DNA from: Proteinivorax tanatarense
GTDB taxonomy: Bacteria; Bacillota; Proteinivoracia; Proteinivoracales; Proteinivoracaceae
Length of the DNA stretch: 64,000 nt
Direction of reading: 5' to 3'
Assembly (NCBI RefSeq): GCF_040267685.1
Contig: NZ_CP158367.1
Location: 1,612,001 to 1,676,000, forward strand
Shown here: positions 1-64,000 of the stretch, piece by piece
Layout: each line of letters starts with the position of its first letter
How positions within the stretch are numbered: the first letter of the stretch is position 1
The notes under the pieces: generated by a model
What the model saw: only the letters and a program-made list of their open reading frames with translations
The model's database searches: none
Told to the model about the DNA's origin: nothing
Made by a program: the position numbers and the translations under genes

Positions 1-19
1 AGTACATCTCCTCCCCTAG

Positions 20-232
20 TTAGACTTTTAGCTTTCCGCCGTAGTAAGCATCTATTAGGTAACTTCGCTCTGGTTCATCGTAAGAGTTTATTCTTTTTTT
101 AACTTCCTTTTTGCCCCTTTTATATTCTCCTTTGGTTTTAAAAAAAGGACATATACAGCCCTCGCACTCTTTTACTCTTAAAGCTTTACACCCATTTTTC
201 TTGTAAGCAAAACAGTTTTGTTTTTTAGGCAT
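20..232 (-). CDS. Small cysteine-rich phage protein, function unknown
   Basis: A 70-residue basic protein with five cysteines clustered in the first 28 residues (positions 7, 15, 23, 26, 28), including a C-E-G-C-I-C stretch that could hold a metal ion. I do not recognise a family. Its start codon shares one base with the stop codon of the DUF4406-like gene upstream, so the two are almost certainly co-translated as part of the leftward prophage early operon. A purine-rich AGGGGAGGAG sequence at about 8-18 on the minus strand, just past its stop, is the ribosome binding site of a further gene outside the window. The gene is probably real because of the tight packing; the function is open. Confidence 0.6.
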   Translation of the reverse strand: MPKKQNCFAYKKNGCKALRVKECEGCICPFFKTKGEYKRGKKEVKKRINSYDEPERSYLIDAYYGGKLKV

Positions 233-654
233 TATCTAGTTCCTCCTAGCGGCTGGCATGCTATTGTAAAGTAGCGAATGGGAATGTTATGCTTTTTAGC
301 CTTATCTATTTCAACGGCCATTCCCTCCGATATTTGATCCCCAAACACCCACACTTCCCAGCACTTTGTTAAAAGAACAAGCCCCATTTCTATACCTAAC
401 TTCCTTTGCCCTGGGTCGTCTTCATAGAGAAACTGTGGATACATAAGGTGCGGAATAATAGGTATCCTCTTTTTAGATACAGCAAACCTTCCGTACCTTT
501 TTGCTCTTTCTGTGTTTCCTTCAATGTCCCCAGCATAAGGGCTACATATAAACACTATCTTTTTATTTACCATGTTTTCTCTATCTACATTTGAAAGTGC
601 CTCATGTGCCGTTGGATCTATATACCCTTCTTTGTTATATATATTAATCCCCAT
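232..654 (-). CDS. DUF4406/DUF7768-like phage protein (nucleoside deoxyribosyltransferase-like fold)
   Basis: A 140-residue protein. The core begins at about residue 31 with a beta strand followed by C-S-P-Y-A-G-D, then N-T-E-R-A, then P-H-L-M-Y-P-Q, and ends with W-V-F-G-D-x-I-S-E-G-M-x-x-E-I. These are hallmarks of the small DUF4406-type proteins of phages and prophages, which share the nucleoside 2-deoxyribosyltransferase fold. The E in S-E-G-M sits where the catalytic glutamate of that fold lies, so a role in nucleotide or base metabolism is possible but unproven. An internal ATG at M29 (M-V-N-K-K-I-V-F-I) would also leave a complete core domain. It is packed between the SNF2 helicase gene and the small cysteine-rich gene. 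Confidence 0.75.
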   Translation of the reverse strand: MGINIYNKEGYIDPTAHEALSNVDRENMVNKKIVFICSPYAGDIEGNTERAKRYGRFAVSKKRIPIIPHLMYPQFLYEDDPGQRKLGIEMGLVLLTKCWEVWVFGDQISEGMAVEIDKAKKHNIPIRYFTIACQPLGGTR

Positions 655-655
655 T

Positions 656-2041
656 TTATAACTCCTCCTCGTTATTGTTATTTACTTTTTTTATCTGCGC
701 CCTTACTGCATCAACTAGGGCGTTTTGACTTGTATCCTTTTCTTCTAAAGCCTTCATTACTCTTTGATCTATGGTTTTATTTGAAATGATATGGTGAATT
801 ACCACTGTCTCCTTTTGGCCTTGTCTCCAAAGCCTAGCATTGGCTTGTTGGTAAAGCTCTAAGCTCCAGGTAAGACCAAACCAAACTATGGTGCAGCCAC
901 CCTCTTGAAGGTTTAAACCATGGCCGGCTGAAGCTGGGTGGCAAAGAGCTATTTGCATTTTGCCTGCATTCCAATTAGCTATATCTTCTGAGGTGTTAAT
1001 TTCACCACATTTAAAGTGGCTTTTAATCCTGTCTTTATCATGTTTAAACCCGTAATATATAAGGACCGGCTTTCCATTTGCAGCCTCTATTAAATCCTCT
1101 AAAGCTTCAAGTTTTTTATCGTGTATATGCTTAACTTCACCATGTTCATCGTAAACAGCACCTGATGACATTTGTAAAAGCTTGTTTGATAAGATAGCAG
1201 CATTTGATGCATCTATTTCTGTATCATCAATTGGTAAAAGCAGATCCCGCTCTAGCTTGTTGTATAGGTTCATCTCTTTGGGAGAAAGTTTAACTTCTAC
1301 CTTGTTTAAGATGCACTTTGGCATTTTAAGATAATCTAAGGCTTTCATGCTGATACAAATATCCGATATTTTGTTGTAAATTGTATCCTCTGCCCCTTCA
1401 ATTAGAGCATAGTCTGCTGGTATTCCACCGTTTATATATTTTTGTGGGTAAAAGTAGCGGCTGCGATATCCAGAAAAAGTTCTGCCTAATCTTTGTCCAT
1501 TATCTAAAAGATAGATCTGACTCCAAATATCTAACAGACCGTTAGGAGCTGGAGTTCCTGTTAGACCAATGATCCGTTTAATTTTAGGCCTTACCTTTTT
1601 AAGGGCTTTAAAACGTTTTGACTTTGGAGACTTAAAGCTAGATAGCTCATCTATAATGACGGTATCAAAATCCCAGTGAGCGTTTTTAACTAGCCATTCT
1701 ACATTTTCCCTATTGATAATGTAGATATCAGCATCTTTATAAAGAGCCATCTTTCTTTTTTGTTCGCTACCTAATACCTTAGATAAGCTTAACCCCTTTA
1801 GATGAGCCCACTTTTCACATTCTCTACTCCAAGTATCTCTTGCAACTCTTAACGGGGCTATAACTAAAACCTTAGTTGCATCAAAATGGTTATATAAAAG
1901 TTCCTTTACAACGGTCAATGTGATAACCGTTTTGCCTAATCCTGGCTCTAAAAATAGTCCTGCTTCTTTGTTTTCTAAGATAAATTCTGTGGAGTAACTT
2001 TGATAATCGTAGGGTGTATAATTACTGCGCCTGGATTTCAT
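656..2041 (-). CDS. SNF2-family DEAD/DEAH-box helicase (phage)
   Basis: A 461-residue superfamily 2 helicase of the short phage SNF2 type. Walker A is E-P-G-L-G-K-T at residues 32-38, motif II is I-I-D-E-L-S, motif III is L-T-G-T-P-A-P-N-G, and the C-terminal RecA-like domain carries the motif VI arrangement Q-A-N-A-R-L-W-R-Q-G-Q. There are no accessory domains. It probably remodels or unwinds DNA during phage replication or repair. Its start overlaps the VRR-NUC nuclease gene by 20 bases, a pairing common in Firmicutes prophages that suggests the two proteins act together. The domain call is secure; the substrate is unknown. Confidence 0.93.
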   Translation of the reverse strand: MKSRRSNYTPYDYQSYSTEFILENKEAGLFLEPGLGKTVITLTVVKELLYNHFDATKVLVIAPLRVARDTWSRECEKWAHLKGLSLSKVLGSEQKRKMALYKDADIYIINRENVEWLVKNAHWDFDTVIIDELSSFKSPKSKRFKALKKVRPKIKRIIGLTGTPAPNGLLDIWSQIYLLDNGQRLGRTFSGYRSRYFYPQKYINGGIPADYALIEGAEDTIYNKISDICISMKALDYLKMPKCILNKVEVKLSPKEMNLYNKLERDLLLPIDDTEIDASNAAILSNKLLQMSSGAVYDEHGEVKHIHDKKLEALEDLIEAANGKPVLIYYGFKHDKDRIKSHFKCGEINTSEDIANWNAGKMQIALCHPASAGHGLNLQEGGCTIVWFGLTWSLELYQQANARLWRQGQKETVVIHHIISNKTIDQRVMKALEEKDTSQNALVDAVRAQIKKVNNNNEEEL

Positions 2042-2303
2042 CTAACACTCCCCCAATATCTTTTGGATCATCTAGGCAATAAACTAAAAACCCTAACGAT
2101 TCTAGTTGCTTTTTTCGCTTTATCTGAAGTGGCCGCATCTTTTTATTCGAAGCCTTAACTTCCACAAATCCAACCTTTCCTTTAGGTAGTAACACTAATC
2201 TATCGGGCACCCCATTAACTGCTGGGGAGATAAATTTAAAGGCTTGTCCACCTCTCTTTTTTGCCTTTTTTACAAGCTCAGCTTCTACATCTTTTTCTAA
2301 CAT
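2022..2303 (-). CDS. VRR-NUC domain nuclease (phage)
   Basis: A 93-residue stand-alone VRR-NUC domain (PD-(D/E)XK fold). The active-site pattern is visible: an N-terminal E-x-x-L-V-K-K-A helix, N-G-V-P-D-R at the catalytic aspartate, and G-F-V-E-V-K-A at the E-x-K pair, followed by R-P-L-Q-I-K-R-K-K and the final Y-C-L-D-D strand. This family cuts branched or flap DNA, and phage versions are usually encoded beside an SNF2 helicase, as here (20-base overlap). The ATG follows a GGGAGGGG ribosome site. Length is normal for the phage form. Confidence 0.92.
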   Translation of the reverse strand: MLEKDVEAELVKKAKKRGGQAFKFISPAVNGVPDRLVLLPKGKVGFVEVKASNKKMRPLQIKRKKQLESLGFLVYCLDDPKDIGGVLDEIQAQ

Positions 2304-2348
2304 TTCTGCCCCTCCCTTTTCATTTCATATTGTCAGGTGGTCGGTGGT

Positions 2349-2592
2349 GGTAGTCGATAGGTTTCAAACTCTTACGCGTGCGGGTAGGTGGTATATACCC
2401 TATATCTATATAAATATAATTAATCAGTATATTTATCTCCTACTTCTACCACCAAAGCACTTAACCCCAAGCGTATCAGTGGATTTAGTCGGTAGTCGAT
2501 AAGGTGGTCGATGAGATTTTAGACTACCATCGACTACCAAAGATTTGTGTCATCGACTACTTTTTTTCACTATCGACTACCGTCCGACTACC
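2349..2592 (-). repeat. Iteron cluster, candidate phage replication origin
   Basis: The gap between the nuclease and primase genes holds a 10-base unit, GGTAGTCGAT, in both orientations. Forward copies lie at 2349-2358, 2491-2500 and 2503-2512 (one base different). Reverse copies (ATCGACTACC) lie at 2529-2538, 2552-2561 (last base different), 2572-2581 and 2583-2592 (first two bases different). Between the first copy and the rest is a very AT-rich stretch, about 2391-2440. Inverted iterons next to an AT-rich tract and directly beside the primase/helicase gene are what a phage origin looks like. The repeats are seen directly; origin function is inferred. Confidence 0.6.
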
Positions 2593-2593
2593 T

Positions 2594-5020
2594 TTAATTT
2601 TCTTCTGTTTCATCTAAGTCTTCTTTTCCCACTTTTACAAATGCCCGCTGGGATCCATATAGTGAAAACTTCATGTTCCCCTTTTTATTTCCCTCATAGC
2701 GCTTCCAGTTACCAATTTTCATAAGTATTGCTTCAATCTCATACGACTCCGTTCTTTTAATGCTTGTCCTATCTTTGCCAAAACACTCGCACCATATCTC
2801 TAAGGGGCAAACACGCTTTCTAGCTACAGTGCCAACAAGGTTACTTTCTCCAAAATCGCTCTCGCCGGCTAAATAGCTTCGCCGCTCATAAAGGTCCATG
2901 CTCTTCCAGTTATCAGGAAGCAAGGTTTCTAAATACTTTTTCACAAGTCCTTCTCTGTCATCACCTTCCATGGCATCCCTTTGTTCTTCTAATGCCACAG
3001 ATTCAACATCACCTTTTAAATAAAGCTCTTCCCCTCCTTTATATTTATAGAGGGCCTCTGCCCATATCTGATCTACTTCGTTTATATCCCAAACCTTCTT
3101 TTTACCTCCTCTAACTCGCACCGGCCAAAACCTGCGGTTTCCAGTAACATCCCGTAAAAATCCGCTAGTGTTATTTGTACTACCTACAATGACGCATTGC
3201 CTTGGGTGGTTTTCTACATTTACACCGTAGCTATGACGGAACTTATCATCGGTTCTTGTTATAAAAGACTTTACTGTTTCTACATCCATCTTTTTAAGCC
3301 CAGCAAGCTCTCCTAACTCTAATATCCAATAGCCTTGAAGCTTTTCTGCAGCAGCTTTATCTCTCATATCCGACACAGTTAAACTATCGGAAAACCATCT
3401 ATCCCCTAATTTTGCAAAAAAGGTAGACTTTCCTATCCCTTGTGGGCCGTTTAGCACCAAAATATAGTCAAATTTTGTGCCCGGCTCATAGACCCTAGCT
3501 ACTGCAGCGCACAGAGTTTTTCGCATTACAGCTCGGGTGTAATTATTGTCATCGGCTCCTAGATATTCGATAAGGAGAGTATCTAACCTTTCTCTTTTAT
3601 CCCACTTAGGTAACCTTTCTAGATAGTTTCGTATAGGATGAAATGCTCTTTCAGATGCAGCGCTTAAAAGGGCATCTTTTATTTTTGTAGGAGACCAAAT
3701 GTTAAATTGCTTGTCAAAGTACATCTTTAAGTTTGCAAGGTCTGCATCATTCCAGCCCGGTTTTAACTGCTCCCAAGGAAGCTTTCCGTTTACATCTAAA
3801 GAGTGGGTCATTTCGTTATAGGCAATAGCTTGAAGCTTTGGGTCCTTTCTTAAGATAGTTAGTATATTAGTAGGCGTATCTTTTACTGTGCCATTTTTGT
3901 TAAGTTCAAGGGATAACTGCCACTCAACATCATCGTCTTCTTTATGCGTATTGTGTGGTGCTTCTGCAGCCTGTTCAAACTCGTCTTTTAGATCTTTTTG
4001 TCTTTCTTTAGCTAACTGCCGTTTTACTTTTTTATCTTCTGTGCAAAAATCTAGCATTGCTTTATATGACGGTAGTTGCTTGTCTTCAACGGCCCCTTCA
4101 TCCACTTCACCAAAGCGGTGGATTCTTACTAGATCAAAAGCATTTAGTAATTTACCGCAAGCTGGGTCTGTGGCATGGTGAGAATAGGCGTATTTGTCAT
4201 CATAATTTACTACACCAGCTGTAGAGTCTGCCAAAGCGTAATCGTAACGGTCTGGCATAGCGCTTTGTTTATAAGTCTTAGGGATAAACTTTTCTATAGC
4301 TTCACAGATTGTATAGCTTCTGCAAAACGCTCCTACTAACCCATCTTTTTTAAGTGGGTCTTGTTGCTTTTTTACAAGCCTATTTATTACCGTTTCCTGC
4401 CTTGAAGAGACCGGCCATGTCGATGAGTCTTTCCAGTTTTTATAGATGTTTAAAATATCGTCGGGGTTTAAAAGCTCTCCCTTTATAACTTTAAAATAAT
4501 ACTTTCCATCTGATGATGTGCTAGGCCAGTACATAAGTCTGTTAGGTTCATAGGTGGTATCGTCAAAAAGCTCAATACCTATTTGCTTTGCCACCATTCG
4601 AGATACAGCTTGATATTCATCTGGCGATACTTTGCGGCTTAGGGGAATAATCAGTCTAAGCCGTGGCTTTTTTGGTGTATGCTTATGGGTTGAATAGATG
4701 CAGCAAGTATATCCATGAAGTATTTCAACATCTTCAGCTACTGAATCGGCATCATCTCCATAATCCATATCTAAAGTTATCATGGTTCTATTTTGCACAT
4801 TTTCTTTTCTGCGCCTACCATCTTTAAGCTCTCCTGCCACAAAACCGCCTACATCTTTTATTGCGTCTTGCTTGTGTCTTTTCATCTTCCTATACTCTGC
4901 TTGGGTTTCACTGGTTACGGTTGCTTTAGATAGCTTTTTTGTAAACTCATCCCAGGAAAACTTATACTTTTTCCACACTTTATCTTTACGGCTATTTCCC
5001 AATGAAACTGTAAATTTCAT
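2594..5020 (-). CDS. VapE-family phage primase/helicase (virulence-associated E)
   Basis: An 808-residue replication protein. The N-terminal third looks like an archaeo-eukaryotic primase-type domain: L-D-M-D-Y-G-D-D at residues 83-90, then S-T-H-K-H-T and R-L-R-L-I-I-P-L. The C-terminal half is the VirE/VapE superfamily 3-like ATPase, with Walker A G-P-Q-G-I-G-K-S-T near residue 523, then the W-I-L-E-L-G-E-L-A Walker B region and V-G-S-T-N-N sensor strand. It would prime and unwind at the phage origin; the iteron cluster lies immediately past its stop codon. The DNA polymerase gene lies 39 bases upstream in the same operon. Full length for the family, with no visible damage. Confidence 0.93.
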   Translation of the reverse strand: MKFTVSLGNSRKDKVWKKYKFSWDEFTKKLSKATVTSETQAEYRKMKRHKQDAIKDVGGFVAGELKDGRRRKENVQNRTMITLDMDYGDDADSVAEDVEILHGYTCCIYSTHKHTPKKPRLRLIIPLSRKVSPDEYQAVSRMVAKQIGIELFDDTTYEPNRLMYWPSTSSDGKYYFKVIKGELLNPDDILNIYKNWKDSSTWPVSSRQETVINRLVKKQQDPLKKDGLVGAFCRSYTICEAIEKFIPKTYKQSAMPDRYDYALADSTAGVVNYDDKYAYSHHATDPACGKLLNAFDLVRIHRFGEVDEGAVEDKQLPSYKAMLDFCTEDKKVKRQLAKERQKDLKDEFEQAAEAPHNTHKEDDDVEWQLSLELNKNGTVKDTPTNILTILRKDPKLQAIAYNEMTHSLDVNGKLPWEQLKPGWNDADLANLKMYFDKQFNIWSPTKIKDALLSAASERAFHPIRNYLERLPKWDKRERLDTLLIEYLGADDNNYTRAVMRKTLCAAVARVYEPGTKFDYILVLNGPQGIGKSTFFAKLGDRWFSDSLTVSDMRDKAAAEKLQGYWILELGELAGLKKMDVETVKSFITRTDDKFRHSYGVNVENHPRQCVIVGSTNNTSGFLRDVTGNRRFWPVRVRGGKKKVWDINEVDQIWAEALYKYKGGEELYLKGDVESVALEEQRDAMEGDDREGLVKKYLETLLPDNWKSMDLYERRSYLAGESDFGESNLVGTVARKRVCPLEIWCECFGKDRTSIKRTESYEIEAILMKIGNWKRYEGNKKGNMKFSLYGSQRAFVKVGKEDLDETEEN

Positions 5021-5059
5021 AGCACCCCTCCTTTTCTCCTCATAAGGGTTATTAAAAGG

Positions 5060-7015
5060 CTAATCCTTTTGGTAAAACATACACTCATACCCGTCAGCTT
5101 CAAGGGGGAGCCCCTTTGCCCAGGTAGGTTGTCTAGCCATAATAGAGCATACTTCATCTACTGAAGTCTTACCCCTTAAAACCTCGCATATTACCTCGTC
5201 ATGTACATGGGCCACTATCTTAAAGCCTTTTTCATCTAGTCGAAGCATTGCCTCTGCTAATAGGTCTCGGGATACGGCCTGGACTATGTTTTCCACTATT
5301 TTAGGGCCATAGGTTTCTATTTTCTCCCACTTTCTTGTAGCTCCAATCCCCTCATAAGTAAGACCTTCTCTTCCGAACTTGTTAATAGAAAGCTTTGGTT
5401 TGACATAAGCTAGTTTTCTTTTAGAGGGTAGAGTTACAAAAAGCACCCCGCTTTTATAGTTAAACAAAATGCCGTGGGTTTTAGTCTTTATCCCCTTTTT
5501 AACTGCATTTATAGCGGCTTTGTCTATATCCCACCAAAACTTAACTATCTTTGAGTTAGCTAAGCGCCAATTATCAATTAGACCCTTTAACTCACCTTCT
5601 TTTACTCCCATCTGTAAAGCTCCCATAGACTTTAGCGCTCCAACGCTTCCTCCGTATCCGCAGGCTAGCTCAGATATTTTACCTTTTTGTCTTAGCGGGC
5701 TTCCTTTGTCTATACTTTCTATCGGTACATTAAACATCATAGAAGCCGCCGCTTCATAGATCTTTCCGTGGGATGAAAAGACATCGAGTCGCCACTTTTC
5801 ACCGGCAAGCCAAGATAAGACTCTAGCTTCAATAGCTGAAAAGTCAGCTACTATAAACCTATGGCCTTTTTTAGGGACAAAGCCTGTCCTTATAAGCTCA
5901 GATAACACATTGGGCGTGTTTCCAAATAGAAGATCAATATCTTCAAAGCTACCTTCTTTTACAAGCTTTCTTGCTAATGTAAGGTCTTTAAGGTGGTTTT
6001 GCGGTAGGTTTTGAAACTGAACAAGTCGACCGGCCCAGCGACCTGTGCGATTAGCTCCATAAAATTGAAATAGACCATGGACTCTACCATCTGTGCAAAC
6101 TGCCCTCTCAATAGCTTCATACTTTTTCACGCTGGTCTTTGCCATTAAAAGTCTAAGTTTTAAAGCTTCTTTTACTTCGCCATCATATTTTTCTATAAGC
6201 TCAGATATGGATCCCTTAGATAAACTATCTACCTCAACACCTTTTTCTAGTAGCCACTTTTTAAGCTGAGATACTGAGTTGGGGTTTTCAAGTCCTGTAA
6301 GCTCATAGGCTTTTTTTGTGGCAGATAAGCTAAACTTTTTATCACAGGTTATTGCTTGTTTAACAAGGTCCATATCTACTAAGAGGCCTTTATCATTTAT
6401 CCGCTGATCTAAAACATATATTGCTTGCTCTTTTTTAGAAATTGGGTAAGCTTTTAATTTTTCTTGTATAGCAAGCTCTACCTTTACATCAGCTATATTG
6501 TATTTTTTAAAAAGCTCCCATCTTTTAGGATCATCTTTAGGTAAGTTTTTAGTTCTTTTCCCATTTGCTAATGTAGGCTTACAAGGCATACAAAAATATC
6601 GAATTAACGATTTACCTTCACTTAACTTTTGCTCTTTTAAGTTTAGCACCTGGGCTACTCCATCTAAATGTAGCGGTAAACCTAGCATGGCAGCTTGAAC
6701 TTCTGTGCATCTCCAGGAGCTGGGATCTAAATAGATTTTATTTCCCAAGATTCGACTTAAATATCTCATAAGCGACACACGCTCAAAACTCGCGTTAAAT
6801 GCGGTTTTTGTCACTTTTTCGTCCATCAGGTCGCCTATTATTTCCCGGGGCATCTTTTCGCCACAGGCTAAGTCTATACACTTTACAGGGCCGCCATTTA
6901 CGCTGTAGGCAAATAATAAGATTTCAAAGTTTGGGCTGTCTGTGTAGCGGTATACTCCAGCTTTTTTTAGGTCTATATCGGAGTATGTCTCTATATCTAT
7001 TGAGATAACTTTCAA
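5060..7015 (-). CDS. Phage DNA polymerase, family A with 3'-5' exonuclease
   Basis: A 651-residue compact family A polymerase of the prophage type. The exonuclease domain has all three motifs: S-I-D-I-E-T at residues 5-10, T-A-F-N-A-S-F-E, and Y-N-I-A-D-V. The polymerase domain shows motif A (A-D-F-S-A-I-E-A-R-V-L), motif B (R-Q-K-G-K-I-S-E-L-A-C-G-Y-G-G) and motif C (V-H-D-E-V). There is no 5'-3' exonuclease domain, as is usual for phage enzymes. It would be the replicative polymerase, acting with the VapE primase/helicase encoded just downstream. All catalytic aspartates are present. Confidence 0.95.
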   Translation of the reverse strand: MKVISIDIETYSDIDLKKAGVYRYTDSPNFEILLFAYSVNGGPVKCIDLACGEKMPREIIGDLMDEKVTKTAFNASFERVSLMRYLSRILGNKIYLDPSSWRCTEVQAAMLGLPLHLDGVAQVLNLKEQKLSEGKSLIRYFCMPCKPTLANGKRTKNLPKDDPKRWELFKKYNIADVKVELAIQEKLKAYPISKKEQAIYVLDQRINDKGLLVDMDLVKQAITCDKKFSLSATKKAYELTGLENPNSVSQLKKWLLEKGVEVDSLSKGSISELIEKYDGEVKEALKLRLLMAKTSVKKYEAIERAVCTDGRVHGLFQFYGANRTGRWAGRLVQFQNLPQNHLKDLTLARKLVKEGSFEDIDLLFGNTPNVLSELIRTGFVPKKGHRFIVADFSAIEARVLSWLAGEKWRLDVFSSHGKIYEAAASMMFNVPIESIDKGSPLRQKGKISELACGYGGSVGALKSMGALQMGVKEGELKGLIDNWRLANSKIVKFWWDIDKAAINAVKKGIKTKTHGILFNYKSGVLFVTLPSKRKLAYVKPKLSINKFGREGLTYEGIGATRKWEKIETYGPKIVENIVQAVSRDLLAEAMLRLDEKGFKIVAHVHDEVICEVLRGKTSVDEVCSIMARQPTWAKGLPLEADGYECMFYQKD

Positions 7016-7078
7016 GCTTTATCACCAACCTTTTGTAAGCTAAAGGAGCCTATATGGCCCCTTTAACCACATTTTCTT

Positions 7079-7612
7079 TTACTGCAAAAAGTCATCGTCT
7101 TCTTCTATTTCAAAATCATCTTCTGCCCTACTGCTTCCCCCAAGGGGTTCACCGTCTTGAAGCTTTTGTACGTTTCCAAGGCCTGCTGCAATACCGCGGT
7201 TTCCGTTTGTGTTAAAAGCATAAAAGTTTAGACTTACCTTTCCAAAGCAGCCGCTGTAAACTTCACTTCTTTCTAAAATTGGCTGTATCTTCCCATCTAC
7301 AATTTGTGGAGCTGTTTTAGAGTTTGCGTTTATAAAGTAGCAGTCATTGTAGTTTGGATCATCAGCTCGGTCTACATCTCCATCTCTTAAGGGCGTTTTT
7401 AAGTTAGCTGGAACTTTGCCACCGAATTTAGCCATTCCTTCCTTTTTCGCTTCTTCGATGGCCTTTTTAATTGCAGCTACAGTCTTTTTGTTACTTTTAG
7501 GGATGATTAGAGAAATTGAATATTTAGGGTCGGAGCCGTTAATACTTTTGGGCTCCCAAATGTTTGCAAAGCTAAACCTTCCAGGTACTACAACTTTTGT
7601 GTTCTTTTTCAT
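7079..7612 (-). CDS. DUF2815 family phage protein (probable ssDNA-binding protein)
   Basis: A 177-residue protein matching the DUF2815 pattern: V-V-V-P-G-R-F-S-F-A-N-I-W-E-P near the N-terminus, K-Y-S-I-S-L-I-I-P-K-S, a central P-L-R-D-G-D-V-D segment, Y-S-G-C-F-G-K-V-S-L-N-F-Y-A-F-N, and a strongly acidic tail (F-E-I-E-E-D-D-D-F). An OB-like core with an acidic C-terminal tip is typical of single-stranded DNA-binding proteins, and this family always sits between the DUF2800 nuclease and the phage polymerase, as here. The ssDNA-binding role is a family-level inference from context and tail. Confidence 0.88.
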   Translation of the reverse strand: MKKNTKVVVPGRFSFANIWEPKSINGSDPKYSISLIIPKSNKKTVAAIKKAIEEAKKEGMAKFGGKVPANLKTPLRDGDVDRADDPNYNDCYFINANSKTAPQIVDGKIQPILERSEVYSGCFGKVSLNFYAFNTNGNRGIAAGLGNVQKLQDGEPLGGSSRAEDDFEIEEDDDFLQ

Positions 7613-7645
7613 TTTAGATAACCTCCATAAATTTATGTTTTTCTA

Positions 7646-8782
7646 TTATTGCTCTACTTGAAACTCCGCCTTTAAAGGCTCTACTTCTTTTCTTTTATCT
7701 CCTTTAGAAACTAAGCTAAGCTTTCCGGGGGGCTTGTCCACATATGGACCTAAAGCCTCCTTAAACTTCTTTTTGCCCATAAGCTTTTCCATTTCTGTAA
7801 TTGAAATCAAGCTTTCTTTATATATGTCTTTGTATCCTAAAGCTTTTAAAGCTTTAGCTACCGCCTTTTCGTCTTTGTACTTTCTGCGGCTGCGACCTTC
7901 CACTAGCTTAAAGCCGTCCCACTTTTTCCCTTCATTAATAGCTTTAGCTGTGGCATAGGTGTAGATATCTGATGCCCATTTAGATAACTCTTTAGCCTGT
8001 GTTATAATTTCTGATACTTCCTCATCTGTTAAAAGGGCTGGATCTTTAAACTCATACTTTAAAAGCTCTAAGTTTTTTAGCGCCCGTTCTCTGCAGTTAC
8101 TTTTTGCCCGGCAAAACCTACAATGCTCTCCAGCGCAAAACTCTCCTTCACCTCTACTTGCAAGCTTTGCTTTTGGTTTAAGTTCGTACTCTGCCCACGT
8201 CTTTAGCTCTTCTATACTCATTTCATATAAAGAAAAGTTATCTGCCCTAGGTTGGATGATCATCATTGAGATTTGTTCTATTTCATAGAGCATTTCAAAA
8301 AGAGATAAAGCACCTAAAGCGTAAAGCATCATTTGCGGGTTTTGCTGAGCTGAAACTGGGATTCCCTTACCATATTTAAAGTCAATTACATATAAGGTCT
8401 TATCTCCTACTATCACAAGGTCACCGGTGCCAAACCCCTCTGGCACGTAGTCGCTAAAGTCTAGCTTTTGTTCAATTAGCACTTGTATGTCTTTACAGTC
8501 CTCTTTTGCCTTTTCTATAAGCCAAAGACAGTACTCAACATACATGTCAGTAAATTCATCCATTTCCTCTGTTTCATATTTACTCTGTGGCCTTTCAGAA
8601 GGTATGTTTAAAGCATTTTTAAGCTTATGTTCTGCTAGGTCATGAGCTGCTGTTCCTTCTTCTGCAAAGGAGCTAGTTTTTTGCTCAAACTGTTGCTCTA
8701 AATGTGCCGAAGGGGTGCATTTCATCCACCTATGTGCTCCAGAGGCTGAATAGATTGAATGGGCGTTTTGAGAGCCACTCAT
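7646..8782 (-). CDS. DUF2800 family, Cas4/RecB-like nuclease (phage)
   Basis: A 378-residue PD-(D/E)XK nuclease of the DUF2800 family. The nuclease core is visible as H-D-L-A-E-H near residue 47, T-G-D-L-V-I-V-G-D and V-I-D-F-K-Y-G-K-G. Cysteines in C-A-G-E-H-C-R-F-C and C-R-E-R-A, about 215-231, could hold an iron-sulfur cluster as in Cas4 and AddB. It probably processes DNA ends during phage recombination, with the DUF2815 protein as partner. Its start overlaps the stop of the upstream 100-residue gene by four bases (ATGA), indicating translational coupling. Confidence 0.9.
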   Translation of the reverse strand: MSGSQNAHSIYSASGAHRWMKCTPSAHLEQQFEQKTSSFAEEGTAAHDLAEHKLKNALNIPSERPQSKYETEEMDEFTDMYVEYCLWLIEKAKEDCKDIQVLIEQKLDFSDYVPEGFGTGDLVIVGDKTLYVIDFKYGKGIPVSAQQNPQMMLYALGALSLFEMLYEIEQISMMIIQPRADNFSLYEMSIEELKTWAEYELKPKAKLASRGEGEFCAGEHCRFCRAKSNCRERALKNLELLKYEFKDPALLTDEEVSEIITQAKELSKWASDIYTYATAKAINEGKKWDGFKLVEGRSRRKYKDEKAVAKALKALGYKDIYKESLISITEMEKLMGKKKFKEALGPYVDKPPGKLSLVSKGDKRKEVEPLKAEFQVEQ

Positions 8783-9081
8783 TTAATTTCACTGACTTCC
8801 TTTAAGATGTCTGCGTAATCTTTTGGATCAAGGGCAGTAAGTTTATTTGCGCCATATTTATGAATGATCGCTTTAATTTTTTCTCTGTGCCCTTCTCTGT
8901 TTTTTTCAGCCATTGCAGCTCTTAACTCTTCTATGGTAGGCTGATTTATTTTAGGCTGCTCTTTTTCCTTAGGTGCTGCTTCCGTTTTGTTTTCTTCTAA
9001 AGCTTCTACTAGAGTTTCTATACTGTTTGCTAGGCTTTTTAAATCTGAAACAACATCAAATGCTAGTTTTGTTTTGCTCAT
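8779..9081 (-). CDS. Hypothetical phage protein, coupled to the DUF2800 nuclease
   Basis: A 100-residue charged protein with no family I recognise. Residues 5-32 form a likely amphipathic helix, residues 33-50 are a low-complexity K/E/P linker, and residues 50-100 look helical and include a basic H-R-E-K-I-K-A-I-I segment. It overlaps the DUF2800 gene by four bases, so the two are co-translated and may act together, for example as an accessory to the recombination nuclease. The ATG is preceded by an AGAGGAG ribosome site. Function unknown. Confidence 0.7.
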   Translation of the reverse strand: MSKTKLAFDVVSDLKSLANSIETLVEALEENKTEAAPKEKEQPKINQPTIEELRAAMAEKNREGHREKIKAIIHKYGANKLTALDPKDYADILKEVSEIK

Positions 9082-9110
9082 GTTTTCACTCCTCTCATTT
9101 TTTACTTGGA

Positions 9111-9329
9111 TTACTCATTTTCAATTTCATGAACTTCCATTTCTGTAACGGAAATGGTTCCTACACTTTCTCCTGGAACAAGGACAACCATCTGATGTCC
9201 TGCTCCAAAAATTGCGTTTAAAAACCTATCTCTAAGAGTCATCTTTTTAGTAGCTAACACTTGGTTAGCTTTAGGCTTTTTTACCCCAATTTCTACATGA
9301 TGCTTTACCTTTTTAGCTGCCTGATTCAT
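9111..9329 (-). CDS. Hypothetical small phage protein
   Basis: A 72-residue protein, basic in its first half (K-K-V-K-H-H, K-K-P-K-A-N) and acidic at its end (E-V-H-E-I-E-N-E). No family is recognised. It lies 29 bases upstream of the next gene in the leftward early operon and has an AAGGAAGGTG ribosome site before its ATG, which supports it being translated. Nothing else can be said from sequence. Confidence 0.6.
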   Translation of the reverse strand: MNQAAKKVKHHVEIGVKKPKANQVLATKKMTLRDRFLNAIFGAGHQMVVLVPGESVGTISVTEMEVHEIENE

Positions 9330-9405
9330 CGGTTATTCACCTTCCTTTCTTTTATCTAACCTTCTATATATAGGTCATGGCAGAAAGGAAAGTTGCCCCC
9401 TTATT

Positions 9406-9951
9406 TTAATTTTTCAGTTCTTTTTTTAGCCTTTTACTTATACGCTTAATTCTTTTTGTTACCGATGATTTATGGACCCCATCTCTTTTTGCTATCTCAG
9501 CTTGCGATAAGCCTATATAGTATATATCTCTAATTAGTTTTTGCTGATTAGGATCTAGCTTTTTAATGGCCTGCTTTACAGCTTCTTGTTGTAATGAGTT
9601 TAATATCTGCTCTAATACATCCTCATCTTTTTTTAAAATATCAGCTTTATCGTTTAGGTTTGAGTAGCTTAAATGCCTGCGGGTTTCTCGTTGCTCATTA
9701 TTGTACTCTAGGCGATTTTCCCCTTCATTTATAACGATCCACATCCAAGGCTCAAGCTCATCTGTTCCTGAAAGCATATCCTCTGTAATTACCGCTTTTT
9801 CTTCATCTGCTGAGTAGTTGTAAGTAATAGATTCGCAGTCGCTTAAATCAAAGGTTGTCTTTTTTTGGCCGACTGAATAATTAACCTTTCCCTCCTTTGT
9901 AATTTCAATAATTGTGCTGATTCCTTCTGCTGTTTTAAACTCTTTAATCAT
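9406..9951 (-). CDS. Phage sigma-70-like transcription factor (region 4 helix-turn-helix)
   Basis: A 181-residue protein whose last ~65 residues form a sigma-70 region 4-type helix-turn-helix: L-D-P-N-Q-Q-K-L-I-R-D-I-Y-Y, then L-S-Q-A-E-I-A-K-R-D-G-V-H-K-S-S-V-T-K-R-I-K-R-I. The first ~100 residues are acidic, resemble the N-terminal domain seen in small Firmicutes prophage sigma-like proteins, and contain no region 2 that I can see. It probably controls expression of phage genes. It is the first gene after two strong terminators, so it may have its own promoter or be reached by read-through. The HTH is clear; the regulon is unknown. Confidence 0.8.
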   Translation of the reverse strand: MIKEFKTAEGISTIIEITKEGKVNYSVGQKKTTFDLSDCESITYNYSADEEKAVITEDMLSGTDELEPWMWIVINEGENRLEYNNEQRETRRHLSYSNLNDKADILKKDEDVLEQILNSLQQEAVKQAIKKLDPNQQKLIRDIYYIGLSQAEIAKRDGVHKSSVTKRIKRISKRLKKELKN

Positions 9952-9997
9952 TTAAACTTCCTCCTTTATAATTGGGTGGAAACTTAAAAAAGGGCAT

Positions 9998-10036
9998 AAA
10001 AAAAAGCACTGCTGCGTTTAAAAACACAACAGTGCC
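9998..10036 (-). terminator. Intrinsic terminator after the ArpU-like gene
   Basis: An imperfect hairpin built on GCACTG (10006-10011) pairing with CAGTGC (10030-10035), with most of the sequence between also pairing. On the minus strand it is followed by a run of eight T (complement of 9998-10005), the classic Rho-independent form. It would stop leftward transcription coming from the ArpU-like gene before the sigma-like gene. Confidence 0.8.
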
Positions 10037-10071
10037 TAAGGCCGTTTAAGTTTCCTTAAATTTGGGTATAA

Positions 10072-10121
10072 AAAAAGCCGCTCTATTAAAACTTAAATAA
10101 GTTCTAAAAGAGCAGCTTTTT
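10072..10121. terminator. Second hairpin terminator, tandem with the first
   Basis: A 13-base stem with one mismatch (10072-10084 against 10109-10121) starts in an A-run and ends in a T-run, so it can act on either strand. It lies 36 bases from the preceding terminator, and both are led by similar flanks (GGAAACTTAA...GGGCATAAAA and its near copy GTTTCCTTAAATTTGGGTATAAAA), which suggests local duplication. The rest of 9952-10249 shows no gene. Confidence 0.75.
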
Positions 10122-10249
10122 ACCCATATTTTTGGGCATATTTGCCACTATACCAATTATAAAGGAGTCTAACTTTCATTACAATTTCTTTTTGCTATTA
10201 ACTTACTATCAGGATTCTGTCACTTTATTATCATCTTATGTTGTTTCTT

Positions 10250-10807
10250 TTAAGCAAAATCCCAGTATTCTCTAAGTGGTGGAATTATGTACCCCCATAG
10301 CGCTACACCCATTTCTTTTGTTGCCTGCTTTTTATATCTATAATATGTTGGTTGAGTTAAGTTTAGCTTGTGGCGAATTTGGGTGTCGCACATCTTCTCT
10401 TTATTGATGTAACTGTATGCTATAATATCGTGATAGATTTGACCGTTGTCTGGGTGCATCTTAAGATGGGCTAATGCTTTATCGATAATTTCAATCATTT
10501 GCTTTGTTTCTGCTATACACATTAAGCGCTCTTCAACTGCCCTTTTATCTTTTACGCTGTCATACTCATCAAGCTCAAAGCTTAAAAAATCAACAAGCTC
10601 AGAGATTCGACGACCGCCATAATCATAAGCCGTATCATTTATTTCATATATAGCACTTTCAACCCTCCATACCACTGTTCTATAGATTGAAAGAAGTAGC
10701 TTAGTCTTATGGAAATCTTTAGAATCGCTGTTTATTGAACTCCTATTAGACCTGGCCTCCTTTTTTATTGTATAGGTTCTATTAACAGATTCACTTACTT
10801 GATTCAT
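10250..10807 (-). CDS. ArpU-like phage transcriptional regulator
   Basis: A 185-residue protein similar in layout to ArpU/RinA-type phage regulators: a helical N-terminal two thirds followed by a C-terminal helix-turn-helix (I-R-H-K-L-N-L-T-Q-P-T-Y-Y-R-Y-K-K-Q-A). Such proteins control late or packaging genes, but this one is the first leftward gene from the switch region and thus is probably transcribed early from the promoter at 10877-10905, which carries repressor operators. The ATG follows GAGGGG. The HTH is visible; the family assignment is by resemblance only. Confidence 0.65.
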   Translation of the reverse strand: MNQVSESVNRTYTIKKEARSNRSSINSDSKDFHKTKLLLSIYRTVVWRVESAIYEINDTAYDYGGRRISELVDFLSFELDEYDSVKDKRAVEERLMCIAETKQMIEIIDKALAHLKMHPDNGQIYHDIIAYSYINKEKMCDTQIRHKLNLTQPTYYRYKKQATKEMGVALWGYIIPPLREYWDFA

Positions 10808-10876
10808 TGATTTCTCAACCCCTCTTCTAAAATATTGAACAATTTTTTTCTTTACCGAATATTTTGTTCTATGTTA

Positions 10877-10905
10877 ATTTTAACGAATAATATATTCGCT
10901 GTCAA
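10877..10905 (-). promoter_or_regulatory. Leftward early promoter of the prophage
   Basis: On the minus strand, a perfect -35 TTGACA (10905-10900) is followed by a 17-base spacer and -10 TAAAAT (10882-10877). The spacer contains an operator palindrome (10884-10898). It would drive the ArpU-like gene and, by read-through, the replication genes. Confidence 0.75.
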
Positions 10906-10943
10906 TGTTACTTTAATCTTTATATCGAAATTATTGTTCGCTA

Positions 10944-10972
10944 TTGACTTAATTCGAACAATTTGATATTGT
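10944..10972 (+). promoter_or_regulatory. Rightward promoter of the repressor operon
   Basis: TTGACT (10944-10949), a 17-base spacer and TATTGT (10967-10972) precede the XRE gene by 29 bases, leaving a short leader with a GGGAGGTG ribosome site (10988-10994). An operator lies directly upstream (10926-10940), and another overlaps the start codon, which suggests autoregulation. Confidence 0.65.
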
Positions 10973-11001
10973 TAGACATATATATTGGGAGGTGTTCGAA
11001 T

Positions 11002-11403
11002 ATGACATTCGGAGATAAACTCAGAAAATTAAGGGAGGCAAAAGGGTTGACCCAAGCAGAGCTTGGTAAGTTAATAGGGGTTTCTGACCGTGTTCTAGGC
11101 TATTATGAGTCTAACACTCGATTTCCTAATAAAGCTCAAGTTTTACAAAACATATCTGAAGTGTTTGATGTATCTATAGACTACCTTATCGGAAATGAAG
11201 ATGCTTTCATTCAAAATGCCAAAGATAATTATGGTTCTAGAGGTGCCAAGCAAGCTAAGGAAGTACTTGAAAGTGTAGAGTCTTTATTTGCAGGTGGTGA
11301 GCTTCCCGAAGAGGATGTTGAAGAGTTTTTTAAACTTGTTACCGAGATGTACTTTGAGGCTAAACAGAAGAATAAAAAGTATGGTCGTAACAAGGAGGAC
11401 TAA
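11002..11403 (+). CDS. XRE-family phage repressor
   Basis: A 133-residue repressor with an N-terminal XRE helix-turn-helix (L-R-K-L-R-E-A-K-G-L-T-Q-A-E-L-G-K-L-I-G) and a C-terminal acidic helical region, with no LexA-type protease domain. The ATG at 11002 is chosen over an in-frame upstream start at 10963 because it has GGGAGGTG at the right distance. It probably binds the CGAA-N7-TTCG operators around it and keeps the prophage silent. The next gene encodes an ImmA/IrrE-type peptidase, the known partner that cleaves such repressors during induction in Bacillus ICEBs1. Confidence 0.9.
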   Translation: MTFGDKLRKLREAKGLTQAELGKLIGVSDRVLGYYESNTRFPNKAQVLQNISEVFDVSIDYLIGNEDAFIQNAKDNYGSRGAKQAKEVLESVESLFAGGELPEEDVEEFFKLVTEMYFEAKQKNKKYGRNKED

Positions 11404-11431
11404 AATTACTAGGGAGTCAGGCGGTGAATAT

Positions 11432-11938
11432 ATGGAGGAGATTTTGGGGAAAGTTGAATCTTTAGTTAAACGGTTTCATACAAGGGATCCTTTTGAGCTT
11501 GCCTCAAATCTAAATATTACTGTTAAGTATGGCGAGTTTAAGGAATTAAGAGGTTTTTATAACTGCATGTACAGAAACCGGTTTATTGTGATTAATTCAT
11601 GTTTAGATGCACGAGAAAAAATCATCACCTGCTCTCACGAGCTTGGCCATGATCGACTTCACAGAAAAGTACCTAATCTTGGTTTGATGAAAGATTATAA
11701 CCTTTATCGTTCGATTAACATATATGAAAAGGAAGCTAACCTCTTTTCTGCCCATCTATTAATTTCTGATGATGAATTTCTTGATTGCACTAATACTTAT
11801 AATACATATTCTGATATAGCGTCTGCCCTTAATGTTCATGAGGAGCTGGCGATCATCAAGGGCGGGATTTTAAATAGGAGAGGATTTAATTTAAAGATTC
11901 CGTATGATCCTAAAGCTAATTATTTGGCTTTGAAGTAG
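11432..11938 (+). CDS. ImmA/IrrE-family metallopeptidase (anti-repressor)
   Basis: A 168-residue zinc peptidase of the ImmA/IrrE (COG2856) family. The active site H-E-L-G-H lies near residue 69, followed by a downstream E-K-E-A-N-L-F-S-A-H-L-L helix, which supplies the third ligand. I take the ATG at 11432, after GGCGGTG; a longer frame opening at 11288 lies inside the repressor gene and lacks a family match. By analogy with ImmA of ICEBs1 it should cleave the XRE repressor encoded just upstream when the host signals damage or crowding. Gap to the repressor stop is 28 bases. Confidence 0.9.
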   Translation: MEEILGKVESLVKRFHTRDPFELASNLNITVKYGEFKELRGFYNCMYRNRFIVINSCLDAREKIITCSHELGHDRLHRKVPNLGLMKDYNLYRSINIYEKEANLFSAHLLISDDEFLDCTNTYNTYSDIASALNVHEELAIIKGGILNRRGFNLKIPYDPKANYLALK

Positions 11939-11963
11939 CTTTAAATTTAGGGGGTTTCAAGTT

Positions 11964-12200
11964 ATGGCAAAGAAAGTTTTAAGTGCTAAAAGGAAAGCTT
12001 TGTTGAAGCTTATCCATAGTTACATTGAGGAGCATGGGTATAGTCCTAGTGTTCGAGAGCTGACAAAACTTTTGAATGTGGTATCTACTAGTTCTGTACA
12101 CAACCATTTAAGGATTTTGGAAGATAATGATTTCATCTCTAAACATGGAAACTCACCAAGAACTCTTTCCTTGACTGATAAAGGTAGAGAGGTAATATAA
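11964..12200 (+). CDS. LexA-like winged-helix DNA-binding protein, no protease domain
   Basis: A 78-residue protein equivalent to only the N-terminal DNA-binding domain of LexA: H-S-Y-I-E-E-H-G-Y-S-P-S-V-R-E-L, then S-T-S-S-V-H-N-H-L-R-I-L-E. The S24 autoprotease half of LexA (about 120 more residues with the Ser-Lys dyad) is missing, and the frame ends cleanly just before a strong terminator, so this is a designed short form and not obviously a frameshift. It may read SOS boxes or phage operators without being self-cleavable. It is the last gene of the rightward lysogeny operon (GGGGG ribosome site, 25 bases after the peptidase gene). Confidence 0.82.
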   Translation: MAKKVLSAKRKALLKLIHSYIEEHGYSPSVRELTKLLNVVSTSSVHNHLRILEDNDFISKHGNSPRTLSLTDKGREVI

Positions 12201-12202
12201 GA

Positions 12203-12256
12203 AAAAACCGGTACCCGCTAGTCCATATTAAAAAGGATTAGTGAGTACCGGTTTTT
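12203..12256 (+). terminator. Strong terminator ending the lysogeny operon
   Basis: A long stem pairs AAAACCGGTACCCGCTAGTCC with its near complement GGATTAGTGAGTACCGGTTTT around a short AT loop, ending in TTTTT. It begins two bases after the stop of the LexA-like gene. The region after it, up to 12476, holds no gene that I can support. Confidence 0.88.
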
Positions 12257-12476
12257 GGGTATGGTAAACTTTTCATCAGCGCTGCTGATATAGAGGGTGG
12301 TAAGGAAACCATTAATATTCGCATACATTGGTTACTCATAAAAGATTTTCTCTAAATGGTACTAAAACGGAGAGACTTAGGCAAATAAAATAGAGAAAGA
12401 TTGCCTAATTTTTACCAATTCCACTTCCAGTTACACCTGAACCAAAAAGCTCCTAGTGTATGCAAACGGGTCTGAG

Positions 12477-13355
12477 CTAACCTCTTCGTAATACTTTAAT
12501 GTAACCCGATCCGCCCCTTTTTTCACGACTAAATTTAACAACTTGATCAATAACAATATTTCCAGACCCGGTTAAGTCTAAGTAGGCTTCATTAACTGGT
12601 ATCATAGCAATAATATCTCCGGACCCGCTAACATTAGCATAAATTTTATTTGCTTTTCCATTCTGAATAATCACTTTTCCTGAACCGCTAATATTAAATT
12701 CAGAATCATTCAGTAGTGTTCCGAATTTCACATCACCGCTTCCGGATATTCGAACTTTTGCTTCTTCCACTTCAATTAAATCCATTGAAAATGACCCGGA
12801 TATTTTTGTATCTAAAACTCCTATGGGCACTTCAGAGTGTACACTACCTTTGCCATTCGTATCTATTGTAAATGTTTCCATATTAGATTTGTAAATTATT
12901 ATTTCTCCATAAAACGGGTCTGATTCAGGCTTTTGTCGTTTTCCGTTAATCCACACTTCTCCAATAACTACTGTATCACGATTTGGCTTTGTATAGATAT
13001 TTAAAGCTCCTCGATTTTCTACAATTTGCAAACTATTAAAAAAATCTTCCGTACCTTGAACTGTAATGTATTCATCGTCAACATCACTTTTTAAAATCTT
13101 AATATTAACATTACCACCTGAACAATAAAGGCTCTTATAAGAACCCACTAGTATTTTTTTAGATACCAAATCATCCTGAATCGGCTGCTGTGGAAGATAA
13201 ACTAAGTCAATTTCTCCTTTTCCATAATTAGTAATTGTGTAATCATAAAGATCTATTTCACTTCCATCCTCAAATTTTAAATATCTACCTTCTTTAGAAA
13301 GATAGTCTTTATCACTATATGCAGCTATTTCTTCGTTTTCAAAAATTTTTCTCAT
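12477..13355 (-). CDS. DUF2807-type beta-helix protein
   Basis: A 292-residue protein whose last ~130 residues repeat the motif (I/V)-S-G-S-G-(D/K/N)-(V/I) at regular spacing (I-S-G-S-G-D-V, I-S-G-S-G-K-V, V-S-G-S-G-D-I, L-T-G-S-G-N-I), the hallmark of DUF2807, a right-handed beta-helix or adhesin-head fold. No signal peptide is visible, so it may be cytoplasmic or exported by another route. The N-terminal 90 residues (I-F-E-N-E-E-I-A-A-Y-S and a charged beta-rich segment) are of unknown type. The gene stands alone, between the prophage end and the polysaccharide locus. Function unknown. Confidence 0.75.
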   Translation of the reverse strand: MRKIFENEEIAAYSDKDYLSKEGRYLKFEDGSEIDLYDYTITNYGKGEIDLVYLPQQPIQDDLVSKKILVGSYKSLYCSGGNVNIKILKSDVDDEYITVQGTEDFFNSLQIVENRGALNIYTKPNRDTVVIGEVWINGKRQKPESDPFYGEIIIYKSNMETFTIDTNGKGSVHSEVPIGVLDTKISGSFSMDLIEVEEAKVRISGSGDVKFGTLLNDSEFNISGSGKVIIQNGKANKIYANVSGSGDIIAMIPVNEAYLDLTGSGNIVIDQVVKFSREKRGGSGYIKVLRRG

Positions 13356-13535
13356 AAGCTTCCCCTCTCTTTAATAGATATACTTCAATTATTCTCATCA
13401 AGGCTACTCAAATCCACCTCTATCACAAGATTAAGAATAGTTTGTTTTATTGTCTTCCGCAGAATCAAAGAAATAATCCTGTCACTCTTAAAAAGATAAG
13501 AATTGCAATATCTTTTTAAATCCTTCCTACACTAA

Positions 13536-13573
13536 ACAAAAACCCCAGACCAAAAAACATAGGGTCCGGGGTT
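13536..13573 (-). terminator. Terminator of the first polysaccharide operon
   Basis: AACCCCAGACC (13541-13551) pairs with GGGTCCGGGGTT (13562-13573), one mismatch, and on the minus strand the stem runs into TTTTTG. It lies directly past the galU stop codon. Confidence 0.85.
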
Positions 13574-13583
13574 ATAATGTGTA

Positions 13584-14516
13584 CTATTTACTTTTCTTCT
13601 CACAAGCTGCAGCTGCTTGTGCTTTTGTTATTGTGTTTCCTGTTTCTTTTTCTACTATATCTACTAAGTAGCTTAAGAAGTCTTCTCTTAAATCTTCTCT
13701 TTTAAGAGCAAACTCTACTGTAGCTTGTAGGAAACCCTGCTTATCTCCTACATCGTGTCTTCTACCTTCGAAGATGTAGGCGTACATTGCTTCTCTTGTG
13801 GCCAGCTCTTTAAGAGCATCTGTCAGCTGTATTTCATTGCCTTTGCCTGGTTTAGTGTTCTGAAGGATATCAAAAATCTCCGGATTAATAATATAACGGC
13901 CCAAGATTGCAATGTTAGATGGTGCGTCCTTTACTGCTGGCTTTTCTACTAGGTCTTTTACTTTGTATACTCCGCCTTCGATGTGGTTACCTTTAACAAC
14001 CCCATACTTATCTACATCTTGCTTAGGGATTTCTTGCACCCCTAAAATAGTAGTTTTGTACTCATCATACATATCCATCATCTGCTCAAGGCATGGTTTG
14101 CCTTTGCCATTTTCTACGATATCATCACCTAGCATAACAGCAAACGGCTCGTTACCAACAAAGCTCTTAGCACAATGGATAGCATGTCCAAGACCTTTTG
14201 GTTCTTTTTGCCTTACATAGTGAATAGTAACCATGTCAGAGATTTTGCGAACTTGTTCTAGGAGCTCGTCTTTACCTTTTTGTTCAAGCTCCATCTCAAG
14301 CTCAACAGACTTATCAAAATGGTCTTCGATAGAGGTCTTGTTACGACCAGTAATGATTAGTATTTCTTCGATGCCGGAGTTTACGGCCTCCTCGATGATG
14401 TACTGTAGTGTTGGCTTGTCCACGATTGGAAGCATTTCTTTTGGTTGTGCTTTTGTAGCTGGCAGGAACCTTGTACCTAACCCTGCTGCAGGTATAATCG
14501 CCTTACGTACTTTCAT
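13584..14516 (-). CDS. galU: UTP-glucose-1-phosphate uridylyltransferase
   Basis: A 310-residue GalU that makes UDP-glucose from UTP and glucose-1-phosphate in the cytoplasm. The nucleotide-binding signature G-L-G-T-R-F-L-P-A-T-K-A is at residues 12-23, with the following P-K-E-M-L-P-I and M-L-G-D-D for metal binding. Length and motifs are typical. It lies downstream of ugd, so the pair gives UDP-glucose then UDP-glucuronate for the polymers encoded nearby. The ATG follows GGGGGAGATGAGG. A 10-base perfect hairpin separates it from ugd. Confidence 0.96.
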   Translation of the reverse strand: MKVRKAIIPAAGLGTRFLPATKAQPKEMLPIVDKPTLQYIIEEAVNSGIEEILIITGRNKTSIEDHFDKSVELEMELEQKGKDELLEQVRKISDMVTIHYVRQKEPKGLGHAIHCAKSFVGNEPFAVMLGDDIVENGKGKPCLEQMMDMYDEYKTTILGVQEIPKQDVDKYGVVKGNHIEGGVYKVKDLVEKPAVKDAPSNIAILGRYIINPEIFDILQNTKPGKGNEIQLTDALKELATREAMYAYIFEGRRHDVGDKQGFLQATVEFALKREDLREDFLSYLVDIVEKETGNTITKAQAAAACEKKSK

Positions 14517-14554
14517 TTCCTCATCTCCCCCTCAATAATATTAGTATAACATAT

Positions 14555-14590
14555 AGTTGTTCAGTGGAGTCGTTAAACTGCTGAACAACT
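14555..14590. other. Perfect inverted repeat between ugd and galU
   Basis: AGTTGTTCAG (14555-14564) and CTGAACAACT (14581-14590) are exact complements around a 16-base loop. No T-run follows on the minus strand, so it is more likely an RNA processing or attenuation hairpin, or an operator, than a terminator. A TTATACT sequence on the minus strand just downstream could be a -10 element for galU, but I see no good -35. Confidence 0.5.
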
Positions 14591-14603
14591 GTCTAACTAT
14601 CCC

Positions 14604-15776
14604 CTAATTGTTCCTAAAAACGTCCCGCGTGTACACTTTCTCAATGACATCCTCAAGGTCATTATCAAGGCGGTTAGAAACTATAACATCGACATTTTGC
14701 TTGAACTCAGCAAGGTCCTTGATGACTGGCATGCCTTCGAAGCTGTCTTCTTCTAGTACTGGTTCGTGGATTACTACTTTTATACCTTTGGCTTTTATTC
14801 TTTCTATTACACCTTGGATTGCTGATGCTCTGAAGTTGTCTGAGCCGGTTTTCATTATAAGTCTATAAAAGCCTACAACCTTAGGGTTTCTTTTGGCTAT
14901 CATGTTGGCTATATGGTCTTTTCTTGTGTCGTTTGAGGCTACGATTGCTGAGATTATTTCGTTTGGTACTCCTTCGTAGTTGGCTTTTAGTTGTTTTGTG
15001 TCTTTGGGTAGGCAGTAGCCGCCGTAGCCGAAGGATGGATTGTTGTAGTGGTCGCCTATTCTAGGGTCTAGGCCTACCCCTTCTATAATTTCTTTGGTGT
15101 TTAGATCGTTCATTTCAGCATAGGTGTCTAACTCGTTGAAGTAAGATACTCGCATGGCTAGGTAAGTGTTAGAGAACAGTTTTACAGCCTCTGCTTCAGT
15201 AGATTCGATAAACAGTGTATCAATATCTTCCTTAATAGCTCCCTGGGCTAAAAGCGAAGCAAATTTCTCCGCCCTCTCGGACTTCTCAGCTACAATAATG
15301 CGAGATGGATATAGGTTATCATATAAAGCCTTGCCTTCTCTTAAGAACTCAGGTGAGAAAACAATATTCTCAGTGTTGAATTTTTCTTTAATTGACTTAG
15401 TATAACCAACAGGAACAGTAGACTTAATAATCATAGTAGCATCAGGGTTAATTTCAAGCACATCCCCAATAACAGCTTCAACAGACTTAGTATTAAAGTA
15501 CTTAGTCTCAACGTCGTAATCAGTAGGCGTAGCGATAATGATATACTCCGCGTCCTTATAGGCTTTTTCCTTATCAGTAGTAGCAACAAGGTTTAAATCC
15601 TTGTTGACTAGGAAATCCTCGATTTCCACGTCTACGATTGGTGATTTCTTGTTGTTGATTAGGTTGACTTTTTCCTCAACAATATCCAGCGCCAGAACTT
15701 CATTATGTTGCGCTAGCAGTACTGCGTTCGATAATCCTACATAGCCGGTTCCGGCTACAGCGATTTTAGTGTTCAA
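14604..15776 (-). CDS. ugd: UDP-glucose 6-dehydrogenase
   Basis: A 390-residue NAD-dependent dehydrogenase of the compact Ugd type that oxidises UDP-glucose to UDP-glucuronate. The Rossmann motif is G-T-G-Y-V-G-L-S at residues 9-16, and the catalytic cysteine is in [10 protein letters not shown]. The start is TTG at 15776 with a strong AAGGAGG eight bases upstream. Its product can be used directly or turned into UDP-galacturonate by the epimerase at 17290-18300, so the locus is set up for an acidic glycan. It is distinct in subfamily from the WecC-type dehydrogenase at 58241. Confidence 0.94.
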
Positions 15777-15945
15777 ATTGGTATCCTCCTTAGTTAGGAG
15801 ATAGGACGGGTATAACAGACAGTTAAAATTACAAAGCTAACACGATCATAGTTTAAGTACCTTTACATTGGCCCTGCCTTGTTTACAAATAAGATTTCTT
15901 TTTGACTGCCTATTGTACTTTTATATTTTACCTAACTCCCAGTTT

Positions 15946-15979
15946 AACTTAGACACTTCTTTAGCAACTTGTCTAAGTT
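15946..15979. other. Perfect 10-base hairpin after the GT4 gene
   Basis: AACTTAGACA (15946-15955) and TGTCTAAGTT (15970-15979) are exact complements with a 14-base loop. It lies 95 bases past the stop of the leftward GT4 gene. The plus side continues into TTT, the minus side has no T-run, so it may mark the end of the upstream transcript only weakly. The rest of 15777-16074 is the ugd leader and shows no gene. Confidence 0.5.
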
Positions 15980-16074
15980 TTATCAATGTTTAACAATTGC
16001 TTTAAGTCTTTATAAGTAGAATCGTATTAAAAGATTTAAGTATAGCTTTCTTATTTTTTATTACCAAAATTCTT

Positions 16075-17187
16075 TTAACCATTAACCAACTCAAGGTATT
16101 CACTGGCAGTTTTACTAATAGAAAATTCCTTGCCCCTTTTAACGAGGGTTTCAGCACTGATTTTGGGGGAGTTGTTAAGCGTGTCCTTAATTTTATCAGA
16201 CATCTTTTTATAATCTCCCACAGGGACGAATGTACCAAATTCGCCATAATTAATAATCTCCATTGGTCCACTAGGGCAATTTGTAGTAATTACATTAACC
16301 CCACAAGATAAAGCTTCTACTAATACATTGCCAAAACCTTCCCACTTAGAAGGAAGCACAAACAAGTCTGCTTTTCCCATGTACGAGTATGGATTGCTAA
16401 CATAACCAAGCAAATCAACATCACCTGTTAGGTTAAGCTTATTTATAAGTTTTTGAAGATTATCCCGTTCCGGTCCTTCCCCTAAAATTATTAACTTAAC
16501 GCTTTTGCTATTTTCCGTCTTTCTAAATTCTGCAAACGCCTTTATCAGAGTAGGGTAGTCCTTTTGTTGAGTCAATCTTCCTGCGCTCAACAAAATTGTG
16601 TTTGCCTTACCAAACCAAATATGATTAGGTTCTTCCAATTTCTTTTCTAAAATACTCTCATCAAAGATAGGGTTGTATATTACCACACTCTTATTTTCTG
16701 GAATATTAAAATTACTAACTAGGTCCTCCTGAACCCCTTTTGAAACTGATACGATATAATCTGATAGTGGATAGGCTTTCTTAATTAGTAAAGGTACCAG
16801 TAGCCTTTCCTTAATACTTTTAGCATTCTTACAATGCGTAGTTACATTAGTTCTTACTGATATAATTAGTTTGCATTTTACAGCAGAAAGTTTCTTAGCT
16901 ATTATAGCAATTATATTGGTATAGTCATTTGCTGAAATTAAAGCTTTCGGCCTTTTTCTTCTTAAGTAGGAAACAAGTTTAGGTATACTAAACATCGCTT
17001 TCTTAGAATTTAAATTAACAATATTAATCTCTGATGGCAAGTCCTTCACATACTCGCCCTTATAATTGACAACAACTACATCAACATCATACCCCATAGC
17101 AATCAAACCTTTAGCTAATCTTATAGTATTTTTAGCTATTCCTCCTAAATTTAAAGACGGTATATATAAGGTAATTAGTTCCTTCAT
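16075..17187 (-). CDS. Glycosyltransferase family 4
   Basis: A 370-residue GT-B fold retaining glycosyltransferase. The N-terminal acceptor domain opens with I-P-S-L-N-L-G-G-I-A-K-N-T, and the donor domain contains A-G-R-L-T-Q-Q-K-D-Y and the family motif W-E-G-F-G-N-V-L-V-E-A-L-S-C-G (E-x7-E type). It would add one sugar to the lipid-linked repeat unit on the cytoplasmic side of the membrane; donor and linkage cannot be read from sequence. It is the last gene of the leftward Wzx/Wzy block, 102 bases after the epimerase. Confidence 0.9.
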   Translation of the reverse strand: MKELITLYIPSLNLGGIAKNTIRLAKGLIAMGYDVDVVVVNYKGEYVKDLPSEINIVNLNSKKAMFSIPKLVSYLRRKRPKALISANDYTNIIAIIAKKLSAVKCKLIISVRTNVTTHCKNAKSIKERLLVPLLIKKAYPLSDYIVSVSKGVQEDLVSNFNIPENKSVVIYNPIFDESILEKKLEEPNHIWFGKANTILLSAGRLTQQKDYPTLIKAFAEFRKTENSKSVKLIILGEGPERDNLQKLINKLNLTGDVDLLGYVSNPYSYMGKADLFVLPSKWEGFGNVLVEALSCGVNVITTNCPSGPMEIINYGEFGTFVPVGDYKKMSDKIKDTLNNSPKISAETLVKRGKEFSISKTASEYLELVNG

Positions 17188-17289
17188 TTTGATGCCCTCC
17201 CTGTACTTGTCTATTGTACTATTTTATCCCTTACCCCGAATACTCTAATTTGTGTGGCAACAATAATTTATTGACAATACACTTGTTTC

Positions 17290-18300
17290 TTAAAACCCGT
17301 AATAGGATTTATACCACCTTACAAATTCACCCAACCCATCTCCAATACTTGTATTAGGCTTAAACCCTACATCCTTTTCCAAATCAGTTACATCAGCATA
17401 AGTTCTTACAACATCCCCTGGTTGCATGTCCACATACTGCTTATTGGCTTTTTTGCCTAGCTTGTCCTCTAGAACTGAGATGAATTTTTCTAGCTTTACT
17501 GGTTGGTTGTTACCTATGTTGTAGATTTTGTATGGGGCGAAGCTTGAGCTTCTGTCATGTTTTGTTTCGTCCCATTCTGGGTTTGGTTTTGGCGCTTTTG
17601 GGATTAGTTTATAAACTCCTTCTACTATGTCGTCTATATAGGTGAAGTCTCTTTCCATTTTACCGTGGTTGAACACCTTTATTGGATTACCCTCTAGAAT
17701 ATCCCTTGTAAAAGAGAAGTAGGCCATATCAGGACGTCCCCAAGGACCGTAAACTGTAAAGAACCTTAACCCTGTTGTCGGGATGCCATACAAGTGACTA
17801 TAGGTATGAGCCATAAGTTCGTTAGACTTCTTGGTTGATGCATAAAGGCTTACTGGGTGGTCTACACTATGATTAGTGGAAAATGGTATTTCTTTGTTGC
17901 CACCGTAAACCGAACTTGAAGAAGCGTAAATTAAGTGTTTTACCGGGTTGTTTCTGCATGCTTCTAGAATGTTCATGAAACCTACTAGGTTTGAATCTAC
18001 ATAGGCATATGGGTTTTTAATTGAATATCTTACGCCTGCTTGAGCTGCTAAGTTAACTACGTAGTCGAAGTTATAATATTTAAATAGCTTATCAATTTCT
18101 TCTTTGTCTTGTAGATCCACTTGGTAAAATTCAAAATTTTCGTATTTGTTAAGTATTTCTAGGCGATCTTCTTTCAATTTTGGATCATAGTATGTGTTTA
18201 GATTATCCAGGCCTACTACTTGACAATTTTTATTTAGTAATAAGTTGGATAGATGAAAACCTATAAAACCAGCTGATCCAGCTATAAGCATTCTTTTCAC
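17290..18300 (-). CDS. UDP-glucuronate 4-epimerase
   Basis: A 336-residue short-chain epimerase. The NAD motif is G-S-A-G-F-I-G at residues 8-14 and the catalytic Y-A-S-T-K follows S-S-S-S-V-Y-G. The segments L-D-N-L-N-T-Y-Y-D-P-x-L-K, A-A-Q-A-G-V-R-Y-S and F-T-V-Y-G-P-W-G-R-P-D-M-A are specific to the CapI/GAE group, which interconverts UDP-glucuronate and UDP-galacturonate. It therefore follows Ugd in the pathway. The GTG start has GGAGG eight bases upstream. Confidence 0.92.
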   Translation of the reverse strand: MKRMLIAGSAGFIGFHLSNLLLNKNCQVVGLDNLNTYYDPKLKEDRLEILNKYENFEFYQVDLQDKEEIDKLFKYYNFDYVVNLAAQAGVRYSIKNPYAYVDSNLVGFMNILEACRNNPVKHLIYASSSSVYGGNKEIPFSTNHSVDHPVSLYASTKKSNELMAHTYSHLYGIPTTGLRFFTVYGPWGRPDMAYFSFTRDILEGNPIKVFNHGKMERDFTYIDDIVEGVYKLIPKAPKPNPEWDETKHDRSSSFAPYKIYNIGNNQPVKLEKFISVLEDKLGKKANKQYVDMQPGDVVRTYADVTDLEKDVGFKPNTSIGDGLGEFVRWYKSYYGF

Positions 18301-18340
18301 TTCTTTTTCCTCCTATCATCACAGTCTAACAATTTTATAA

Positions 18341-19702
18341 TTATAAATAACGTGTATATTTTGGGGTGCTTTTTAAAATAGTCACTAAGGTTAGGATAAT
18401 ATACATTATTGCTCCAGTAGTTCCATATAAAGCAACTGAAATAACATCGCTCTTAAATATATAACTACCAATAATTAGTGCGCATAACCTCACAAGAATA
18501 CTAAAAATGGTAAACACCAGGTGAAACCTCTGAGCTTTTAAAACTGGAAGTGTTTTTATAGATGGTTTAGTAATAAACTTAAAATAGCTCCACAATGACA
18601 ACCACCTAGCATACTCTCCTGCGCTAGCCCAATTTGCCCCAAAAACAATACTAAATAATTGTGGTCCAAACAATATAACAATACCAAAGGGAATCAAGCC
18701 TAAAGCTGCCAAAGACAAGCTGGCCTTTATTAAGAGCTTTGTTATATTTTCCCCATTATATGCTGCCTCTGTTACGCGAGGGTAAAATACATTACCAACT
18801 GATTGTTCGATCAATTGTGTAGGCATAACAAGGACTTTTTTACTTAGTGAATAAAACCCTGCTGTCGCTGGCCCAAAAAAAATGCTCAGCATTATGACAG
18901 GTAAACCTTCAGACGCACCATTGATAAAAACTTGTGGTGTGCGGTATATTGGAAAGTCGTAATATTTTTTCCCTAACCTTATAAAAGATAATAACTCCTT
19001 TTTATTAAAACTTTCTGCAAACAGTTTTAAATTAAAAGTTATACCAGTTCCGTATGCTAGCAATGAAGCATAAAGTCCTTTCCCTAATGTCGTGATAGCA
19101 ACAAGACTAATAGATAATGGAAAGAAAAAACCTATAACTGCTTTTGTTACATTAACTACTATACCTTGTAAAATTGCTGCCTTAGCACTAAATTTAAACT
19201 TTTTCTTTCGAATCATCCATTGCTGCGAAGCTTGAAAACTACCATCAAACAATACCATCAGTGGTATAAACATTAAGTATGGCATCAATACGTCAACCTG
19301 AAGAATCGCCAAAATAGAGTTTCCATAAAATGTAATAGTTAATGCCATTAGTAAAAATGTTATTAGCGAAACCAATAATGATAAGCGAAATAATGCATTT
19401 GCCTCTGAATCTTCTTTGGGTAACACAATAGCAATAGGATATGTTAATGCTGCAACTGGCCCAACGCTTGCTACTATAGAAGTAAAGACCCCAAATACCC
19501 CGAAGGCTTCGGGCCCATAAATTCGTGAAATAACTGGTGAAAAGGCCATAGCTATTATCTGAGCTATAACAGTGCCTGACAACATGGTAAGGGCACTTCG
19601 AACAAATTGATTATTAGATAAATTAGTGAATCTTTTTTTTAACAAATAACTTATACACTCGGGACGACGTATAAACTTAAGTAATATTCTACCTTCTTTC
19701 AT
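18341..19702 (-). CDS. Wzx-type oligosaccharide flippase
   Basis: A 453-residue MOP-superfamily membrane protein with about twelve hydrophobic segments and a basic N-terminus. The second segment ends in F-S-P-V-I-S-R-I-Y-G-P-E-A-F-G, the usual opening of polysaccharide flippases of the RfbX/Wzx type. It would flip the undecaprenyl-linked repeat unit to the outer face for the Wzy polymerase encoded directly downstream. No Wzz chain-length regulator is visible in the window. Confidence 0.9.
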   Translation of the reverse strand: MKEGRILLKFIRRPECISYLLKKRFTNLSNNQFVRSALTMLSGTVIAQIIAMAFSPVISRIYGPEAFGVFGVFTSIVASVGPVAALTYPIAIVLPKEDSEANALFRLSLLVSLITFLLMALTITFYGNSILAILQVDVLMPYLMFIPLMVLFDGSFQASQQWMIRKKKFKFSAKAAILQGIVVNVTKAVIGFFFPLSISLVAITTLGKGLYASLLAYGTGITFNLKLFAESFNKKELLSFIRLGKKYYDFPIYRTPQVFINGASEGLPVIMLSIFFGPATAGFYSLSKKVLVMPTQLIEQSVGNVFYPRVTEAAYNGENITKLLIKASLSLAALGLIPFGIVILFGPQLFSIVFGANWASAGEYARWLSLWSYFKFITKPSIKTLPVLKAQRFHLVFTIFSILVRLCALIIGSYIFKSDVISVALYGTTGAIMYIILTLVTILKSTPKYTRYL

Positions 19703-19843
19703 TGTCTTCCAATCCTTTAGTATTATATTTTATAGATCATCAGCTGTTATACTATTTATCAATTTAAATTATTTGGTTTATTTTAAATTGATAAATAGTA
19801 AGTTAAAATAAGAAAAGTAAATAAACATTGAGAGAGTAGTTAA

Positions 19844-21127
19844 TCAATCTTTGCGATAAATTGTAGCAGTAACAAACCCAATTAGATAAACCCAATAAAT
19901 TCCAAAGAATGAGTACCTTAGAGTAATAATCTCAAAAAATTGATATAGGGTCAAAGCTGTTATCAACGCTAAACTTGACACTATACACTTTCTTAGGTTT
20001 GAATTAACTTTATAATCTAATAGGATCCCTCCCCCCCTGAAAATAGCAACGAAAGTAATGAAAATAAATAGCAACAATCCCATTATTCCTAACTCCACCA
20101 AGAGGGCTATGTACAAGTTATGTAAAGTAATAGTAATATTAAACATTGAGTTTAAAACTTCAGATGACACCCCGAAACCTAGGCCATGAAATGGATTTGA
20201 CCCAAAAATTTCCAATCCAACTGCCCAGGCTTCTTCTCTGCCGGCAAGAAGAGAGGAACGTGTAGAAAAAAAAGAGTAGAATAAGTCCTTATTAATTGTA
20301 ATTGCGAAAGAAATTATAATGAACGAAAATAAAATGAATATTGATTTAAAAGGCGTAGTTCTAATCTCTCTTTTCGTAAAAACTAATACTAGTGCTACTG
20401 CAAATAATGCAAATACAATACCAGCACGTGAACTTGTCAAGAATAAGGCAATCATTTGTACCATCATAAATACAATGAACTTTTTGTATGTTAACTTTCT
20501 TAATGAAAATAATGTTGTTGTTGAAACTAAGGTATATATTAGCATAATGGCAAACCTATTAGGGTTACCAAACAGTGAGGATATGCGTACTGCTGAACTT
20601 TGGCCTTGATAAAACCCCCTTATGTTCTGTTGCAAGCTAAATGAGCCTAAATCCCATATTTGAAACATCTGTCCATTTATAGTGAATATCTCACCAAAAA
20701 ACCAAACTGCTAACCCATACATTGAGACAAACAGACCTATATAACATAGAATATAATTTGTCCTAATAAAAGTTTTTAGTGGGTTATTATCACTATAAAC
20801 TAAAATTAATAGTATTAGCCCTAAGCCAAAAACAAAAAAAGTTCTTTGCAAAGTTAATATTTGAAATTCACTCCATAACCCAGTCATTAAAGACCACAAT
20901 AACAATATAGCCCATGTTACTAAAATAATAATATTATAGCTATTTGTTTTTAATTTAATATGAAAAAGTGCAAAGATAGCTATGGAAGTTTGTATTCCAA
21001 CGACAAGATGTTCTGCATACGGTACTATGGTGACACGTTGCTCTATTTGAAAATTTAAAAGTAAAGTTATGAACGTAAATACTAAAACTCTGTAAGAAGT
21101 GACGTCACCAATCTTAGTTTTCGACAT
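19844..21127 (-). CDS. Wzy-type O-antigen/polysaccharide polymerase
   Basis: A 427-residue integral membrane protein with ten or more hydrophobic segments and one long outer loop. The region F-G-N-P-N-R-F-A-I-M, then T-S-S-R-A-G-I, and after the loop N-P-F-H-G-L-G-F-G matches the O-antigen ligase/polymerase (PF04932) family. Paired with the adjacent Wzx it should polymerise repeat units on the outer face of the membrane. Ligase function is possible in principle but less likely beside Wzx. Confidence 0.85.
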   Translation of the reverse strand: MSKTKIGDVTSYRVLVFTFITLLLNFQIEQRVTIVPYAEHLVVGIQTSIAIFALFHIKLKTNSYNIIILVTWAILLLWSLMTGLWSEFQILTLQRTFFVFGLGLILLILVYSDNNPLKTFIRTNYILCYIGLFVSMYGLAVWFFGEIFTINGQMFQIWDLGSFSLQQNIRGFYQGQSSAVRISSLFGNPNRFAIMLIYTLVSTTTLFSLRKLTYKKFIVFMMVQMIALFLTSSRAGIVFALFAVALVLVFTKREIRTTPFKSIFILFSFIIISFAITINKDLFYSFFSTRSSLLAGREEAWAVGLEIFGSNPFHGLGFGVSSEVLNSMFNITITLHNLYIALLVELGIMGLLLFIFITFVAIFRGGGILLDYKVNSNLRKCIVSSLALITALTLYQFFEIITLRYSFFGIYWVYLIGFVTATIYRKD

Positions 21128-21186
21128 TTATTTCCTCTCTTTCCCAGTATTCCAAAGTAATAATTTGTGCTTACTTTATTTAAGTT

Positions 21187-22062
21187 TTATCTATTTCTAA
21201 ATCTTATAAATAAATCAATATATGCTGAGGGTCTCAGGCCTATTTTTAACCAATAAAGAATAGCTAAGTTAACTTTTTTTTCTCTCAATGCCAGTAAAAT
21301 AATTTCAAAATAGTGAGCAGAATATATTCTCTTACGGGTTTTTAGATCATACTTTTCAAAATGCGACTTCATTTTTTCAAAGAATAGTTCCTTTATCTGT
21401 ATGAACTCTTTTGCTGTTGGACGATTTCCTCCAATATCCGTGTGAATCATAACATGAGGCTTATTTACTACAGTTAATTTATATTTAGATAAAAAATCCA
21501 ATAAAAGTTGTAGATCTTGGTGCCTTACCATAGATGTATCAAAGTAACCTGATCTAGATAGTGCTTCTTTTCTAAAAACAACTGTTGAAGTGAACACGGA
21601 TACTGACCGCTGTAATATTTTTCTATGCAACCCTTCCCCTGTATAAGGCTTACATACACGAAACACTTTTCCATCAGCACATAATGAGTACAGAGTAGAT
21701 ACTCCCCCGACTAATGGGTCACTTTTCAGCTTTGATATTTGATCTTCAAGTTTTTTAGAGCCCCACTCGTCATCATCATCTAAAAAAGCAATGTACTCTC
21801 CTCTTGCAGCTAGAATCCCCTCATTACGTGCAGCTGCCCCGTTGATGTGCTTTGTCTGTTGGATATACTTTAACCGTTCATCTTGTATGGTTAACAATCT
21901 TTCCTGAACTTTCAAACTATATTCATCATTTGGATTATTGTCATCTACAACTATAATCTCTAGATTATCATAACTCTGAGATAAAACACTATTTATTGCC
22001 CTAATAAGTGAATCACTTCGTTTATAAGTTGGAATTATACAAGAAACTTTTCCTATTTCCAA
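21187..22062 (-). CDS. Glycosyltransferase family 2
   Basis: A 291-residue GT-A fold inverting glycosyltransferase. It opens with V-S-C-I-I-P-T-Y-K-R, has V-V-D-D-N-N-P, and the metal-binding D-x-D region is F-L-D-D-D-D-E. The TTG start at 22062 follows GAGGTGAG and overlaps the upstream beta-propeller gene by ten bases, so they are co-translated. It would add a sugar to the repeat unit in the cytoplasm; donor not assignable. Confidence 0.9.
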   Translation of the reverse strand: MEIGKVSCIIPTYKRSDSLIRAINSVLSQSYDNLEIIVVDDNNPNDEYSLKVQERLLTIQDERLKYIQQTKHINGAAARNEGILAARGEYIAFLDDDDEWGSKKLEDQISKLKSDPLVGGVSTLYSLCADGKVFRVCKPYTGEGLHRKILQRSVSVFTSTVVFRKEALSRSGYFDTSMVRHQDLQLLLDFLSKYKLTVVNKPHVMIHTDIGGNRPTAKEFIQIKELFFEKMKSHFEKYDLKTRKRIYSAHYFEIILLALREKKVNLAILYWLKIGLRPSAYIDLFIRFRNR

Positions 22063-23321
22063 AATTTCTCACCTCTCTTATCTACTTCAATAACGAACAA
22101 TCCTCTCTCCCCCATGTGTGTTGAGTCAAAACAGATCTTTAAGCCGTTTCTGCTCCACCTAGGATGCAAGTCGCACCTGAAGTCATTATCATACTTAAAT
22201 GGAGCAAATACTTTTGCTAGTGTTTTTACTTTTTCTTCCTTTATAAGATAAATGGAGGCAACTCTCGATCTATTAGGGTAGGTATCAGTTACTATAAAAT
22301 TTCTATTAGGGGAGTAACTAGGGTGCCCATCCGAAATTAATTCAGGCCACATATGAGTATACTGATTTACTTTATCTCTCATTAAGTAATAACCAGTGCC
22401 TATCTCTTTTTTCCTAGCATAAGCTAATATCTCAGTATCAGATTTCCAATAGCAATGTGAAGTCATATTATCATCACTTAAATTAAACAAATCACTTCCA
22501 TCTATATTGGCTGTCACCAACCTTGTAAACTTTTGCGTACCATTGAACCATCTGTGGAGCACCATAAAGCGATTCCCCGAAGGATTTAACATGATATGGT
22601 TAACCTTGTGTTCAGCTCCCTTCATTTCTGTTCTACTTTCAAAGTTCGCAAAGTCAGTATATTTTAATATCGGCTTTGTTTCGTTAGTTTCAAGATTGAT
22701 ATACCATATACAGGGCTTTACTGGACATTTTTCATTAGCAGTTATTTCCTTTAGATTCGAATATCCATAACCTTTTCTCAACCTATGTAATCTTGAAAAA
22801 TCCAGTGTTAGAGCAAATTTCCCATTGTTTGAGACAGCATAAACTGGCATGTCAAGAACTTTTTCTTTTCTTGTCCTGATATTTAAAATAACAGAACAAT
22901 ATTCTCCATTTCTAAAATCATTATATATTATTTTTTCAGAAAAACGCGGTCCTAGCCATTGAAGCATGCACCCTTGTTGAACATTCCAAGTTTTAGTTTT
23001 TGCAATCACTTCATACGAGTTATCGTTCTTGGTATCTATTAGAATAATATCAGCAGGTTCTTTCGGAGCCACAGATTTCGTAGTATTCTTAGCTCTTAAA
23101 CAAAGAATGTATCGATCCGAAATATCCCAAGGAGATTTATCATAATAACCGAAGAAATATTCATAGCCATCTTGAGGTGAAATTCTAATAATTTCGCCTT
23201 CAGACTTTATTTTCGGAGACATTGCGTACATTAGTAGCTGATATACACGTTTTACACTTTTTTTCATTACCGGCAAATTATTTAGTTTTGAATTAACACT
23301 TTCCTCTATTTTTTTTATCAT
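22053..23321 (-). CDS. TolB-like beta-propeller protein of the polysaccharide locus
   Basis: About 422 residues from the ATG at 23321, which has ATAGGAG seven bases upstream; a longer frame from 23375 runs into the previous gene and lacks such a site. The body is a beta-propeller with repeated W-x-x-x-D/F-R-N-G-E and S-x-x-G-x-x-x-x-x-x-R blades, for example F-G-Y-Y-D-K-S-P-W-D, L-D-F-S-R-L-H-R-L, N-P-S-G-N-R-F-M-V-L-H-R-W and the last-blade D-L-H-P-R-W-S-R-N-G. It resembles oligogalacturonate-lyase-type and TolB propellers. No signal peptide is seen. Its place among glycosyltransferases suggests a role in recognising or modifying the uronic-acid glycan; function unproven. Confidence 0.72.
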   Translation of the reverse strand: MIKKIEESVNSKLNNLPVMKKSVKRVYQLLMYAMSPKIKSEGEIIRISPQDGYEYFFGYYDKSPWDISDRYILCLRAKNTTKSVAPKEPADIILIDTKNDNSYEVIAKTKTWNVQQGCMLQWLGPRFSEKIIYNDFRNGEYCSVILNIRTRKEKVLDMPVYAVSNNGKFALTLDFSRLHRLRKGYGYSNLKEITANEKCPVKPCIWYINLETNETKPILKYTDFANFESRTEMKGAEHKVNHIMLNPSGNRFMVLHRWFNGTQKFTRLVTANIDGSDLFNLSDDNMTSHCYWKSDTEILAYARKKEIGTGYYLMRDKVNQYTHMWPELISDGHPSYSPNRNFIVTDTYPNRSRVASIYLIKEEKVKTLAKVFAPFKYDNDFRCDLHPRWSRNGLKICFDSTHMGERGLFVIEVDKRGEKFWK

Positions 23322-23331
23322 AGTACAACTC

Positions 23332-24174
23332 CTATCTGGAAGCCTTTCGAAGAATTTTGTTAGATACCCATTCAAATAATTTAATTGGAATAATAAACAC
23401 TACTAATTGACTTAAAGCTATAATAATTACATCATATAGTTTTGAGTATCCTTTTCGCCAAAACATGAAGATTAACTTAATATAACTGCTACATTTTTGC
23501 CAACTTTTTCTCCGTTTCAGGTTTTCTTGGTTTGCCCTAAACAGCAACAACGGTTTATCAATATTTTTTGATAAGCAATTATTATTTAGCATCCTAACAA
23601 ATAGCTCCAAATCTTGGTTTCGTCTAAAGTCTCTGTACCCACCCAATTCTAAGACTTTACTTCTTTTATACATAACTGCTGGATGTGTGAAAGGATTCCT
23701 TCTTCTAGAATACTTTAGTATTTCTGAATGTTCCAACGGCACTATTCTCGACGATATGATTTTTTTCGTATCTGAAATAAATTCATCTACATAGCTACCT
23801 ACAATACATAACTTTTTATCTGTGCGAAATTCGTTTACAAGAAGCTCACATCTATTTGGTAAAGATACATCATCTGTATCCATCCTTGCTACCAATTCAT
23901 TTCTGCATTTCTTTAAACCTTCATTTAAGGCTAAGCCTAAACCAACATTATTTTCTAATTCTACTATAGTAAATAAATTAGGATCTAACTCATAGTACTG
24001 GTTTATAACTTCATTTAGCTGTTTAGTTAATTTGCCATCTTTAACTATAACTATTTCATCAGGCTCATATGTTTGATTTAACATACTCTCTATACTTTGT
24101 TTTAAAAAAGACGGCTCTTCATGTATATAAACAGACATTAAAACACTGTATTTAAAGTTATCATGTTGTTCCAC
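23332..24174 (-). CDS. Glycosyltransferase family 2
   Basis: About 280 residues from a GTG at 24174, which has AAGGGG nine bases upstream and lies just past the stop of the reductase gene; a longer frame to 24243 would overlap that gene. The GT-A core reads Y-S-V-L-M-S-V-Y, E-S-M-L-N-Q-T, then the D-x-D motif M-D-T-D-D, then a C-terminal hydrophobic helix that could anchor it to the membrane. It is close in type to the WcaA/SpsA-like transferases of surface glycan loci. Confidence 0.88.
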   Translation of the reverse strand: MEQHDNFKYSVLMSVYIHEEPSFLKQSIESMLNQTYEPDEIVIVKDGKLTKQLNEVINQYYELDPNLFTIVELENNVGLGLALNEGLKKCRNELVARMDTDDVSLPNRCELLVNEFRTDKKLCIVGSYVDEFISDTKKIISSRIVPLEHSEILKYSRRRNPFTHPAVMYKRSKVLELGGYRDFRRNQDLELFVRMLNNNCLSKNIDKPLLLFRANQENLKRRKSWQKCSSYIKLIFMFWRKGYSKLYDVIIIALSQLVVFIIPIKLFEWVSNKILRKASR

Positions 24175-24196
24175 AATATTTCTACCCCTTACTAAT

Positions 24197-25045
24197 CTAT
24201 TTCTCCGTCCGCTCAATAGATTCGTCAAACGAACAAGCCTCATATTCTAATTCTACAGGGCCACCTGGCATCTTCATGTCATAAGTAAATGAACCAAATA
24301 CTTTACCAAATGTCTCTGACATTTTTATCCCTAAAGACACTAAAGGGTTAAAAATTCCAGTTGATTTAAGTTCTTTATCATGAGCTTTCGCAATTAACTG
24401 GACAAGCTCAGTTGTATTTACGTAGTCTTTATTTTGAGGAAAGAAAAGCCCACTCAATTCTTTATCTATTATAAGTTTTACGAATTCAGACAAATTATCA
24501 ACAAAAATCATACTCCGTTCATTCTTTATGTTTGGAAAGATTGGCGATTTTAAAGCCATGCTAGCAAGTTTAGGATAATTTCCTCTACAATCTTTCCCAT
24601 AAACAATCGGCGGCCTCAATGTTGCTACCTTAAAAGAATCATCTGTTAATCCTTTTAATAATTCTTCTGCTTCTAGCTTCGACTCCGCATATGGTGTCTT
24701 TGGGTTAGGCTTCGTATTTTCGTCTATAAAACCTGTCTCCATACCATAAACACCCATAGTACTTAAAAAGATGAACTGCTTAACGCCTTCTGCTTTTACT
24801 TTCTTAGCAATCTCAACAGCAAGATCTCTGTTTACCTTAAAATACTTGTCTGCATCTTTCTCTTTAACATGAACTACAGCTGCTAAATGATAGACCACAT
24901 CATAATCACTAAATGATAAACTTCTCCACTTATCATTTTTAACACTTATAGTCTCCACCTTATATTTACCTGGCCGTTGACTTACCCAGTTCTCAAATGA
25001 AGTGCCAATATAACTGCCTTCTCCTGTAATTAGTATTTTTTTCAT
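24197..25045 (-). CDS. NAD-dependent sugar 4-reductase/epimerase beside the initiating transferase
   Basis: A 282-residue short-chain dehydrogenase. The NAD motif is G-E-G-S-Y-I-G at residues 8-14 and the catalytic Y-A-E-S-K follows S-T-M-G-V-Y-G. Proteins of this type, encoded directly before a PglC-like transferase (here with a four-base ATGA overlap), usually reduce the 4-keto sugar made by a CapD-type 4,6-dehydratase to UDP-QuiNAc or UDP-FucNAc, which the transferase then loads on undecaprenyl phosphate. The dehydratase is present at 28391-30256. The stereochemistry of the product cannot be told from sequence. Confidence 0.8.
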   Translation of the reverse strand: MKKILITGEGSYIGTSFENWVSQRPGKYKVETISVKNDKWRSLSFSDYDVVYHLAAVVHVKEKDADKYFKVNRDLAVEIAKKVKAEGVKQFIFLSTMGVYGMETGFIDENTKPNPKTPYAESKLEAEELLKGLTDDSFKVATLRPPIVYGKDCRGNYPKLASMALKSPIFPNIKNERSMIFVDNLSEFVKLIIDKELSGLFFPQNKDYVNTTELVQLIAKAHDKELKSTGIFNPLVSLGIKMSETFGKVFGSFTYDMKMPGGPVELEYEACSFDESIERTEK

Positions 25046-25662
25046 AGAGAAGCACCCCTTTGACTAGAATTCAGATTAACCAAACACTTATCTACGTATC
25101 TATCCTCACCAAATAGCACAACTCCCACAGTTCTAAAGATTATCTTAACATCCAACCATATGCTAAAATGTTCTACATAATAAATATCAAACTTATATCT
25201 TTCTTGAAGACCCAAGTAAATATTCCCGCTCACCTGAGCAAGACCTGTCATCCCTGGCTTCATATTAAGCCTCTTTGATATTTTATCATCGTATTCTTCA
25301 AGAGAAGCAATTCTTTCTGGTCTGGGGCCAACAAGGCTCATTTCCCCCTTCAGGACGTTAAGTGTCTGTGGAATCTCGTCTATTTTTGTTCTTCTTAAAA
25401 ACTTACCAATGGAAGTTACTCTATCATCATCCTTCATAACCTCTTGCCCTTTAACCATCTTATCCGAACCAGGCTTCATAGTTCTAAACTTGTAAACTTT
25501 AAATATCTTCTTGTGCTGTCCTGGTCTGTCTTGTAAAAAAAATATAGGCCCTTTTGAAGTTATTTTAATTAAAATGGCAACAATAATCCATATAGGTAAA
25601 AATACTACTATAACTATTAAAGAGAGAACAATGTCTATTAATCTTTTAATTGCCTTTTGCAT
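25042..25662 (-). CDS. Undecaprenyl-phosphate sugar-1-phosphate transferase (PglC-like)
   Basis: A 206-residue monotopic phosphoglycosyltransferase, the catalytic core of the WcaJ/PglC family. One N-terminal hydrophobic re-entrant helix (residues 8-33) is followed by G-P-I-F-F-L-Q-D-R-P-G, K-F-R-T-M, the L-R-R-T-K-I-D-E-I-P-Q active segment and S-L-V-G-P-R-P-E-R. It starts the lipid-linked repeat unit by transferring a sugar phosphate, probably QuiNAc or FucNAc given the neighbouring reductase. There is a two-base gap to the formyltransferase gene. Confidence 0.94.
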   Translation of the reverse strand: MQKAIKRLIDIVLSLIVIVVFLPIWIIVAILIKITSKGPIFFLQDRPGQHKKIFKVYKFRTMKPGSDKMVKGQEVMKDDDRVTSIGKFLRRTKIDEIPQTLNVLKGEMSLVGPRPERIASLEEYDDKISKRLNMKPGMTGLAQVSGNIYLGLQERYKFDIYYVEHFSIWLDVKIIFRTVGVVLFGEDRYVDKCLVNLNSSQRGASL

Positions 25663-25664
25663 CT

Positions 25665-26486
25665 TTATCCCTCAATTTCATAATCGATAGGTGTTAAGTA
25701 CCCATCTCGTAATTTGATTTCACCTTCACTTGAATCAACCTTAGCTGACCATACCCTTATCACTCTATCATTGACTTTATAAAAAGCGCCTGGGTATGGA
25801 TGAGTTACAGCCCTTACCAATTTGTCCGCTTCATCCATGGTCATTGATCTTGATAACTCACCATCTTCTGGTTTTCTGCCTGGCCACTCAGTAGCCTTTG
25901 AATCATCCTGTTTTATAGGATTTACTTTATCATTAACGATGTCTCCCCAGTATTTTGAAATAAGTTCGACATGTGTATCATTGACTTTCTTATAAAGTTT
26001 TGTAGCAGTTGTACCTTTATTGATTTCGATAACACCTTGGCCGATAATATCTCCCGTATCTACACCCTCGTCAAGCTTAAACATGGTGACACCCGTTTTA
26101 TCAAGTCCTTTGATTATCGCCCATGGGATTGCTGCCCTTCCTCTTCCTATTGGAAGTAGTGTTGGATGCATACCTATACAACCCTTTGACGGTGCATTCA
26201 GCACATCTTTTCTTGCAATTTGTGACCATCCTATAATAAACAACCAGTCGATATTGTGCTCTTTAAGAGACTCAATAACTTCTGCATCATTAATATTATT
26301 AATTTTGATAAGCGGCACATTGTACTTTTCAGCTATTGCATCAAGATAAACCCTACCTGACTTTTTCTTATCCCTACCGTCATTAAGGGATATTAACAAA
26401 TCAAGGTTGCCGCCAATACGATAAATCTCCTCTATACAACTTAGTCCTAATTGGACACAAGTTGCAAACGCTATTTTCCTACTCAC
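25665..26486 (-). CDS. Formyltransferase-fold enzyme (sugar N-formyltransferase-like)
   Basis: A 273-residue protein with the methionyl-tRNA formyltransferase N-terminal fold that uses 10-formyl-tetrahydrofolate. The core reads M-H-P-T-L-L-P-I-G-R-G-R-A-A-I-P-W-A-I and later K-L-D-E-G-V-D-T-G-D. The family triad is Asn-His-Asp; here the His and Asp remain but the position of the Asn (N-x-H) is Gly (G-M-H), so the chemistry may differ. The small C-terminal domain is present. It lies 17 bases after a PIG-L deacetylase gene, so the pair could swap an N-acetyl for an N-formyl group on a sugar. GTG start, GAGAGGTG upstream. Confidence 0.82.
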   Translation of the reverse strand: MSRKIAFATCVQLGLSCIEEIYRIGGNLDLLISLNDGRDKKKSGRVYLDAIAEKYNVPLIKINNINDAEVIESLKEHNIDWLFIIGWSQIARKDVLNAPSKGCIGMHPTLLPIGRGRAAIPWAIIKGLDKTGVTMFKLDEGVDTGDIIGQGVIEINKGTTATKLYKKVNDTHVELISKYWGDIVNDKVNPIKQDDSKATEWPGRKPEDGELSRSMTMDEADKLVRAVTHPYPGAFYKVNDRVIRVWSAKVDSSEGEIKLRDGYLTPIDYEIEG

Positions 26487-26503
26487 TTGTGTTCACCTCT
26501 CAG

Positions 26504-27184
26504 TTAAAATCCTCTTTTAAAGACACTTTCAAAACTTTCGGCATATCTCATACCTGCTTGACCACCCCTATACGCTGCAAGCCCCTTTAGTGCTTCGTCA
26601 CTCCGAGGGTGTGGAAAAGGTCTCATAACCCCTCTATATTGGGCTAAGGCTTTAATCTTTTTATTAATAGCTTCTTCTCCTACTTCAATAAAAGTATTAG
26701 GAGAAAACTGCCCCATGCTTTTATTAAGTGCCCATTCTGTAGCCGAAGGAACTTCCATATATAGTAGTTCTTTAAGGGGTGTTATTTCTGGGTTGCGCTG
26801 AAACAACCTTACTGCGGCCTGGCAGGCTATCGATGTATGAAGATGATCATTATTTAAGTCAGCTGGATGGTGGGTAAATACCACCTCTGCTTGGGTTTCT
26901 TCTATAGCCTTTTCAATAAACTGTACTAGTTTTAGATGTGGTTCGGTATTGAACTCTATATTAGGAAAACCACCTTTGAAAACTTTATTAACACCAATTG
27001 TATCCATTGAACTATTTACATCATCATTTAGCTCTTCGGATGTTGGTTTATTATTTCTTGCATTTACTTCACCCGAGAGAATACAAACATTGACCGTATG
27101 CCCCTCTTTAGCTAGTTTATACATTGTTGCACCTGCACCTAGTACTTCATCATCTGGATGCGCTACTACTACCAAGTAATTCAT
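26504..27184 (-). CDS. PIG-L family N-deacetylase
   Basis: A 226-residue zinc-dependent deacetylase of the PIG-L/LmbE family. The zinc motif is A-H-P-D-D-E at residues 7-12, the second ligand region is T-H-H-P-A-D-L-N-N-D-H, and the Rossmann-like core is complete. I take the ATG at 27184, which follows GGAGGA by six bases; a longer frame to 27223 has no such site. It would remove an N-acetyl group from an amino sugar, giving the free amine for the formyltransferase encoded next. It is the last gene before the repeat region. Confidence 0.93.
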   Translation of the reverse strand: MNYLVVVAHPDDEVLGAGATMYKLAKEGHTVNVCILSGEVNARNNKPTSEELNDDVNSSMDTIGVNKVFKGGFPNIEFNTEPHLKLVQFIEKAIEETQAEVVFTHHPADLNNDHLHTSIACQAAVRLFQRNPEITPLKELLYMEVPSATEWALNKSMGQFSPNTFIEVGEEAINKKIKALAQYRGVMRPFPHPRSDEALKGLAAYRGGQAGMRYAESFESVFKRGF

Positions 27185-27240
27185 TATTATTCCTCCGATC
27201 ATTTGAACAGTGTATGTTGTCATACATATTTTTTCTACTT

Positions 27241-27785
27241 ATTCCAACTCGATAGTCACGTCGTAAACATTGACAAATTTTTAGACCCCTGAAAATACGG
27301 GCTTTTGCCCATTTTTTTATCCCTTGTTCATAGTAATAAACGTGATTTAAAAGTAGGGATAAAACCATACATGTAGTATGTGGGGTGACACTGCAACTAC
27401 TACATCTTGTGGTTTATTCCAACTCAATAGTCACGTCGTAAACATGGACAAATTTCTAGACCCCTGAAAATACGGGCTTTTGCCCATTTTTTTTATCCCT
27501 TGTTCATAGTAATAAACGTGATTTAAAAGTAGGGATAAAACCATACATGTAGTATGTGGTGTGACACTGCAACTACTACATCTTGTGGTTTATTGAAACT
27601 CGATAGTCACGTCGCATACCCTATTCAAGAAAATAGACCCCTGGTATCATTGACTTCAAACCACTTTTTATCCTTTCCTGTTCACCCTTTAGGTGATGTG
27701 TAAAAAGGGGTAAAGCCATATATGTTGTGGTTTTCATTTTTCTCAACTACTACATGTTGTGGTTTATTGAAAGTCACTGCTCAGT
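27241..27785. repeat. 175-bp tandem repeat, three copies plus a fragment
   Basis: Units start at 27241, 27416 and 27592 and a fourth begins at 27766 and fades after about 20 bases. Units 1 and 2 are nearly identical; unit 3 has drifted but keeps the start (CTCGATAGTCACGTCG), the GACCCCTG box and the end (AACTACTACATSTTGTGG). Each unit can fold: TTTTATCCC pairs with GGGATAAAA 40 bases later, and GGGCTTTTGCCC is a small hairpin. No coding frame crosses the units. The array lies inside the polysaccharide operon between the PIG-L gene and the four-helix-bundle gene. Function unknown. Confidence 0.85.
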
Positions 27786-27815
27786 TCGGTGTTTCCATTC
27801 AATATTTTATTTGGT

Positions 27816-27868
27816 AGCTAGCAGCTAGTAACTAGTAACTAGTAACTAGTTACTAGTTACTAGTGGCT
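27816..27868. repeat. TAGTAAC/TAGTTAC heptamer array, left side
   Basis: About seven heptamers of the form CTAGTAA or CTAGTTA in a row; the array switches orientation in the middle, so it is also a large palindrome. It ends eight bases before the stop codon of the four-helix-bundle gene. Confidence 0.85.
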
Positions 27869-27875
27869 AGGTCCC

Positions 27876-28226
27876 CTACAGCCTTCCAATCAGTCCATTC
27901 AACATCTTACCCACTTCATCAGCTAGATTTAAAAGATCTTCGTATTGGTCTGCCTCTATATACTTAAGATCTTTCGCCAAAAGCAACTGATAGGTTAATT
28001 CAGCTAAAGAACCTCTAGACATTAACAAAAACCTTCGGTAATCTTTGTTTGAACCTCTTGCTTTTCCCTCAGATATGTTACTGGGCACAGAAACTGCAGC
28101 CCTTCTCATCTGAGAAGTTAAGCCAAACTGCTCTTCTTTGGGAAACTCTTTGGTTATTGCATAAACCTTCAATACTAATTTATGAGATTTTTGATGTACT
28201 TGTAATTTGCTTACGTCAGTGTACAT
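27876..28226 (-). CDS. Four-helix-bundle protein (S23/IVP family)
   Basis: A 116-residue protein of the four-helix-bundle family first seen in 23S rRNA intervening sequences (TIGR02436) and related to the Avd protein of diversity-generating retroelements. The signatures are K-L-x-V-H-Q-K-S-H-K-L-V, F-P-x-E-E-Q-F-G-L-T-S-Q-M-R-R-A-A-V-S-V-P-S-N-I-S-E-G and R-R-F-L-L-M-S-R-G-S-L-A-E-L-T-Y-Q-L. No reverse transcriptase or variable repeat pair is in the window, so this is not a retroelement. Arrays of the same heptamer stand at both its sides, which suggests the gene and arrays moved in together. Confidence 0.93.
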   Translation of the reverse strand: MYTDVSKLQVHQKSHKLVLKVYAITKEFPKEEQFGLTSQMRRAAVSVPSNISEGKARGSNKDYRRFLLMSRGSLAELTYQLLLAKDLKYIEADQYEDLLNLADEVGKMLNGLIGRL

Positions 28227-28238
28227 GGATTTAACCCC

Positions 28239-28353
28239 CAGTGCTTAGTTGTTAGTTGTTAGTTGCTAGTGGTTAGTTGCTAGTCTAGATACTAGTTACT
28301 AGTTACTAGTTACTAGTTACTAGTTACTAGATACTAGATACTAGTTACTAGTA
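28239..28353. repeat. TAGTTAC heptamer array, right side
   Basis: A 115-base array, degenerate at first (TTAGTTG, CTAGTGG) and then near-perfect (CTAGTTA, five in a row, then CTAGATA variants), lying upstream of the four-helix-bundle gene. It shares its unit with the left array at 27816-27868. No coding frame. Confidence 0.88.
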
Positions 28354-28390
28354 ACTAAATCCTTAGCTACTGTTAAACAATCGTTCACCG

Positions 28391-30256
28391 CTACCCAGTC
28401 TGGCGATACGTCGGCACCAGTTTCTTCATTGCTTCTATTGTTGATAGATCTTCCCCTTTTTCCACCAATTTTTCTAGGTACTTTAGGCTTTCCAGTACTT
28501 CTTTTGGGTTGTCTACTAGGGGTTTGCCTACGAATATTTTTTCGTGGTGGGTGCCTTTTAGGCCTTCTTCTGCCATTAGCAGTTCTTCGTATAGTTTTTC
28601 TCCCGGTCTTAGGCCGGTGAATTGGATTTCTATGTCTTTATCTGGCTCTAGACCTGATAGTTTAATTAGGTCTTGTGCTAAGTCGGTTATTTTTACTGGC
28701 TCTCCCATGTCTAGGACAAAGATTTCTCCACCTTCTGCCATTGAGCCTGCTTGGATTACTAGCTGCACTGCTTCTGGTATGGTCATGAAGAATCTTGTTA
28801 TTTCTGGGTGAGTTACTGTTAGGGGGCCGCCTTGTGCTATTTGATTTTTAAATAGCGGTATTACGCTGCCGTTACTTCCTAGTACGTTTCCAAATCTTAC
28901 AGCTACAAAGTCAGTTTCGCTTTGTTTGTCCATAGATTGGATGATCTTTTCTGCTAAGCGTTTTGTGGCTCCCATTATGTTTGTCGGGTTTACTGCTTTG
29001 TCGGTGGATATAAGCACAAATCGCTTGACATTGTGCTTATCGGCCATCTGCGCTGTGTTTAGCGTGCCAAATACGTTGTTTTTTACTGCCTCTAAAGGAC
29101 TTTTTTCCATTAAAGGTACGTGCTTGTGGGCCGCTGCGTGAAATACAACGCTTGGCTTGTATGTTTCAAAGATTTCATCCATTCTAGAAACTTCTCTTAC
29201 TGAGGCGATTATTGCCTCAAGATCGATGGCTTGGCCGTATTTTCGAATTAGCTCTTGTTGAATCTCATAAGCGTTGTTTTCATAATTATCGACAATGACA
29301 AGTTTTGTGGGGTTATATTTTAGAACTTGACGGCAAAGCTCTGAGCCTATGGAGCCTCCTCCTCCTGTGATTAAAACTGTTTTGTTTTCTATGTATTGGG
29401 TGATATCGCCTAAGTTAACTTCTACCGGTTCACGTCCCAAAAGATCTTCTATTTGCACATCTCGAATTTGTTTGATGTCGATTTTCCCATCGATTAATTC
29501 GTACATGCCTGGAAGTGTCTTAACTTTGCAGTTGGTTTGTTTACATATATTTAAAATTTGCCGTGTTTCTCTGCGGCTTACCGATGGCATTGCTATTATT
29601 ATTTCATCAACTTTGTATTCTTTAGCAGCTTTTATGATGTTTTCCCTTCCACCTACTATAGGTACTCCGTGCATCCTTCTATGGTGCTTACAGTAATCAT
29701 CGTCTATTACGGCAACAGGATATTTATATGTATCTGGCGCTTGAAACATTTCCTTTATAATTATCTGACCTGCTTGGCCTCCTCCAATTATCATCACACG
29801 GCTACGACAATTTTTACTATTCATTACCCCCATCTTTGCTCGCCTTAGAACTCTATATGCTAAACGACTTCCTCCTACAGATAGTAAATTATAAGAATAA
29901 AAAGCAAAAAACATTCGAACATGGTCACCGGGTCCAATAATGGTATGCCCGATAAAAATGATCATTGTTCCTATAGTTACGCCTTTAACTATGAGCATGA
30001 GCTCTTCTATGCTGGCGTACCGCCAAAGGGATGAATAAAGTCTATAATAACTAAAAGATAACAACATACATACTGTAGTTATAAATGCAAATAGCAGGTA
30101 TCTATCATATATAACTAAAGGGTTTGCTTTATATGTGGTGAATATTGAAATCGAAAGAGCTATGTTAATTAAAATAGTATCTGAAAAAAACAAAACTGTC
30201 TTTCTAAACTTAGCAGTTAGATTATTAAGTAAAGCTAGTGTTTTTTCGATTAGCAA
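28391..30256 (-). CDS. CapD/FlaA1-type membrane UDP-N-acetylglucosamine 4,6-dehydratase
   Basis: About 621 residues. Four hydrophobic segments (first ~150 residues) anchor it, then a CoA-binding-like domain (I-G-G-G-Q-A-G-Q-I-I), then the dehydratase with G-G-G-G-S-I-G and I-S-T-D-K-A-V-N-P-T-N-I-M-G-A-T-K-R. The Met in place of the usual catalytic Tyr (M-x-x-x-K) is normal for this long PglF/CapD type. It makes UDP-4-keto-6-deoxy-HexNAc from UDP-GlcNAc, feeding the 4-reductase at 24197. I prefer the TTG at 30256, six bases after GGAGGGG, over one at 30271 that overlaps that ribosome site. It is the first gene of the leftward operon. Confidence 0.92.
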   Translation of the reverse strand: MLIEKTLALLNNLTAKFRKTVLFFSDTILINIALSISIFTTYKANPLVIYDRYLLFAFITTVCMLLSFSYYRLYSSLWRYASIEELMLIVKGVTIGTMIIFIGHTIIGPGDHVRMFFAFYSYNLLSVGGSRLAYRVLRRAKMGVMNSKNCRSRVMIIGGGQAGQIIIKEMFQAPDTYKYPVAVIDDDYCKHHRRMHGVPIVGGRENIIKAAKEYKVDEIIIAMPSVSRRETRQILNICKQTNCKVKTLPGMYELIDGKIDIKQIRDVQIEDLLGREPVEVNLGDITQYIENKTVLITGGGGSIGSELCRQVLKYNPTKLVIVDNYENNAYEIQQELIRKYGQAIDLEAIIASVREVSRMDEIFETYKPSVVFHAAAHKHVPLMEKSPLEAVKNNVFGTLNTAQMADKHNVKRFVLISTDKAVNPTNIMGATKRLAEKIIQSMDKQSETDFVAVRFGNVLGSNGSVIPLFKNQIAQGGPLTVTHPEITRFFMTIPEAVQLVIQAGSMAEGGEIFVLDMGEPVKITDLAQDLIKLSGLEPDKDIEIQFTGLRPGEKLYEELLMAEEGLKGTHHEKIFVGKPLVDNPKEVLESLKYLEKLVEKGEDLSTIEAMKKLVPTYRQTG

Positions 30257-30449
30257 TCTTTTCCCCTCCAATCATTTCCACATTTAATAGTTTAGTATAA
30301 AATCCTTACATGGACAAGACTTTTTTTGCGACTTCTTTCGACAACTTTGTAAATTCAAACTACTGTTCTGCTTTGTTTCCTATATAATATAGCAGCGCTA
30401 ATTAACAACATATGTCACACAAGGACAAAAAAACTTCATATTAATATTT

Positions 30450-30474
30450 ATTCGACAAAAAGGCCTATTCTCCT
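30450..30474 (-). promoter_or_regulatory. Sigma-H-type promoter before the CapD operon
   Basis: On the minus strand AGGA (30474-30471) is followed after 17 bases by GAAT (30453-30450), inside TTTTTGTCGAAT. This matches the sigma-H form known from Bacillus spoVG (AGGA-N17-GAAT). The same spacing and the shared TGTCGAAT appear at 60651 and 63502. The leader to the CapD start would be about 185 bases. Confidence 0.7.
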
Positions 30475-30610
30475 TTAAGAATTGTTATACTTTGTCGTTA
30501 GTACAAGTTGCTAAGTAAGGTTATTTCTCCCTTTTTGGAGCTTGTTTTTGACAATACAAGCTCCACTAGATTTGAGCGGTAGTTAAATATTATCCATGGT
30601 AAAGCTTTCT

Positions 30611-30748
30611 TTATGATATAAATCCTACTTTTCTATTTGATTTAGCACTATTTTTAGCTATAGTTTTTTCAGCTGCTAAAATATCTTTTGCTACCAATTT
30701 TATATCTTGATTTATGGTTGTATAGTCATTATCTTTACGGGTTGCCAT
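30611..30748 (-). CDS. Candidate small protein, 45 residues, unknown
   Basis: A short frame, ATG at 30748 to TAA at 30611, coding for a lysine-rich helical peptide (M-A-T-R-K-D-N-D-Y-T and A-K-D-I-L-A-A-E-K-T-I-A-K-N). Only a weak TTGGAT stands before the ATG, and no family is recognised. The frame is better than random in composition but could be chance. It lies in the 900-base gap between the CapD promoter and the phosphoesterase gene. Confidence 0.25.
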   Translation of the reverse strand: MATRKDNDYTTINQDIKLVAKDILAAEKTIAKNSAKSNRKVGFIS

Positions 30749-30890
30749 AAATCCAACAAAAAAAATAAAAGTGTGTCTTTTTTTGTCCACCCTCCATGGT
30801 ACCTATAGCTATAACTTAAAACCAAAACCTTAGTTGATTGCAAAACATAGTTTAGCTCCCAATACCAAATATATCACGTAGTAAAAGTCG

Positions 30891-31103
30891 ATGATAGATC
30901 AAGTTATAGATTGCTTTGGGGAGGGTGTTAAAATCACCCCTATCGATAAAAATTATTTTAGAGTGCATGTAAATAGCTCAATAAATAGTATGAAGTTTTG
31001 GTTGCTTCAGTACATAACAGCGATAGACGAGATTTACCCTGAAAAACTCAATAGCATAATTGTCAAATATTTAGAAGATGCGTTGAAAAGAAATAGAAGA
31101 TAA
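30891..31103 (+). pseudogene. C-terminal remnant of a WYL-domain (YafY-type) regulator
   Basis: The 70 residues D-C-F-G-E-G-V-K-I, then F-R-V-H-V-N-S-S-I-N-S-M-K-F-W-L-L-Q-Y, then I-Y-P-E-K-L, match only the last part of WYL/YafY transcription factors (the WCX end). The helix-turn-helix and WYL core (about 230 residues) are missing, and a stop codon lies in frame just before the ATG, so this is a decayed copy. It is followed at once by an intact terminator, which presumably served the full gene. It could still be translated, but I see no ribosome site. Confidence 0.7.
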
Positions 31104-31144
31104 AAACCTTAACATCCCTTTGAAAAAGGGGTGTTAAGGTTTTT
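31102..31144 (+). terminator. Terminator of the WYL remnant
   Basis: AAAAACCTTAACATCCC (31102-31118) pairs with GGGGTGTTAAGGTTTTT (31128-31144), with one bulge, and ends in TTTTT on the plus strand. It is nearly symmetrical, so it may also act leftward. Confidence 0.85.
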
Positions 31145-31176
31145 GCTTCATCAAACTCTTTTAGAAAATTAATTGT

Positions 31177-31881
31177 TCAAAAGCTAGCATCTACCAAATC
31201 TATGATATCTTCAAAAAGTATTATAGTTTGGTCTGCCATTCTATCACAATGGAAATGTCCAAAATACCATAATTCATAATCTAATTTGTCTTCGATAAAG
31301 TCTAACCATTCTTCTGTTGACTGATCAACACCACTTTGATCAATCATTGGCAAAAACTCATCTTCTGGCACATATTTTAATGGCCCTGTATGTGAAAGCA
31401 CAAAATCTACTTTCCAGTTTGCTTGTTCTAATTTATGTTCTATAAATTCTTTGGTTCTTTCATCAGGCTGTTCTGATTCAAACCATGGCATGTTTCCCCG
31501 TATTCTATAATTTTTATCAACGCTGTAAGCACCACCTATTGCGATAACTTTATTTCCTTCAAAGTTATATATTTCACCATCGGAAGCAAATAAGATATTC
31601 GGGTATTGTTTTTCATAATAAACTAGTCCTTCATTCCACATTTTTTCATCATAACTATCAATCAAGTAAGGGCGCTCCTCATGATTGCCATGAATACAAA
31701 ATAAAGTGATGGGAAGTTTGGCTAATTTTTCTTTTAACTGGTTATCTCTCTCATTAAGATGATAGTTGATTCCCGCATCTCCTAGTATAATAATAGTGTC
31801 TGCTTTGGTAGTGCCATATTCATCGCAAAAATCTTCAATTCTAGTAAAGTCCCCATGGGTATCCCCTGTTATGTAAAACAT
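31177..31881 (-). CDS. Metallophosphoesterase
   Basis: A 234-residue calcineurin-like phosphoesterase. Motifs are G-D-T-H-G-D near residue 6, I-L-G-D-A-G (in place of the more common G-D-x-V-D-R-G), H-G-N-H-E-E, L-S-H-T-G-P and F-G-H-F-H. All metal ligands are present. The start is ATG at 31881 with GGAGGA six bases upstream; a GTG two codons earlier lies within that site. It stands alone between a remnant gene and the ATP-grasp module. Substrate unknown (protein phosphate, nucleotide or other). Confidence 0.9.
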   Translation of the reverse strand: MFYITGDTHGDFTRIEDFCDEYGTTKADTIIILGDAGINYHLNERDNQLKEKLAKLPITLFCIHGNHEERPYLIDSYDEKMWNEGLVYYEKQYPNILFASDGEIYNFEGNKVIAIGGAYSVDKNYRIRGNMPWFESEQPDERTKEFIEHKLEQANWKVDFVLSHTGPLKYVPEDEFLPMIDQSGVDQSTEEWLDFIEDKLDYELWYFGHFHCDRMADQTIILFEDIIDLVDASF

Positions 31882-31995
31882 TTTCACTCCTCCTCTTCTA
31901 TAGTTATATTTAAAAAATAGATAATAACAACAGCAGCATAGTCGTTTATAACAAAGCCAGTTTTATATATTGTGCCCCTATGTATAATTATGTAA

Positions 31996-32018
31996 AAACA
32001 CCTCTACTGGTGTAGAGA
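31996..32018 (-). terminator. Terminator after the 530-residue ATP-grasp gene
   Basis: CTCTAC (32002-32007), loop TGGT and GTAGAG (32012-32017) form a tight hairpin; on the minus strand it is followed by GTGTTTTTAC. A second hairpin without a T-run lies at 32031-32052. Confidence 0.65.
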
Positions 32019-32178
32019 TGTTGAAACGTTAAGAGCTATGATAAAAGCTCTTTTAGTTACTCAGTTTGGTATCTAAGCTGGTGTTTTATATACGCAAAAC
32101 AGAGACGAGGGTTTTCCCTTATTTTCTTCTAGGCTGTTATATCTTACGCACGTTCGTTTCGTCATTTATGCGTTATAC

Positions 32179-33771
32179 TTAGCTTCTACCTAATAATTTT
32201 CTAAAAAATTCAATCGACTTCCAAGCTCGGCTTTTAAGTACACTGTTATATTTTTTAAGTACTCTATTATATTTTTTTAATAATTTCCTGTACTCCTTCT
32301 TTAAACTAATATTTTCATATATTAACCTGTCTACCTGTTTTTCAGTTAGATTTGGTCTTATAATTTCAAAACCTAGTTTAACAGGTCTTGAGTACTTTTC
32401 GCAGGTAACATCTTGAACATTTGCTTTTCGAGGAGCAGTATCAGAAATTATCTTATCGAACTCTTCTAGGTTATTTTTCTTTCCTGATACAATAATTTGA
32501 ACACTTCCGTTTTCTATATTCTGCACAAAACCATTTAACTGAAGTGCCCCAGCTTTTTTTACTACCCAATTTCTGTAACCAACCCTTTGTACTTTTCCAC
32601 ATATGGTATACTTAAAAGCATTATAATTCAATTTAGGGGCCGATGGGATTCCCACCTCTTTTATCAAGTTATTCTCTAATGGCTTAAGTACACTTTTAAA
32701 ATCAAAATAGCTATTATTTATTTTTTTGTTATTAACTGTTTCTGGAAAATAATAATCTATAATTGCAGAAGGTACATCTTGTGCAGTTCCTGACTCTGGA
32801 AATGTATGCATGCTAATTTGAGCTTTTGAGTTAATCTCTAATACATATCCTATATCACTTTTTAAGTCTGCCACAATGTCAACAGCCCCTTGGTGTAACC
32901 CCGGCACAGCATTAATAGCATCTACAGCAAGTTTTTTAACATTTTCTGTAAGTTCCGATGTTATCTCTGTCGGCTCCCCTCCTGAAGAAACGTTACTCTT
33001 CTCTCTTAGGTTTATTCTTTCTCCTTTTTCGGGAATATACGATAAAGTTATATTTGTCTTTTTCAAATGTTTTTTTAAATCTCTATCTATTTTAATTAGT
33101 CTACCATGGGTATAAGGATTTTGCTTTCGTTTTTTATTTTTTTCGGCAATCAACTGTTTGACTGTTAATTTTCCATCTCCGCAAACAAACGCAGGCACTC
33201 TAGTAACTGCTCCAACAACTTTATCACCAATAACATATATGCGATAATCGCTTCCCTGAACATATTGCTCAACAATGATGTCCTCTACTTTTAAATTATC
33301 TGTTAATGTTGTAATAGCTTCAACAAGCTCCTCGTTGTTAGTGATATTAGTAAAAACTCCCCTTCCAGCACTACTGTCTACGGGTTTAACAACTAGTGGA
33401 TAGGGAGTGTTTTTTAATTGTTGTAGAATTGATTCTAGGCTATCATTTTTATTAAATTTATATCCCATTGGGATACAAACGTTTCCCTTTTTCAAGTATT
33501 TTTTTGTTAATGCCTTATCTAAACAGATATTAGTAGCTTCTTTAGTAACTTTGCCTCCTCGTGACACTGCAAATTCATATTTTTTTTCACCGTTACTTAT
33601 TGTGTACCTTACTCTCCTTTTTCCATCAATATAAATATTATAGAATTTCACCTTTAAACCTCTACGCCAAGCTTCTAAAGCAATCGTATACATACACAAT
33701 TTGTATCCATATGCCTCTTTAGGAATGGAATTTTCTAAATTCGGCAACCATTTTCTTTCATTATTTTCCAT
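32179..33771 (-). CDS. ATP-grasp ligase fused to an acylphosphatase domain
   Basis: A 530-residue protein. Residues 85-345 are an ATP-grasp domain of the cyanophycin-synthetase type: V-V-K-P-V-D-S-S-A-G-R-G-V at 127-139, V-E-Q-Y-V-Q-G, R-V-P-A-F-V-C-G-D-G-K-L-T-V at 191-204 and metal site L-E-I-N-S at 311-315. Residues 387-472 are an acylphosphatase with both catalytic residues: Arg400 in R-V-G-Y-R and Asn418 in F-V-Q-N. Residues 480-520 are a basic coiled coil. ATP-grasp enzymes join a carboxylate to an amine through an acyl phosphate; the attached acylphosphatase could hydrolyse that intermediate or be a binding module. It is the outermost gene of the teichoic-acid-like module. Substrate unknown. 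Confidence 0.85.
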   Translation of the reverse strand: MENNERKWLPNLENSIPKEAYGYKLCMYTIALEAWRRGLKVKFYNIYIDGKRRVRYTISNGEKKYEFAVSRGGKVTKEATNICLDKALTKKYLKKGNVCIPMGYKFNKNDSLESILQQLKNTPYPLVVKPVDSSAGRGVFTNITNNEELVEAITTLTDNLKVEDIIVEQYVQGSDYRIYVIGDKVVGAVTRVPAFVCGDGKLTVKQLIAEKNKKRKQNPYTHGRLIKIDRDLKKHLKKTNITLSYIPEKGERINLREKSNVSSGGEPTEITSELTENVKKLAVDAINAVPGLHQGAVDIVADLKSDIGYVLEINSKAQISMHTFPESGTAQDVPSAIIDYYFPETVNNKKINNSYFDFKSVLKPLENNLIKEVGIPSAPKLNYNAFKYTICGKVQRVGYRNWVVKKAGALQLNGFVQNIENGSVQIIVSGKKNNLEEFDKIISDTAPRKANVQDVTCEKYSRPVKLGFEIIRPNLTEKQVDRLIYENISLKKEYRKLLKKYNRVLKKYNSVLKSRAWKSIEFFRKLLGRS

Positions 33772-33975
33772 ATTTCACTCTCCTATACATCGTAAACTTA
33801 TTATACATTTATATTATCTAATTTAATAATTATATCATAAGTGTAAGCTTCGTTTTATATTTTTTATTCCTAAAAGACGAATGTCAATTGTTGAGCACAA
33901 AAACTTAATAAATCTATTATTGTCTTTAAATAATGATTCATGCCCAAACCAAAATTCCCTTAGTTCCACTCTTAC

Positions 33976-34009
33976 ATAAAAACTAGGACAAGTTTTACCC
34001 TCGTCCTAG
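33976..34009 (-). terminator. Terminator of the CDP-glycerol transferase genes
   Basis: CTAGGAC (33983-33989) and GTCCTAG (34003-34009) are exact complements with a 13-base loop, followed on the minus strand by TTTTTATG. The rest of the 527-base gap 33772-34298 is AT-rich and shows no gene or repeat. Confidence 0.78.
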
Positions 34010-34298
34010 AAACTTATTATATAGATATCTAGTTGTTCACAGTATAGTTCAATATTACTTGCCTGTCTTACAGCCCAACTTACTTTACATTCTACTAAAC
34101 CCTGTAGACTTTTAATTGTATCTAGATATATCAACACTTCCACTTTTAGTTGCATCAGCAGCTAATACGCTGTTCCCCTATCCTTAGCCCTGTAGTTGTA
34201 CATAATAACGTCAGAAACATTTGTTCTTTTACAGCAGCTACAGCTCCGCTTAATAAACATGTCTCTTCCTTTTAAGCAGCCGTTATAGAAAAATTATT

Positions 34299-35558
34299 CT
34301 ACCCTTTTGTACTCTGGTAGTTGCCTTGTTGTGATTTGAGTTTGTACTGTATGTGGGCGTTTTTAAGAATCGTATTTATTATTTTTTGGCAACTTTTTCC
34401 TTCATCATACATCATAGCTTTTTGTTTTATTTGCTGCCTTTGCACTTTATAACTATCTTCTTTTAATTGTTCATCAATAGCATCTAGTGTTTCTGCTAGA
34501 TTTCTAGTTATTGGTCCTGCTGCTAGTTGCTCTAGGCTAAAGAAAAATCCTCTGTCGCTATTTTTATACATATCAAAATCATATGCAAAGTGGATTATTG
34601 GTCGGTCTAGCAGTAAATATTCTAGATAACAACTAGAGTAGTCAGTTATTAGCATATCGCTAATTAGCAAAAGTTCTTGGGTTTCTTCATCACTGTCAAT
34701 GATATAAGTGAACTGATTGTTAGATTGGTTGTTCTTTTTACATTTGTCTTTAAAGTGTTTTTTTTCTATGATAATTGTATCATTACTTGATAATATTTTT
34801 TGTAGGTTTTGCTTGCATCGATGATCTATATCCCCAAAACTGAAGGTTTTTTGCTCCCTAAATGTAGGTAGATATAATACTATTTTTTTGTCTTGTGGAA
34901 TATTATATTTGAAAAAGTATTTATGTTTTAAAGACTGCTTAAATTGCTCTGTATTTTTTGTTAACAAAAAGTCATTTTTAGGCTGTCCACTTAGGATAAT
35001 CCGCTCTGCTGTAATTCCGTTGTTTTGAAATGTATAGAGCATTTTTTGAGTATTAAGGTCTGAAGATGAAATAAAGTAATGGTATTGTTCGAAACTGCCA
35101 CTCCCTAAAAGGTAGTAGAACTTGCTTGCAGGTGACATTTTTTTGGAAGCAAGGGTATTTTTCAGCCCAAATCCGTGCCACAGCTGAACAATAGTAGCCC
35201 CTTTAAGCAGATTTAACGTTGATATATCTCGATATGTGTTGCAAATAAAAGCATAACTTGAGGTTAGGCTATAGTAGAGACATTTGGGTGTGTTGTATTG
35301 CACAAAGTTTATGTTTGGATGATCTAGGATTGGACTATCTCTTAAATGTTTACGACCGCACCAAATTATTTCGTAGTCATCATTATCCTTTATATACTCT
35401 AAGAAAAAGCGGGAATTGTCCGCTATTTTGTGACCACTCCAGGAGCCTAAAATTACTCTATTGGTTTTTCTTTTTGAAAAGCCGCTGAGGTTGTAGAATA
35501 TTGTGTTTACAATGGCACTAGTTAGTATAGCGACTTCTTTTATTGCTTTTTTAAACAT
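34299..35558 (-). CDS. CDP-glycerol glycerophosphotransferase family protein (TagB/TagF-like)
   Basis: About 419 residues from an ATG at 35558 that follows AAAGGAG; a longer frame from a GTG at 35654 adds 32 residues without a good ribosome site. The family (PF04464) is shown by G-S-W-S-G-H-K-I-A-D-N-S-R, V-Q-L-W-H-G-F-G-L-K, S-G-Q-P-K-N-D-F and L-I-T-D-Y-S-S-C-Y-L-E-Y-L-L-L-D-R-P-I. It would add glycerol-phosphate or a similar polyol-phosphate to a lipid-linked acceptor at the inner membrane face. A basic N-terminal segment and helix may mediate membrane binding. It lies directly after a second member of the family. Confidence 0.9.
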   Translation of the reverse strand: MFKKAIKEVAILTSAIVNTIFYNLSGFSKRKTNRVILGSWSGHKIADNSRFFLEYIKDNDDYEIIWCGRKHLRDSPILDHPNINFVQYNTPKCLYYSLTSSYAFICNTYRDISTLNLLKGATIVQLWHGFGLKNTLASKKMSPASKFYYLLGSGSFEQYHYFISSSDLNTQKMLYTFQNNGITAERIILSGQPKNDFLLTKNTEQFKQSLKHKYFFKYNIPQDKKIVLYLPTFREQKTFSFGDIDHRCKQNLQKILSSNDTIIIEKKHFKDKCKKNNQSNNQFTYIIDSDEETQELLLISDMLITDYSSCYLEYLLLDRPIIHFAYDFDMYKNSDRGFFFSLEQLAAGPITRNLAETLDAIDEQLKEDSYKVQRQQIKQKAMMYDEGKSCQKIINTILKNAHIQYKLKSQQGNYQSTKG

Positions 35559-35654
35559 TTTCACTGGCTCCTTTCGTGGATTGAGCAATAGTTGAGCACG
35601 TGGCGTAAGGTCAAGGGCAAAATTATAATTGACAATGGGTTTCCACTTTTCCAC

Positions 35655-36905
35655 TTACAAGAAATTTTCCTTAATATAGTGCCATAGCCGTTGGGATGAA
35701 TTCCCGTCGGCATAATTGAAAAATTGTCTTTGCATTTTTAACCTTTCTTCCTTAAACTGATCTTTTTCGTTAAGCGTTTTGTGGATTTCTCTTTGTAATT
35801 GTTCTTGAGAATATACTTTGGCACCAGGAGTTGTTTTATCATAATCTAAGAGCAGTGCTCTTTCTCCATCTATATATTCCTTGCTATCGTAAGGGTAGAA
35901 CACTATTGGCTTGTTTAACAATAGATAATCAAGATATATTGAGGAGTAATCGGTTATTAGCAGATCTGTTATTGCTAAAAGAGGATAAATATCAGCATAT
36001 TTATCATACTCTATTATGTTTTCTAAGTTTTTTGTTTGTAGGTTACATTGATGTTTATAGTGCAGTTTTAATATAAATTTTATATTGTACTTTTTGACAA
36101 ACTCATTAAGCTTATCCAAGTCTAGCTGATATAGATCATTTTGATGCTTTCTCCAAGTTGGAGTGTATGTGACTAACTTATAGCCCTCTTCTTTATATCT
36201 TTTGTATTTCTCTATGGAGGATCCATCATAGGTTAACCCTCGTTTTAGAAAATTTTCATTGAAAAATATGTCGTTTCTAGGAAGGCCATTTACTAGCATA
36301 TCTTTATAGTTAAATGCCTTCCCCCTAGTTTGAACTTGATAATCCGAGCTAAGAGCTACTAAGTCGTAACATATACTTTCTTTTCTTACAGCTTTATGAA
36401 GTTTAGATAGTTTTTGATAGGTTGGTTTTAAAAGGCCGATTGTTTTTAAACCTGTACCGTGCCAGATTTGAACTTTTTTGGCTTTTATTAGAAAAAAAGG
36501 TTTAAACCGACTAGCCCACTCATTGCCATCTACGATTACCACTTTTACTGTTAAAAGTTTAAATAAAGTCGAAATTTTAGGGTACTTCCATACCTTAAGA
36601 TTGTTTTGATTCAACTTATCAAATACTTTTCCTTTATCTGTCAAAAATATAAACTCAGTTTCCTGATGTTCAAGATCATTCAAGTATAGAAAAAGGTATT
36701 TAAGATTTCCTTCAAAATCGCCGAACCTACTAGTTAGAACAACTTGGTTTTTTTTGGGGACAATCAATGAAAAAGGAGCTATGAAAACATAGCCAATTAT
36801 ATTTAGCAAAACTTTCAGGGTTATTTTTATGATTTGCCTAGCAGTTTTATATACTTTTAAAATCGCTGCGTTGTGTTTTAATGTTCTTTTCAACTTTCGA
36901 AACAT
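35655..36905 (-). CDS. CDP-glycerol glycerophosphotransferase family protein (TagB/TagF-like)
   Basis: A 416-residue member of PF04464: [32 protein letters not shown] and [20 protein letters not shown]. The N-terminal 45 residues include a basic amphipathic stretch and a hydrophobic helix, as in TagF-type enzymes that sit on the membrane. Together with the adjacent homologue it may split the work as primase (TagB-like) and polymerase (TagF-like). No CDP-glycerol synthase (TagD) is in the window, so the activated polyol may come from elsewhere or be a different one. Confidence 0.9.
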
Positions 36906-36963
36906 ATGGTTCCTCCTGTTATTTCATATATTATAGGCATAGCGTTTTTAAAGAGCAGCCAAA

Positions 36964-36993
36964 AAGGGTAAAGTTTTGGTAAACCATACCCTT
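36964..36993 (-). terminator. Possible terminator after the 936-residue gene
   Basis: AAGGGTA (36964-36970) and TACCCTT (36987-36993) are exact complements; on the minus strand the stem runs into TTTTT. It lies six bases past the stop of the 936-residue gene and may reduce read-through into the TagB/TagF-like genes. Confidence 0.6.
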
Positions 36994-36998
36994 TAGCT

Positions 36999-39809
36999 TT
37001 AAGTTGTTTGTGAGTTTTTACTTTTTTTTGTGCTTACATACTCTGCAAGACATAAACTTCCTACTACTTTTTCTATGACGTTTATCGATGAACCTTTTAG
37101 CGGAAAATGGAATGTCGATATTGAAGGGGTGGTGTCAATTGTCGAGATGGCCCACTTTTGTTCTTTAGCCGACCTTTTTGGATCAGGAATTATCATTTTA
37201 ACAACGCCATATTTCAAACCGGGTATAGCTTTGACCGCTTCCACTGCATGTTCTTTAAATTCTTTGTGTAGCAAATTATCTATGTTAACTGTTTCTCCAC
37301 CAAGTTGATAGCTAACGTCATCTTCTAAAACAACTCTCTTACCTCTTTCCAAAACATCGCCTGAATTTATACCTAGCATAGTAAAAGTATCTGTCAAGGT
37401 ATCAATTTCAATAGCCTGGTCCACATACACTGGATTCTTAGCTCTAGATACATTTTTTTGCTCTATCAGTTCCCTCACAGTAGAAACTCCATCGCCAATT
37501 ATAGCAGTTGGCTCTTTGATTATTGAACCTATAGCCTCGCCTGCTGCTACCATAATATTAACATCCCAACCTTTAGTTAATTGTTCAAGGTATATATACT
37601 TTACTCCTTTAGACTTAGCTTGTTTTAATGATTTCTTTAACTCTTTAACACAATTAACTTTATTAGGTTCTAGTTCAGTAATATTAACACTACTGATGAT
37701 ACACGAGGCATAAGCATCAAAGTATTTTAGTATATTCTCTTTCTGGTTAACTTTAAACTTTGTTCCTCGAGGTGTTGGCAAACAATGATTCGTAATAATT
37801 TTTTTAAAAAGAAACTTGTTATTACACGCATCATCACTAAACATCGAACTAAATCTCATGGAGCTAACTCCTGTTAATTCATCCTTTTTAAATTTAATCA
37901 AATTACCAGAATAGAAGTTAACCTCAAAGCCTAGACGTGTTAATTCTTTAAAAAAGAGGTGTTGATCTAAGTCTAGCTCGCTATTTTCTAACCAGCTATC
38001 AACTTTATGCTCAACATAATCAAACCCTCTTGTTTCTAAATCTGCTTTAGAGTCTAATAACTCTCCTCTTTGCTGCGCATCTTTATTAATAATTTTTTGT
38101 TCATCTATTACTTCACCTTGTGGTCCTTTGTAACACCATAGCTTGTTTAAAAAGAAATCTATATGATGCTTGCGACCAGACACAATTACATCCGTATGCG
38201 AACGCGAGTTGTCTACTTTTAGGTTAACTAACAATTCATTAGCAATGTTGTTTGCCCAATCTTCAAAAGAACAATCTAACTTTAGAGGTAGACGAACTAG
38301 TTTTTCAACGGCTAAATAGCAATTATCATCAGTTTTTTCTGGAAAAAGATAGTTTAATAATGGCTTGGCTATATTGGTCGGCTTGCCATAGATAGGATAA
38401 TGAGGTCCACCAAAAGAAGCTCTAGAGTTTGCCTCTAAAATACAACATTTTTGCTTCGAACGAGGCAAATCTATTCTTTGAGCCAATATATCAATTCCCC
38501 AATAGTCATTTATTCCAAAGGAATTAGCCGCCTCTTCTGCAAGTTGCATCAAATCAGGGTGAATTTGCTCAGTTATAACGATGCCATCTGCGCCCGCTCC
38601 TACATTAGCTTTAAGATGTAAAAATACTAGTTCCCCACTCTTGGGGATAGTTGTTAAAGAATGTCCTTGTTTTGATAGAAAGCTTTCGGTGTAATCACTT
38701 GCTATAATTGGCGTCCTGCTAAAGCGAGGATTTTTAGTTCTCTCTTGATTTTTTTCATTAATCAAGTCTGCTACTGTTTTTTTGCCATCCCCCATAACGT
38801 TTGCAGGGACACGTAAAAGAGCAGCTTTAGCAACGCCGCCAATAACTATGACTCTAATATCTACTCCCTCAATAAGCTCTTCCAAAATAATACTTTCATG
38901 TCTATTTTTTGCATAGTCCCAGGCAACCTCAAGCTCTTCTTCAGTACGAACATCTACAGTTATTCCGAAGCCTGAAGATCCTTCTACAGGTTTAACTACC
39001 AGCGGATACGTGCATTGGTTGAGATACTTCTTAGCATCATCTAAGTTCTCAAAAATTCTACCTAAAGGTACTGGCAAACCATTATTGTGTAGAAACTCTT
39101 TTGTTAGATGTTTATTATCTGTAATTGCTCTAACTGTAGTAGATACTTTTGAGTTCAAAGTACTTTGAAAACCTAACGCTTTAATAGGAGAAACAATATA
39201 GTTGCACGTAGCAAAACGCGTAATAAATAAATTCTTCTCTTTAGCAGCTTCATATAGTTCACCAGAAACACTAAAGTTCCCCTCGGGATACTCATTTGCT
39301 TTTTTTACAAGATCCCCTAAATGTTTAATAACTTTTTCATTTAAATTAGCAACTTCTTGAGACCAGTTATTTTGATCATTGATGTTTTCATTTACTTCTA
39401 ATTTTATTGGTTTGTTAAACCAGGTTTCTATTATATTTTCAACTCTAGACCTACTAGTACCTTTCCATGCAAGCTCAACTACTTTTTCTATTGCTTTTCC
39501 GCATCCAATAAGCACTACCTCTATATTTTCTTTATTTTTGTTTCGTATTGCAACCTTAACACCGTTTGAATTTGCCTTACGTCTTAATCTTCCTTTATAG
39601 CCTACACAGGTAATTTTTCCTCTTATCGAAAGCTTAACTGCTGAATTTTTATTACCTGGAACCCTTTTAGTTATCCAATATTTTGCAGGTGATTTTTTAT
39701 ATGGATTTAACCCTAACTCCTTAGTTCCTATTGTTGTACAAAGCATCCAATAATAAAGGAATTTCAGAAATTGCACTATTTTTTTTGGTTTTATTTTTTT
39801 TAATTTCAC
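36999..39809 (-). CDS. Tandem ATP-grasp protein with degenerate acylphosphatase-like domains
   Basis: A 936-residue protein, unusual for the family. Residues 58-140 are acylphosphatase-like (G-K-I-T-C-V-G-Y-K), but the catalytic Arg is Lys72. Residues 220-490 are a complete ATP-grasp: V-V-K-P-V-E-G-S-S-G-F-G at 271-282, R-V-P-A-N-V-M-G-D-G-K-K-T-V, metal site L-E-A-N-S at 458-462. Residues 505-562 look like a second acylphosphatase without its Arg loop. Residues 610-925 are a second ATP-grasp that keeps the shape (I-G-D-G-V-S-T-V) but has lost the Lys-Pro loop (I-I-S-S-V-N) and the metal ligands (S-T-I-D-T-T), so it is probably inactive and structural. GTG start. It lies between the TagF-like genes and the 553-residue ATP-grasp gene. 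Substrate unknown. Confidence 0.82.
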   Translation of the reverse strand: MKLKKIKPKKIVQFLKFLYYWMLCTTIGTKELGLNPYKKSPAKYWITKRVPGNKNSAVKLSIRGKITCVGYKGRLRRKANSNGVKVAIRNKNKENIEVVLIGCGKAIEKVVELAWKGTSRSRVENIIETWFNKPIKLEVNENINDQNNWSQEVANLNEKVIKHLGDLVKKANEYPEGNFSVSGELYEAAKEKNLFITRFATCNYIVSPIKALGFQSTLNSKVSTTVRAITDNKHLTKEFLHNNGLPVPLGRIFENLDDAKKYLNQCTYPLVVKPVEGSSGFGITVDVRTEEELEVAWDYAKNRHESIILEELIEGVDIRVIVIGGVAKAALLRVPANVMGDGKKTVADLINEKNQERTKNPRFSRTPIIASDYTESFLSKQGHSLTTIPKSGELVFLHLKANVGAGADGIVITEQIHPDLMQLAEEAANSFGINDYWGIDILAQRIDLPRSKQKCCILEANSRASFGGPHYPIYGKPTNIAKPLLNYLFPEKTDDNCYLAVEKLVRLPLKLDCSFEDWANNIANELLVNLKVDNSRSHTDVIVSGRKHHIDFFLNKLWCYKGPQGEVIDEQKIINKDAQQRGELLDSKADLETRGFDYVEHKVDSWLENSELDLDQHLFFKELTRLGFEVNFYSGNLIKFKKDELTGVSSMRFSSMFSDDACNNKFLFKKIITNHCLPTPRGTKFKVNQKENILKYFDAYASCIISSVNITELEPNKVNCVKELKKSLKQAKSKGVKYIYLEQLTKGWDVNIMVAAGEAIGSIIKEPTAIIGDGVSTVRELIEQKNVSRAKNPVYVDQAIEIDTLTDTFTMLGINSGDVLERGKRVVLEDDVSYQLGGETVNIDNLLHKEFKEHAVEAVKAIPGLKYGVVKMIIPDPKRSAKEQKWAISTIDTTPSISTFHFPLKGSSINVIEKVVGSLCLAEYVSTKKSKNSQTT

Positions 39810-39871
39810 TTTGCTACCCCCAAAAATTCAAATAATAATATTGATATAAAACTGACTACAAACACTGTTCT

Positions 39872-41533
39872 TTATCTGATAATCCTAAACCCATTATCTT
39901 TATAATTTTCTCCCCATTTAACAGTTATTGATTTAACTTTTGCTTTTTTAGGGCCTATATAACACTCTCTAACAAGCCATTCTATATCTAAAGCTCTGCC
40001 TTTTAAAACAGCTGTTACAGTTCTATCATGATTATTCTGTACCCATCCACTTACCTTTAGAGATTTTGCCTTTGTCTGCAGCCAGTTTCTGTAACCTACA
40101 TTTTGTACTTGACCACTAACCGTTAACTCTATTGTCTTTTCATTTTTTAAAATAAACCAACTTAATGCTTTTTTAAAAGTAGAACCTTCATATAAATCAA
40201 TCTTACCTTGGCCAAATTGTCCCTCACCAATAACACCATTGTATAACACTTGTAAAGCTTTGTCAGCATGGTTTGCCATAGCTTGTCCTGTTTTTGTCTG
40301 GCCTATGGTTTTCCCATGTGCTCTTTGAATAAAGCAAATTCCTGCTTGATTGTTACCCTCTAAAAGAACAGGTCCTTTATCTGTTATTACAATATCCCAA
40401 CCAACTACTAATCTATATGGGAAGTTCTTATGAACATCTTTTACTAGAGAAAGGGCCTCTGCCCAATAAGGAATCTTCACACCTCTTATTTCTAAATCGT
40501 CACTTAACTTATCCATCCTTGTATTAGAAACAGATACGTCCGAATGAATAGCTGGGCCTAACGTTCCAGTGTTCATGTTTATAGGGGCTACCATCCCCCC
40601 TGCACTAGCATTATCAACAACTGAATTGGTATCAATAGAAAATCTAAGCATGGCCTGGTCTAGCTCAATATGCCCAGCTTCATCTACATAAGAAAGCACC
40701 CTGATTGTTGGAGTAGCATTTTTTCTAAACACCGCCAACTTAGGGTGAGGTAAAATGAGTGGCTGAACTAATATTGATCCGCTCTTATGGTTTTGGGCTA
40801 AGTTTTTTAAATAAGCTTTCAGCTGATTTTTCGATAAAGTATCCCCTTGTGGATTTTGGTAGCGCCCATTTACCCAGTTCCAGATCTCTGCTCCCTGCCC
40901 CTCGTTGTCTATATTAGGCTTGCAGAACAAACTTTCTTCCGGCAATTCTTTATTTATATACTTACTATGATGTGCGATTATAGTCCCATCAGATAGGATC
41001 TCCTGAATTATAGGCACAACAGGAACTTTATTGTTGATGCAAAAATTAGAAAACTCCACTTTTTTTCCCAGCGAAACCACTTCATATTGATTATTTATAT
41101 ATTGTCCATATTTAGTCAATATTTTATAGGTTCCATTTTTTATGGCCCCTTTATTTACAAAATATCTAGCCTTCTGTAGTCCCTCTTTTGCGTAAAACTC
41201 TTGTAGATAATAATTCTCGGCATTAATCGAATAGAAGAAAGAGAGATAAAATTGCTCCATATATTGTCTTACCGCTGTTTTTTCACTTTTTAAGGTTTTT
41301 ATATCTACTTTCTTTGACCATTTGTTAATGTCTTTTAAAATAAATAAAGGCGAAAGTAAAAAATATATTACTACCTTAAGTCGACTTTTTAACGTTCTGC
41401 AGTGCTGCCAATAGCATACTGCGTAGGTGCGATGAATAATGTCTGCAGCATTTTTAGGCCGTCTTAGCAAGGAAAAGACAAGCAAGTTCGGTAACATATT
41501 AGGTCTTTTATTCTTTGTGCGTTTTTTTCCCAT
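39872..41533 (-). CDS. Sugar-transfer-associated ATP-grasp protein with C-terminal acylphosphatase
   Basis: A 553-residue protein. A basic N-terminus with one hydrophobic helix (residues 52-66) is followed by an ATP-grasp of the sugar-transfer-associated type (PF14397), about 120-435: F-C-K-P-N-I-D-N-E-G-Q-G-A at 203-215, T-I-R-V-L-S-Y, S-A-G-G-M-V-A-P-I-N and metal site L-L-E-G-N-N-Q-A-G at 390-398. Residues 466-553 are an acylphosphatase with both catalytic residues, Arg482 in N-V-G-Y-R and Asn500 in W-V-Q-N. This ATP-grasp family is a different branch from the cyanophycin-type one in the neighbours, so acylphosphatase domains were joined to two kinds of ligase in one locus. Probably adds an amino acid or other amine or acid to the exported polymer. 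Confidence 0.85.
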   Translation of the reverse strand: MGKKRTKNKRPNMLPNLLVFSLLRRPKNAADIIHRTYAVCYWQHCRTLKSRLKVVIYFLLSPLFILKDINKWSKKVDIKTLKSEKTAVRQYMEQFYLSFFYSINAENYYLQEFYAKEGLQKARYFVNKGAIKNGTYKILTKYGQYINNQYEVVSLGKKVEFSNFCINNKVPVVPIIQEILSDGTIIAHHSKYINKELPEESLFCKPNIDNEGQGAEIWNWVNGRYQNPQGDTLSKNQLKAYLKNLAQNHKSGSILVQPLILPHPKLAVFRKNATPTIRVLSYVDEAGHIELDQAMLRFSIDTNSVVDNASAGGMVAPINMNTGTLGPAIHSDVSVSNTRMDKLSDDLEIRGVKIPYWAEALSLVKDVHKNFPYRLVVGWDIVITDKGPVLLEGNNQAGICFIQRAHGKTIGQTKTGQAMANHADKALQVLYNGVIGEGQFGQGKIDLYEGSTFKKALSWFILKNEKTIELTVSGQVQNVGYRNWLQTKAKSLKVSGWVQNNHDRTVTAVLKGRALDIEWLVRECYIGPKKAKVKSITVKWGENYKDNGFRIIR

Positions 41534-41581
41534 AACTAAGGCACCTTCTTTCTCTTTGTGCAGTTGTTTGAAGTTCTTATA

Positions 41582-42361
41582 CTATTGAGCGTTAATTATT
41601 TCTAGTTCTGATGGAGTGTCCATTTCGCTCCAACTATTTAATTTTACTTCAATTAAATCAACCTGGAAATCTGACTTAATCACATTTAAAATATTATGCC
41701 AATGATATTTCTTCAGCGTAGTCTTGTTATCCATAAGCAGACGATCCATCTTCTTTAGCAGCACTTTCTTGCTATCGGCACCTTTAACACAAAAAACACC
41801 CGCTGATTTAACACTAGTATCGTTATGATGTATATGTTTTCCAACTTCTATAAAATTGTGTTGGTTATCTAACAGTACTTTCATATCATCATTTTCCAAC
41901 TCATTAGTTTTACTAGTACATAAACCTGCAACTAAATTTTCTATTGTTTGTTTTTCATCAAACCATAGACCTAGCTGTTTTGTTAAAGACTCATCTACTA
42001 TAGTATCGCCATTTACAACAACAACATTTTCACTTTTTGATTGTAGCAAGCCTAGCCACAATGAAATAAGAGGACCGGCAGTATTGTAAAATGGATTGTA
42101 AATACAATTGTTTTCTAGGTTTAGTTTTTTTACTTCTTCATGGACCTTATCTGCCCCGTGACCTATAACTGGTATAACATGCAATCTAACGTTGAGGGTA
42201 CTAAAGGCTTTAACTATATGACCAAAAATACTTATTCCATCGTCGCATCGAAGCAGACTCTTAGGACGATCGATAGTAAGTGGTCGCATCCTTCGTCCTT
42301 CACCAGCCATTAACACTATTAGATCTAGATTTTTCTTGTTTTGTCCCTTGATTTTACCCAT
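41582..42361 (-). CDS. Sugar-phosphate/polyol-phosphate nucleotidyltransferase
   Basis: A 259-residue NTP transferase. The signature is V-L-M-A-G-E-G-R-R-M-R-P-L-T at about 16-29, then R-P-K-S-L-L and V-V-N-G-D-T-I for metal. It is smaller than GalU and closer to LicC- and GlmU-N-type enzymes, which make CDP- or UDP-activated groups. In this locus it could supply the activated unit for the TagF-like transferases. The nucleotide and substrate cannot be read from sequence. It lies 48 bases before the ATP-grasp gene and 33 bases after the ABC ATPase gene. Confidence 0.85.
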   Translation of the reverse strand: MGKIKGQNKKNLDLIVLMAGEGRRMRPLTIDRPKSLLRCDDGISIFGHIVKAFSTLNVRLHVIPVIGHGADKVHEEVKKLNLENNCIYNPFYNTAGPLISLWLGLLQSKSENVVVVNGDTIVDESLTKQLGLWFDEKQTIENLVAGLCTSKTNELENDDMKVLLDNQHNFIEVGKHIHHNDTSVKSAGVFCVKGADSKKVLLKKMDRLLMDNKTTLKKYHWHNILNVIKSDFQVDLIEVKLNSWSEMDTPSELEIINAQ

Positions 42362-42394
42362 AAAGAACCCTCCTGTTAGTTCCTAATCATTGGT

Positions 42395-43876
42395 TTAGCT
42401 TTTTTTGCCTTGGTTTACATGCGCTGTATATCTCTCAACAGCTTCTTTAGGACTTCCGTCAAACATAAGATTACCTTTATTTATCCAAATAGCCCTTGTA
42501 CATATTTTTTCTACAAACTTCATGTTATGAGTAACGACAATAACAGCTTTTGCGTCAGTAATCATCTCTTGAATTCTTTCGCTAGCTTTTGCTCTAAATT
42601 CCATATCCCCGGCGCTTAAAGCTTCATCAATTATAAAAAGTTCCGGCTGAACAGCAGCTGCGATACTAAAACCTAGCCTAGATCTCATGCCACTGGAATA
42701 ATGTTTTACAGGCTTATTTATGTGTTTTTCCAAATTGGCAAACTCAATAATTTCATCTCTTAGTTGAAAAATTTCTTCCTTTGATATTCCCATCATCATC
42801 CCGCTTAAGATAATATTATCCATTCCTGTTAGATGTCTGTTAAAACCTGCTCCTATACTTAAAAGAGCTGTGGTGGCTCCTTCTGTATAAAGACTTCCTT
42901 CATCGGGGCGATAAATACCACTTATAGTTCGGCATAATGTGGTTTTCCCTGCACCATTATGACCTATAACACCAAGTATATCTCCTTCTCTTACTTTAAA
43001 GCTAACATCTTTTAACGACCAAAAATCCTTTTTTCCTATTTTAAATTTAATGCTCAAATTTTTAGCAACTACAACTTTGTTTTCCTTCACAGCACTTTGA
43101 GTTTCTTTTAATTCTACAACTTTTTTCTTCTTTTTTCTTTTGGGAACAGACTCCCGATACTTTTTCGCCACTTCTTCTGGATGACCTTCAGCAGCAATTA
43201 CACCACTATCAATCCAAATTGCTCTGGTGCAGTTTTTTTTAATAAACTTAATGTTATGGCTTACAATGATCACCATTTTTGCTCGTGAAACAAGATCTTT
43301 AATTTTTTTTGAAGCCCGTTTGGCAAACTCTAGGTCGCCAGTGTTAAGAGCCTCATCCAAAACTAATGTCTCAGGGTTAAGCATTGCCGCAATGCTAAAC
43401 CCTAACCGCGCTCTCATTCCACTAGAATAATTTTTAATAGGTTGATGTATAAAATCACCTAGCCCAGAAAACTCAAGAATTTCTTGATAGAATTCTTTTA
43501 CTTCTGACCTTGCCATCCCCATCATCATTCCATTAAGGTATATATTGTCTTTACCTGAAAGCTGTCTATTAAATCCAGCACCCATAGATAATAGGGCAGA
43601 CACCTTGCCATCTACTTTTATAGTACCCTTATCAGGTTTTAGAATTTCCGCAATAGTTTTACAAAGGGTTGATTTACCTGCACCATTTGAACCAATTATC
43701 CCTAAAACTTCACCTTTATATCCATTAAAACTGATATCTTTTAACGCCCAAAAATCTTTATTTGATTTGTCACCGGTTAAAAGATCATAACTTAGAGTTC
43801 TGATATCTTCTCTTTTGAGTCTAGAATCATATTTTACTCCTATATTTTTTGCTTCTATAACAATATCTTGTTTCAT
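42395..43876 (-). CDS. Polymer-export ABC ATPase with two nucleotide-binding domains (TagH-like)
   Basis: A 493-residue protein made of two similar TagH/Wzt-type ATPase domains. Domain 1 has Walker A G-S-N-G-A-G-K-S-T at 62-70, signature Y-S-S-G-M-R-A-R-L at 150-158 and Walker B L-V-L-D-E-A at 171-176. Domain 2 has G-H-N-G-A-G-K-T-T at 305-313, Y-S-S-G-M-R-S-R-L at 393-401 and F-I-I-D-E-A at 414-419. A lysine-rich linker (245-253) joins them. TagH and Wzt normally have one domain and work as dimers, so this is a fused dimer. All catalytic motifs look intact in both halves. It pairs with the permease encoded 14 bases upstream. Confidence 0.93.
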   Translation of the reverse strand: MKQDIVIEAKNIGVKYDSRLKREDIRTLSYDLLTGDKSNKDFWALKDISFNGYKGEVLGIIGSNGAGKSTLCKTIAEILKPDKGTIKVDGKVSALLSMGAGFNRQLSGKDNIYLNGMMMGMARSEVKEFYQEILEFSGLGDFIHQPIKNYSSGMRARLGFSIAAMLNPETLVLDEALNTGDLEFAKRASKKIKDLVSRAKMVIIVSHNIKFIKKNCTRAIWIDSGVIAAEGHPEEVAKKYRESVPKRKKKKKVVELKETQSAVKENKVVVAKNLSIKFKIGKKDFWSLKDVSFKVREGDILGVIGHNGAGKTTLCRTISGIYRPDEGSLYTEGATTALLSIGAGFNRHLTGMDNIILSGMMMGISKEEIFQLRDEIIEFANLEKHINKPVKHYSSGMRSRLGFSIAAAVQPELFIIDEALSAGDMEFRAKASERIQEMITDAKAVIVVTHNMKFVEKICTRAIWINKGNLMFDGSPKEAVERYTAHVNQGKKS

Positions 43877-43890
43877 TTATCACACCTCAG

Positions 43891-44667
43891 TTAAAGGACC
43901 TTAATAATCTTGTGCTCATTCTTATTATAAAAATAAAGCATAAAAACTATAACAGCAATAGAACCCAATGCTAAAGCAATAAGCTGCGAAAAATTAGGCA
44001 GTTGCCCATACATCAAAACATTCCTATAGGCATTTAACAAATGGGAAAAAGGATTTACATCGCTTATCCATTGGTACTCAGCAGGTAACCTTCCTACTTC
44101 CCAAATTACAGGAGAAGCATATCTCATTATGCGCATAAGGTGAGTTATGATGTTTTCTATATCTCGTATAAAAACACAAACATAACCCATAAATAAAGAT
44201 ATTGCAATATGAAATAACAACTGAACTAGCACAATAAATGGTAGCCAGACAACTTCTGTGCCTGGAATAATACCGTAAAAAAGTAGAAAAACTGCTATAA
44301 CAACTAGTCCAAATAGAAAGTTTATTAACTGAGTTATACTCTCGCCTATTGGCAATATAGCTTTGGGCAGATAAACCTGAGTTATAATACCCGATTTTGA
44401 TGAAATAGATTTAGCTGAACCGCTAACCGTAGACTTAAACCAGCGAAAAACCACTAATCCTATTACTAAAAAAGCTGGGTAGTCCGGTCCACCTCTTTCT
44501 AAAACAATTACTACTAAAAAGTAATAAACAAATACGCTTAAAAGAGGATCTAAAAGCCACCAAAAATATCCCAAAAATGTATTTCTATGTTTTGACTTTA
44601 ATCCAGAAATAATAAGATAGTAGAGTAAATCTTTTCTTTTACATATTGCTTCTATATATTTTTTCAT
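43891..44667 (-). CDS. ABC-2 type polymer export permease (TagG-like)
   Basis: A 258-residue membrane protein with six hydrophobic segments, of the TagG/Wzm/KpsM type. It opens with an amphipathic region (I-C-K-R-K-D-L-L-Y-Y-L), followed by F-L-G-Y-F-W-W-L-L-D-P-L-L-S and the late V-N-P-F-S-H-L-L-N-A-Y-R-N element. It would export the finished lipid-linked polymer as a dimer energised by the two-domain ATPase. It is the first gene of the leftward module. Confidence 0.92.
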   Translation of the reverse strand: MKKYIEAICKRKDLLYYLIISGLKSKHRNTFLGYFWWLLDPLLSVFVYYFLVVIVLERGGPDYPAFLVIGLVVFRWFKSTVSGSAKSISSKSGIITQVYLPKAILPIGESITQLINFLFGLVVIAVFLLFYGIIPGTEVVWLPFIVLVQLLFHIAISLFMGYVCVFIRDIENIITHLMRIMRYASPVIWEVGRLPAEYQWISDVNPFSHLLNAYRNVLMYGQLPNFSQLIALALGSIAVIVFMLYFYNKNEHKIIKVL

Positions 44668-44769
44668 TTAATTTAGTACACCTCTCAAGACTGTTAATTG
44701 GAGTTTATTTAACTATGATACTTAAAAATCATCTATATTGTTATACCTAGTTCGTCTACTTATAAAATA

Positions 44770-44796
44770 CAAAAATCTCTACCAAATGGCAGAGAT
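44770..44796 (-). terminator. Intrinsic terminator, leftward
   Basis: ATCTCTACC-AAAT-GGCAGAGAT (44775-44796, one mismatch) is followed on the minus strand by TTTTTG. It shields the TagGH module from upstream transcription. Confidence 0.8.
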
Positions 44797-45225
44797 GTCT
44801 CCTTAATGTATTGCCCATCTCTCCCCCATCTTTATATTATATCATAAAAATAAAACTAGTAAATTAAATTTAATTAAATCTGTCTATGCTGGCTCTAGGA
44901 AAGATAATATTAAATACTACAACTATAAATATAAAGCAATTTTTAGTTAATAAATTTTTGATAAAGTAAAAGCTAAGATACATCTACCCTATCTAACCCT
45001 CATATTATGGCAAGGAAGCGTAGTTCAGTACAAAAATTGATTATGAATCTGTGTGTTGGTTCTATACTTAAACACCCTTTGCAAAAAGCCCTATGTTTTA
45101 AGTGTACAGTGGTATATTAAAGTGAAACACAACAATACATATGTAAATGGTTCAAAGTAAAGTTTTAAACCATAAATTTTTGCATAAAAAGATAACCAAG
45201 ATTGGCATAGCTAGTAAGATTGAAA

Positions 45226-45273
45226 AATATTAAAAAACAGGGGCTAGTTGATTTACCCCTGTTTTTTAATATT
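45226..45273. terminator. Strong terminator after the metallopeptidase gene
   Basis: AATATTAAAAAACAGGGG pairs exactly with CCCCTGTTTTTTAATATT around a 12-base loop; A- and T-runs are in the stem so it can work on both strands. It lies 123 bases past the stop of the CWB2 metallopeptidase gene. Confidence 0.85.
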
Positions 45274-45395
45274 TTATTTAATTTTTTCACTAAAAATATC
45301 CTAAAAAAATTATTGTAATAGGGTTACTGCAGAGCACCTATAAACGCCAAAATTGCTATCAGAAATTGATATCCAATACATTAATAACTTTAAGT

Positions 45396-47411
45396 TTATT
45401 TTAATAATTTCTGTAGCCTTAATTTGGCCTCCTTGTCAATAACTGCTTCTCCCCCTAATATATATCCTCTACCTCCTGACACCTCTTGGATATATTGTTC
45501 AACATATGCTGGGATAATGCTGTCATTAATCATCAGAACAGGAGCTTCTCTTTTTGCTGCAAGTCCAGCACCTGTTAAAGCATCAGCAAAGTTTTCTCCA
45601 GTGGCTACATAAGCATCGGTAAAATCTCCATCAGTAAAATAATCAACAATTTCTATTGATGTTTGATACCTGTTATTACCAGCTAGCCTACTCACATTTA
45701 TACCCATGCCTTCAAGTTCAGCCTCGACTTCTTTAGGCACGACACTTTCTCCTCCCACAATAATTACATTCTCCACTCTCCAGTCTTCAATAGCTTCTCT
45801 AGTAAAATCTGGTAGCGAACCTGAATTTCTGCTAAATAACACAGGATAAGAAAGCTGTGCTGCAAAAGGAGCCACTGCTAGTGCATCAGGGAAGTCTAAT
45901 CCTGTAGCTAAAACCACAGTATCTTTTTGTCCCCCCAAATTTTCACCTATCTTTGCAGCTGTATGATACCTGTCAACTCCAGCAATACGCTCTATATTAA
46001 AACCTAGTTTTTCAAGTTCTGTCTCAACTTCTTTCCCAACAGCGTTAACACCACCTAGTATATAGACAGTATCCACTCCTAATCTCTTTAATTCATCTCC
46101 TACAAAACGACTTAAATGGTTTTTGTGAGTTAATAAAATTGGGGCATCATAGCTATGTGCTAATGTTGTTCCTGACAGAGCATCAGCAAACTCAGAACCG
46201 TTAGCTAAAAAAGCTACTTTCGAACCATCTTGCCAACCTTCTTGTGAAACTGATATTGCAGTTTCAATCCGATTTCTCCCAGAGTATCTAGATAGATATG
46301 ATATGTATTGATCTAACTCATTAAAATCTATCGTTAGCTTTTCGGACCTATTCTTAACTCCCTCTTCGTTTTTTGAATACACCCAAAAATCATATTTTGA
46401 GTTTGTATTAAAGTTAATTTTATTAACTTTAAACCTTCTTTTGTTAGAGTCAGTTTCATAAGTTCGCGACATTACTGTTGAGCCAGATTCTGCCCAATAA
46501 AGTGAATATTCCAAATCAAAAGTCTCATCATCCCACGATTTGGTTGAATCAAAAGTTAGAAACGTCCAGTTAAAATGATCTTTAACTTTGGATAAAGTAA
46601 TTTTAGGCTGTGTTGGAAAATTAACTACTTCGTTTTCATAACCAGATACATCAACCCAATACTCTTGCAATCCTGTTACATTTGGGGGATATTCAATAAA
46701 GTAATTCCTATGAGGCTCTTTTCGTCCTAGAGGACTACCTAGTAAGACTCTATAATCTTCTGCTGCTATTTCCTGAGGCGCCCAATGCCACTCACCATTG
46801 TTAATCTTGCTATATTGTTCTAAGTTTCTAATTTGTCCATATTTAGTATCCACAAAAGCTTCATCAATAGAATTTAAACCATTTTCAAACTCATAAAAAT
46901 AACTAAAATGATGCCCGTATTCGTGTGATAAGGTTCCAGCCATTTGCTCAAAAGAAAAATCTTCAGCTCCATAAAGGCTAATATACCTATTATCAGCCAT
47001 AGCTAACCCATTAGGTGTAGATGTCCATGCAAGAAAATAATGACCTGCTACTCCTCTCCCCGCAGGAAAGTCACCATATATGTTTACATGAGATAGGTAG
47101 GATAACTCTTTTGAAATAGTGTTATTCATAAGCTCCTGGTAAACCATTTTAAGCTCCTTCTGAGACTCATATTCATCGGTAAAGCTCCTAATTTCAATAC
47201 CGGAAGGCCCCTCAAAAACTGATATAGGCTGCTCTTTTGTTTGTATCTTAAGATCATCTATTGATCCTTCAATAATAACTGAGGATTCCATTTTCATATA
47301 ATCTTTTTCGACGGTTAGCTCTTGATTTTTATTAGCCTCACTACCTTGCACAACCCCACTTAAACTGACAAATAAAACTAGAGTTAAAACAATACTAAAT
47401 AATTTTTTCAT
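45396..47411 (-). CDS. Secreted zinc metallopeptidase-like protein with three CWB2 wall anchors
   Basis: A 671-residue surface protein. Residues 1-24 are a signal peptide. Residues 90-240 contain a metallopeptidase-like site H-E-Y-G-H-H at 163-168 with D-E-A-F-V-D some 20 residues later. Residues 255-365 look like a fibronectin type III domain. From about 380 to the end are three CWB2 repeats (R-Y-S-G-x-N-R-I-E-T-A, S-E-F-A-D-A-L-S-G, Y-I-L-G-G type), which hold proteins on the wall polymer. Its ribosome site (GGGAGGGAG) is intact, but an insertion sequence ends 19 bases upstream of it, separating gene and promoter. Confidence 0.88.
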   Translation of the reverse strand: MKKLFSIVLTLVLFVSLSGVVQGSEANKNQELTVEKDYMKMESSVIIEGSIDDLKIQTKEQPISVFEGPSGIEIRSFTDEYESQKELKMVYQELMNNTISKELSYLSHVNIYGDFPAGRGVAGHYFLAWTSTPNGLAMADNRYISLYGAEDFSFEQMAGTLSHEYGHHFSYFYEFENGLNSIDEAFVDTKYGQIRNLEQYSKINNGEWHWAPQEIAAEDYRVLLGSPLGRKEPHRNYFIEYPPNVTGLQEYWVDVSGYENEVVNFPTQPKITLSKVKDHFNWTFLTFDSTKSWDDETFDLEYSLYWAESGSTVMSRTYETDSNKRRFKVNKINFNTNSKYDFWVYSKNEEGVKNRSEKLTIDFNELDQYISYLSRYSGRNRIETAISVSQEGWQDGSKVAFLANGSEFADALSGTTLAHSYDAPILLTHKNHLSRFVGDELKRLGVDTVYILGGVNAVGKEVETELEKLGFNIERIAGVDRYHTAAKIGENLGGQKDTVVLATGLDFPDALAVAPFAAQLSYPVLFSRNSGSLPDFTREAIEDWRVENVIIVGGESVVPKEVEAELEGMGINVSRLAGNNRYQTSIEIVDYFTDGDFTDAYVATGENFADALTGAGLAAKREAPVLMINDSIIPAYVEQYIQEVSGGRGYILGGEAVIDKEAKLRLQKLLK

Positions 47412-47430
47412 AATAAAATCTCCCTCCCAA

Positions 47431-47443
47431 TAAGTTCACCTAT
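47431..47443. repeat. Left target-site duplication of the insertion sequence
   Basis: TAAGTTCACCTAT, an exact copy of 49076-49088. It directly abuts the left end of the insertion sequence, showing recent transposition. Confidence 0.88.
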
Positions 47444-49075
47444 AGGCGATTGCAAAACTTCACAATGCCTGATATAAAAGCTTTTATATTAATAATCTCA
47501 AAGGAATCCCCCACTTTTTATCGAATTTATATAGTAATCAAAATACGCATTTGATTACATGAAAGGAGGAATATCCAATGAAAAAATACAAACAAATTTC
47601 TTTTGCTAACTTTAACCAAGAATTTGATGAGCTGTTAAAATCTAAGCAACCTACCTTAATTGAGCTATTTAGCGATTTCTTAGAAGTGGATGAAATCATC
47701 CCGGCTTCGTTTTATGATGCTTACTATTCATCGTTAGGTAGAAATAGAGACTATTCTTTGTCGTCTATGATATCTGCTTTAATTTTGCAAAAGATTCTCT
47801 CATTACCCCACACTAAAACTCTTCTAAACATTCTAGCTCTTTCCAAAGAGTTAAGAGATTTTTGTGGGTTTGACGATAAGTTGCCTGATCCAGCTCAATT
47901 CACTCGTTTTAAACAGAATTTTCTACCACACATTGAGCAGATGTTTCATAATTTAGTGGATGATACTGAGGCTTTATGTCATGATATCAATGATGATCTA
48001 GCTGACATCTTAATCTCTGATACCACGGGGTTTGAGGCCTTTGTTAAAGAAAATAACCCTAAGTTTTATGAAACGCTTCTAACCAGTGCAAAAAAGTATG
48101 CTAAAATTGAAAACTCTGTTAACCCTCATTCTCTTGCCGCAAGTAAGATGCCTAAAATGGCGTCTGCTAATAACGAGTTTAAGCTATCTCATTTAAACGG
48201 ACACTTTGGCTATTATCTTAAAACAAACGTTGTTACTAACGGGCTTGGCATTGTTAGACATATAGATTTTTATGATTTAGACTTAGAAACCATTTCTCCT
48301 GAATTAAAAGATGAGTATGATTCTAAAACTCTTATTCCCGTTTTAGAAAACTTTTTCAAAAAGCACCCTCTTTTAAAGTACAAGTACTTTCTTGGAGATG
48401 CTGGTTTTGACTCTTACGATAATTATCGCTATCTTTATTGCGATAAGAATATGATCCCAATTATTCCTTTAAACCAAAGGCGTAAATCTGACTTGCCATC
48501 TTCAGGCTTTACAGATGATGGCACCCCTACATGCCCTCACGATAGTTCATTAAAAATGACTTATGATGGTGTTGCCAGAGAAAAAGGAAGGGCTGATAGG
48601 GTTAAATTTAAGTGTCCTAAATCTAAAAAAAAAGAGTAAATGGTAAGCAAAAAAGCACTTTAGATTGTCAAAACCCTTGTACTTCTTCCTCTTATGGTCG
48701 TGTAACTTATGTGCCTATACACAAAAACTATAGACTTAATTGTGCTATCCCCAGAGACTCTGAGAAATGGAGTAACTTATATAAGGTTAGAACAATATGT
48801 GAAAGAGCTATTGCCCAGCTTAAACACTCTATGTCTCTTAGATCCTCTAAGCTTAATAATACCAAGACTTTAAAAGCTGATATATTACTAGCGGCTATTA
48901 CGCAGCTTACTGCGTTAACTGTTCTGCATAGAGCGAACAACACATCAGCACCTATGTCAATTAAAAACCTTGTAGCATAGACTGCTTATTTTCGCACCTG
49001 ATTCTTCTTAAAAATACATTTTTACATATTTTCGGTTGCTCTATTCTTTTTTAATTAACGCATTTTGCAATTACC
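47444..49075 (+). mobile_element. Insertion sequence, 1632 bases, DDE transposase with frameshift
   Basis: The element is bounded by 13-base direct repeats and has short inverted ends: GGCGATTGCAAAAC on the left (47445-47458) and, read inward on the minus strand, GGTAATTGCAAAAT on the right (49075-49062), with 11 of 14 bases matching. It contains one transposase in two frames. Family is IS1182/IS4-like by its DDE layout; I cannot fix the exact family without a search. It sits in the leader of the leftward CWB2 metallopeptidase gene and points away from it. Confidence 0.88.
47578..48980 (+). CDS. DDE transposase, two frames joined by a probable -1 frameshift
   Basis: The first frame (47578-48639, 353 residues) holds D-T-T-G-F-E-A-F and G-D-A-G-F-D-S-Y, the first two catalytic aspartates, and starts a Cys-rich segment. 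The second frame continues it with K-S-T-L-D-C-Q-N-P-C and ends with the C-E-R-A-I-A-Q-L-K helix carrying the catalytic Glu. The change falls in a run of nine A (48625-48633): slipping back one base reads A-G-A-G-T-A and joins the two exactly. Both halves are otherwise intact, so this is either programmed frameshifting, common in transposases, or a recent error. A GAAAGGAGGAA site precedes the ATG. Confidence 0.82.
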
Positions 49076-49088
49076 TAAGTTCACCTAT
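49076..49088. repeat. Right target-site duplication of the insertion sequence
   Basis: TAAGTTCACCTAT, identical to 47431-47443. The sequence to its right (49089 on) is the original upstream region of the CWB2 metallopeptidase gene. Confidence 0.88.
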
Positions 49089-49252
49089 TACATATACTAC
49101 AAAATATTTCAAAATCCTTCATATTTTTATTTTATTTTCAATCAAGCAGGAGGAGGGACTAACCGAACTCTGTCATATATTAAGCATAAGTTTCACTAAG
49201 CACTCCTAACATTTATCTTCAAGTTCCACTCTATTCTCAGTTAGGGCACAAA

Positions 49253-49298
49253 ACAAAGAGAAATGCCAAAGTAACAGTGTCTTGGCATTTCTCTTTGT
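49253..49298 (-). terminator. Long perfect hairpin, terminator of the CelD-like gene's operon
   Basis: A 17-base exact stem, 49253-49269 with 49282-49298, built on ACAAAGAGAAATGCCAA, with a 12-base loop. On the minus strand it runs into TTTGTTTTG. The rest of 49089-49694 shows no gene. Confidence 0.8.
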
Positions 49299-49694
49299 AT
49301 ATATATAATTTAGTATAGTACTTAATTTATCATTTAATTTGAATTATTCCTTTTATTGAGCTTGCCCTTTAAAGTTTCAATAAATGTTTGTAATACATGT
49401 ATACTTCTGATTAGAAAAACTAGACATTCGACAAGAAGTTAACGCTTTATTCTCTGAAAGATAAAAAAATCAGCTACTAAGATTGATTTAAGTATCGCCT
49501 TATTCCCCCAAGTAGCAACAATTTTAAATGATAAAAATTTAGGTTATCTAAAACAATAGAAATCTCAATTACACAAAGTTATTTATAATCCAAAATCTCT
49601 AAGCAACTGAATCCGAGATTCGCACTCTTACCTGGATAATATATCAGTCTAATTAGAATTTTAAGTACAATCCTAGCTTATAGAAATACTAAAG

Positions 49695-50780
49695 TTAATT
49701 GATACAATGGTGAATCTGGTATAACTTTTGAACTATTGTCCCTTTTTTATTTAAGGGTACTTGTAATTTATAATTAAATATAAAGTAGCTTGTCCATTCA
49801 AATTTCCATGGGTATCTCCCAGCTCCTAAATCTAAGGTTGCAACTTCTTTACCACTATCTGTGAAAAAGTGTGATAACATCTCATAATAAGTTATCTTCC
49901 CAATACTATATTTTAGGTAGTTTGGATCATATGCCCCATTCCATGAGTGCAGAATATTGTTATATTGATATGCTAATTTGTAACTTAAAAGTTTACCTGT
50001 CGAATCCCGTATTGTAAACGCTCGAACTTTTTCATTGTTTTTTAATATGTTTCTCAAAAACTCCACCATAAATTTATTTGCATAAATATTTTTTCTGTTT
50101 CTTCTGTTTTTGTCTTTAACTAGATGGTTGTTCTCTTTTGTATACAATGCCATAAATTCATCTAAAGTAGCTTCTGTTATTCCTTTCTCTACCTTAAAGT
50201 TATATTGCGTCTCCCTTTGTAACTTATTTAGCCTTTTTCTGGTTCTTTTAGCAACAGGATATTTTCTTTGAAACTCTTCAAACTTTTTGTGCTGTGACAA
50301 TTTTATTTGAGGGCACTCCTTCATATACTTAAAGTGTTTGTTGTACTGAGTTTTTAGTAGGTAGTTTGCTAACGTTGAATCATGTTTTATATGCGTTAGA
50401 TTAATTAAGTCCCACTTGTTTTGCATATTTGAAATTACTGTAAATATCTTTTTTATAATTGATTGTTCGTTGCCCTCCTGTCTATTAATGATAACATTCC
50501 TGTAGTCACCCATCCCCATAAACTCTAATGATGTCCATTTAAGTAGACCTTTTTTGTTTTGTTTTTCTACAAAAGGAGCTATGCCAACTATTTGGTTATT
50601 GTGTATTATTACCAATACAAATAGACTTTGACTTTTATCTTTTTTGTAAGTATCCCACCATAATCTTAAAAATTCGTAGGTATTATAGTAATGAAGATCT
50701 GCATCCTGTTTTTCCAGGCATTCCCATTCTTCTTTTAAACCCTCTAACCCTTTGTAACTATTAATTATTTCATAATTCAG
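49695..50780 (-). CDS. CelD-like GNAT acyltransferase (PF13480 type), CTG start likely
   Basis: 361 residues if started at the CTG at 50780, which is seven bases from a perfect AGGAGGTG; the first ordinary start (TTG, 50615) has no ribosome site and would cut off conserved N-terminal sequence. The added part contains E-E-W-E-C-L-E-K, Y-Y-N-T-Y-E-F-L-R-L-W-W-D-T-Y, the typical opening of the CelD/BioF2-like acetyltransferase family. The C-terminal part has the GNAT core with F-T-I-R-D, Y-K-L-A-Y-Q-Y and S-W-N-G-A-Y-D-P-N-Y-L-K-Y-S-I-G. It probably adds an acyl or aminoacyl group to a surface glycan. It is 33 bases past the 1027-residue gene. Confidence 0.78.
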   Translation of the reverse strand: MNYEIINSYKGLEGLKEEWECLEKQDADLHYYNTYEFLRLWWDTYKKDKSQSLFVLVIIHNNQIVGIAPFVEKQNKKGLLKWTSLEFMGMGDYRNVIINRQEGNEQSIIKKIFTVISNMQNKWDLINLTHIKHDSTLANYLLKTQYNKHFKYMKECPQIKLSQHKKFEEFQRKYPVAKRTRKRLNKLQRETQYNFKVEKGITEATLDEFMALYTKENNHLVKDKNRRNRKNIYANKFMVEFLRNILKNNEKVRAFTIRDSTGKLLSYKLAYQYNNILHSWNGAYDPNYLKYSIGKITYYEMLSHFFTDSGKEVATLDLGAGRYPWKFEWTSYFIFNYKLQVPLNKKGTIVQKLYQIHHCIN

Positions 50781-50813
50781 TTTGATGCACCTCCTACTCC
50801 ATTTAATACTTGC

Positions 50814-53800
50814 CTATTTTTTGCTTACAAACTCTTTTAATAGAAGAAAGACAAATTTAGAATTGTCAATAAAACACCGTTTCCACATTCTCCTTGGCTC
50901 TTGCAAAAATCTATGGAACCATTCTAATCCAGCTTTTTGCATAAATATAGGCGCTCTTTTATTAATTCCCGCTAAAACATCAAAGCTGCCTCCCACTCCC
51001 ATACAAAACAATGCATTTGTTTTACTCAAATTTCTGTATGCCCATTTTTCCTGTTTAGGAGATCCAAAAGCTACAAAAAGCATGTCAACGGCCTTTGAAC
51101 TTATATCTTCTAAGATATCTTGTTCTTCTGACTTACTAAAGTATCCATTTCTATATCCTACTATATTCAAATCTGGGTATTTTTGCTTTAGAACACTGTT
51201 AACTTTTTTAACTGTTTCTTCTGTAGCACCTAATAGATAAATGTTGTAGCCTTTTGTTTCAGAAAGCTCGACTAAGTTTAAAAACAGGTCTATTCCTGCT
51301 ACACGCTCTGGGAGAGGTTTGCCTAACAGCTTTGCAGCCCAAACTATACTCTGACCATCGGCATTTACTACTTTACACTCGTTTAATATTTTATTTAACT
51401 CTTTATCCTTTTGACATAGTACTGTTTTACTAGCATTTACAACTACATGCTGGGTTTGACTTTTGTGCTTTATGTTTTGCTCTATTTTGTTTATTGTTTC
51501 TTCCATGGTTAATGCATCTACGCTATAACCTAATAAATTTATTCTGTTTTCCAAAGTAACACCTCGTGACTTTTTGTTGTAGTTAATATTTTTAAGTTTT
51601 TGAGATAGTTTTTGGCCTACCACATTGCTATCATAATGTTTTACAGTTTCTTTGCAGTTTTCAAGCATATTTTGTTTTTCAGCATGAGAAAGGTTGAAAA
51701 ACTTTATTAACTTATCAGCAAGGTCTTCTGAACTTTGGGGTTTGAAGATAAATCCATTTTTCCCGTTTTTTAAGTAGCTTGTTAATCCTCCAACTTCTGA
51801 GCCAACTACAGGAGTTTCACAAGCCATGGATTCTATACCAACTAATCCTAAACTTTCGTTCAAATAGGTTGGAAAAACAAATACATCCATAGCGCTATAG
51901 TACTTAGGTAATTTATGCTGTGGCTTTTCACCTAGATACAGTATGTTATTTTCCAAACCCATTTTTTTTATTTTTTTCTGAAAATCTTTTTTTTGGCTCC
52001 CTTCCCCTATGACTAATCCAGTTATATCCAAGTGAGTTTGGTGTTCTATTAACTTCTTTATGCTTTGTAAGTATATCTCCCATCCTTTTCCTGCATCAAT
52101 TCGTGAGACATACCCCATTATTTGCGAGGTTTTAGAAATGTTTAATTCTTGTCTTAAGTTTTGTTTTTCTTTTTTAAATAGCTTAGTGTCTATTCCAGAA
52201 GATGGGGAGATAAAAATCTTATCTTTGTGTATGCCATACTTTTCTGATACTATATGCTCAAAAAACTTAGAAGGTACTACTACCAAATCTGCTCTTTGAA
52301 CTACTTTCTTTGCAACTTTATTCAGTATCTGGCTAAGTCTTGTTTTTGTGAACACATCTCCCCCATGGAAATTTAGTACTAAGTTTTTATTAGGTGTTAA
52401 GAGTCCTTTAAGTATAAGTACAGGTATAGCAGAGTGGCTCACGTAATGAACATACATAGTTTCGTAAGAAGATGATAAACCTTTATTGATTATTTCATAA
52501 TAAAATTTTAGATACAGGAGTATCTTTTTATACTTGCTAGCTTTTTTTTGAGTTATTAAAGCTTTATGAGTGATTATAAGGCCATTTTTAAGCATCTGCT
52601 CTTCGAAATTTTTTACAAATATACCGTAAGAAGGACTTTCAGAACTAGGATACATATTGGATATTAAGAATATGCTATTTTTTATTGTTTTCTCTTCTTT
52701 ATTCGGAAGTACAGCAAAGCTTGCAATCATTCCTATCCAAAGCCCAGCCATTCCTGAACCTAGTGTATGACCTGCGGCAAATGCTATCCCTATTATCAAA
52801 GTAGTAATAAATAAAAGAAGTCTATTATTGTTCTTAATTATAATCTTATAAACTTGCAACCAAAAAATGATTACTAGTGCTAATCCCGCAACACCATAGT
52901 TTAGAAATACATCAAAAAAATCCATTTCTACAGTTATAAAATCGTGTGTATATCCAAATAGTAGATTTAAAACACTACCCTCCTGAATTAAAGACATGTT
53001 AGCAACTAGCATATTGTTTCTCCCCGATAAAAGTGTTGCCATAATGCTACCATCGTGAAATGCATATGAGTAAGTCCATCTATTAAATATGCCTACATTG
53101 CCTAAAAGATAATAAGCTATAAAAATATTGGCTATAAAAAAAAGTATAAATCCTATAGCTCTTTCTGGTTTCATTTTTTTAATAAAATCCTTTTCAATTA
53201 ATGGAAATATAATTAATATAAATAAAGTTGAAATTAGGGCTACCTTTGTGGAAAGGTAAATAGCAAAGAATAAAACTATTATATATGACACTGAAAAAAA
53301 AAGCTTGTTAGCCTTCCATGTTTGGTATAATAAAAATGTAGAAAATACTACAAAAAGAAGAGATACTTCGTTTCCAGCATAAAAGAATCCCCTAGTTCCA
53401 ATAGAGTTCACATACTGGCTATAACCAGAAATACCAGTGATACCTATAGTAAGGTTTAATAATAGTATAAAATAGTTAAATTTAATACATCTAAGATATT
53501 TAGTAATATAAGAGGGAGTGTTTTCAAGTGCTTTTTTAAAATATAGAAACGATATTGGTATAAAATAAAATTTTGAAAGTTGAATGACATAAGAAGCACT
53601 GATCTCACCGTGTAGGTAATAGTTTCCTATAAGTAAAAAAATAAAACTAATTCCAATATATTTTATTTTTTTTTCCCCATAAAAATATAAGCTGGCAATC
53701 ATAATAGCTAAAAGAACTGACTTATAAATTTGGGATATACTAATAATATTTGGGTAATTTCGTATCAATATGCCATTGATAGAATCAATAATAAGATAAA

Positions 53801-53897
53801 CAAATAAAAGCCTATAAATGACATGATTGAGCTGGATATTAATCCAAGGGCTACTAATAATTTTTTTTGTTAACTTAGTTATTTTTTTTGTGTCCAT
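50814..53897 (-). CDS. Three-domain fusion: Wzy-like polymerase, GT4 and TagA/WecG (GT26)
   Basis: A 1027-residue protein. Residues 25-395 have about ten membrane segments and the polymerase/ligase elements Y-A-G-N-E-V-S-L-L and L-L-S-G-R-N-N. Residues 405-770 are a GT4 domain (N-F-H-G-G-D-V, S-R-I-D-A-G-K-G-W, E-S-L-G-L-V-G-I-E-S-M-A-C-E). Residues 783-1022 are a TagA/WecG domain (V-V-N-A-D-G-Q-S-I-V-W, F-G-S-P-K-Q-E, L-Q-E-P-R-R-M-W-K-R). These are usually three separate proteins. The frame is unbroken and linkers are short, so it is a true fusion in the reading frame seen. TagA/WecG transfers ManNAc or ManNAcA to GlcNAc-PP-undecaprenol, using donors from WecB and WecC nearby. Confidence 0.9.
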   Translation of the reverse strand: MDTKKITKLTKKIISSPWINIQLNHVIYRLLFVYLIIDSINGILIRNYPNIISISQIYKSVLLAIMIASLYFYGEKKIKYIGISFIFLLIGNYYLHGEISASYVIQLSKFYFIPISFLYFKKALENTPSYITKYLRCIKFNYFILLLNLTIGITGISGYSQYVNSIGTRGFFYAGNEVSLLFVVFSTFLLYQTWKANKLFFSVSYIIVLFFAIYLSTKVALISTLFILIIFPLIEKDFIKKMKPERAIGFILFFIANIFIAYYLLGNVGIFNRWTYSYAFHDGSIMATLLSGRNNMLVANMSLIQEGSVLNLLFGYTHDFITVEMDFFDVFLNYGVAGLALVIIFWLQVYKIIIKNNNRLLLFITTLIIGIAFAAGHTLGSGMAGLWIGMIASFAVLPNKEEKTIKNSIFLISNMYPSSESPSYGIFVKNFEEQMLKNGLIITHKALITQKKASKYKKILLYLKFYYEIINKGLSSSYETMYVHYVSHSAIPVLILKGLLTPNKNLVLNFHGGDVFTKTRLSQILNKVAKKVVQRADLVVVPSKFFEHIVSEKYGIHKDKIFISPSSGIDTKLFKKEKQNLRQELNISKTSQIMGYVSRIDAGKGWEIYLQSIKKLIEHQTHLDITGLVIGEGSQKKDFQKKIKKMGLENNILYLGEKPQHKLPKYYSAMDVFVFPTYLNESLGLVGIESMACETPVVGSEVGGLTSYLKNGKNGFIFKPQSSEDLADKLIKFFNLSHAEKQNMLENCKETVKHYDSNVVGQKLSQKLKNINYNKKSRGVTLENRINLLGYSVDALTMEETINKIEQNIKHKSQTQHVVVNASKTVLCQKDKELNKILNECKVVNADGQSIVWAAKLLGKPLPERVAGIDLFLNLVELSETKGYNIYLLGATEETVKKVNSVLKQKYPDLNIVGYRNGYFSKSEEQDILEDISSKAVDMLFVAFGSPKQEKWAYRNLSKTNALFCMGVGGSFDVLAGINKRAPIFMQKAGLEWFHRFLQEPRRMWKRCFIDNSKFVFLLLKEFVSKK

Positions 53898-53921
53898 TTA
53901 ACTATTTCCCTTTCTATTAAC

Positions 53922-55112
53922 TTAAGTTTTTATAGAGTAAATTTGATCAGTTATAGGAACATTAAACACTAGCTTTGTACTTTTTTTTATAGCTGGATAC
54001 TCTTTTCCTCTAATTACTATTCTTACATCTTCTTCTGTTTTTCCATTTTCTAGTTCTAAAGAAATAGCTTGGCCTATAAATTTCCGAGACGTAAGTTTAA
54101 GTCTAAATTGATGATTGTTAATGCGCCTTATATCAACAGATTCAGTTTTTTCATTATACTCAGCAATTTCAGATCCTGTAGCATACCATACATCTTTTAA
54201 TTTTAAAAAACTAAAAATATGCTCCAAATTATTAATGTCCGTTACAATGTTAGGGTATTGAATTCTATCATCTGTTCTCACCGGTGAGGTGTGTTCTTGA
54301 ATACTGATTATTTGTTGATTGGCTAAGCGTTTTTTTATTAAACCTTCTAATGTTCTTTTTTTTAAGAGCGCTAGTAGTGTTGACTTAACATACTTTCTTG
54401 TTAGTAGATATTGCTTTACTTTAAGAGAGTAAAAAGCACCGTCAATTGTCGTTGGTATATCTATGACTCCCTGAAACTTCTCTAAATCATAGGAGTAGTC
54501 TTTTAGATTACTATCGTCCTCTTTCAAAAAATCCAGATGACGGCACCACCACTTAAATCCGGTTTTGGCTATAGATTCATCAGAAAATGAGTTATAAGCA
54601 TACCCTGGATATTTACCTCCTTTAGGATACTCTCCAAGAGCTTTAAAAAAGATTTCTTTTCCCAATTCTGTTGTTTTTATAGCCTCATCCACATTTTTAA
54701 ATGTTTCCCATTCTTGAACGAAGTTTTTAGCATCACTTCCACCAATGCCATGGGTTAGACCATGATATGCTAGCTCTACGTCATTTCTCGAATTTAAATT
54801 ATTTATAAACTCTAAAAAATCTTCACTGCCCAGAATATCTTCACAATAAGTATAGCGTTTATGGGATAAAATGCTAGCTCTTTTTCCTACAACTAAAAAG
54901 AATGTAGTTTTTATGTTGGGCCATTTCGATAATATATTTTGGTTTAAAAAGTTCCACATAGAATTTTGAGATATACCCATATGCCCCCAGTCTTCGCCTA
55001 TGTCACATTTGCCGTTTTTGTTTTTATCATGCCAAAGGTTTGCTAGGTCATCAATCATAAATAGAACTGGACTTTGAGCCCCGTTTTTCCATTTACTAAC
55101 TTTTATCGCCAT
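53922..55112 (-). CDS. Polysaccharide deacetylase-like protein with a Ca-binding-type loop
   Basis: A 396-residue protein from the ATG at 55112 (GAGGGAG eight bases upstream). Early residues L-F-M-I-D-D-L-A give an Asp-Asp pair, then D-K-N-K-N-G-K-C-D-I-G-E-D, an EF-hand-like loop, then Y-H-G-L-T-H with the His-x3-His of NodB-type deacetylases, then Y-A-Y-N-S-F-S-D-E. No signal peptide is present. The fold call is by motif, so I am only moderately sure. It is 14 bases after the MurJ-like gene. Probably modifies the glycan; could instead be another (beta/alpha)-barrel hydrolase. Confidence 0.65.
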   Translation of the reverse strand: MAIKVSKWKNGAQSPVLFMIDDLANLWHDKNKNGKCDIGEDWGHMGISQNSMWNFLNQNILSKWPNIKTTFFLVVGKRASILSHKRYTYCEDILGSEDFLEFINNLNSRNDVELAYHGLTHGIGGSDAKNFVQEWETFKNVDEAIKTTELGKEIFFKALGEYPKGGKYPGYAYNSFSDESIAKTGFKWWCRHLDFLKEDDSNLKDYSYDLEKFQGVIDIPTTIDGAFYSLKVKQYLLTRKYVKSTLLALLKKRTLEGLIKKRLANQQIISIQEHTSPVRTDDRIQYPNIVTDINNLEHIFSFLKLKDVWYATGSEIAEYNEKTESVDIRRINNHQFRLKLTSRKFIGQAISLELENGKTEEDVRIVIRGKEYPAIKKSTKLVFNVPITDQIYSIKT

Positions 55113-55126
55113 ATGTAACACTCCCT

Positions 55127-56695
55127 CTATTTTATAATCTCTTTAATTTGACTAGCTAAATAGTCAAATTCTTCTATTTTTAGCTTTTTTAGCAATATTA
55201 CATATAGCAGTAATGATATAGCAGAACTAAATGATGTAATAAAAAGCACATTGAACTCGCTCAATAAATTTTTCATGGCAAATGCTAGGACGCCTAGAAT
55301 AACTGAAACAAAAATAATTTTAATAAAAAATATCATAAAATGATATAAATTTAAATTAATCTTCTTGTTTAGTGTATAGAGTAATAGTAAAGCTGTCGTT
55401 ATGTGCGCTATGGAAGTCGCTAAAGCTAATCCCCCATGATCCAAGTATTGTATAAGAACAAAATTTAAAATGATATTCATGATAACAGTGATTGTACCAT
55501 TTATCATAGGGCTTTTAGTGTCTTGCAGTGCATAAAATGAACGTCCCAGTATATCTCTAAAAGCAATACCGATCATACCAAAGGAGTAATAAAATAATGC
55601 AGTTGCTGTAAGAGCAGTAGCTCTACTATCAAATTCTCCTCTTTCAAATAAAATTTGTATTATTTCATATCTTAATACCAGCATAAGCGTGGCTATAGGG
55701 AGAAGGATGACGGTAAGAACTCGAAGTAATTTAATTGTTAACTCTGATAGCTCACGCTTACTTTTTCGTGCAACTCTAGACAGTTCAGGGTAAGCAGCTG
55801 TACCTATAGAAACTACAAATATGGCTATTGGCAAAGTGTAAACACGATTAGCAAAGTTTAGCGATGCTATACTACCTTGTACAAGATTGCTTGCTAATGT
55901 CTTGTCTACCAAAATATTTATCTGTACAATCCCGGATCCAATAAAAATAGGTATCATCAATTTAATCATTTTTTTCAAATACTTATCTTTAAAGTTGCAA
56001 GCTACTTTATATTTAAACCCAACTTTTATAGCTGCTGGAAGCTGGAAAGCTATCTGTGTAAAGGCGGCTACTATAGTAGCTACAGCTAAGCCTTCTATTC
56101 CATAATGCCTGCTTAGAATTACATTGTAAAGAATAATTATTATATTATGGGGTGTCCAAACAATAGTTTGAATAAAAAATTTACTATAAACTTGCAATAT
56201 AGCGCTTATTGCACTAGACACGGTTAATATCAAAACCATAGGAAACATAATCCTTGTTAATAATATAGCTGTTTCTAAGCTTTGTCCTTCATACCCGTAG
56301 GCAAATATTGGCACATAATAATCAGCAAGTAGAACTCCTGATAAAGCTATTAAAATTCCGATTAACCCCATAGCATTAATAAAGGAATTGGCTAAATTTA
56401 GCGCTGCAGCTTCTCCATATTTATTCTTGACATCAGTAAAAACAGGAATAAATGTGGATTTAATAGCGCTTGTTAATATCGAAAATATAACAAATGGAAG
56501 CATATATGCTAACAAGTAAATATCTGCTGTGGCTGAGGCACCGTAAGCATCAGCAATGCTCATTTCCCTAATAAACCCTACAGTTTTGTTTAACAGCATT
56601 CCGATAATTATCAAAACACTTGAAAAAGAAAGTTTGTTTATTTTTGGGGTTCCTCGTCTCATCCTTTGTTTTTTAAGAAAGTTATTTATTTTCAT
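55127..56695 (-). CDS. MurJ/MviN-family lipid-linked oligosaccharide flippase
   Basis: A 522-residue MOP-superfamily membrane protein with about fourteen hydrophobic segments. The segments G-F-I-R-E-M-S-I-A-D-A-Y-G-A-S-A-T-A-D and the F-I-P-V-F-T element match MurJ/MviN proteins. In this place, between WecA-C and the polymerase-GT fusion, it is more likely the flippase for the locus's own lipid-linked glycan than the housekeeping peptidoglycan flippase, but sequence alone does not decide this. Confidence 0.88.
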   Translation of the reverse strand: MKINNFLKKQRMRRGTPKINKLSFSSVLIIIGMLLNKTVGFIREMSIADAYGASATADIYLLAYMLPFVIFSILTSAIKSTFIPVFTDVKNKYGEAAALNLANSFINAMGLIGILIALSGVLLADYYVPIFAYGYEGQSLETAILLTRIMFPMVLILTVSSAISAILQVYSKFFIQTIVWTPHNIIIILYNVILSRHYGIEGLAVATIVAAFTQIAFQLPAAIKVGFKYKVACNFKDKYLKKMIKLMIPIFIGSGIVQINILVDKTLASNLVQGSIASLNFANRVYTLPIAIFVVSIGTAAYPELSRVARKSKRELSELTIKLLRVLTVILLPIATLMLVLRYEIIQILFERGEFDSRATALTATALFYYSFGMIGIAFRDILGRSFYALQDTKSPMINGTITVIMNIILNFVLIQYLDHGGLALATSIAHITTALLLLYTLNKKINLNLYHFMIFFIKIIFVSVILGVLAFAMKNLLSEFNVLFITSFSSAISLLLYVILLKKLKIEEFDYLASQIKEIIK

Positions 56696-57058
56696 ATTTA
56701 AACTCCAAACTAAGCTTTTTTAAAACATTTCTCAAATTGTTAACTAGAGAGGCCATCTTTGAACAGGCTTTTTTATTATTACTATTCTTGTTATTATATT
56801 TTCTAATACCTTGTTATATATATTGGAGTTGAATTATGCTATAGTTCCTACATTATTGTTTTTATACTTTCACATACCAGTCAACAGCTTTTTAGAGAAT
56901 TAGTCAATTGCAATATAAAAATTTAAAAGAGAACTAAGACAGGTAAATATTGAATCAGTTTTTTTATACTCATAAAAAGTTCATAAGTAGAAGGGTAAAA
57001 GTTAACAACTTTAGAAAAGTTATAGGCCTCTATATAATCTTAAATTTTTTTAGCATAC
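56696..57058. other. 363-base gap with no gene
   Basis: An AT-rich stretch between wecB and the MurJ-like gene, with no frame of note, no strong hairpin and no repeat. The minus strand contains TTGACT (about 56877-56882) followed by TATAAA at a distance of 12, too short for a normal promoter. Presumably it holds the promoter of the MurJ-like operon, but I cannot place it. Confidence 0.5.
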
Positions 57059-58216
57059 CTAAATTGCTCTAATATAATCTTTAAAATTATTGATTTTATT
57101 ATTAAAATATCTGTCTAGTAATGCTTGGACAATTCGTTGAGAAGCCTGTCCATCTCCATACGGATTTATACTCTTTGACATAGCATTATATTTATTTATG
57201 TTGCTTAAAATGTCACTTGCGACTTCACAAACCTTTCTTTCATTATGACCGATTAACCTTACTGTCCCCGCTTCAACGGCCTCTGGTCGTTCAGTCTCTT
57301 CTCTTAATACAAGAACAGGTTTCCCAAGGGATGGTGCTTCTTCTTGTAGTCCTCCAGAATCAGTCATTATCAAATATGACCTGTCCATTAAATTATGCAT
57401 GTCTTGCACATCCAGTGGATCTATTAGATGGACTCGAGGGGTTTCCCTCAAAATAGACCCTATTGTGCGTTGAACTGCTGGGTTTAAATGCACAGGGATT
57501 ATAAACTGAATATCAAAAAATTCTCGAACAAGTTTGTTTACTGCATTACAAATATTCGTTAATGGTTTCCCTAAATTCTCCCTACGGTGTGCTGTTAATA
57601 ACAAACTTCTTTTTTGGCTAAAGTTAATATCTCTAAGCTTCTTATTGTTAAAATTATACTTTTTATCAACTGTATGTTGCAAAGCATCAATGACGGTATT
57701 TCCTGTCACGTAAACATTGGTCTTTATTCCCTCTTTATAAAGGTTTTCTTTATTTTTGGGTGTAGGTGCAAAATGGAGATCTGCAATGTTCGAAACCAGT
57801 GTTCTGTTCATTTCTTCTGGATAAGGTGAATACTTATCGTTTGTCCTCAGTCCAGCTTCTATATGACCAACAGGTATTTTTTTGTAGAATGCCGCTAAAG
57901 CTGCAGCCAGCGTTGTACTAGTATCCCCATGAACTAAAACAACGTCTGGTTTTGATTCATCTAATACCTTTTCCAAGCCTACCAAAATTTCTGTAGTTAT
58001 AGTGTTTAAAGTTTGCTTTTCTTTCATGATGTTTAGGTCATAGTCTGGTGTTATTGAGAAAATTTTCAATACTTGATCCAACATTTCACGATGTTGCGCA
58101 GTTACGCATACATTAGATTTGATTTGAGGCTGTTGATCTAATTTTTTAATTAGAGGTGCCATCTTAATTGCTTCAGGTCTAGTACCAAATACACTAAGCA
58201 CTTTTAATTGTTTCAA
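57059..58216 (-). CDS. wecB: UDP-N-acetylglucosamine 2-epimerase, non-hydrolysing
   Basis: A 385-residue WecB/MnaA enzyme. Signatures are V-F-G-T-R-P-E-A-I-K-M-A-P at 9-21, V-H-G-D-T-S-T-T, H-I-E-A-G-L-R-T, P-E-E-M-N-R and T-D-S-G-G-L-Q-E-E. It turns UDP-GlcNAc into UDP-ManNAc, the substrate of WecC and of TagA. The TTG start follows AGGAGTG by seven bases. It lies 24 bases after wecC, in the same operon. Confidence 0.95.
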   Translation of the reverse strand: MKQLKVLSVFGTRPEAIKMAPLIKKLDQQPQIKSNVCVTAQHREMLDQVLKIFSITPDYDLNIMKEKQTLNTITTEILVGLEKVLDESKPDVVLVHGDTSTTLAAALAAFYKKIPVGHIEAGLRTNDKYSPYPEEMNRTLVSNIADLHFAPTPKNKENLYKEGIKTNVYVTGNTVIDALQHTVDKKYNFNNKKLRDINFSQKRSLLLTAHRRENLGKPLTNICNAVNKLVREFFDIQFIIPVHLNPAVQRTIGSILRETPRVHLIDPLDVQDMHNLMDRSYLIMTDSGGLQEEAPSLGKPVLVLREETERPEAVEAGTVRLIGHNERKVCEVASDILSNINKYNAMSKSINPYGDGQASQRIVQALLDRYFNNKINNFKDYIRAI

Positions 58217-58240
58217 TATTTTTCACTCCTAGCCAAAGTA

Positions 58241-59467
58241 TTATAGCTTATAAATTTCATTATTTGAACAAATGTTCTTTGTATCTAGTATTATTTTACC
58301 TTGTAATAAATCAAAATTTGACTTAATATGGTCATGCCCAACCATTATTACTATAATTTCTATATGTTCCAAAAAGTCTTTGAAGTCTGTAAATTGATTG
58401 TCAACCACCTTACTGTCGATATATGGATCAAAAACTTTTATGCCAAATGATAAATGTTCAGCCATTTTGTCTAAGATTTGTAAAGTAGGGCTTTCTCTAG
58501 TATCATCTACGTTCTCTTTGTATGTAAGGCCGTACAGTCCTACTTTTGATACATCTTTGATACCATGTTCGTCCATAATTTCTCTTATCCTTTTTAATAC
58601 ATGAATTGGCATGGATTCATTAACTTTCCTAGCAGACAATATAAGGTTTGTCATGTCTGGATAATCCCCCACTAAAAACCAAGGGTCTACCGATATACAG
58701 TGGCCTCCAACTCCAGGTCCTGGCTGTAAAATGTTTACTCTAGGATGCATATTTGCAATTTTTATTATTTCATACACATCCATATTGTCTTCCCTGCAGA
58801 TTTTTGCTAGTTCGTTAGCAAATGCAATATTTACATCTCTAAACGTATTTTCAACCACTTTAGACATTTCCGCACTTCTTAAATCAGTAATGATTATTTC
58901 ACCGTGACAAAATCCTTGATATATCTTTTTTACTTTCTCACCTATTTTTGGATGATCCGTTCCTATTGTCCTTGAATTATATTTAAGCTCGTGAATCATA
59001 TTTCCTGGTATTATTCTTTCTGGTGCGTGAACTAGATGAACATCTTCTCCTAATAATAGACCCCTTTTAATTATTTCAGGCTTTATATACTTATCAATAG
59101 TTCCTGGCGCTATTGTGGATTCAATAATTAAAACAGCTCCCTTATCACATACATCCAAAACACTATTTACAGCTGAAATAACATAATTAGGGTCTAGTTT
59201 TTTACTTTTCTTAATATATGGAGTTGGAACAGCCAATACATATGTATCACCTGGTTGATATTCTGTAGTAAACTCAATATGGTTTACTAATGCCTGATTA
59301 TAAAGCTCATCCAAACCTTGTTCCTCAAAAGTTAATTTACCTTCGCTTAAAGCTCCCACTATTTCTTTATTAGGGTCAACACCCACCACTTTTATTCCAC
59401 TTTTCGCAAACATTAATGCTGTAGGTAAGCCTATATAACCTAAGCCAGCAACTATTATCTTACGCAT
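58241..59467 (-). CDS. wecC: UDP-N-acetyl-D-mannosamine dehydrogenase
   Basis: A 408-residue nucleotide-sugar dehydrogenase. The NAD motif is G-L-G-Y-I-G-L-P, and the G-P-G-V-G-G-H-C-I-S-V-D-P-W-F element around the catalytic Cys is the WecC signature and not that of Ugd. It oxidises UDP-ManNAc to UDP-ManNAcA, so this locus makes a second acidic sugar in addition to glucuronate/galacturonate. Its gene order (wecA, wecC, wecB) is that of wall-linkage or ECA-like pathways. Confidence 0.94.
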   Translation of the reverse strand: MRKIIVAGLGYIGLPTALMFAKSGIKVVGVDPNKEIVGALSEGKLTFEEQGLDELYNQALVNHIEFTTEYQPGDTYVLAVPTPYIKKSKKLDPNYVISAVNSVLDVCDKGAVLIIESTIAPGTIDKYIKPEIIKRGLLLGEDVHLVHAPERIIPGNMIHELKYNSRTIGTDHPKIGEKVKKIYQGFCHGEIIITDLRSAEMSKVVENTFRDVNIAFANELAKICREDNMDVYEIIKIANMHPRVNILQPGPGVGGHCISVDPWFLVGDYPDMTNLILSARKVNESMPIHVLKRIREIMDEHGIKDVSKVGLYGLTYKENVDDTRESPTLQILDKMAEHLSFGIKVFDPYIDSKVVDNQFTDFKDFLEHIEIIVIMVGHDHIKSNFDLLQGKIILDTKNICSNNEIYKL

Positions 59468-59513
59468 GATTAGCCTCCTTGTATGTTAGTTAAATATAGA
59501 AAAAGTAGTATAT

Positions 59514-60539
59514 CTATTCATCAGTTTGTTTGGCAGCACCCACTTCTTTAGCTGATATTTTTAAGACCATTCTTTGTGCTATCCAACTGGGTCTGTATGT
59601 TAGTAACATCAATGCCATCATAGCCGCAACTCCAAACAAGTTACCTGCCATATTATTAAAGTAACAAACAATAACTCCTAAAATACCTGAAATTATTGAC
59701 AGCACATATATAAAACGACAAGTTCCCAAAGTGCTCATTCCACAATCAAGGATTTGATGATGTATATGGCCTCTATCTGCTTCAAAGATTGATTTTTTCT
59801 TTAACACCCTTCTAAATATAGCCCAAAAGGAATCAGCAATGGGAATAAAAAGAATAAGAATTATGCCTAATAGATTTAAACTAGAACCTTGTACAAGGTG
59901 TAACGATGTTATTCCGATAAAGTACCCTAACTGCAAACTTCCGGAATCACCAAGAAATATCTTAGCTGGTGCCTTGTTATATTGATAAAAAATCACAGTC
60001 ATCGTCAGTATAACTGCACTAATAAAAATCGCATAGCTACTTTGAGTTACTATACCTAAAACTAATAAAAAGAACATGTTTACTATTGTTATGCTACTAG
60101 CTAAACCATCCAATCCATCTATAAGGTTTATTGTATTCATTGATCCTACTAACCAAAATAGAGTGACAACTAAAGACATGAACGTTCCTAACTCTAAACC
60201 TAAGAAGTTTGTTAATTGAAATCCTAAAAAGTAAGTTAAAAGTGATACAGTAATTTGACCGAATAATTTTAATTTCGCAGGAAGGTTATAAATATCATCT
60301 AATATGCCTATAATAAATAAAGTAGTAAATGGAATTAAAATATTTCTAAACTGCGAGTTTATAGCCAAAATAAAAAAAAGGGCTAAGAAAAAGGCTATCC
60401 CTCCAGATCTTGGGATAGATTTTTTATGGATTTTTCTATGATTTGGAACATCTAGAATATACCTACTTCCTAATAATATACTAATTGGCATAAAAGCTAA
60501 AAATAAAATCCCTGATAATATAAGCCATTGTAAAATCAT
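59514..60539 (-). CDS. Undecaprenyl-phosphate GlcNAc-1-phosphate transferase (WecA/TagO type)
   Basis: A 341-residue MraY-superfamily membrane enzyme with about eleven hydrophobic segments. Signatures are G-I-L-D-D-I-Y (Asp-Asp), N-T-I-N-L-I-D-G-L-D-G-L-A, I-F-L-G-D-S-G-S and D-R-G-H-I-H-H-Q. It loads GlcNAc-1-phosphate on undecaprenyl phosphate and so starts teichoic-acid-linkage and ECA-like polymers. Headed by a sigma-H-type promoter at 60651. Typical length; catalytic residues are complete. Confidence 0.93.
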   Translation of the reverse strand: MILQWLILSGILFLAFMPISILLGSRYILDVPNHRKIHKKSIPRSGGIAFFLALFFILAINSQFRNILIPFTTLFIIGILDDIYNLPAKLKLFGQITVSLLTYFLGFQLTNFLGLELGTFMSLVVTLFWLVGSMNTINLIDGLDGLASSITIVNMFFLLVLGIVTQSSYAIFISAVILTMTVIFYQYNKAPAKIFLGDSGSLQLGYFIGITSLHLVQGSSLNLLGIILILFIPIADSFWAIFRRVLKKKSIFEADRGHIHHQILDCGMSTLGTCRFIYVLSIISGILGVIVCYFNNMAGNLFGVAAMMALMLLTYRPSWIAQRMVLKISAKEVGAAKQTDE

Positions 60540-60650
60540 CTATACACCCCGATTGATAACATATTTTATCTAATTAAAAAAGCCTCTCTTTTTAATTATG
60601 ACAGCAAAAATTGTTAAATTACAATTTCGTTTTTTACTGCACTTATTAAA

Positions 60651-60675
60651 ATTCGACACTAAAGTTTTTTTTCCT
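60651..60675 (-). promoter_or_regulatory. Sigma-H-type promoter before the wecA-wecC-wecB genes
   Basis: On the minus strand AGGA (60675-60672), 17 bases, then GAAT (60654-60651) within AGTGTCGAAT. Same layout as 30450 and 63502. The leader to the WecA-type start is about 105 bases. Confidence 0.65.
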
Positions 60676-60712
60676 GCAAAAAAGCCACAATGTTAAATTA
60701 TTACATAAAAAC

Positions 60713-60757
60713 AACAAAACCACATTTTGTGCAAAGCACAAGCATGTGGCTTTGTTA
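60713..60757 (-). terminator. Terminator of the autolysin gene
   Basis: AACAAAACCACAT (60713-60725) pairs with ATGTGGCTTTGTT (60744-60756), with one mismatch, around an inner small hairpin (TTGTGCAAAGCACAA). It lies 16 bases past the stop codon. Confidence 0.8.
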
Positions 60758-60772
60758 CTAAACTTATTTAAC

Positions 60773-63445
60773 TTAATCCCTATAATAAACTGGTATATCA
60801 AACCTTAACTGATAGTTGTCTATCTGGTCATAAAGGTTTTTGATGAAGCTTATCTGTTTTACCGACCATCCTACATCTGTTGCATACTGATGTCTGGCAG
60901 GACTTGCTGGATTCCATTTCATCTTATAAAGTGTATCTTGTCTCCTAATAGGATGATTGACATATCTTAATGAAATCCATTCTGCACCTCCTATAACTGC
61001 CTTTTCAGGTGTATCCCAGCCTTGTCGATAAGCGTATTTTGCTCCTTCATTTATAGGATCCCTGTCAAAGGCTCTAATACCATACATATTATAAACTTTT
61101 ACAGTATCTTCTAGCATTTCAATATCATCAACTTCTTTTTCTGTATAAAGTTCTCCATCTTTTTTGCCTACAATTACCCCTTGCGCTAACTTAGATGAAC
61201 CATTTCCTGTTTCGTGTAATGCATGGGCCACAATATAAATTTCATTTATGTTGTGCTTTTTCCCAGCTTCAATAAAGGCTTTACCAGTATTGTGTAGTGT
61301 GCCTTTGTTTTCAAGAATTCTATTTAAGTCATTACTGTTTGTTCCAGATGATCCAGATAAAACCAAAAATTGAAACATCTCTCTTGGAACTTCCTTAGTT
61401 GACTTAACATGCCCTCCTGAAACCCAACCTGTAACTTCGTCAGTTGTTATTTTATACCAACCATTTTGGATTTGCTCTACTACAAAAACTTCATTGCGTG
61501 AAACTCTATCTATTATGTCACTATCAGTCGTCGGAGCTTTCCTTACATTTAAAACACTGGCGGTCACCTTAATTGTTTCTAATATGTAAGGATTGCTTTT
61601 TATAGGAGGAACTACTACCAAGTCACCCCTGACCCATCCATTTATGTCCGCTCCATGTATCTCATACCAGATATATCCATCATTTGCAAAGGTTTTATCT
61701 GTAATTGTATAATTTTCATTCCGTCGCACTCTAGCAACCCTAGGACTATTGGTATTGGGCCTTTCTCTTACATTTAGAATATCAGTGTTAACTGTTAACG
61801 TATCATTAATTGTTTTTTTATAATCTTTTTCAAAGGGTATAAAGTTATTCGTATTAAGATATTTTTTAATTTCTTCCATTGAAGCAGGTTTATTAAAGTC
61901 ATAGTAACTAACATTTCCACCATGATTTTTTTGTAAATCCAATGCTTGCTCCATTGTTAAGTTATAATAAGAATAATGGAAGAAATTATGTTGTTTAGAT
62001 ATAACATTTATTACTTCCTCAGCAACAGCTTCTGATATGGCATTATTACCTCCGATAATAAATGGTGTACCTTGAACCTCAAAAATATAGGATAAAATGT
62101 TTGAATTTATTTGATTTTGTCGAGCTAACAAAATCGGCTTCCCGGTCTGCGCCGCTAATACTGAACTGGCCAAGGCATCGGGAAAATCTTCCCCAGTTGC
62201 AACGACCACACCGTTATAGTAACCTGTGTCAAATTCCTTAGCTATCTCTAAAGAGGTTTCATAGCGGTCAGCTCCTGATATCCTATTTATTGTTACCCCC
62301 TCATTTTCAAGTTGTGTAACAACACTTTTAGAAACAGCATTTTCTCCACCTACAATTACGACATTTTTTACGTCCCACTTGGCAATCGCCTCATTTGTAG
62401 TATCGCGAAGGTGGTCTTTTGGGGTAAATAGTATAGGAACACTTTTTTTTGCAGCAACTGGTGCTATTGATAGTGCATCAGGATAGTTATTTCCCGTAGC
62501 GAGAATTATGGTATCTTCTTGGTTTTCTTTTCTTAATTCATTACCGATTTCTATAGCTGTTTCATACCTATCTCTACCACTTAATATAGTAACTTGGTAC
62601 CCTAAGGATTTAAGTTGTTTATCTACTGTAGAAGAAACAGCATTTTCACCACCTAGGATGTAAATATGATTTACACCTAACCTCTTTAATTCTTGTTTAG
62701 TCGCATCATGTAAAGAATCTTTGCCTGTTAACAAAATCGGTGCATTCATTTGATATGCCAGCGGGGCTCCAGCTAGTGCATCTGGAAAATCTTCTCCACT
62801 TGCTAATACTGCTATATCCGCTCCTAATGGCCAACCTTCTTTACTAACTTCCACAGCAGTAGTGTAGCGACAAGGACCAGATATTCTAAATTCTGATTCT
62901 TCAAAGTCAGAAAAGGCAACTATTTCATTGTACTGGTTCGTAGTGCTTGGAAATGAGTAGTCGCTTATTACCTGCTCTTCCTTTTCGATTGCATCTTCTT
63001 CGGTTGCATCTTCTTCAGTTGCATCTTCTTCAGTTGCATCTTCTTCGGTTGCATCTTCTTCGGTTGCATCTTCTTCGGTTGCACCTTCTTCAGTTGCATC
63101 TTCTTCAGCTGCATCTTCTTCGGTTGCATCTTCTTCGGTTGCATCTTCTTCGGTTGCATCTTCTTCGGTTGCATCTTCTTCGGTTGCATCTTCTTCGGTT
63201 GCATCTTCTTCGGTTGCATCTTCTTCGGTTGCATCTTCTTCGGTTGCATCTTCTTCAGCTGCATCTTCTTCAGCTGCATCTTCTGTTACAATCTTTTCGT
63301 CAGGTGCATTTTCAATAGAAAAGTTATTTTTGTTAGCCTCTATATAGCTTTTTTCTTCGTTGTCATGTGCTAAAGTTGGTAAAGAAAAAGAAAAAACCAT
63401 AACAATAGCTAGCATAAGGGCAAAAAATTTCCGTGCTTTTCTCAT
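60773..63445 (-). CDS. Secreted autolysin: acidic repeat, three CWB2, two SH3, glucosaminidase
   Basis: An 890-residue surface hydrolase. Residues 1-26 are a signal peptide; about 52-160 is an E-E-D-A-T repeat; about 190-480 are three CWB2 repeats (F-P-D-A-L-A-G, Y-I-L-G-G-E-N-A type); about 548-620 and 625-690 are SH3b domains (L-N-V-R-E-R-P-N-T and L-N-V-R-K-A-P-T-T); about 700-885 is a LytD/LytG-type N-acetylglucosaminidase with H-A-L-H-E-T-G around the catalytic Glu. It would cut wall glycan while anchored to the wall polymer. GGGGGG ribosome site, sigma-H-type promoter at 63502. Confidence 0.93.
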   Translation of the reverse strand: MRKARKFFALMLAIVMVFSFSLPTLAHDNEEKSYIEANKNNFSIENAPDEKIVTEDAAEEDAAEEDATEEDATEEDATEEDATEEDATEEDATEEDATEEDATEEDATEEDAAEEDATEEGATEEDATEEDATEEDATEEDATEEDATEEDAIEKEEQVISDYSFPSTTNQYNEIVAFSDFEESEFRISGPCRYTTAVEVSKEGWPLGADIAVLASGEDFPDALAGAPLAYQMNAPILLTGKDSLHDATKQELKRLGVNHIYILGGENAVSSTVDKQLKSLGYQVTILSGRDRYETAIEIGNELRKENQEDTIILATGNNYPDALSIAPVAAKKSVPILFTPKDHLRDTTNEAIAKWDVKNVVIVGGENAVSKSVVTQLENEGVTINRISGADRYETSLEIAKEFDTGYYNGVVVATGEDFPDALASSVLAAQTGKPILLARQNQINSNILSYIFEVQGTPFIIGGNNAISEAVAEEVINVISKQHNFFHYSYYNLTMEQALDLQKNHGGNVSYYDFNKPASMEEIKKYLNTNNFIPFEKDYKKTINDTLTVNTDILNVRERPNTNSPRVARVRRNENYTITDKTFANDGYIWYEIHGADINGWVRGDLVVVPPIKSNPYILETIKVTASVLNVRKAPTTDSDIIDRVSRNEVFVVEQIQNGWYKITTDEVTGWVSGGHVKSTKEVPREMFQFLVLSGSSGTNSNDLNRILENKGTLHNTGKAFIEAGKKHNINEIYIVAHALHETGNGSSKLAQGVIVGKKDGELYTEKEVDDIEMLEDTVKVYNMYGIRAFDRDPINEGAKYAYRQGWDTPEKAVIGGAEWISLRYVNHPIRRQDTLYKMKWNPASPARHQYATDVGWSVKQISFIKNLYDQIDNYQLRFDIPVYYRD
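62986..63285 (-). repeat. 20-copy 15-base repeat coding for E-E-D-A-T
   Basis: Twenty units of 15 bases without gaps (plus-strand unit CGGTTGCATCTTCTT), varying at only a few positions (C-A-G-T-T, C-A-G-C-T, one C-A-C-C). Because the unit has no stop in any frame, long false frames appear on both strands. In frame it codes for a strongly acidic low-complexity segment between signal peptide and wall-binding domains. Copy number can change by slippage. Confidence 0.95.
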
Positions 63446-63501
63446 TGTGACACCCCCCTTTCGTTTATAAGTTTCACACCATATTTTGCTACATCAACTT
63501 A

Positions 63502-63526
63502 ATTCGACAAAAAGTATATATTTCCT
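63502..63526 (-). promoter_or_regulatory. Sigma-H-type promoter before the autolysin
   Basis: On the minus strand AGGA (63526-63523), 17 bases, then GAAT (63505-63502), inside TTTTTGTCGAAT. Alignment with 30450 extends to TTCTT-R-AAGGA and CTTTTTGTCGAAT. The leader is about 50 bases. Confidence 0.72.
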
Positions 63527-63534
63527 TCAAGAAC

Positions 63535-63564
63535 AAAAAAAAAAGCGTTGGTCACGCTTTTTTT
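63535..63564 (-). terminator. Terminator of the partial GT4 gene
   Basis: AAAAAGCGT (63540-63548), loop TGGTC, ACGCTTTTT (63554-63562), followed on the minus strand by more T. It lies ten bases past the GT4 stop. Confidence 0.85.
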
Positions 63565-63574
63565 ACTTAGCATT

Positions 63575-64000
63575 TTAATTTTTAGATTTATTAATATGCT
63601 TATTACTTTGCTCAAATAAAAGTTTTGAGTATTCTCTGTGTAATCTTTCTACCACTAAATTTTCATCAAAATTATTAAGAATTAGTTCTATACCATTTTT
63701 CTTATACTGCTCTCTTTTACATGGTTTACCAATTAGTTCTTTTAGAGCTTCGGTCATCGCTGTAACTTCACCATAGGGAACTAAGGTTCCAGTATGTTGA
63801 TCTTTTATAATTTCCCTTGTACCTAACACGTCAGTTCCAATTACTGGAATTTGCGCTGTCATCGACTCCATAATTATGCGAGGCAACCCCTCTTTTTTTG
63901 AAGGTAGCACTACTAGCTGGGTTATTGCTAGTAACTCTGTAATATCCTCTACATACCCAACTTTCTTAATATAGTGTTGTAAGTTAAGCTGTTTAATTTT
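63575..64000 (-). CDS. Glycosyltransferase family 4, C-terminal part (runs off the window)
   Basis: The frame is open from 64000 to the stop at 63575, so about 141 C-terminal residues are seen. The donor-binding half of a GT4 is clear: G-Y-V-E-D-I-T-E-L-L, V-V-L-P-S-K-K-E-G-L-P-R-I-I-M-E-S-M (E-x7-E motif) and P-V-I-G-T-D-V-L-G-T-R-E. The first ATG in this frame (63910) is internal and not the true start. The gene ends in its own terminator just upstream of the autolysin promoter. Confidence 0.88.
   Translation of the reverse strand, partial: KIKQLNLQHYIKKVGYVEDITELLAITQLVVLPSKKEGLPRIIMESMTAQIPVIGTDVLGTREIIKDQHTGTLVPYGEVTAMTEALKELIGKPCKREQYKKNGIELILNNFDENLVVERLHREYSKLLFEQSNKHINKSKN

Follow-up and report, generated by a model that had tools for sequence, protein, structure and literature searches.

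The window analysed here, a stretch of 64,000 nucleotides from the 3.09-Mb genome of Proteinivorax tanatarense (G000), carries at positions 32179-44667, according to its list of open reading frames, eight genes that all lie on the minus strand (Table 1). Pfam and NCBIfam profiles confirm the genes, sizes and coordinates that a sequence-only reading of this DNA had proposed, namely a TagGH-like exporter, a nucleotidyltransferase, two transferases of family PF04464 and three ATP-grasp proteins. The same reading had taken the genes as one leftward block, of which the shared strand stands; the close-packed part, however, extends from TagG through the second PF04464 gene, and the 527-bp gap that follows, together with the terminator-like hairpin and the promoter-like site within it, suggests that the gene for the 530-aa ligase may form a transcription unit of its own. 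The start codon of the 451-aa TagB/TagF-type gene is uncertain, its homologue in the sister species having 407 aa, and an Rfam search of the window found no RNA.

Table 1. Features of the locus and of the surrounding window (window coordinates; indented residue ranges refer to the protein named)
Feature	Position	Strand	Evidence
Ugd-like (UDP-glucose 6-dehydrogenase-like) gene	14604..15776	-	NF011631 632 bits, below 757 cut-off
CphA-type ATP-grasp ligase with acylphosphatase and C-terminal tail, 530 aa	32179..33771	-	PF00708 71.3 bits
Acylphosphatase domain, residues 387-470 of 530-aa protein	32362..32613	-	Arg400 and Asn418 present
Promoter-like site before 530-aa gene	33887-33859	-	
Terminator-like hairpin after second PF04464 gene	33983..34009	-	10-pair stem and T tail
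TagB/TagF-type transferase, 451 aa	34299..35654	-	PF04464 (Glyphos_transf) 222.7 bits
TagB/TagF-type transferase, 416 aa	35655..36905	-	PF04464 (Glyphos_transf) 217 bits
Tandem ligase, 936 aa (helix-AcP1-ATP-grasp 1-AcP2-ATP-grasp 2)	36999..39809	-	Pfam, alignment, structure model
ATP-grasp 2, catalytically degenerate, residues 605-920 of 936-aa protein	37050..37997	-	Alignment
AcP2, degenerate, residues 500-574 (about) of 936-aa protein	38088..38312	-	hhalign, predicted element order
ATP-grasp 1, residues 151-495 of 936-aa protein	38325..39359	-	K273, E310, R333, D440, E459, N461 intact
AcP1, residues 56-131 of 936-aa protein	39417..39644	-	PF00708 41.8 bits; catalytic Arg replaced by Lys
ST-type ATP-grasp ligase with C-terminal acylphosphatase, 553 aa	39872..41533	-	PF14397 137 bits, PF00708 68.9 bits
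Acylphosphatase domain, residues 465-552 of 553-aa protein	39878..40141	-	Arg482 and Asn500 present
ATPgrasp_ST domain, residues 141-410 of 553-aa protein	40304..41113	-	PF14397
NTP_transf_3 nucleotidyltransferase, 259 aa	41582..42361	-	PF12804 40.4 bits
TagH-like protein, two fused ABC domains, 493 aa	42395..43876	-	PF00005 in two stretches
TagG/Wzm-like ABC-2 permease, 258 aa	43891..44667	-	PF01061 (ABC2_membrane) 46.6 bits
Fused O-antigen-ligase-like/GT4/TagA-type protein	50814..53897	-	PF03808 210 bits
MnaA-type gene	57059-58216		WecB over cut-off, family level only
TagO-type gene	59514-60539		PF00953, family level only

The surroundings of the locus suit a wall polymer. Genes of the TagO, MnaA and TagA types lie at 50.8-60.5 kb of the window and make up a linkage-unit set at family level only; the TagA-type protein, which scores 163 bits with the TarA model NF041710 (under its cut-off of 350), is a possible linkage-unit enzyme. 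The Ugd-like gene, whose NF011631 match lies at G000:C1:1626613-1627767, about 17 kb from the locus, is a possible source of uronic acids, and taken together these genes fit a polymer of the wall-teichoic type for which uronic acids are available. The TagH-like protein reaches 410 bits with the TagH model NF010066 (cut-off 320). While PF04464, TagG, TagH and the TagO/TagA/MnaA-type genes of the window are shared with the TagB/TagF/TagGH loci of wall teichoic acid, the present locus differs from them in its fused double TagH, in the ATP-grasp ligases inserted among the genes and in the lack of TagD: no TagD-like (glycerol-3-phosphate cytidylyltransferase) gene was found in this genome or in that of a second member of the genus (G004).

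Each of the three ATP-grasp proteins, as the sequence-only reading had claimed, carries an acylphosphatase (AcP) domain that exceeds the curated PF00708 cut-off of 22.5 bits, and these three domains are the only PF00708 matches in the whole genome. Three further genomes of the same family (G001-G003) have no AcP domain at all, so that the absence of a free acylphosphatase is not specific to carriers of the locus. The 553-aa protein is a member of ATPgrasp_ST (PF14397) by profile, its 137 bits lying over the curated cut-off of 31.4, and is set apart from that family by its C-terminal acylphosphatase and an N-terminal helical region. In a structure model of mean pLDDT 75.5, Foldseek places its ligase domain nearest to LysX/ArgX and Ddl and matches its AcP domain to the solved acylphosphatase 1w2i with a TM(target) of 0.95. 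Used singly as a query against the genome contigs, this protein found no relative. The 530-aa protein aligns over residues 79-349 with the cyanophycin synthetase CphA (7wac, E=4.2e-36) and has the catalytic residues of the CphA/GshAB type, as read off alignments and not tabulated. Both catalytic AcP residues, Arg and Asn, are in place in the 553-aa and 530-aa proteins, and the ST-AcP proteins (ST-type ligases with an AcP domain) of G004, G370 and G418, three of the genomes described below, likewise retain them, a presence that is in itself no evidence of activity.

The most elaborate of the three ligases is the 936-aa protein, for which the earlier claim of AcP and ATP-grasp domains was right as far as it went and has to be extended, since an additional AcP-like domain and an additional ATP-grasp domain, both degenerate, are present. 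A structure model built from 13 homologues (mean pLDDT 84.4, pTM 0.81) predicts an N-terminal helix, AcP1, ATP-grasp 1, AcP2 and ATP-grasp 2 in this order, an architecture shared by the proteins of about 940 residues; a hydrophobicity scan of the N-terminal helix gave a hint of membrane binding. The Pfam RimK/ATP-grasp_3 profiles are over cut-off in both the 530-aa and the 936-aa proteins, and the element RVPAxVxGDGKxTV of cyanophycin synthetase, which had been noticed in two of the ligases, is indeed present in both, as RVPAFVCGDGKLTV in the former and RVPANVMGDGKKTV in the latter. All six catalytic positions of ATP-grasp 1 (K, E, R, D, E, N) are invariant in the alignment of 13 homologues, and its nearest relatives, by sequence and by fold, are cyanophycin synthetases and GshAB (phmmer against CphA: 7lg5, E=1e-42; 7ta5, E=4.4e-43). 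ATP-grasp 2 is homologous to the first half and to CphA/GshAB; with its positions set by eye, the catalytic Lys and Asp are lost in 13/13 homologues and the first Glu is the sole position retained in all of them, the Arg, Glu and Asn positions being altered in nearly all 13 (exceptions: L011:1019-3976 for Arg, L007:12381-15215 for Asn). The 936-aa protein is thus predicted to possess a single active ATP-grasp site alongside a degenerate copy. AcP2 lies below Pfam detection in this protein; the matching region passes PF00708 in the G370 homologues, a pairwise profile comparison with an intact AcP (hhalign, without database calibration) returns 97.2%, and the modelled region has an AcP-like order of elements.

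Hydrolysis of acyl phosphates, which the sequence-only reading had attributed to the acylphosphatases, cannot apply to most copies, since in the long proteins the catalytic Arg or Asn is mostly missing from them: both residues are found in only 2 of 14 AcP1 copies at the N-termini of tandem ligases and in no copy of AcP2, that of the 936-aa protein lacking the Arg. Acyl-phosphate editing is moreover not a constant feature of the system, given that both ST proteins of G187 are devoid of an AcP domain and that both 530-type homologues on contig L028 have a degenerate one. The domain may serve for proofreading, for recycling or for mere binding. That an AcP domain can work for the active site of a partner is known from HypF, in which it frees carbamate from carbamoyl phosphate (PMC6022934); like HypF, the present ligases have an AcP built into a multidomain enzyme dealing with an acyl phosphate, and unlike it they have an ATP-grasp ligase as partner and no YrdC or Kae1 domains.

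A search with PF00708 covered 399 genomes spread evenly over the phylum, those with several matches or unusual frame lengths being followed up. Among the latter, the AcP-bearing frames of about 500-970 aa were these ligases in four genomes, i.e., G000, its congener G004, G187 from a different family of the same class and G370 from another class, and a tandem-ligase model built from the N-terminal alignment (A3) matched only the same four, apparently in an identical sample of genomes. With 4/399 genomes and 3/267 genera, the system is rare. Within the class of G370 the tandem ligase occurs in 4 of 98 genomes (G370, G415, G418, G461); the three contigs of metagenome-assembled genomes (MAGs) found with A3 agree with G415:C311, G418:C68 and G461:C82 in length or layout, were taken as these and were counted once. 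This brings the carriers to seven genomes of two classes, the last three represented by short contigs, and bears out the co-occurrence that had been put forward as a check: AcP/ATP-grasp fusions stand beside TagGH and/or PF04464 genes in all seven.

Read gene by gene, these neighbourhoods display a recurrent set consisting of an ST-type ligase (usually ST-AcP), one to three tandem ligases, and TagGH and/or PF04464. The G004 locus holds TagG, TagH, a nucleotidyltransferase, ST-AcP, two tandem ligases, two PF04464-like transferases and TupA. That of G187 comprises an ST ligase without AcP, two tandem ligases, a fusion of PGA_cap with a CphA-like grasp domain, a glutamate racemase (the second of this genome), a further grasp protein, PGA_cap-TupA, AcP-TupA, TagG, another ST ligase, TagH, GalU, Ugd and LytR-CpsA-Psr. 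The G370 locus contains phosphonate genes, PF04464, PGA_cap-TupA, two tandem ligases, ST-AcP, a PF04464-like gene, a nucleotidyltransferase, TagH, TagG and LytR-CpsA-Psr. TagG lies near TagH in all four fully assembled loci, with TagH-like homologues of 493-510 aa in the three related ones, and weak relatives of TagD occur in the G187 locus and, as part of a PEP mutase protein, in that of G370. Among the short MAG contigs, L011 and L013 show a TagB/TagF-like gene followed by tandem ligases and L012 tandem ligases only, while ST-AcP or 530-type ligases adjoin TagB/TagF-like (PF04464) genes on L029 and L028, the 530-type ones on L028.

TupA is the teichuronopeptide protein. None of its relatives (PF14305) was found in the genome of the window, as the sequence-only reading had stated for the locus, yet G004, G187 and G370 do encode them in their related loci, G187 having two, of which one is fused to AcP. 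GalU and Ugd-like genes adjoin the G004 and G187 loci, and a Ugd-like gene lies about 36 kb from the G370 cluster. The TupA-like ligases, PGA_cap, the second racemase and the UDP-glucuronate genes of the related loci strengthen the comparison with teichuronopeptide that had been drawn before; the accompanying notion of simply different enzymes, conversely, does not hold, because the TupA and ATPgrasp_ST families belong to the set.

We infer, with a probability of about 0.55, that a glycopolymer of the wall-teichoic type is synthesised and exported by means of this locus and bears either amino acids in amide linkage or a peptide, short or poly-acidic, which would make it a variant of teichuronopeptide. 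The recurrent gene set, the TupA-like proteins, the uronate-supply genes and the racemase of G187 argue for it, as do the catalytic residues kept in ATP-grasp 1, its closeness to cyanophycin synthetases and the precedent of Cj1438C from Campylobacter jejuni, a protein whose TupA-like domain reportedly amidates glucuronate at its C6 carboxylate in the capsule, the products being serinol or ethanolamine amides (PMC11800379). Against it stand the lack of TupA in the genome of the window, the position of its single PGA_cap gene and single glutamate racemase, both outside the locus, the absence of any Mur-type ligase domain from the block by Pfam, and the AcP domains that are missing in the ST proteins of G187 and degenerate in the 530-type proteins of L028; the acceptor of the ligases could also be something other than the polymer. 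In the scheme that we propose, where substrates, product, donor, acceptor, order of steps and AcP role are postulated from the observed genes, domains, kept and lost residues and recurrence, the TagB/TagF-type transferases would assemble the backbone in lipid-linked form, the ATP-grasp enzymes would activate a carboxylate (a uronate or a peptide C-terminus) by way of an acyl phosphate and couple it with an amino group, and TagG/TagH would export the finished product. Peptide elongation would fall to ATP-grasp 1 of the 936-aa protein and to the site of the 530-aa protein, in the manner of the G domain of cyanophycin synthetase, which adds Asp to the peptide C-terminal carboxylate via an acyl phosphate (PMC9427784), while the 553-aa ligase would serve at another point of the pathway, perhaps in the first attachment. 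ATP-grasp 2 and the degenerate AcP copies would act as binding or scaffold modules, and handling of the acyl phosphate, such as the clearance of mis-activated intermediates, would be left to the intact AcP domains.

Comparison with known systems most likely places the locus as a new variant, a teichuronopeptide-like system with ligases of the cyanophycin synthetase type; ATP-grasp amide ligases in surface-polymer loci are, as such, a kind already known. Teichuronopeptide of Alkalihalobacillus halodurans C-125, a polymer of poly-gamma-L-glutamate and polyglucuronic acid (PMC8153356), shares with it ATP-grasp ligases in a wall-polymer setting, uronate-supply genes and, through the three related loci, PF14305 proteins; the P. 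tanatarense locus departs from it by its AcP fusions, CphA-type tandem ligases, TagGH and PF04464, and a plain TUP locus is rejected since TupA is missing. CphA1/CphA2 provide, through their G domain, the closest solved relatives by sequence of ATP-grasp 1 and the 530-aa ligase, with conserved catalytic residues, and for the 936-aa protein the closest by fold also. Membership among cyanophycin synthetases is nonetheless rejected, as Pfam detects no Mur-type (M) ligase domain in the block and TIGR02068 scores 302.6 bits, far under its cut-off of 850; AcP, a degenerate second ATP-grasp and a wall-polymer neighbourhood are found instead. Cj1438C resembles the system in the amide formation on a glycopolymer proposed here and differs by ATP-grasp subfamily from the ligases of P. 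tanatarense, which stand in a Gram-positive-type locus. A literature search did not find the AcP/ATP-grasp fusions, a tandem ligase with one active and one degenerate half, or the combination with TagGH, although a 2009 amidoligase survey may mention them. An entirely new pathway, in which template-free peptides are grown on a teichoic-type backbone by CphA-like ligases with AcP domains either catalytic (acyl-phosphate proofreading) or binding, is a tentative possibility at well below even odds.

The alternatives differ mainly in what the ligases attach and to what. They might, as for Cj1438C, couple small amines or amino alcohols, instead of amino acids or peptides, to a uronic acid of the polymer, a reading that draws on the amides made by the TupA-like amidoligase in the Campylobacter capsule and on the Ugd-like and GalU genes accompanying the loci; we consider it rather unlikely, given that the closest relatives of ATP-grasp 1 and of the 530-aa ligase are the peptide-elongating CphA/GshAB and not TupA, and that several ligases per locus and the racemase of G187 suggest chains of amino acids. 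CphA-type active sites, together with the PGA_cap fusions and the second glutamate racemase of G187, could also point to a separate peptide polymer (a poly-glutamate capsule or a cyanophycin-like reserve) that merely shares its neighbourhood with wall-polymer genes. This is improbable: the ligase genes are interleaved with or near TagGH and PF04464 in seven genomes, the ATPgrasp_ST and TupA families are named after sugar-polymer settings, and the Mur-type domain of CphA is missing. Very improbable is a HypF-like processing of carbamoyl phosphate by the AcP domains, by which the ATP-grasp partner would carbamoylate or otherwise modify the polymer; the HypF precedent and the intact AcP residues of the ST-AcP proteins speak in its favour, against which the proteins lack YrdC- and Kae1-type domains (Pfam), their ATP-grasp residues match amino-acid ligases and the tandem AcP copies are mostly degenerate. 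That the AcP fusions are chance matches of low significance on ordinary amino-acid ligases could draw on the weak score of AcP2 by itself in single sequences but is barely credible; over-calling of AcP is refuted for the 553-aa and 530-aa proteins and AcP1 by PF00708 scores well over cut-off in three proteins, conservation in other genomes and the fold match noted above.

Should the preferred reading of an amide-substituted wall glycopolymer be true, peptide-bearing wall polymers, which to our knowledge have so far been described for a few alkaliphilic bacilli, would extend to further Bacillota, which use another set of ligases, and a defined gene kit would be at hand for finding them. The AcP-ligase fusions, for their part, raise the question of built-in acyl-phosphate proofreading, for which nature supplies both intact and degenerate versions for comparison.

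Reading the loci gene by gene reveals that a TagH in which two ABC domains are fused is common to all four assembled polymer loci (those of the window, of its congener, of G187 from another family of the class, and of G370 from another class), and that in each of the four it stands alongside a single TagG gene. In the window, a terminator-like hairpin lies between tagG and a promoter-like site, and is possibly a leader attenuator.

CWB2-type domains mediate wall polymer binding in clostridia, and cell-wall-binding proteins carrying them are encoded on either side of the polymer genes; directly downstream of one of the CWB2 genes lies a perfect inverted repeat (20 nt, 12-nt loop).

Coordinates of the features (bare, window; L, stretches of related genomes)
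Feature	Position	Remark
TagH, fused double ABC	42395-43876	homologues L004:10999-12480, L008:10519-12027, L010:3118-4650
Hairpin	44775-44796	
Inverted repeat	45224-45275	
CWB2 proteins (two)	45396-47411; 60773-63445	
Transposase-like ORF (DUF772/DDE)	47578-48639	between CWB2 and acetyltransferase genes
O-antigen-ligase-like region, GT4 glycosyltransferase and WecG/TagA-type transferase	50814-53897	single protein, 1027 aa
DUF362, ferredoxin, PGA_cap and TupA-like domains	L008:3282-6623	G187 fusion protein, 1113 aa
ATPgrasp_ST ligase fused to acylphosphatase (gene)	L029:259-2093	G418
PEP mutase with cytidylyltransferase, TPP enzyme, Fe-ADH	L009:2924-6512	phosphonate genes

The ligase gene of G418, a MAG, is in two pieces whose frames overlap, a split that is a frameshift or a MAG error. 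Phosphonate genes adjoin the G370 locus and suggest a polymer that bears phosphonate.

Follow-up and report, generated by a model that had tools for sequence, protein, structure and literature searches.

The window analysed here, a 64,000-nucleotide stretch of Proteinivorax tanatarense DNA, encodes a 936-residue protein in which an intact ATP-grasp domain is followed by a second one that appears to have lost its catalytic residues, raising the question of what such a second domain could be for. We give an even chance to the reading that the protein is a carboxylate-amine (peptide-bond) ligase belonging to a cell-surface polymer locus, with the non-catalytic second ATP-grasp acting as a partner or platform. 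Its reading frame has a GGGGG run just 5' of the start codon, and its domains follow in the order acylphosphatase-like (AcyP1), ATP-grasp 1, degenerate acylphosphatase-like (AcyP2) and ATP-grasp 2, located as follows.

Positions 36999-39809, minus strand: the fused protein, 936 residues (GTG start, open reading frame confirmed).
Positions 39396-39653, minus strand: acylphosphatase-like domain 1 (AcyP1), residues 53-138, with Lys72 at the Arg position (PF00708, 1.3e-10; 14 of 14 copies match).
Positions 38325-39272, minus strand: intact ATP-grasp domain 1, residues 180-495 (Pfam, PDB search, alignments).
Positions 38961-38993, minus strand: ATP loop of domain 1, residues 273-283, with K273-P274, G280 and G282 (kept in 14 of 14).
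Positions 38427-38435, minus strand: metal site E459-x-N461 of domain 1 (kept in 14 of 14).
Positions 38094-38324, minus strand: degenerate acylphosphatase-like domain 2 (AcyP2), residues 496-572 (member scans, PDB profile search; strand-helix order in models).
Positions 37035-37994, minus strand: pseudo-ATP-grasp domain 2, residues 606-925 (profile alignment, model, residue counts).
Positions 37671-37700, minus strand: lost ATP loop of domain 2, residues 704-713 (residue comparison).
Positions 37134-37142, minus strand: lost metal site of domain 2, T890-I-D892 (residue comparison).

Above the cut-off, Pfam places an acylphosphatase at residues 59-134 and ATP-grasp models in the first half only. 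Searching the PDB with the whole protein (phmmer) retrieves cyanophycin synthetases, CphA2 and GshAB, with the best stretch at residues 204-493 (E 4e-42); the same structures come up for the second half alone (best 4.3e-13), and a profile built from 13 second domains hits GshAB (2.2e-26) and TeCphA1 (2.3e-23). The two ATP-grasps are homologous from end to end (hhalign E 1.3e-50), and the second half aligns with CphA-like proteins at 5.2e-43. The AlphaFold model of the full protein is of moderate confidence (mean pLDDT 66.9, pTM 0.52) and says nothing firm on domain packing. In this model, residues 611-925 superpose on residues 162-484 of TeCphA1 (7wae) with a Z-score of 27.4 and an rmsd of 2.9 over 308 residues, and a separate model of the second half gives Z-scores of 21.5 against GshAB and about 20 against CphA1, the halves being compared structurally through common templates only. 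Domain 2 is predicted to have an ATP-grasp fold of the cyanophycin-synthetase type, and the first-pass annotation, which had aligned it with the first domain along its whole length, is borne out on this point.

A contig search with the single protein as query matched no relative, and an alignment query over the contigs of named genomes gave seven loci, L035-L037 (from MAGs titled Bacillota bacterium) and four short matches in Methylococcales. Among 199 relatives and 398 genomes of the phylum, full-length relatives occur only in the window's own genome (G000), G001, G008 and G369, while 97 genomes of the class of G369 contain strong matches in four, G369, G414, G417 and G460. Since the match positions in the last three agree with those in L037, L035 and L036, respectively, these are probably identical MAGs. 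In total there are 14 family copies in 7 genomes of one phylum, and the second domain is complete in 13 copies. Tandem copies are frequent, with two each in G001, G008, G369 and L037 and three each in L035 and L036, and the window's genome has one. Two of the three L036 copies are cut by contig ends; the truncated third copy does not enter any domain 2 count, and a 172-residue fragment at the L036 edge enters no count at all. For three copies, two of them in L035 and one in L037, we chose an inner start. For comparison, 22 of the 27 loci L004-L030 passed a frame filter as CphA-like, a label that rests on similarity, and nine of the 22 were used in the tree and the joint alignment.

Twelve alignment columns were classed by us as catalytic. 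Seven of them follow PMC9427784 and correspond to K220, K261, R309, R323, N394, D431 and E450 in TeCphA1 numbering; the other five are our own assignment. K220 and K261 are described in PMC9427784 as ligands of the ATP phosphates and D431 and E450 as those of magnesium; R309 and R323 point towards the polymer carboxylate and the aspartate, the latter also being held by N394. Both against the 22 CphA-like proteins and in the joint alignment, all 14 first domains have the complete set (K233, K273, P274, G280, G282, E310, R319, R333, N402, D440, E459 and N461). The first ATP-grasp had been described as complete from its VVKPVEGSSGFG loop (K273) and its LEANS motif (E459, N461), and both are indeed present. 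Judged by these residues, domain 1 would be an active ligase.

The picture for the second domains is the reverse. Only the equivalent of E310 (E742) is kept in 13/13, and each of the other 11 columns is kept in at most two: the first Lys in 2/13, each Arg and the metal-site Asn in 1/13, and the remaining catalytic columns in none. The window's copy counts among the two with the first Lys in the joint alignment, but not in the alignment against the 22 CphA-like proteins. At the K273 position all 13 carry Ser or Thr, at D440 His, Gln, Asn or Lys, at E459 Lys or Arg in seven, and at N461 Asp or Glu in 12. The reported replacements of the ATP loop by CIISSVN (S706-S707) and of the metal site by STIDTT (T890, D892) read as claimed, and checking the listed residues in relatives extends this pattern to the whole family; an intact second site was found in none of the 13 complete second domains. 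Over the 36 columns conserved in both CphA-like proteins and domain 1, domain 2 keeps 1/12 of the catalytic ones against 12/24 of the others (p 0.025, with classes assigned afterwards). A loss of ATP and metal binding in domain 2 is well supported by these residue comparisons. The positions of TeCphA1 N394, R323 and R458, which hold the incoming amino acid according to PMC9427784, are lost as well, making it unlikely that domain 2 holds a substrate in the ancestral style.

All second domains fall into a single clade of the tree (support 100/100), which argues for a single, ancestral and maintained loss; the clade has a stem of 1.78 changes per column and longer branches than domain 1. Being both family-wide and ancestral, the loss makes the sequence observation stronger than the first-pass annotation could tell. 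We had expected an internal duplication, with domains 1 and 2 as sisters; the tree instead groups domain 2 with PGA_cap-linked ATP-grasps (99/94). Constraining domains 1 and 2 together gives a borderline result (p-AU 0.048), and with long branches in play, duplication as well as fusion may account for the second domain.

We then compared constraint between the domains, calling a column nearly invariant at >=12/13, that is, in at least 12 of 13 sequences, and taking module borders from PMC9427784. In domain 2, nearly invariant columns make up 6/68 of the lid, 0/19 of the second core piece, 13/72 of the omega module and 13/69 and 24/87 of the other core pieces; the corresponding values in domain 1 are 21/68, 7/19, 27/73, 15/68 and 32/88. 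The ATP lid and core piece 2 together fall from 28/87 in domain 1 to 6/87 in domain 2, whereas the other two core pieces change from 47/156 to 37/156 (interaction z -2.8). By these counts, the ATP lid is where conservation has relaxed most in domain 2. The omega module is relaxed too, which speaks against a retained ancestral amino-acid site. A conserved core with a decayed ATP lid would fit a partner or platform role, and core conservation alone is to be expected of any folded domain. The suggested scaffold or substrate-holding role is plausible as a hypothesis, but substrate holding of the ancestral kind is unlikely, the ancestral contacts having been lost too.

Under the reading that we prefer, the chemistry of domain 1 would most likely be that of its family (PMC9427784), with an acyl phosphate formed on a carboxylate and then joined to an amine. 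Since the CphA aspartate-site residues are changed in domain 1, aspartate in the CphA pose is probably not that amine. The loss of ATP and metal binding in domain 2 would be a single event in the family ancestor, and the domain would most likely pack against domain 1 like the second G domain in the cyanophycin synthetase dimer, and/or guide the polymer to the single active site as a platform. As described for CphA1, the G domains dimerize through the G core, the partner's Glu215 touches the polymer (PMC9427784), and the N domain binds polymer loosely (PMC9262961). A reciprocal dimer contact through Asp659 (13/13) at the Glu215 position was examined: the alignment posterior is 0.88 against CphA, but the residue is one position off, ungapped, against PGA_cap-linked relatives. 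This register shift against the nearest relatives, together with the helix starts in the model, led us to drop the idea. Domain 1 has Ala, Ser or Thr at the Glu215 position, and such a reciprocal contact would have spoken strongly for a pseudo-dimer.

A further protein mildly favours a use for dead partners. This 692-residue protein of G008 (L085:3701-5776, G008:C20:26200-28275), which is built differently, has two tandem ATP-grasps, the first intact and the second degenerate, the latter lacking its two Lys, its two Arg and most of the loop but retaining an Asp and Asp-x-Asn at the metal site. In the tree, its halves fall among PGA_cap-linked proteins and not within the 936-residue family, the placement of the second half being unsure because of its very long branch. 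A full-length match was found in one of 148 genomes searched, G008 itself. It looks like a separate occurrence of the live-plus-dead ATP-grasp pattern.

Domain 2 does not appear to be decaying freely: 36 of its columns are invariant in 13/13 sequences with identities down to 33%, and eight of these are special to it. These eight (S654, F657, D659, Y795, P877, W886, F900 and C920) are not prevalent in the relatives examined and would also suit a new activity or ligand free of ATP and metal, for instance a sugar, a lipid-linked precursor or an enzyme of the locus. CphA1 itself had a hidden third, hydrolytic site in its N domain, according to PMC9262961. As no motif of another enzyme class was recognised in domain 2 and several of the special residues (P, W, F) look structural, such a new function seems to us possible but on the unlikely side. 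Rather improbable is that domain 2 is a weakly constrained relic, its catalysis made redundant by the fusion, that now only keeps the chain folded. Mean pairwise identity is lower in domain 2 (0.416) than in domain 1 (0.567), with AcyP1 at 0.437 and AcyP2 at 0.328, and the longer branches agree with such a relic, but the invariant columns and the retention of domain 2 in all 13 complete copies count against it. It is very improbable that ATP binding persists in domain 2 in an altered mode through other residues: E742 is invariant at a position that every ATP-grasp compared keeps and the fold is intact, but the metal ligands and the two Lys and two Arg are gone with no consistent substitute, and few parts are less conserved than the ATP lid. 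The ligase activity of domain 1, the partner or platform role of domain 2 and the nature of the polymer are inferred.

The neighbouring genes of the locus are the following.

Positions 41582-44667, minus strand: nucleotidyltransferase (PF12804/PF00483), ABC ATPase (sequence reading) and ABC-2 exporter (PF01061), named by Pfam and reading.
Positions 39872-41533, minus strand: ATPgrasp_ST fused to acylphosphatase, the upstream neighbour, with Arg and Asn kept (Pfam, reading).
Positions 34299-36905, minus strand: two CDP-glycerol glycerophosphotransferase-family proteins, 34299-35654 and 35655-36905 (PF04464).
Positions 32179-33771, minus strand: CphA/RimK-like ATP-grasp fused to acylphosphatase, with Arg and Asn kept (Pfam, NCBIfam comparison, residue reading).

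On the same strand, the order is ABC-2 exporter, ABC ATPase, nucleotidyltransferase, ATPgrasp_ST-acylphosphatase, the 936-residue protein, the two glycerophosphotransferases and the ATP-grasp-acylphosphatase. The window also encodes a UDP-GlcNAc 2-epimerase, two UDP-sugar dehydrogenases and a glycosyltransferase-4-family (WecA/TagO-type) protein, which makes acidic sugars likely building blocks. In G001, where exporter, ATPase and nucleotidyltransferase were named by sequence reading, this gene order is kept from the exporter through the two glycerophosphotransferases, with two tandem family copies and a terminal TupA-like protein. The G008 locus adds PGA_cap fusions and a glutamate racemase (L031:17330-18154), which lies inside the polymer locus and adjoins ATP-grasp genes; one of the fusions, of 1113 residues (L032:283-3624), joins DUF362, a ferredoxin-like domain, PGA_cap and a TupA-like ATP-grasp. 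The G369 locus adds a PEP mutase and a PGA_cap-TupA fusion. Near the G369 copies, L062:1057-3513 encodes a PEP mutase-cytidylyltransferase fusion and, as a further protein, an iron alcohol dehydrogenase, which suggests that the polymer may have a phosphonate or polyol component. From these neighbourhoods in the window, G001, G008 and G369, the polymer is probably of teichoic or capsule type with amide-linked amino acids. PGA_cap occurs in 7/7 family genomes and also in 7/14 control genomes, so that its presence says little. TupA-like proteins occur in 3/7 family genomes and in 3/101 relatives, and two of the latter three belong to the family genomes. A locus of teichuronopeptide type was considered and set aside, as a TupA-like ATP-grasp is absent from the window's genome. 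Elsewhere in the window, positions 62947-63318, inside the open reading frame 60773-63445, are strongly repetitive and open on both strands, with MQLKKMQPKK-type repeats.

The acylphosphatase domains present a more variable picture. AcyP1 matches PF00708 throughout the family and in two neighbours as well (16/16 in all). Of the two columns that we take to be catalytic, the Arg column has Arg in 9/14 copies and the Asn column Asn in 5/14, with both in 2/14; the window's copy has Lys and Asn in an alignment near a gap. The Lys reported in place of Arg is thus correct for the window's protein (K72) but not as a family rule. AcyP2 matches PF00708 in 7 of 14 members (best 7.4e-6), the window's own copy giving no match by itself, and hhalign of AcyP2 against AcyP1 (0.018) is no better than a control pair (0.01). 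Member scans and the PDB profile search settle the kinship, and by these AcyP2 is a real but diverged acylphosphatase relative. An Arg-bearing loop was seen by reading in none of the 14, in agreement with what had been noted for the middle segment. The acylphosphatases fused to the neighbouring ATP-grasps at 32179-33771 and 39872-41533 keep both residues, and the locus is accordingly not devoid of intact copies. The earlier count of three inactive relatives in one chain is an overstatement, since the state of the N-terminal acylphosphatase varies among copies.

In the carbamoyl phosphate synthetase large subunit, two tandem ATP-grasp units on one chain are both catalytic, and the substrates differ from those of the 936-residue family. 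Bifunctional glutathione synthetase (GshF/GshAB) has one ATP-grasp and a gamma-glutamylcysteine ligase, whereas the 936-residue protein has two ATP-grasps, one apparently dead. The two share an ATP-grasp subclass (3ln6, 3ln7). The TupA-like and the sugar-transfer-associated ATP-grasps of surface-polymer loci, which adjoin family genes in several genomes, belong to different Pfam families. Precedents for an ATP-grasp fold with lost sites and without activity are TTLL12 (PMC3520985) and the fish and mollusc C7orf58 (PMC2824669), according to these sources; both are eukaryotic and TTL-like and, unlike the present family, are not fused to an active twin ATP-grasp. A tandem live/dead ATP-grasp architecture with acylphosphatases was not found described in the open-access papers searched. 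The family offers a clean natural example of an enzyme joined to a dead homologue of itself and maintained in seven genomes of one phylum; if the dead half is needed, it would be a tractable system for how a pseudo-enzyme supports a polymer-building ligase.

Also among the closest known systems is cyanophycin synthetase CphA1, whose G domain (e.g. 7wae, 7lg5) has an ATP-grasp fold like both halves, with all ATP and metal residues present in domain 1. CphA1 differs in its C-terminal Mur-ligase domain, which has no match in the 936-residue protein (Pfam, E up to 1), and in having no dead second ATP-grasp. Against the cyanophycin synthetase NCBIfam equivalog, the protein scores 302.6 bits with a cut-off of 850, and the TeCphA1 aspartate-site residues S396, G456 and R458, as given in PMC9427784, are found in 3, 0 and 0 of 14 first domains. 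A bolder reading, which we hold to be a long shot, is that some surface-polymer amino-acid ligases are obligate asymmetric live/dead ATP-grasp pairs, in which the dead half replaces the homodimer partner and holds the polymer, with tandem copies of different specificity. According to PMC3815933, the L-PGA synthetase for teichuronopeptide in Bacillus halodurans is unidentified and might carry an ATP-grasp domain; the 936-residue family would be a candidate of this general kind, and if the asymmetric pair were true, it would supply candidates for the ATP-grasp ligases building peptide-bearing wall polymers such as teichuronopeptide-like ones.

Follow-up and report, generated by a model that had tools for sequence, protein, structure and literature searches.

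The ECA operon of E. coli K-12 has the gene order wecA-wzzE-wecB-wecC-...-wzxE-wecF-wzyE-wecG, and the PSII locus of C. difficile encodes an MviN flippase, the polymerase CD2777, LcpA/B and CWB2 proteins (PMC5065235). For TagA, the C-terminal appendage is required for activity, residue roles have been described for Asp65 and the appendage arginines, and Thr37 contacts ManNAc (PMC6493773). Here we describe a locus of Proteinivorax tanatarense in which a polymerase-type membrane domain and two glycosyltransferases share one gene. It lies in a stretch of 64,000 nucleotides, hereafter the window, whose coordinates are used throughout; the source genome is a single contig of 3.09 Mb with a completeness of 98%. 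The fusion ORF occupies 50814..53897 of the minus strand, from ATG to TAG. Read from 53897 to 50814, this strand is open throughout, with 0 internal stops and 1027 residues, and the plus strand of the same segment is stop-rich. The unbroken frame claimed by the original prediction was thus borne out, and Pfam matches agree with its domain set and order (polymerase/ligase-type, GT4, GT26). Both transferase domains appear intact and no domain looks decayed. The GC content of the three domains is 28, 32 and 34%, and no clear signature of recent transfer was found in their base composition. The fusion is a natural single-gene encoding of three cell-surface sugar-polymer enzymes.

The Wzy/O-antigen-ligase-type polytopic membrane domain (52698..53897, minus strand) covers residues 1-400 and is supported by PF13425, homologue alignments and a motif. 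Membership of the Wzy/O-antigen ligase superfamily was judged by PF13425 or PF04932 above cut-off, 10-12 helices and a large outer loop with a conserved Arg. PF13425 (O-antigen_lig) matches the isolated domain at residues 282-392 (2.6e-10; 40.2 bits, the cut-off being 31) and, also above cut-off, two of its homologues (48 and 61 bits). R293, in an SGR motif within the long loop 266-335, and E324-M-D-x-F-D are conserved between the domain and its homologues. The ten helices first proposed are no more than an approximation, as simple hydropathy predicts 8 confident segments here and 10-11 in three homologues. Solved structures searched with the Wzy profile gave no match, and a single-sequence AlphaFold model (pLDDT 39) was not used as evidence. 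Read only from its locus, the domain would be a polymerase. Its sole Pfam match bears the name 'O-antigen ligase like' and is a weak family mixing ligases and polymerases, which could suggest that the domain instead puts the finished glycan onto another acceptor. We regard such a ligase as quite improbable: the LHNLY of the genome's other Wzy_C-type protein (19844-21127) is replaced by E-[MI]-[DE]-x-F-[DE] in the subfamily of the fusion, relatives of the domain are located in Wzx/Wzy-type loci, and the same slot holds a polymerase in PSII of C. difficile and in the ECA operon of E. coli.

The GT4 (GT-B) domain follows at 51573..52685 (minus strand, residues 405-775). It matches PF00534 (3e-37, 128 bits) as well as PF13439 and carries the E-X7-E pair as E681 and E689, a pair kept in its homologue from the same family (G003, see below); both the Glycos_transf_1 domain and the glutamate pair of the GT4 class are thus present. 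The domain is 38-41% identical to its homologues in G003, in a genome of another family of the phylum (G167), in E. faecalis and in P. megaterium. Each of the six loci in which this GT4 subfamily was found (at least 38% identity) also has a Wzy of the subfamily seen in the fusion, and in five of the six it is fused to the GT4 or lies directly upstream of it. Since the GT4 subfamily already accompanies the Wzy subfamily across loci, the fusion seems to have tightened an existing association.

The GT26 TagA/WecG domain forms the C-terminal part (50814..51554, minus strand, residues 782-1027) and ends in a membrane appendage. PF03808 matches residues 843-1007 (2.5e-62, 210 bits against a cut-off of 27.4), and the domain aligns with T. 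italicus TagA (7mpk) over its full length, C-terminal appendage included (2.7e-55). Aligned with both TagA and the WecG of E. coli, the domain keeps the TagA residues D65, R83, R214, R221 and R224, Asp847 corresponding to D65 and R996, R1003 and R1007 to R214, R221 and R224. All the features by which GT26 membership was judged (PF03808, alignment to the TagA fold, Asp65 and the appendage arginines) were therefore found. The Thr37 of TagA proper was not: its place is taken by Val819 in the fusion and by Ala in E. coli WecG, a replacement that weakens the label 'TagA' and not the GT26 membership. Transfer to GlcNAc-PP-lipid is predicted, and the substrate is probably ManNAcA rather than ManNAc. 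This GT26 is the only one in the whole genome, and the four other genomes searched within the same family have no GT26. In the GT26 tree, it falls into a supported clade with GT26s from Lactobacillales plasmids and from the genome G016, the sister placement with G016 itself being weak (90/58). The GT26 of G167 groups with WecG on long branches, apart from it. Such a topology, together with the absence from four family genomes, suggests that this lineage probably gained GT26 and then joined it to Wzy-GT4. Inheritance of GT26 as a neighbour of the G167 type was considered and found unsupported, as the tree places the two GT26s in different branches.

On the minus strand, a gene for a CWB2-SH3-glucosaminidase protein comes first, then the operon of wecA, wecC, wecB, murJ, a deacetylase-like gene and the fusion, and finally a GNAT gene. 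The gaps between wecA, wecC and wecB are 46 and 24 nt; 363 nt precede murJ, and gaps of 5 and 24 nt follow. The WecA/TagO-like polyprenyl-phosphate GlcNAc-1-phosphate transferase (59514..60539) matches PF00953 (2e-33) and is 28% identical to E. coli WecA. WecB, a non-hydrolysing UDP-GlcNAc 2-epimerase (57059..58216), scores above the cut-off of TIGR00236 (9.7e-156) and is 54% identical to E. coli WecB, and the MurJ-like flippase (55127..56695) scores above that of TIGR01695 (3.3e-108). The WecC-like protein (58241..59467; 38% to E. coli WecC) has its best match in the UDP-ManNAc dehydrogenase model PRK11064 (3.8e-105), yet stays below its cut-off. With this reservation, the neighbours WecA, WecB, WecC and MurJ named by the original prediction were confirmed, and the ECA-type set of WecA, WecB, WecC, GT26, flippase and Wzy is present in one operon. 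The GH57/DUF2334 deacetylase-like protein (53922..55121), which has a homologue in the G003 locus, is encoded 24 nt upstream of the fusion; the Acetyltransf_6 (GNAT) protein (49695..50615; PF13480, 5.5e-19) is encoded 198 nt downstream. The wall protein with three CWB2 repeats, SH3 and glucosaminidase (60773..63445; PF04122, 2.2e-66) is a probable client of the polymer. Near its N terminus, at 62968-63279, a long acidic EEDAT-type repeat has open frames on both strands. The sequence upstream of the window encodes a GT4, another WecA-like protein and, 2-10 kb past the window end, three proteins of the LCP family. Near the operon, no gene for a chain-length regulator was noticed. A DDE transposase (DUF772; 47578-48639, plus strand) is found between the operon and a second CWB2 protein.

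Farther from the fusion, the window holds two PF04464 glycerophosphotransferases at 34-37 kb (9.3e-66 and 4.8e-64) and an ABC exporter at 42-45 kb, composed of a TagH-like tandem ATPase and an ABC-2 permease. This teichoic-acid-type set, 6-20 kb from the fusion, invites the supposition that the GT26 domain is a true TagA of a wall-teichoic-acid-like pathway, its attachment to Wzy-GT4 being accidental, or that one lipid-linked disaccharide feeds two polymers. The lack of any other GT26 in the genome and the slightly better score of the domain against TarA than against WecG models are in keeping with it. However, WecC plays no part in standard WTA linkage units, and the fusion belongs to a WecB/WecC/MurJ operon, and the 14 kb that separate it from the PF04464 genes contain a transposase and a CWB2 gene. 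Moreover, three related genomes (G001, G002 and G003) have PF04464 genes without GT26; since TagB/F-like genes occur in such relatives, a TagB/F-type polymer probably does not need GT26. Overall, we find a teichoic-acid role of either kind distinctly unlikely. Two further features of this region may be recorded. One protein (42395-43876, minus strand) contains two tandem TagH-type ABC ATPase domains and adjoins the ABC-2 permease. Three closely spaced ATP-grasp proteins (32179-33771, 36999-39809 and 39872-41533, minus strand) each carry an acylphosphatase domain, N- or C-terminal, an odd repeated fusion beside the PF04464 glycerophosphotransferases and the tandem ABC ATPase.

Relatives were sought in about 490 genomes (398 spread over the phylum and 97 of the class of G167) as well as in plasmids and viral contigs. 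Among these genomes, the triple fusion was seen only in this one. With the Wzy domain as a single sequence, G003 and G167 were the only ones of the 398 phylum genomes to give clear relatives, and a profile search added two distant ones; the 97 genomes of the class of G167 held no further relatives of the Wzy domain, and viral contigs gave no matches. A scan of genome contigs with the whole protein yielded only two weak GT4 matches. Frames of 613-622 aa that resembled long GT26 fusions were rejected, as ORF reading resolved them into separate neighbouring genes, and the frames of G020, G104 and G190 belong to high-GC genomes with long chance frames. A literature search for Wzy or TagA fusions found none, which, given its incomplete coverage, is weak evidence.

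The two clear relatives differ from the window in a stepwise manner. G003, of another genus of the same family, encodes a Wzy-GT4 fusion of 757 aa (L059:9117-11390), 37% identical to the same two domains here. Its locus includes WecA next to the fusion, as well as MurJ, a deacetylase and a CWB2 protein, but the genome has no GT26. The deacetylase-like gene of that locus (L059, G003:C7, 3787-4973) is broken into two overlapping frames in the draft assembly and is whole in the window. In G167, separate genes for Wzy, GT4 and GT26 follow one another as the domains do in the fusion (L060:7561-10739), though the GT26 is of another branch. There, GT4 begins before Wzy has ended: the two ORFs share 89 bases (L060, 9375-9463) in different frames, and the GT4 start has a strong SD of its own (GGGGGAGGTGA) within the last part of the Wzy ORF. 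A one-base change in an overlap of this type could fuse the genes, which is plausibly how Wzy and GT4 came to be joined in G003 and in the window. On plasmids, one locus in each of two Enterococcus faecalis records combines wecB, an upstream tagA and a wzy gene with GT4 immediately behind it, and a P. megaterium plasmid carries the GT4 and MurJ together with a member of this Wzy subfamily. The domain order of the fusion is therefore found elsewhere as three separate genes, the triple fusion in no other genome searched. The original prediction would have been undermined if homologues were always separate; this is not the case for Wzy-GT4, whereas every GT26 homologue found is separate.

The slot after Wzy-GT4 differs among these loci. 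In G003, it is taken up by genes for a PssD-like fragment (as read from the sequence) and a PF04101 PssE-like protein, the latter next to one for a UDP-glucose 6-dehydrogenase. In G167, it holds GT26, with amino-uronic-acid genes behind it: one for an aminotransferase, one for a nucleotide-sugar dehydrogenase and one for a UDP-GlcNAc 3-dehydrogenase/acetyltransferase. In the window, the GT26 is fused and accompanied by WecB and WecC. We infer that this slot holds a transferase for a second, acidic sugar and varies with that sugar. Because separate adjacent genes (G167, L060) and a two-domain fusion lacking GT26 (G003, L059) exist, the fusion is not required for the chemistry.

A frameshift in the assembly had been named as a possible error at residues 395-410 and 770-785. 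At the first junction (around residue 400), the 757-aa homologue of G003 aligns unbroken through residues 390-420, and this alignment confirms the junction independently of the present assembly. At the second (around residues 776-782), homology to GT4 proteins runs out at about 770-776 and that to GT26 sets in at 782-785, leaving a linker of about 10 residues. No frameshift is required here, and the junction was seen in one single-contig assembly: no fused GT4-GT26 homologue was found among the approximately 490 genomes. As one altered base would suffice, an error might have erased a stop codon between GT4 and GT26. That the joint is such an artefact we hold to be very improbable, considering the single-contig genome with its high completeness, the absence of any needed frame change, the independently real first junction and the intact ORFs of the neighbouring operon.

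An in-frame TTG (Leu782; 51552..51554, minus strand) stands exactly where GT26 homology begins. At the GT4/GT26 border, 5 nt (TTACT) ahead of it, is an SD-like GAGGTG (51560..51565, minus strand). The predicted anti-SD pairing of this site with the 16S tail, -7.2 kcal/mol, ranks third among 40 in-frame starts and exceeds that of the gene's own start (-5.3 kcal/mol). The pair may be what remains of a formerly independent tagA, or it may serve as an active start inside the gene. In the latter case, the frame could be read partly or mainly into two products, Wzy-GT4(-GT26) from the first start and a free TagA from Leu782, and the fused form would be of little functional weight. However, the fusion is necessarily made whenever the first start is used, as no stop separates the domains. 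Besides, the two sites that score higher lie within domains and arise by chance, which makes the signal weak and, taken alone, suggestive only. Thus, we keep the two-product reading as a minority possibility; it is compatible with the pathway that we favour.

This favoured pathway is that the fusion is a late-assembly protein of a Wzx/Wzy-type, ECA-like wall-glycopolymer pathway, which we consider likely. From the frame, domains, catalytic residues, operon and stepwise homologues set out above, a reaction order, sugars, product and tethering function can be proposed as follows. WecA would transfer GlcNAc-P onto undecaprenyl phosphate, and WecB and WecC would supply UDP-ManNAc and then UDP-ManNAcA. 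At the inner face, the GT26 domain would add the second sugar, probably ManNAcA, onto GlcNAc-PP-undecaprenol, and the GT4 domain the third, the order of the two being our supposition. The separate MurJ-like protein would flip the lipid-linked unit, and the Wzy domain would join units at the outer face into a wall glycopolymer. LCP proteins encoded just upstream of the window may attach the polymer to the wall, and CWB2 proteins, judging by the gene neighbourhood, may bind it as an anchor. The placement of the TagA/WecG step early and inside and of the Wzy step late and outside, made at the outset, is supported. Substrate channelling through all three domains was not borne out: since flipping by another protein intervenes, there can be no channel to Wzy. 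What stands of the proposed assembly complex is at most a tether with fixed stoichiometry, and not a tunnel joining Wzy to the transferases. The fusion would hold the two inner-face transferases to the polymerase at 1:1:1, with a possible local hand-over of the lipid-linked intermediate between GT26 and GT4.

As for its origin, adjacent genes for Wzy, GT4 and a second-sugar transferase probably gave rise to a Wzy-GT4 fusion, to which an acquired GT26 was then joined in frame. This direction of change is our interpretation, and an older fusion later split could also account for the Wzy-GT4 pair. Overall, the fusion looks like a rare stepwise joining of known parts in an ordinary pathway and not a new kind of system. 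Its parts and the pathway outline are already known; the three-way architecture is new to our searches of about 490 genomes, plasmids, viral contigs and open-access papers.

Wzx, Wzy and regulators have been proposed from genetics to act as a complex, which was shown for WzyE-WzzE (PMC10030265). It is tempting to go further and suppose that one polypeptide adds the second and third sugars and polymerises the units, all within an obligate complex across both membrane faces, while the internal start releases free TagA for a second polymer. We think this unlikely, but if it were true, completion of the repeat unit would be structurally coupled to polymerisation. In any case, a natural polymerase-transferase fusion, with separate and half-fused relatives as controls, offers a test of whether cytoplasmic transferases join such a complex and a stable handle for purifying it. 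It also points to co-travelling Wzy and GT4 subfamilies and to an interchangeable second-sugar transferase slot.

Finally, we return to the described systems. T. italicus TagA (7mpk, 5wb4) shares with the fusion the whole GT26 domain and the catalytic and appendage residues listed above, but it is a free protein, whereas the GT26 of the window sits behind a membrane domain and a GT4 and has Val in place of T37. The C. difficile PSII locus resembles the window in being of Wzx/Wzy type for a wall glycopolymer, with a MurJ-type flippase and LCP and CWB2 genes nearby (PMC5065235); it differs in its repeat unit, and a three-enzyme fusion is not described there. The E. coli ECA operon encodes the functions of the present operon in an almost identical gene order, with identities falling from WecB and WecC to GT26/WecG (35%) and WecA, and its last three genes, wecF-wzyE-wecG, match the fused functions. 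In E. coli these three are separate genes, while the window has a MurJ-like flippase and a GT4 instead of WecF. In blastp, WecF, WzyE and WzxE had no significant match among the operon proteins, and no Fuc4NAc genes, WecF or WzzE are annotated in the operon. Judged by its genes, the operon appears to work like ECA assembly, yet it is not ECA.
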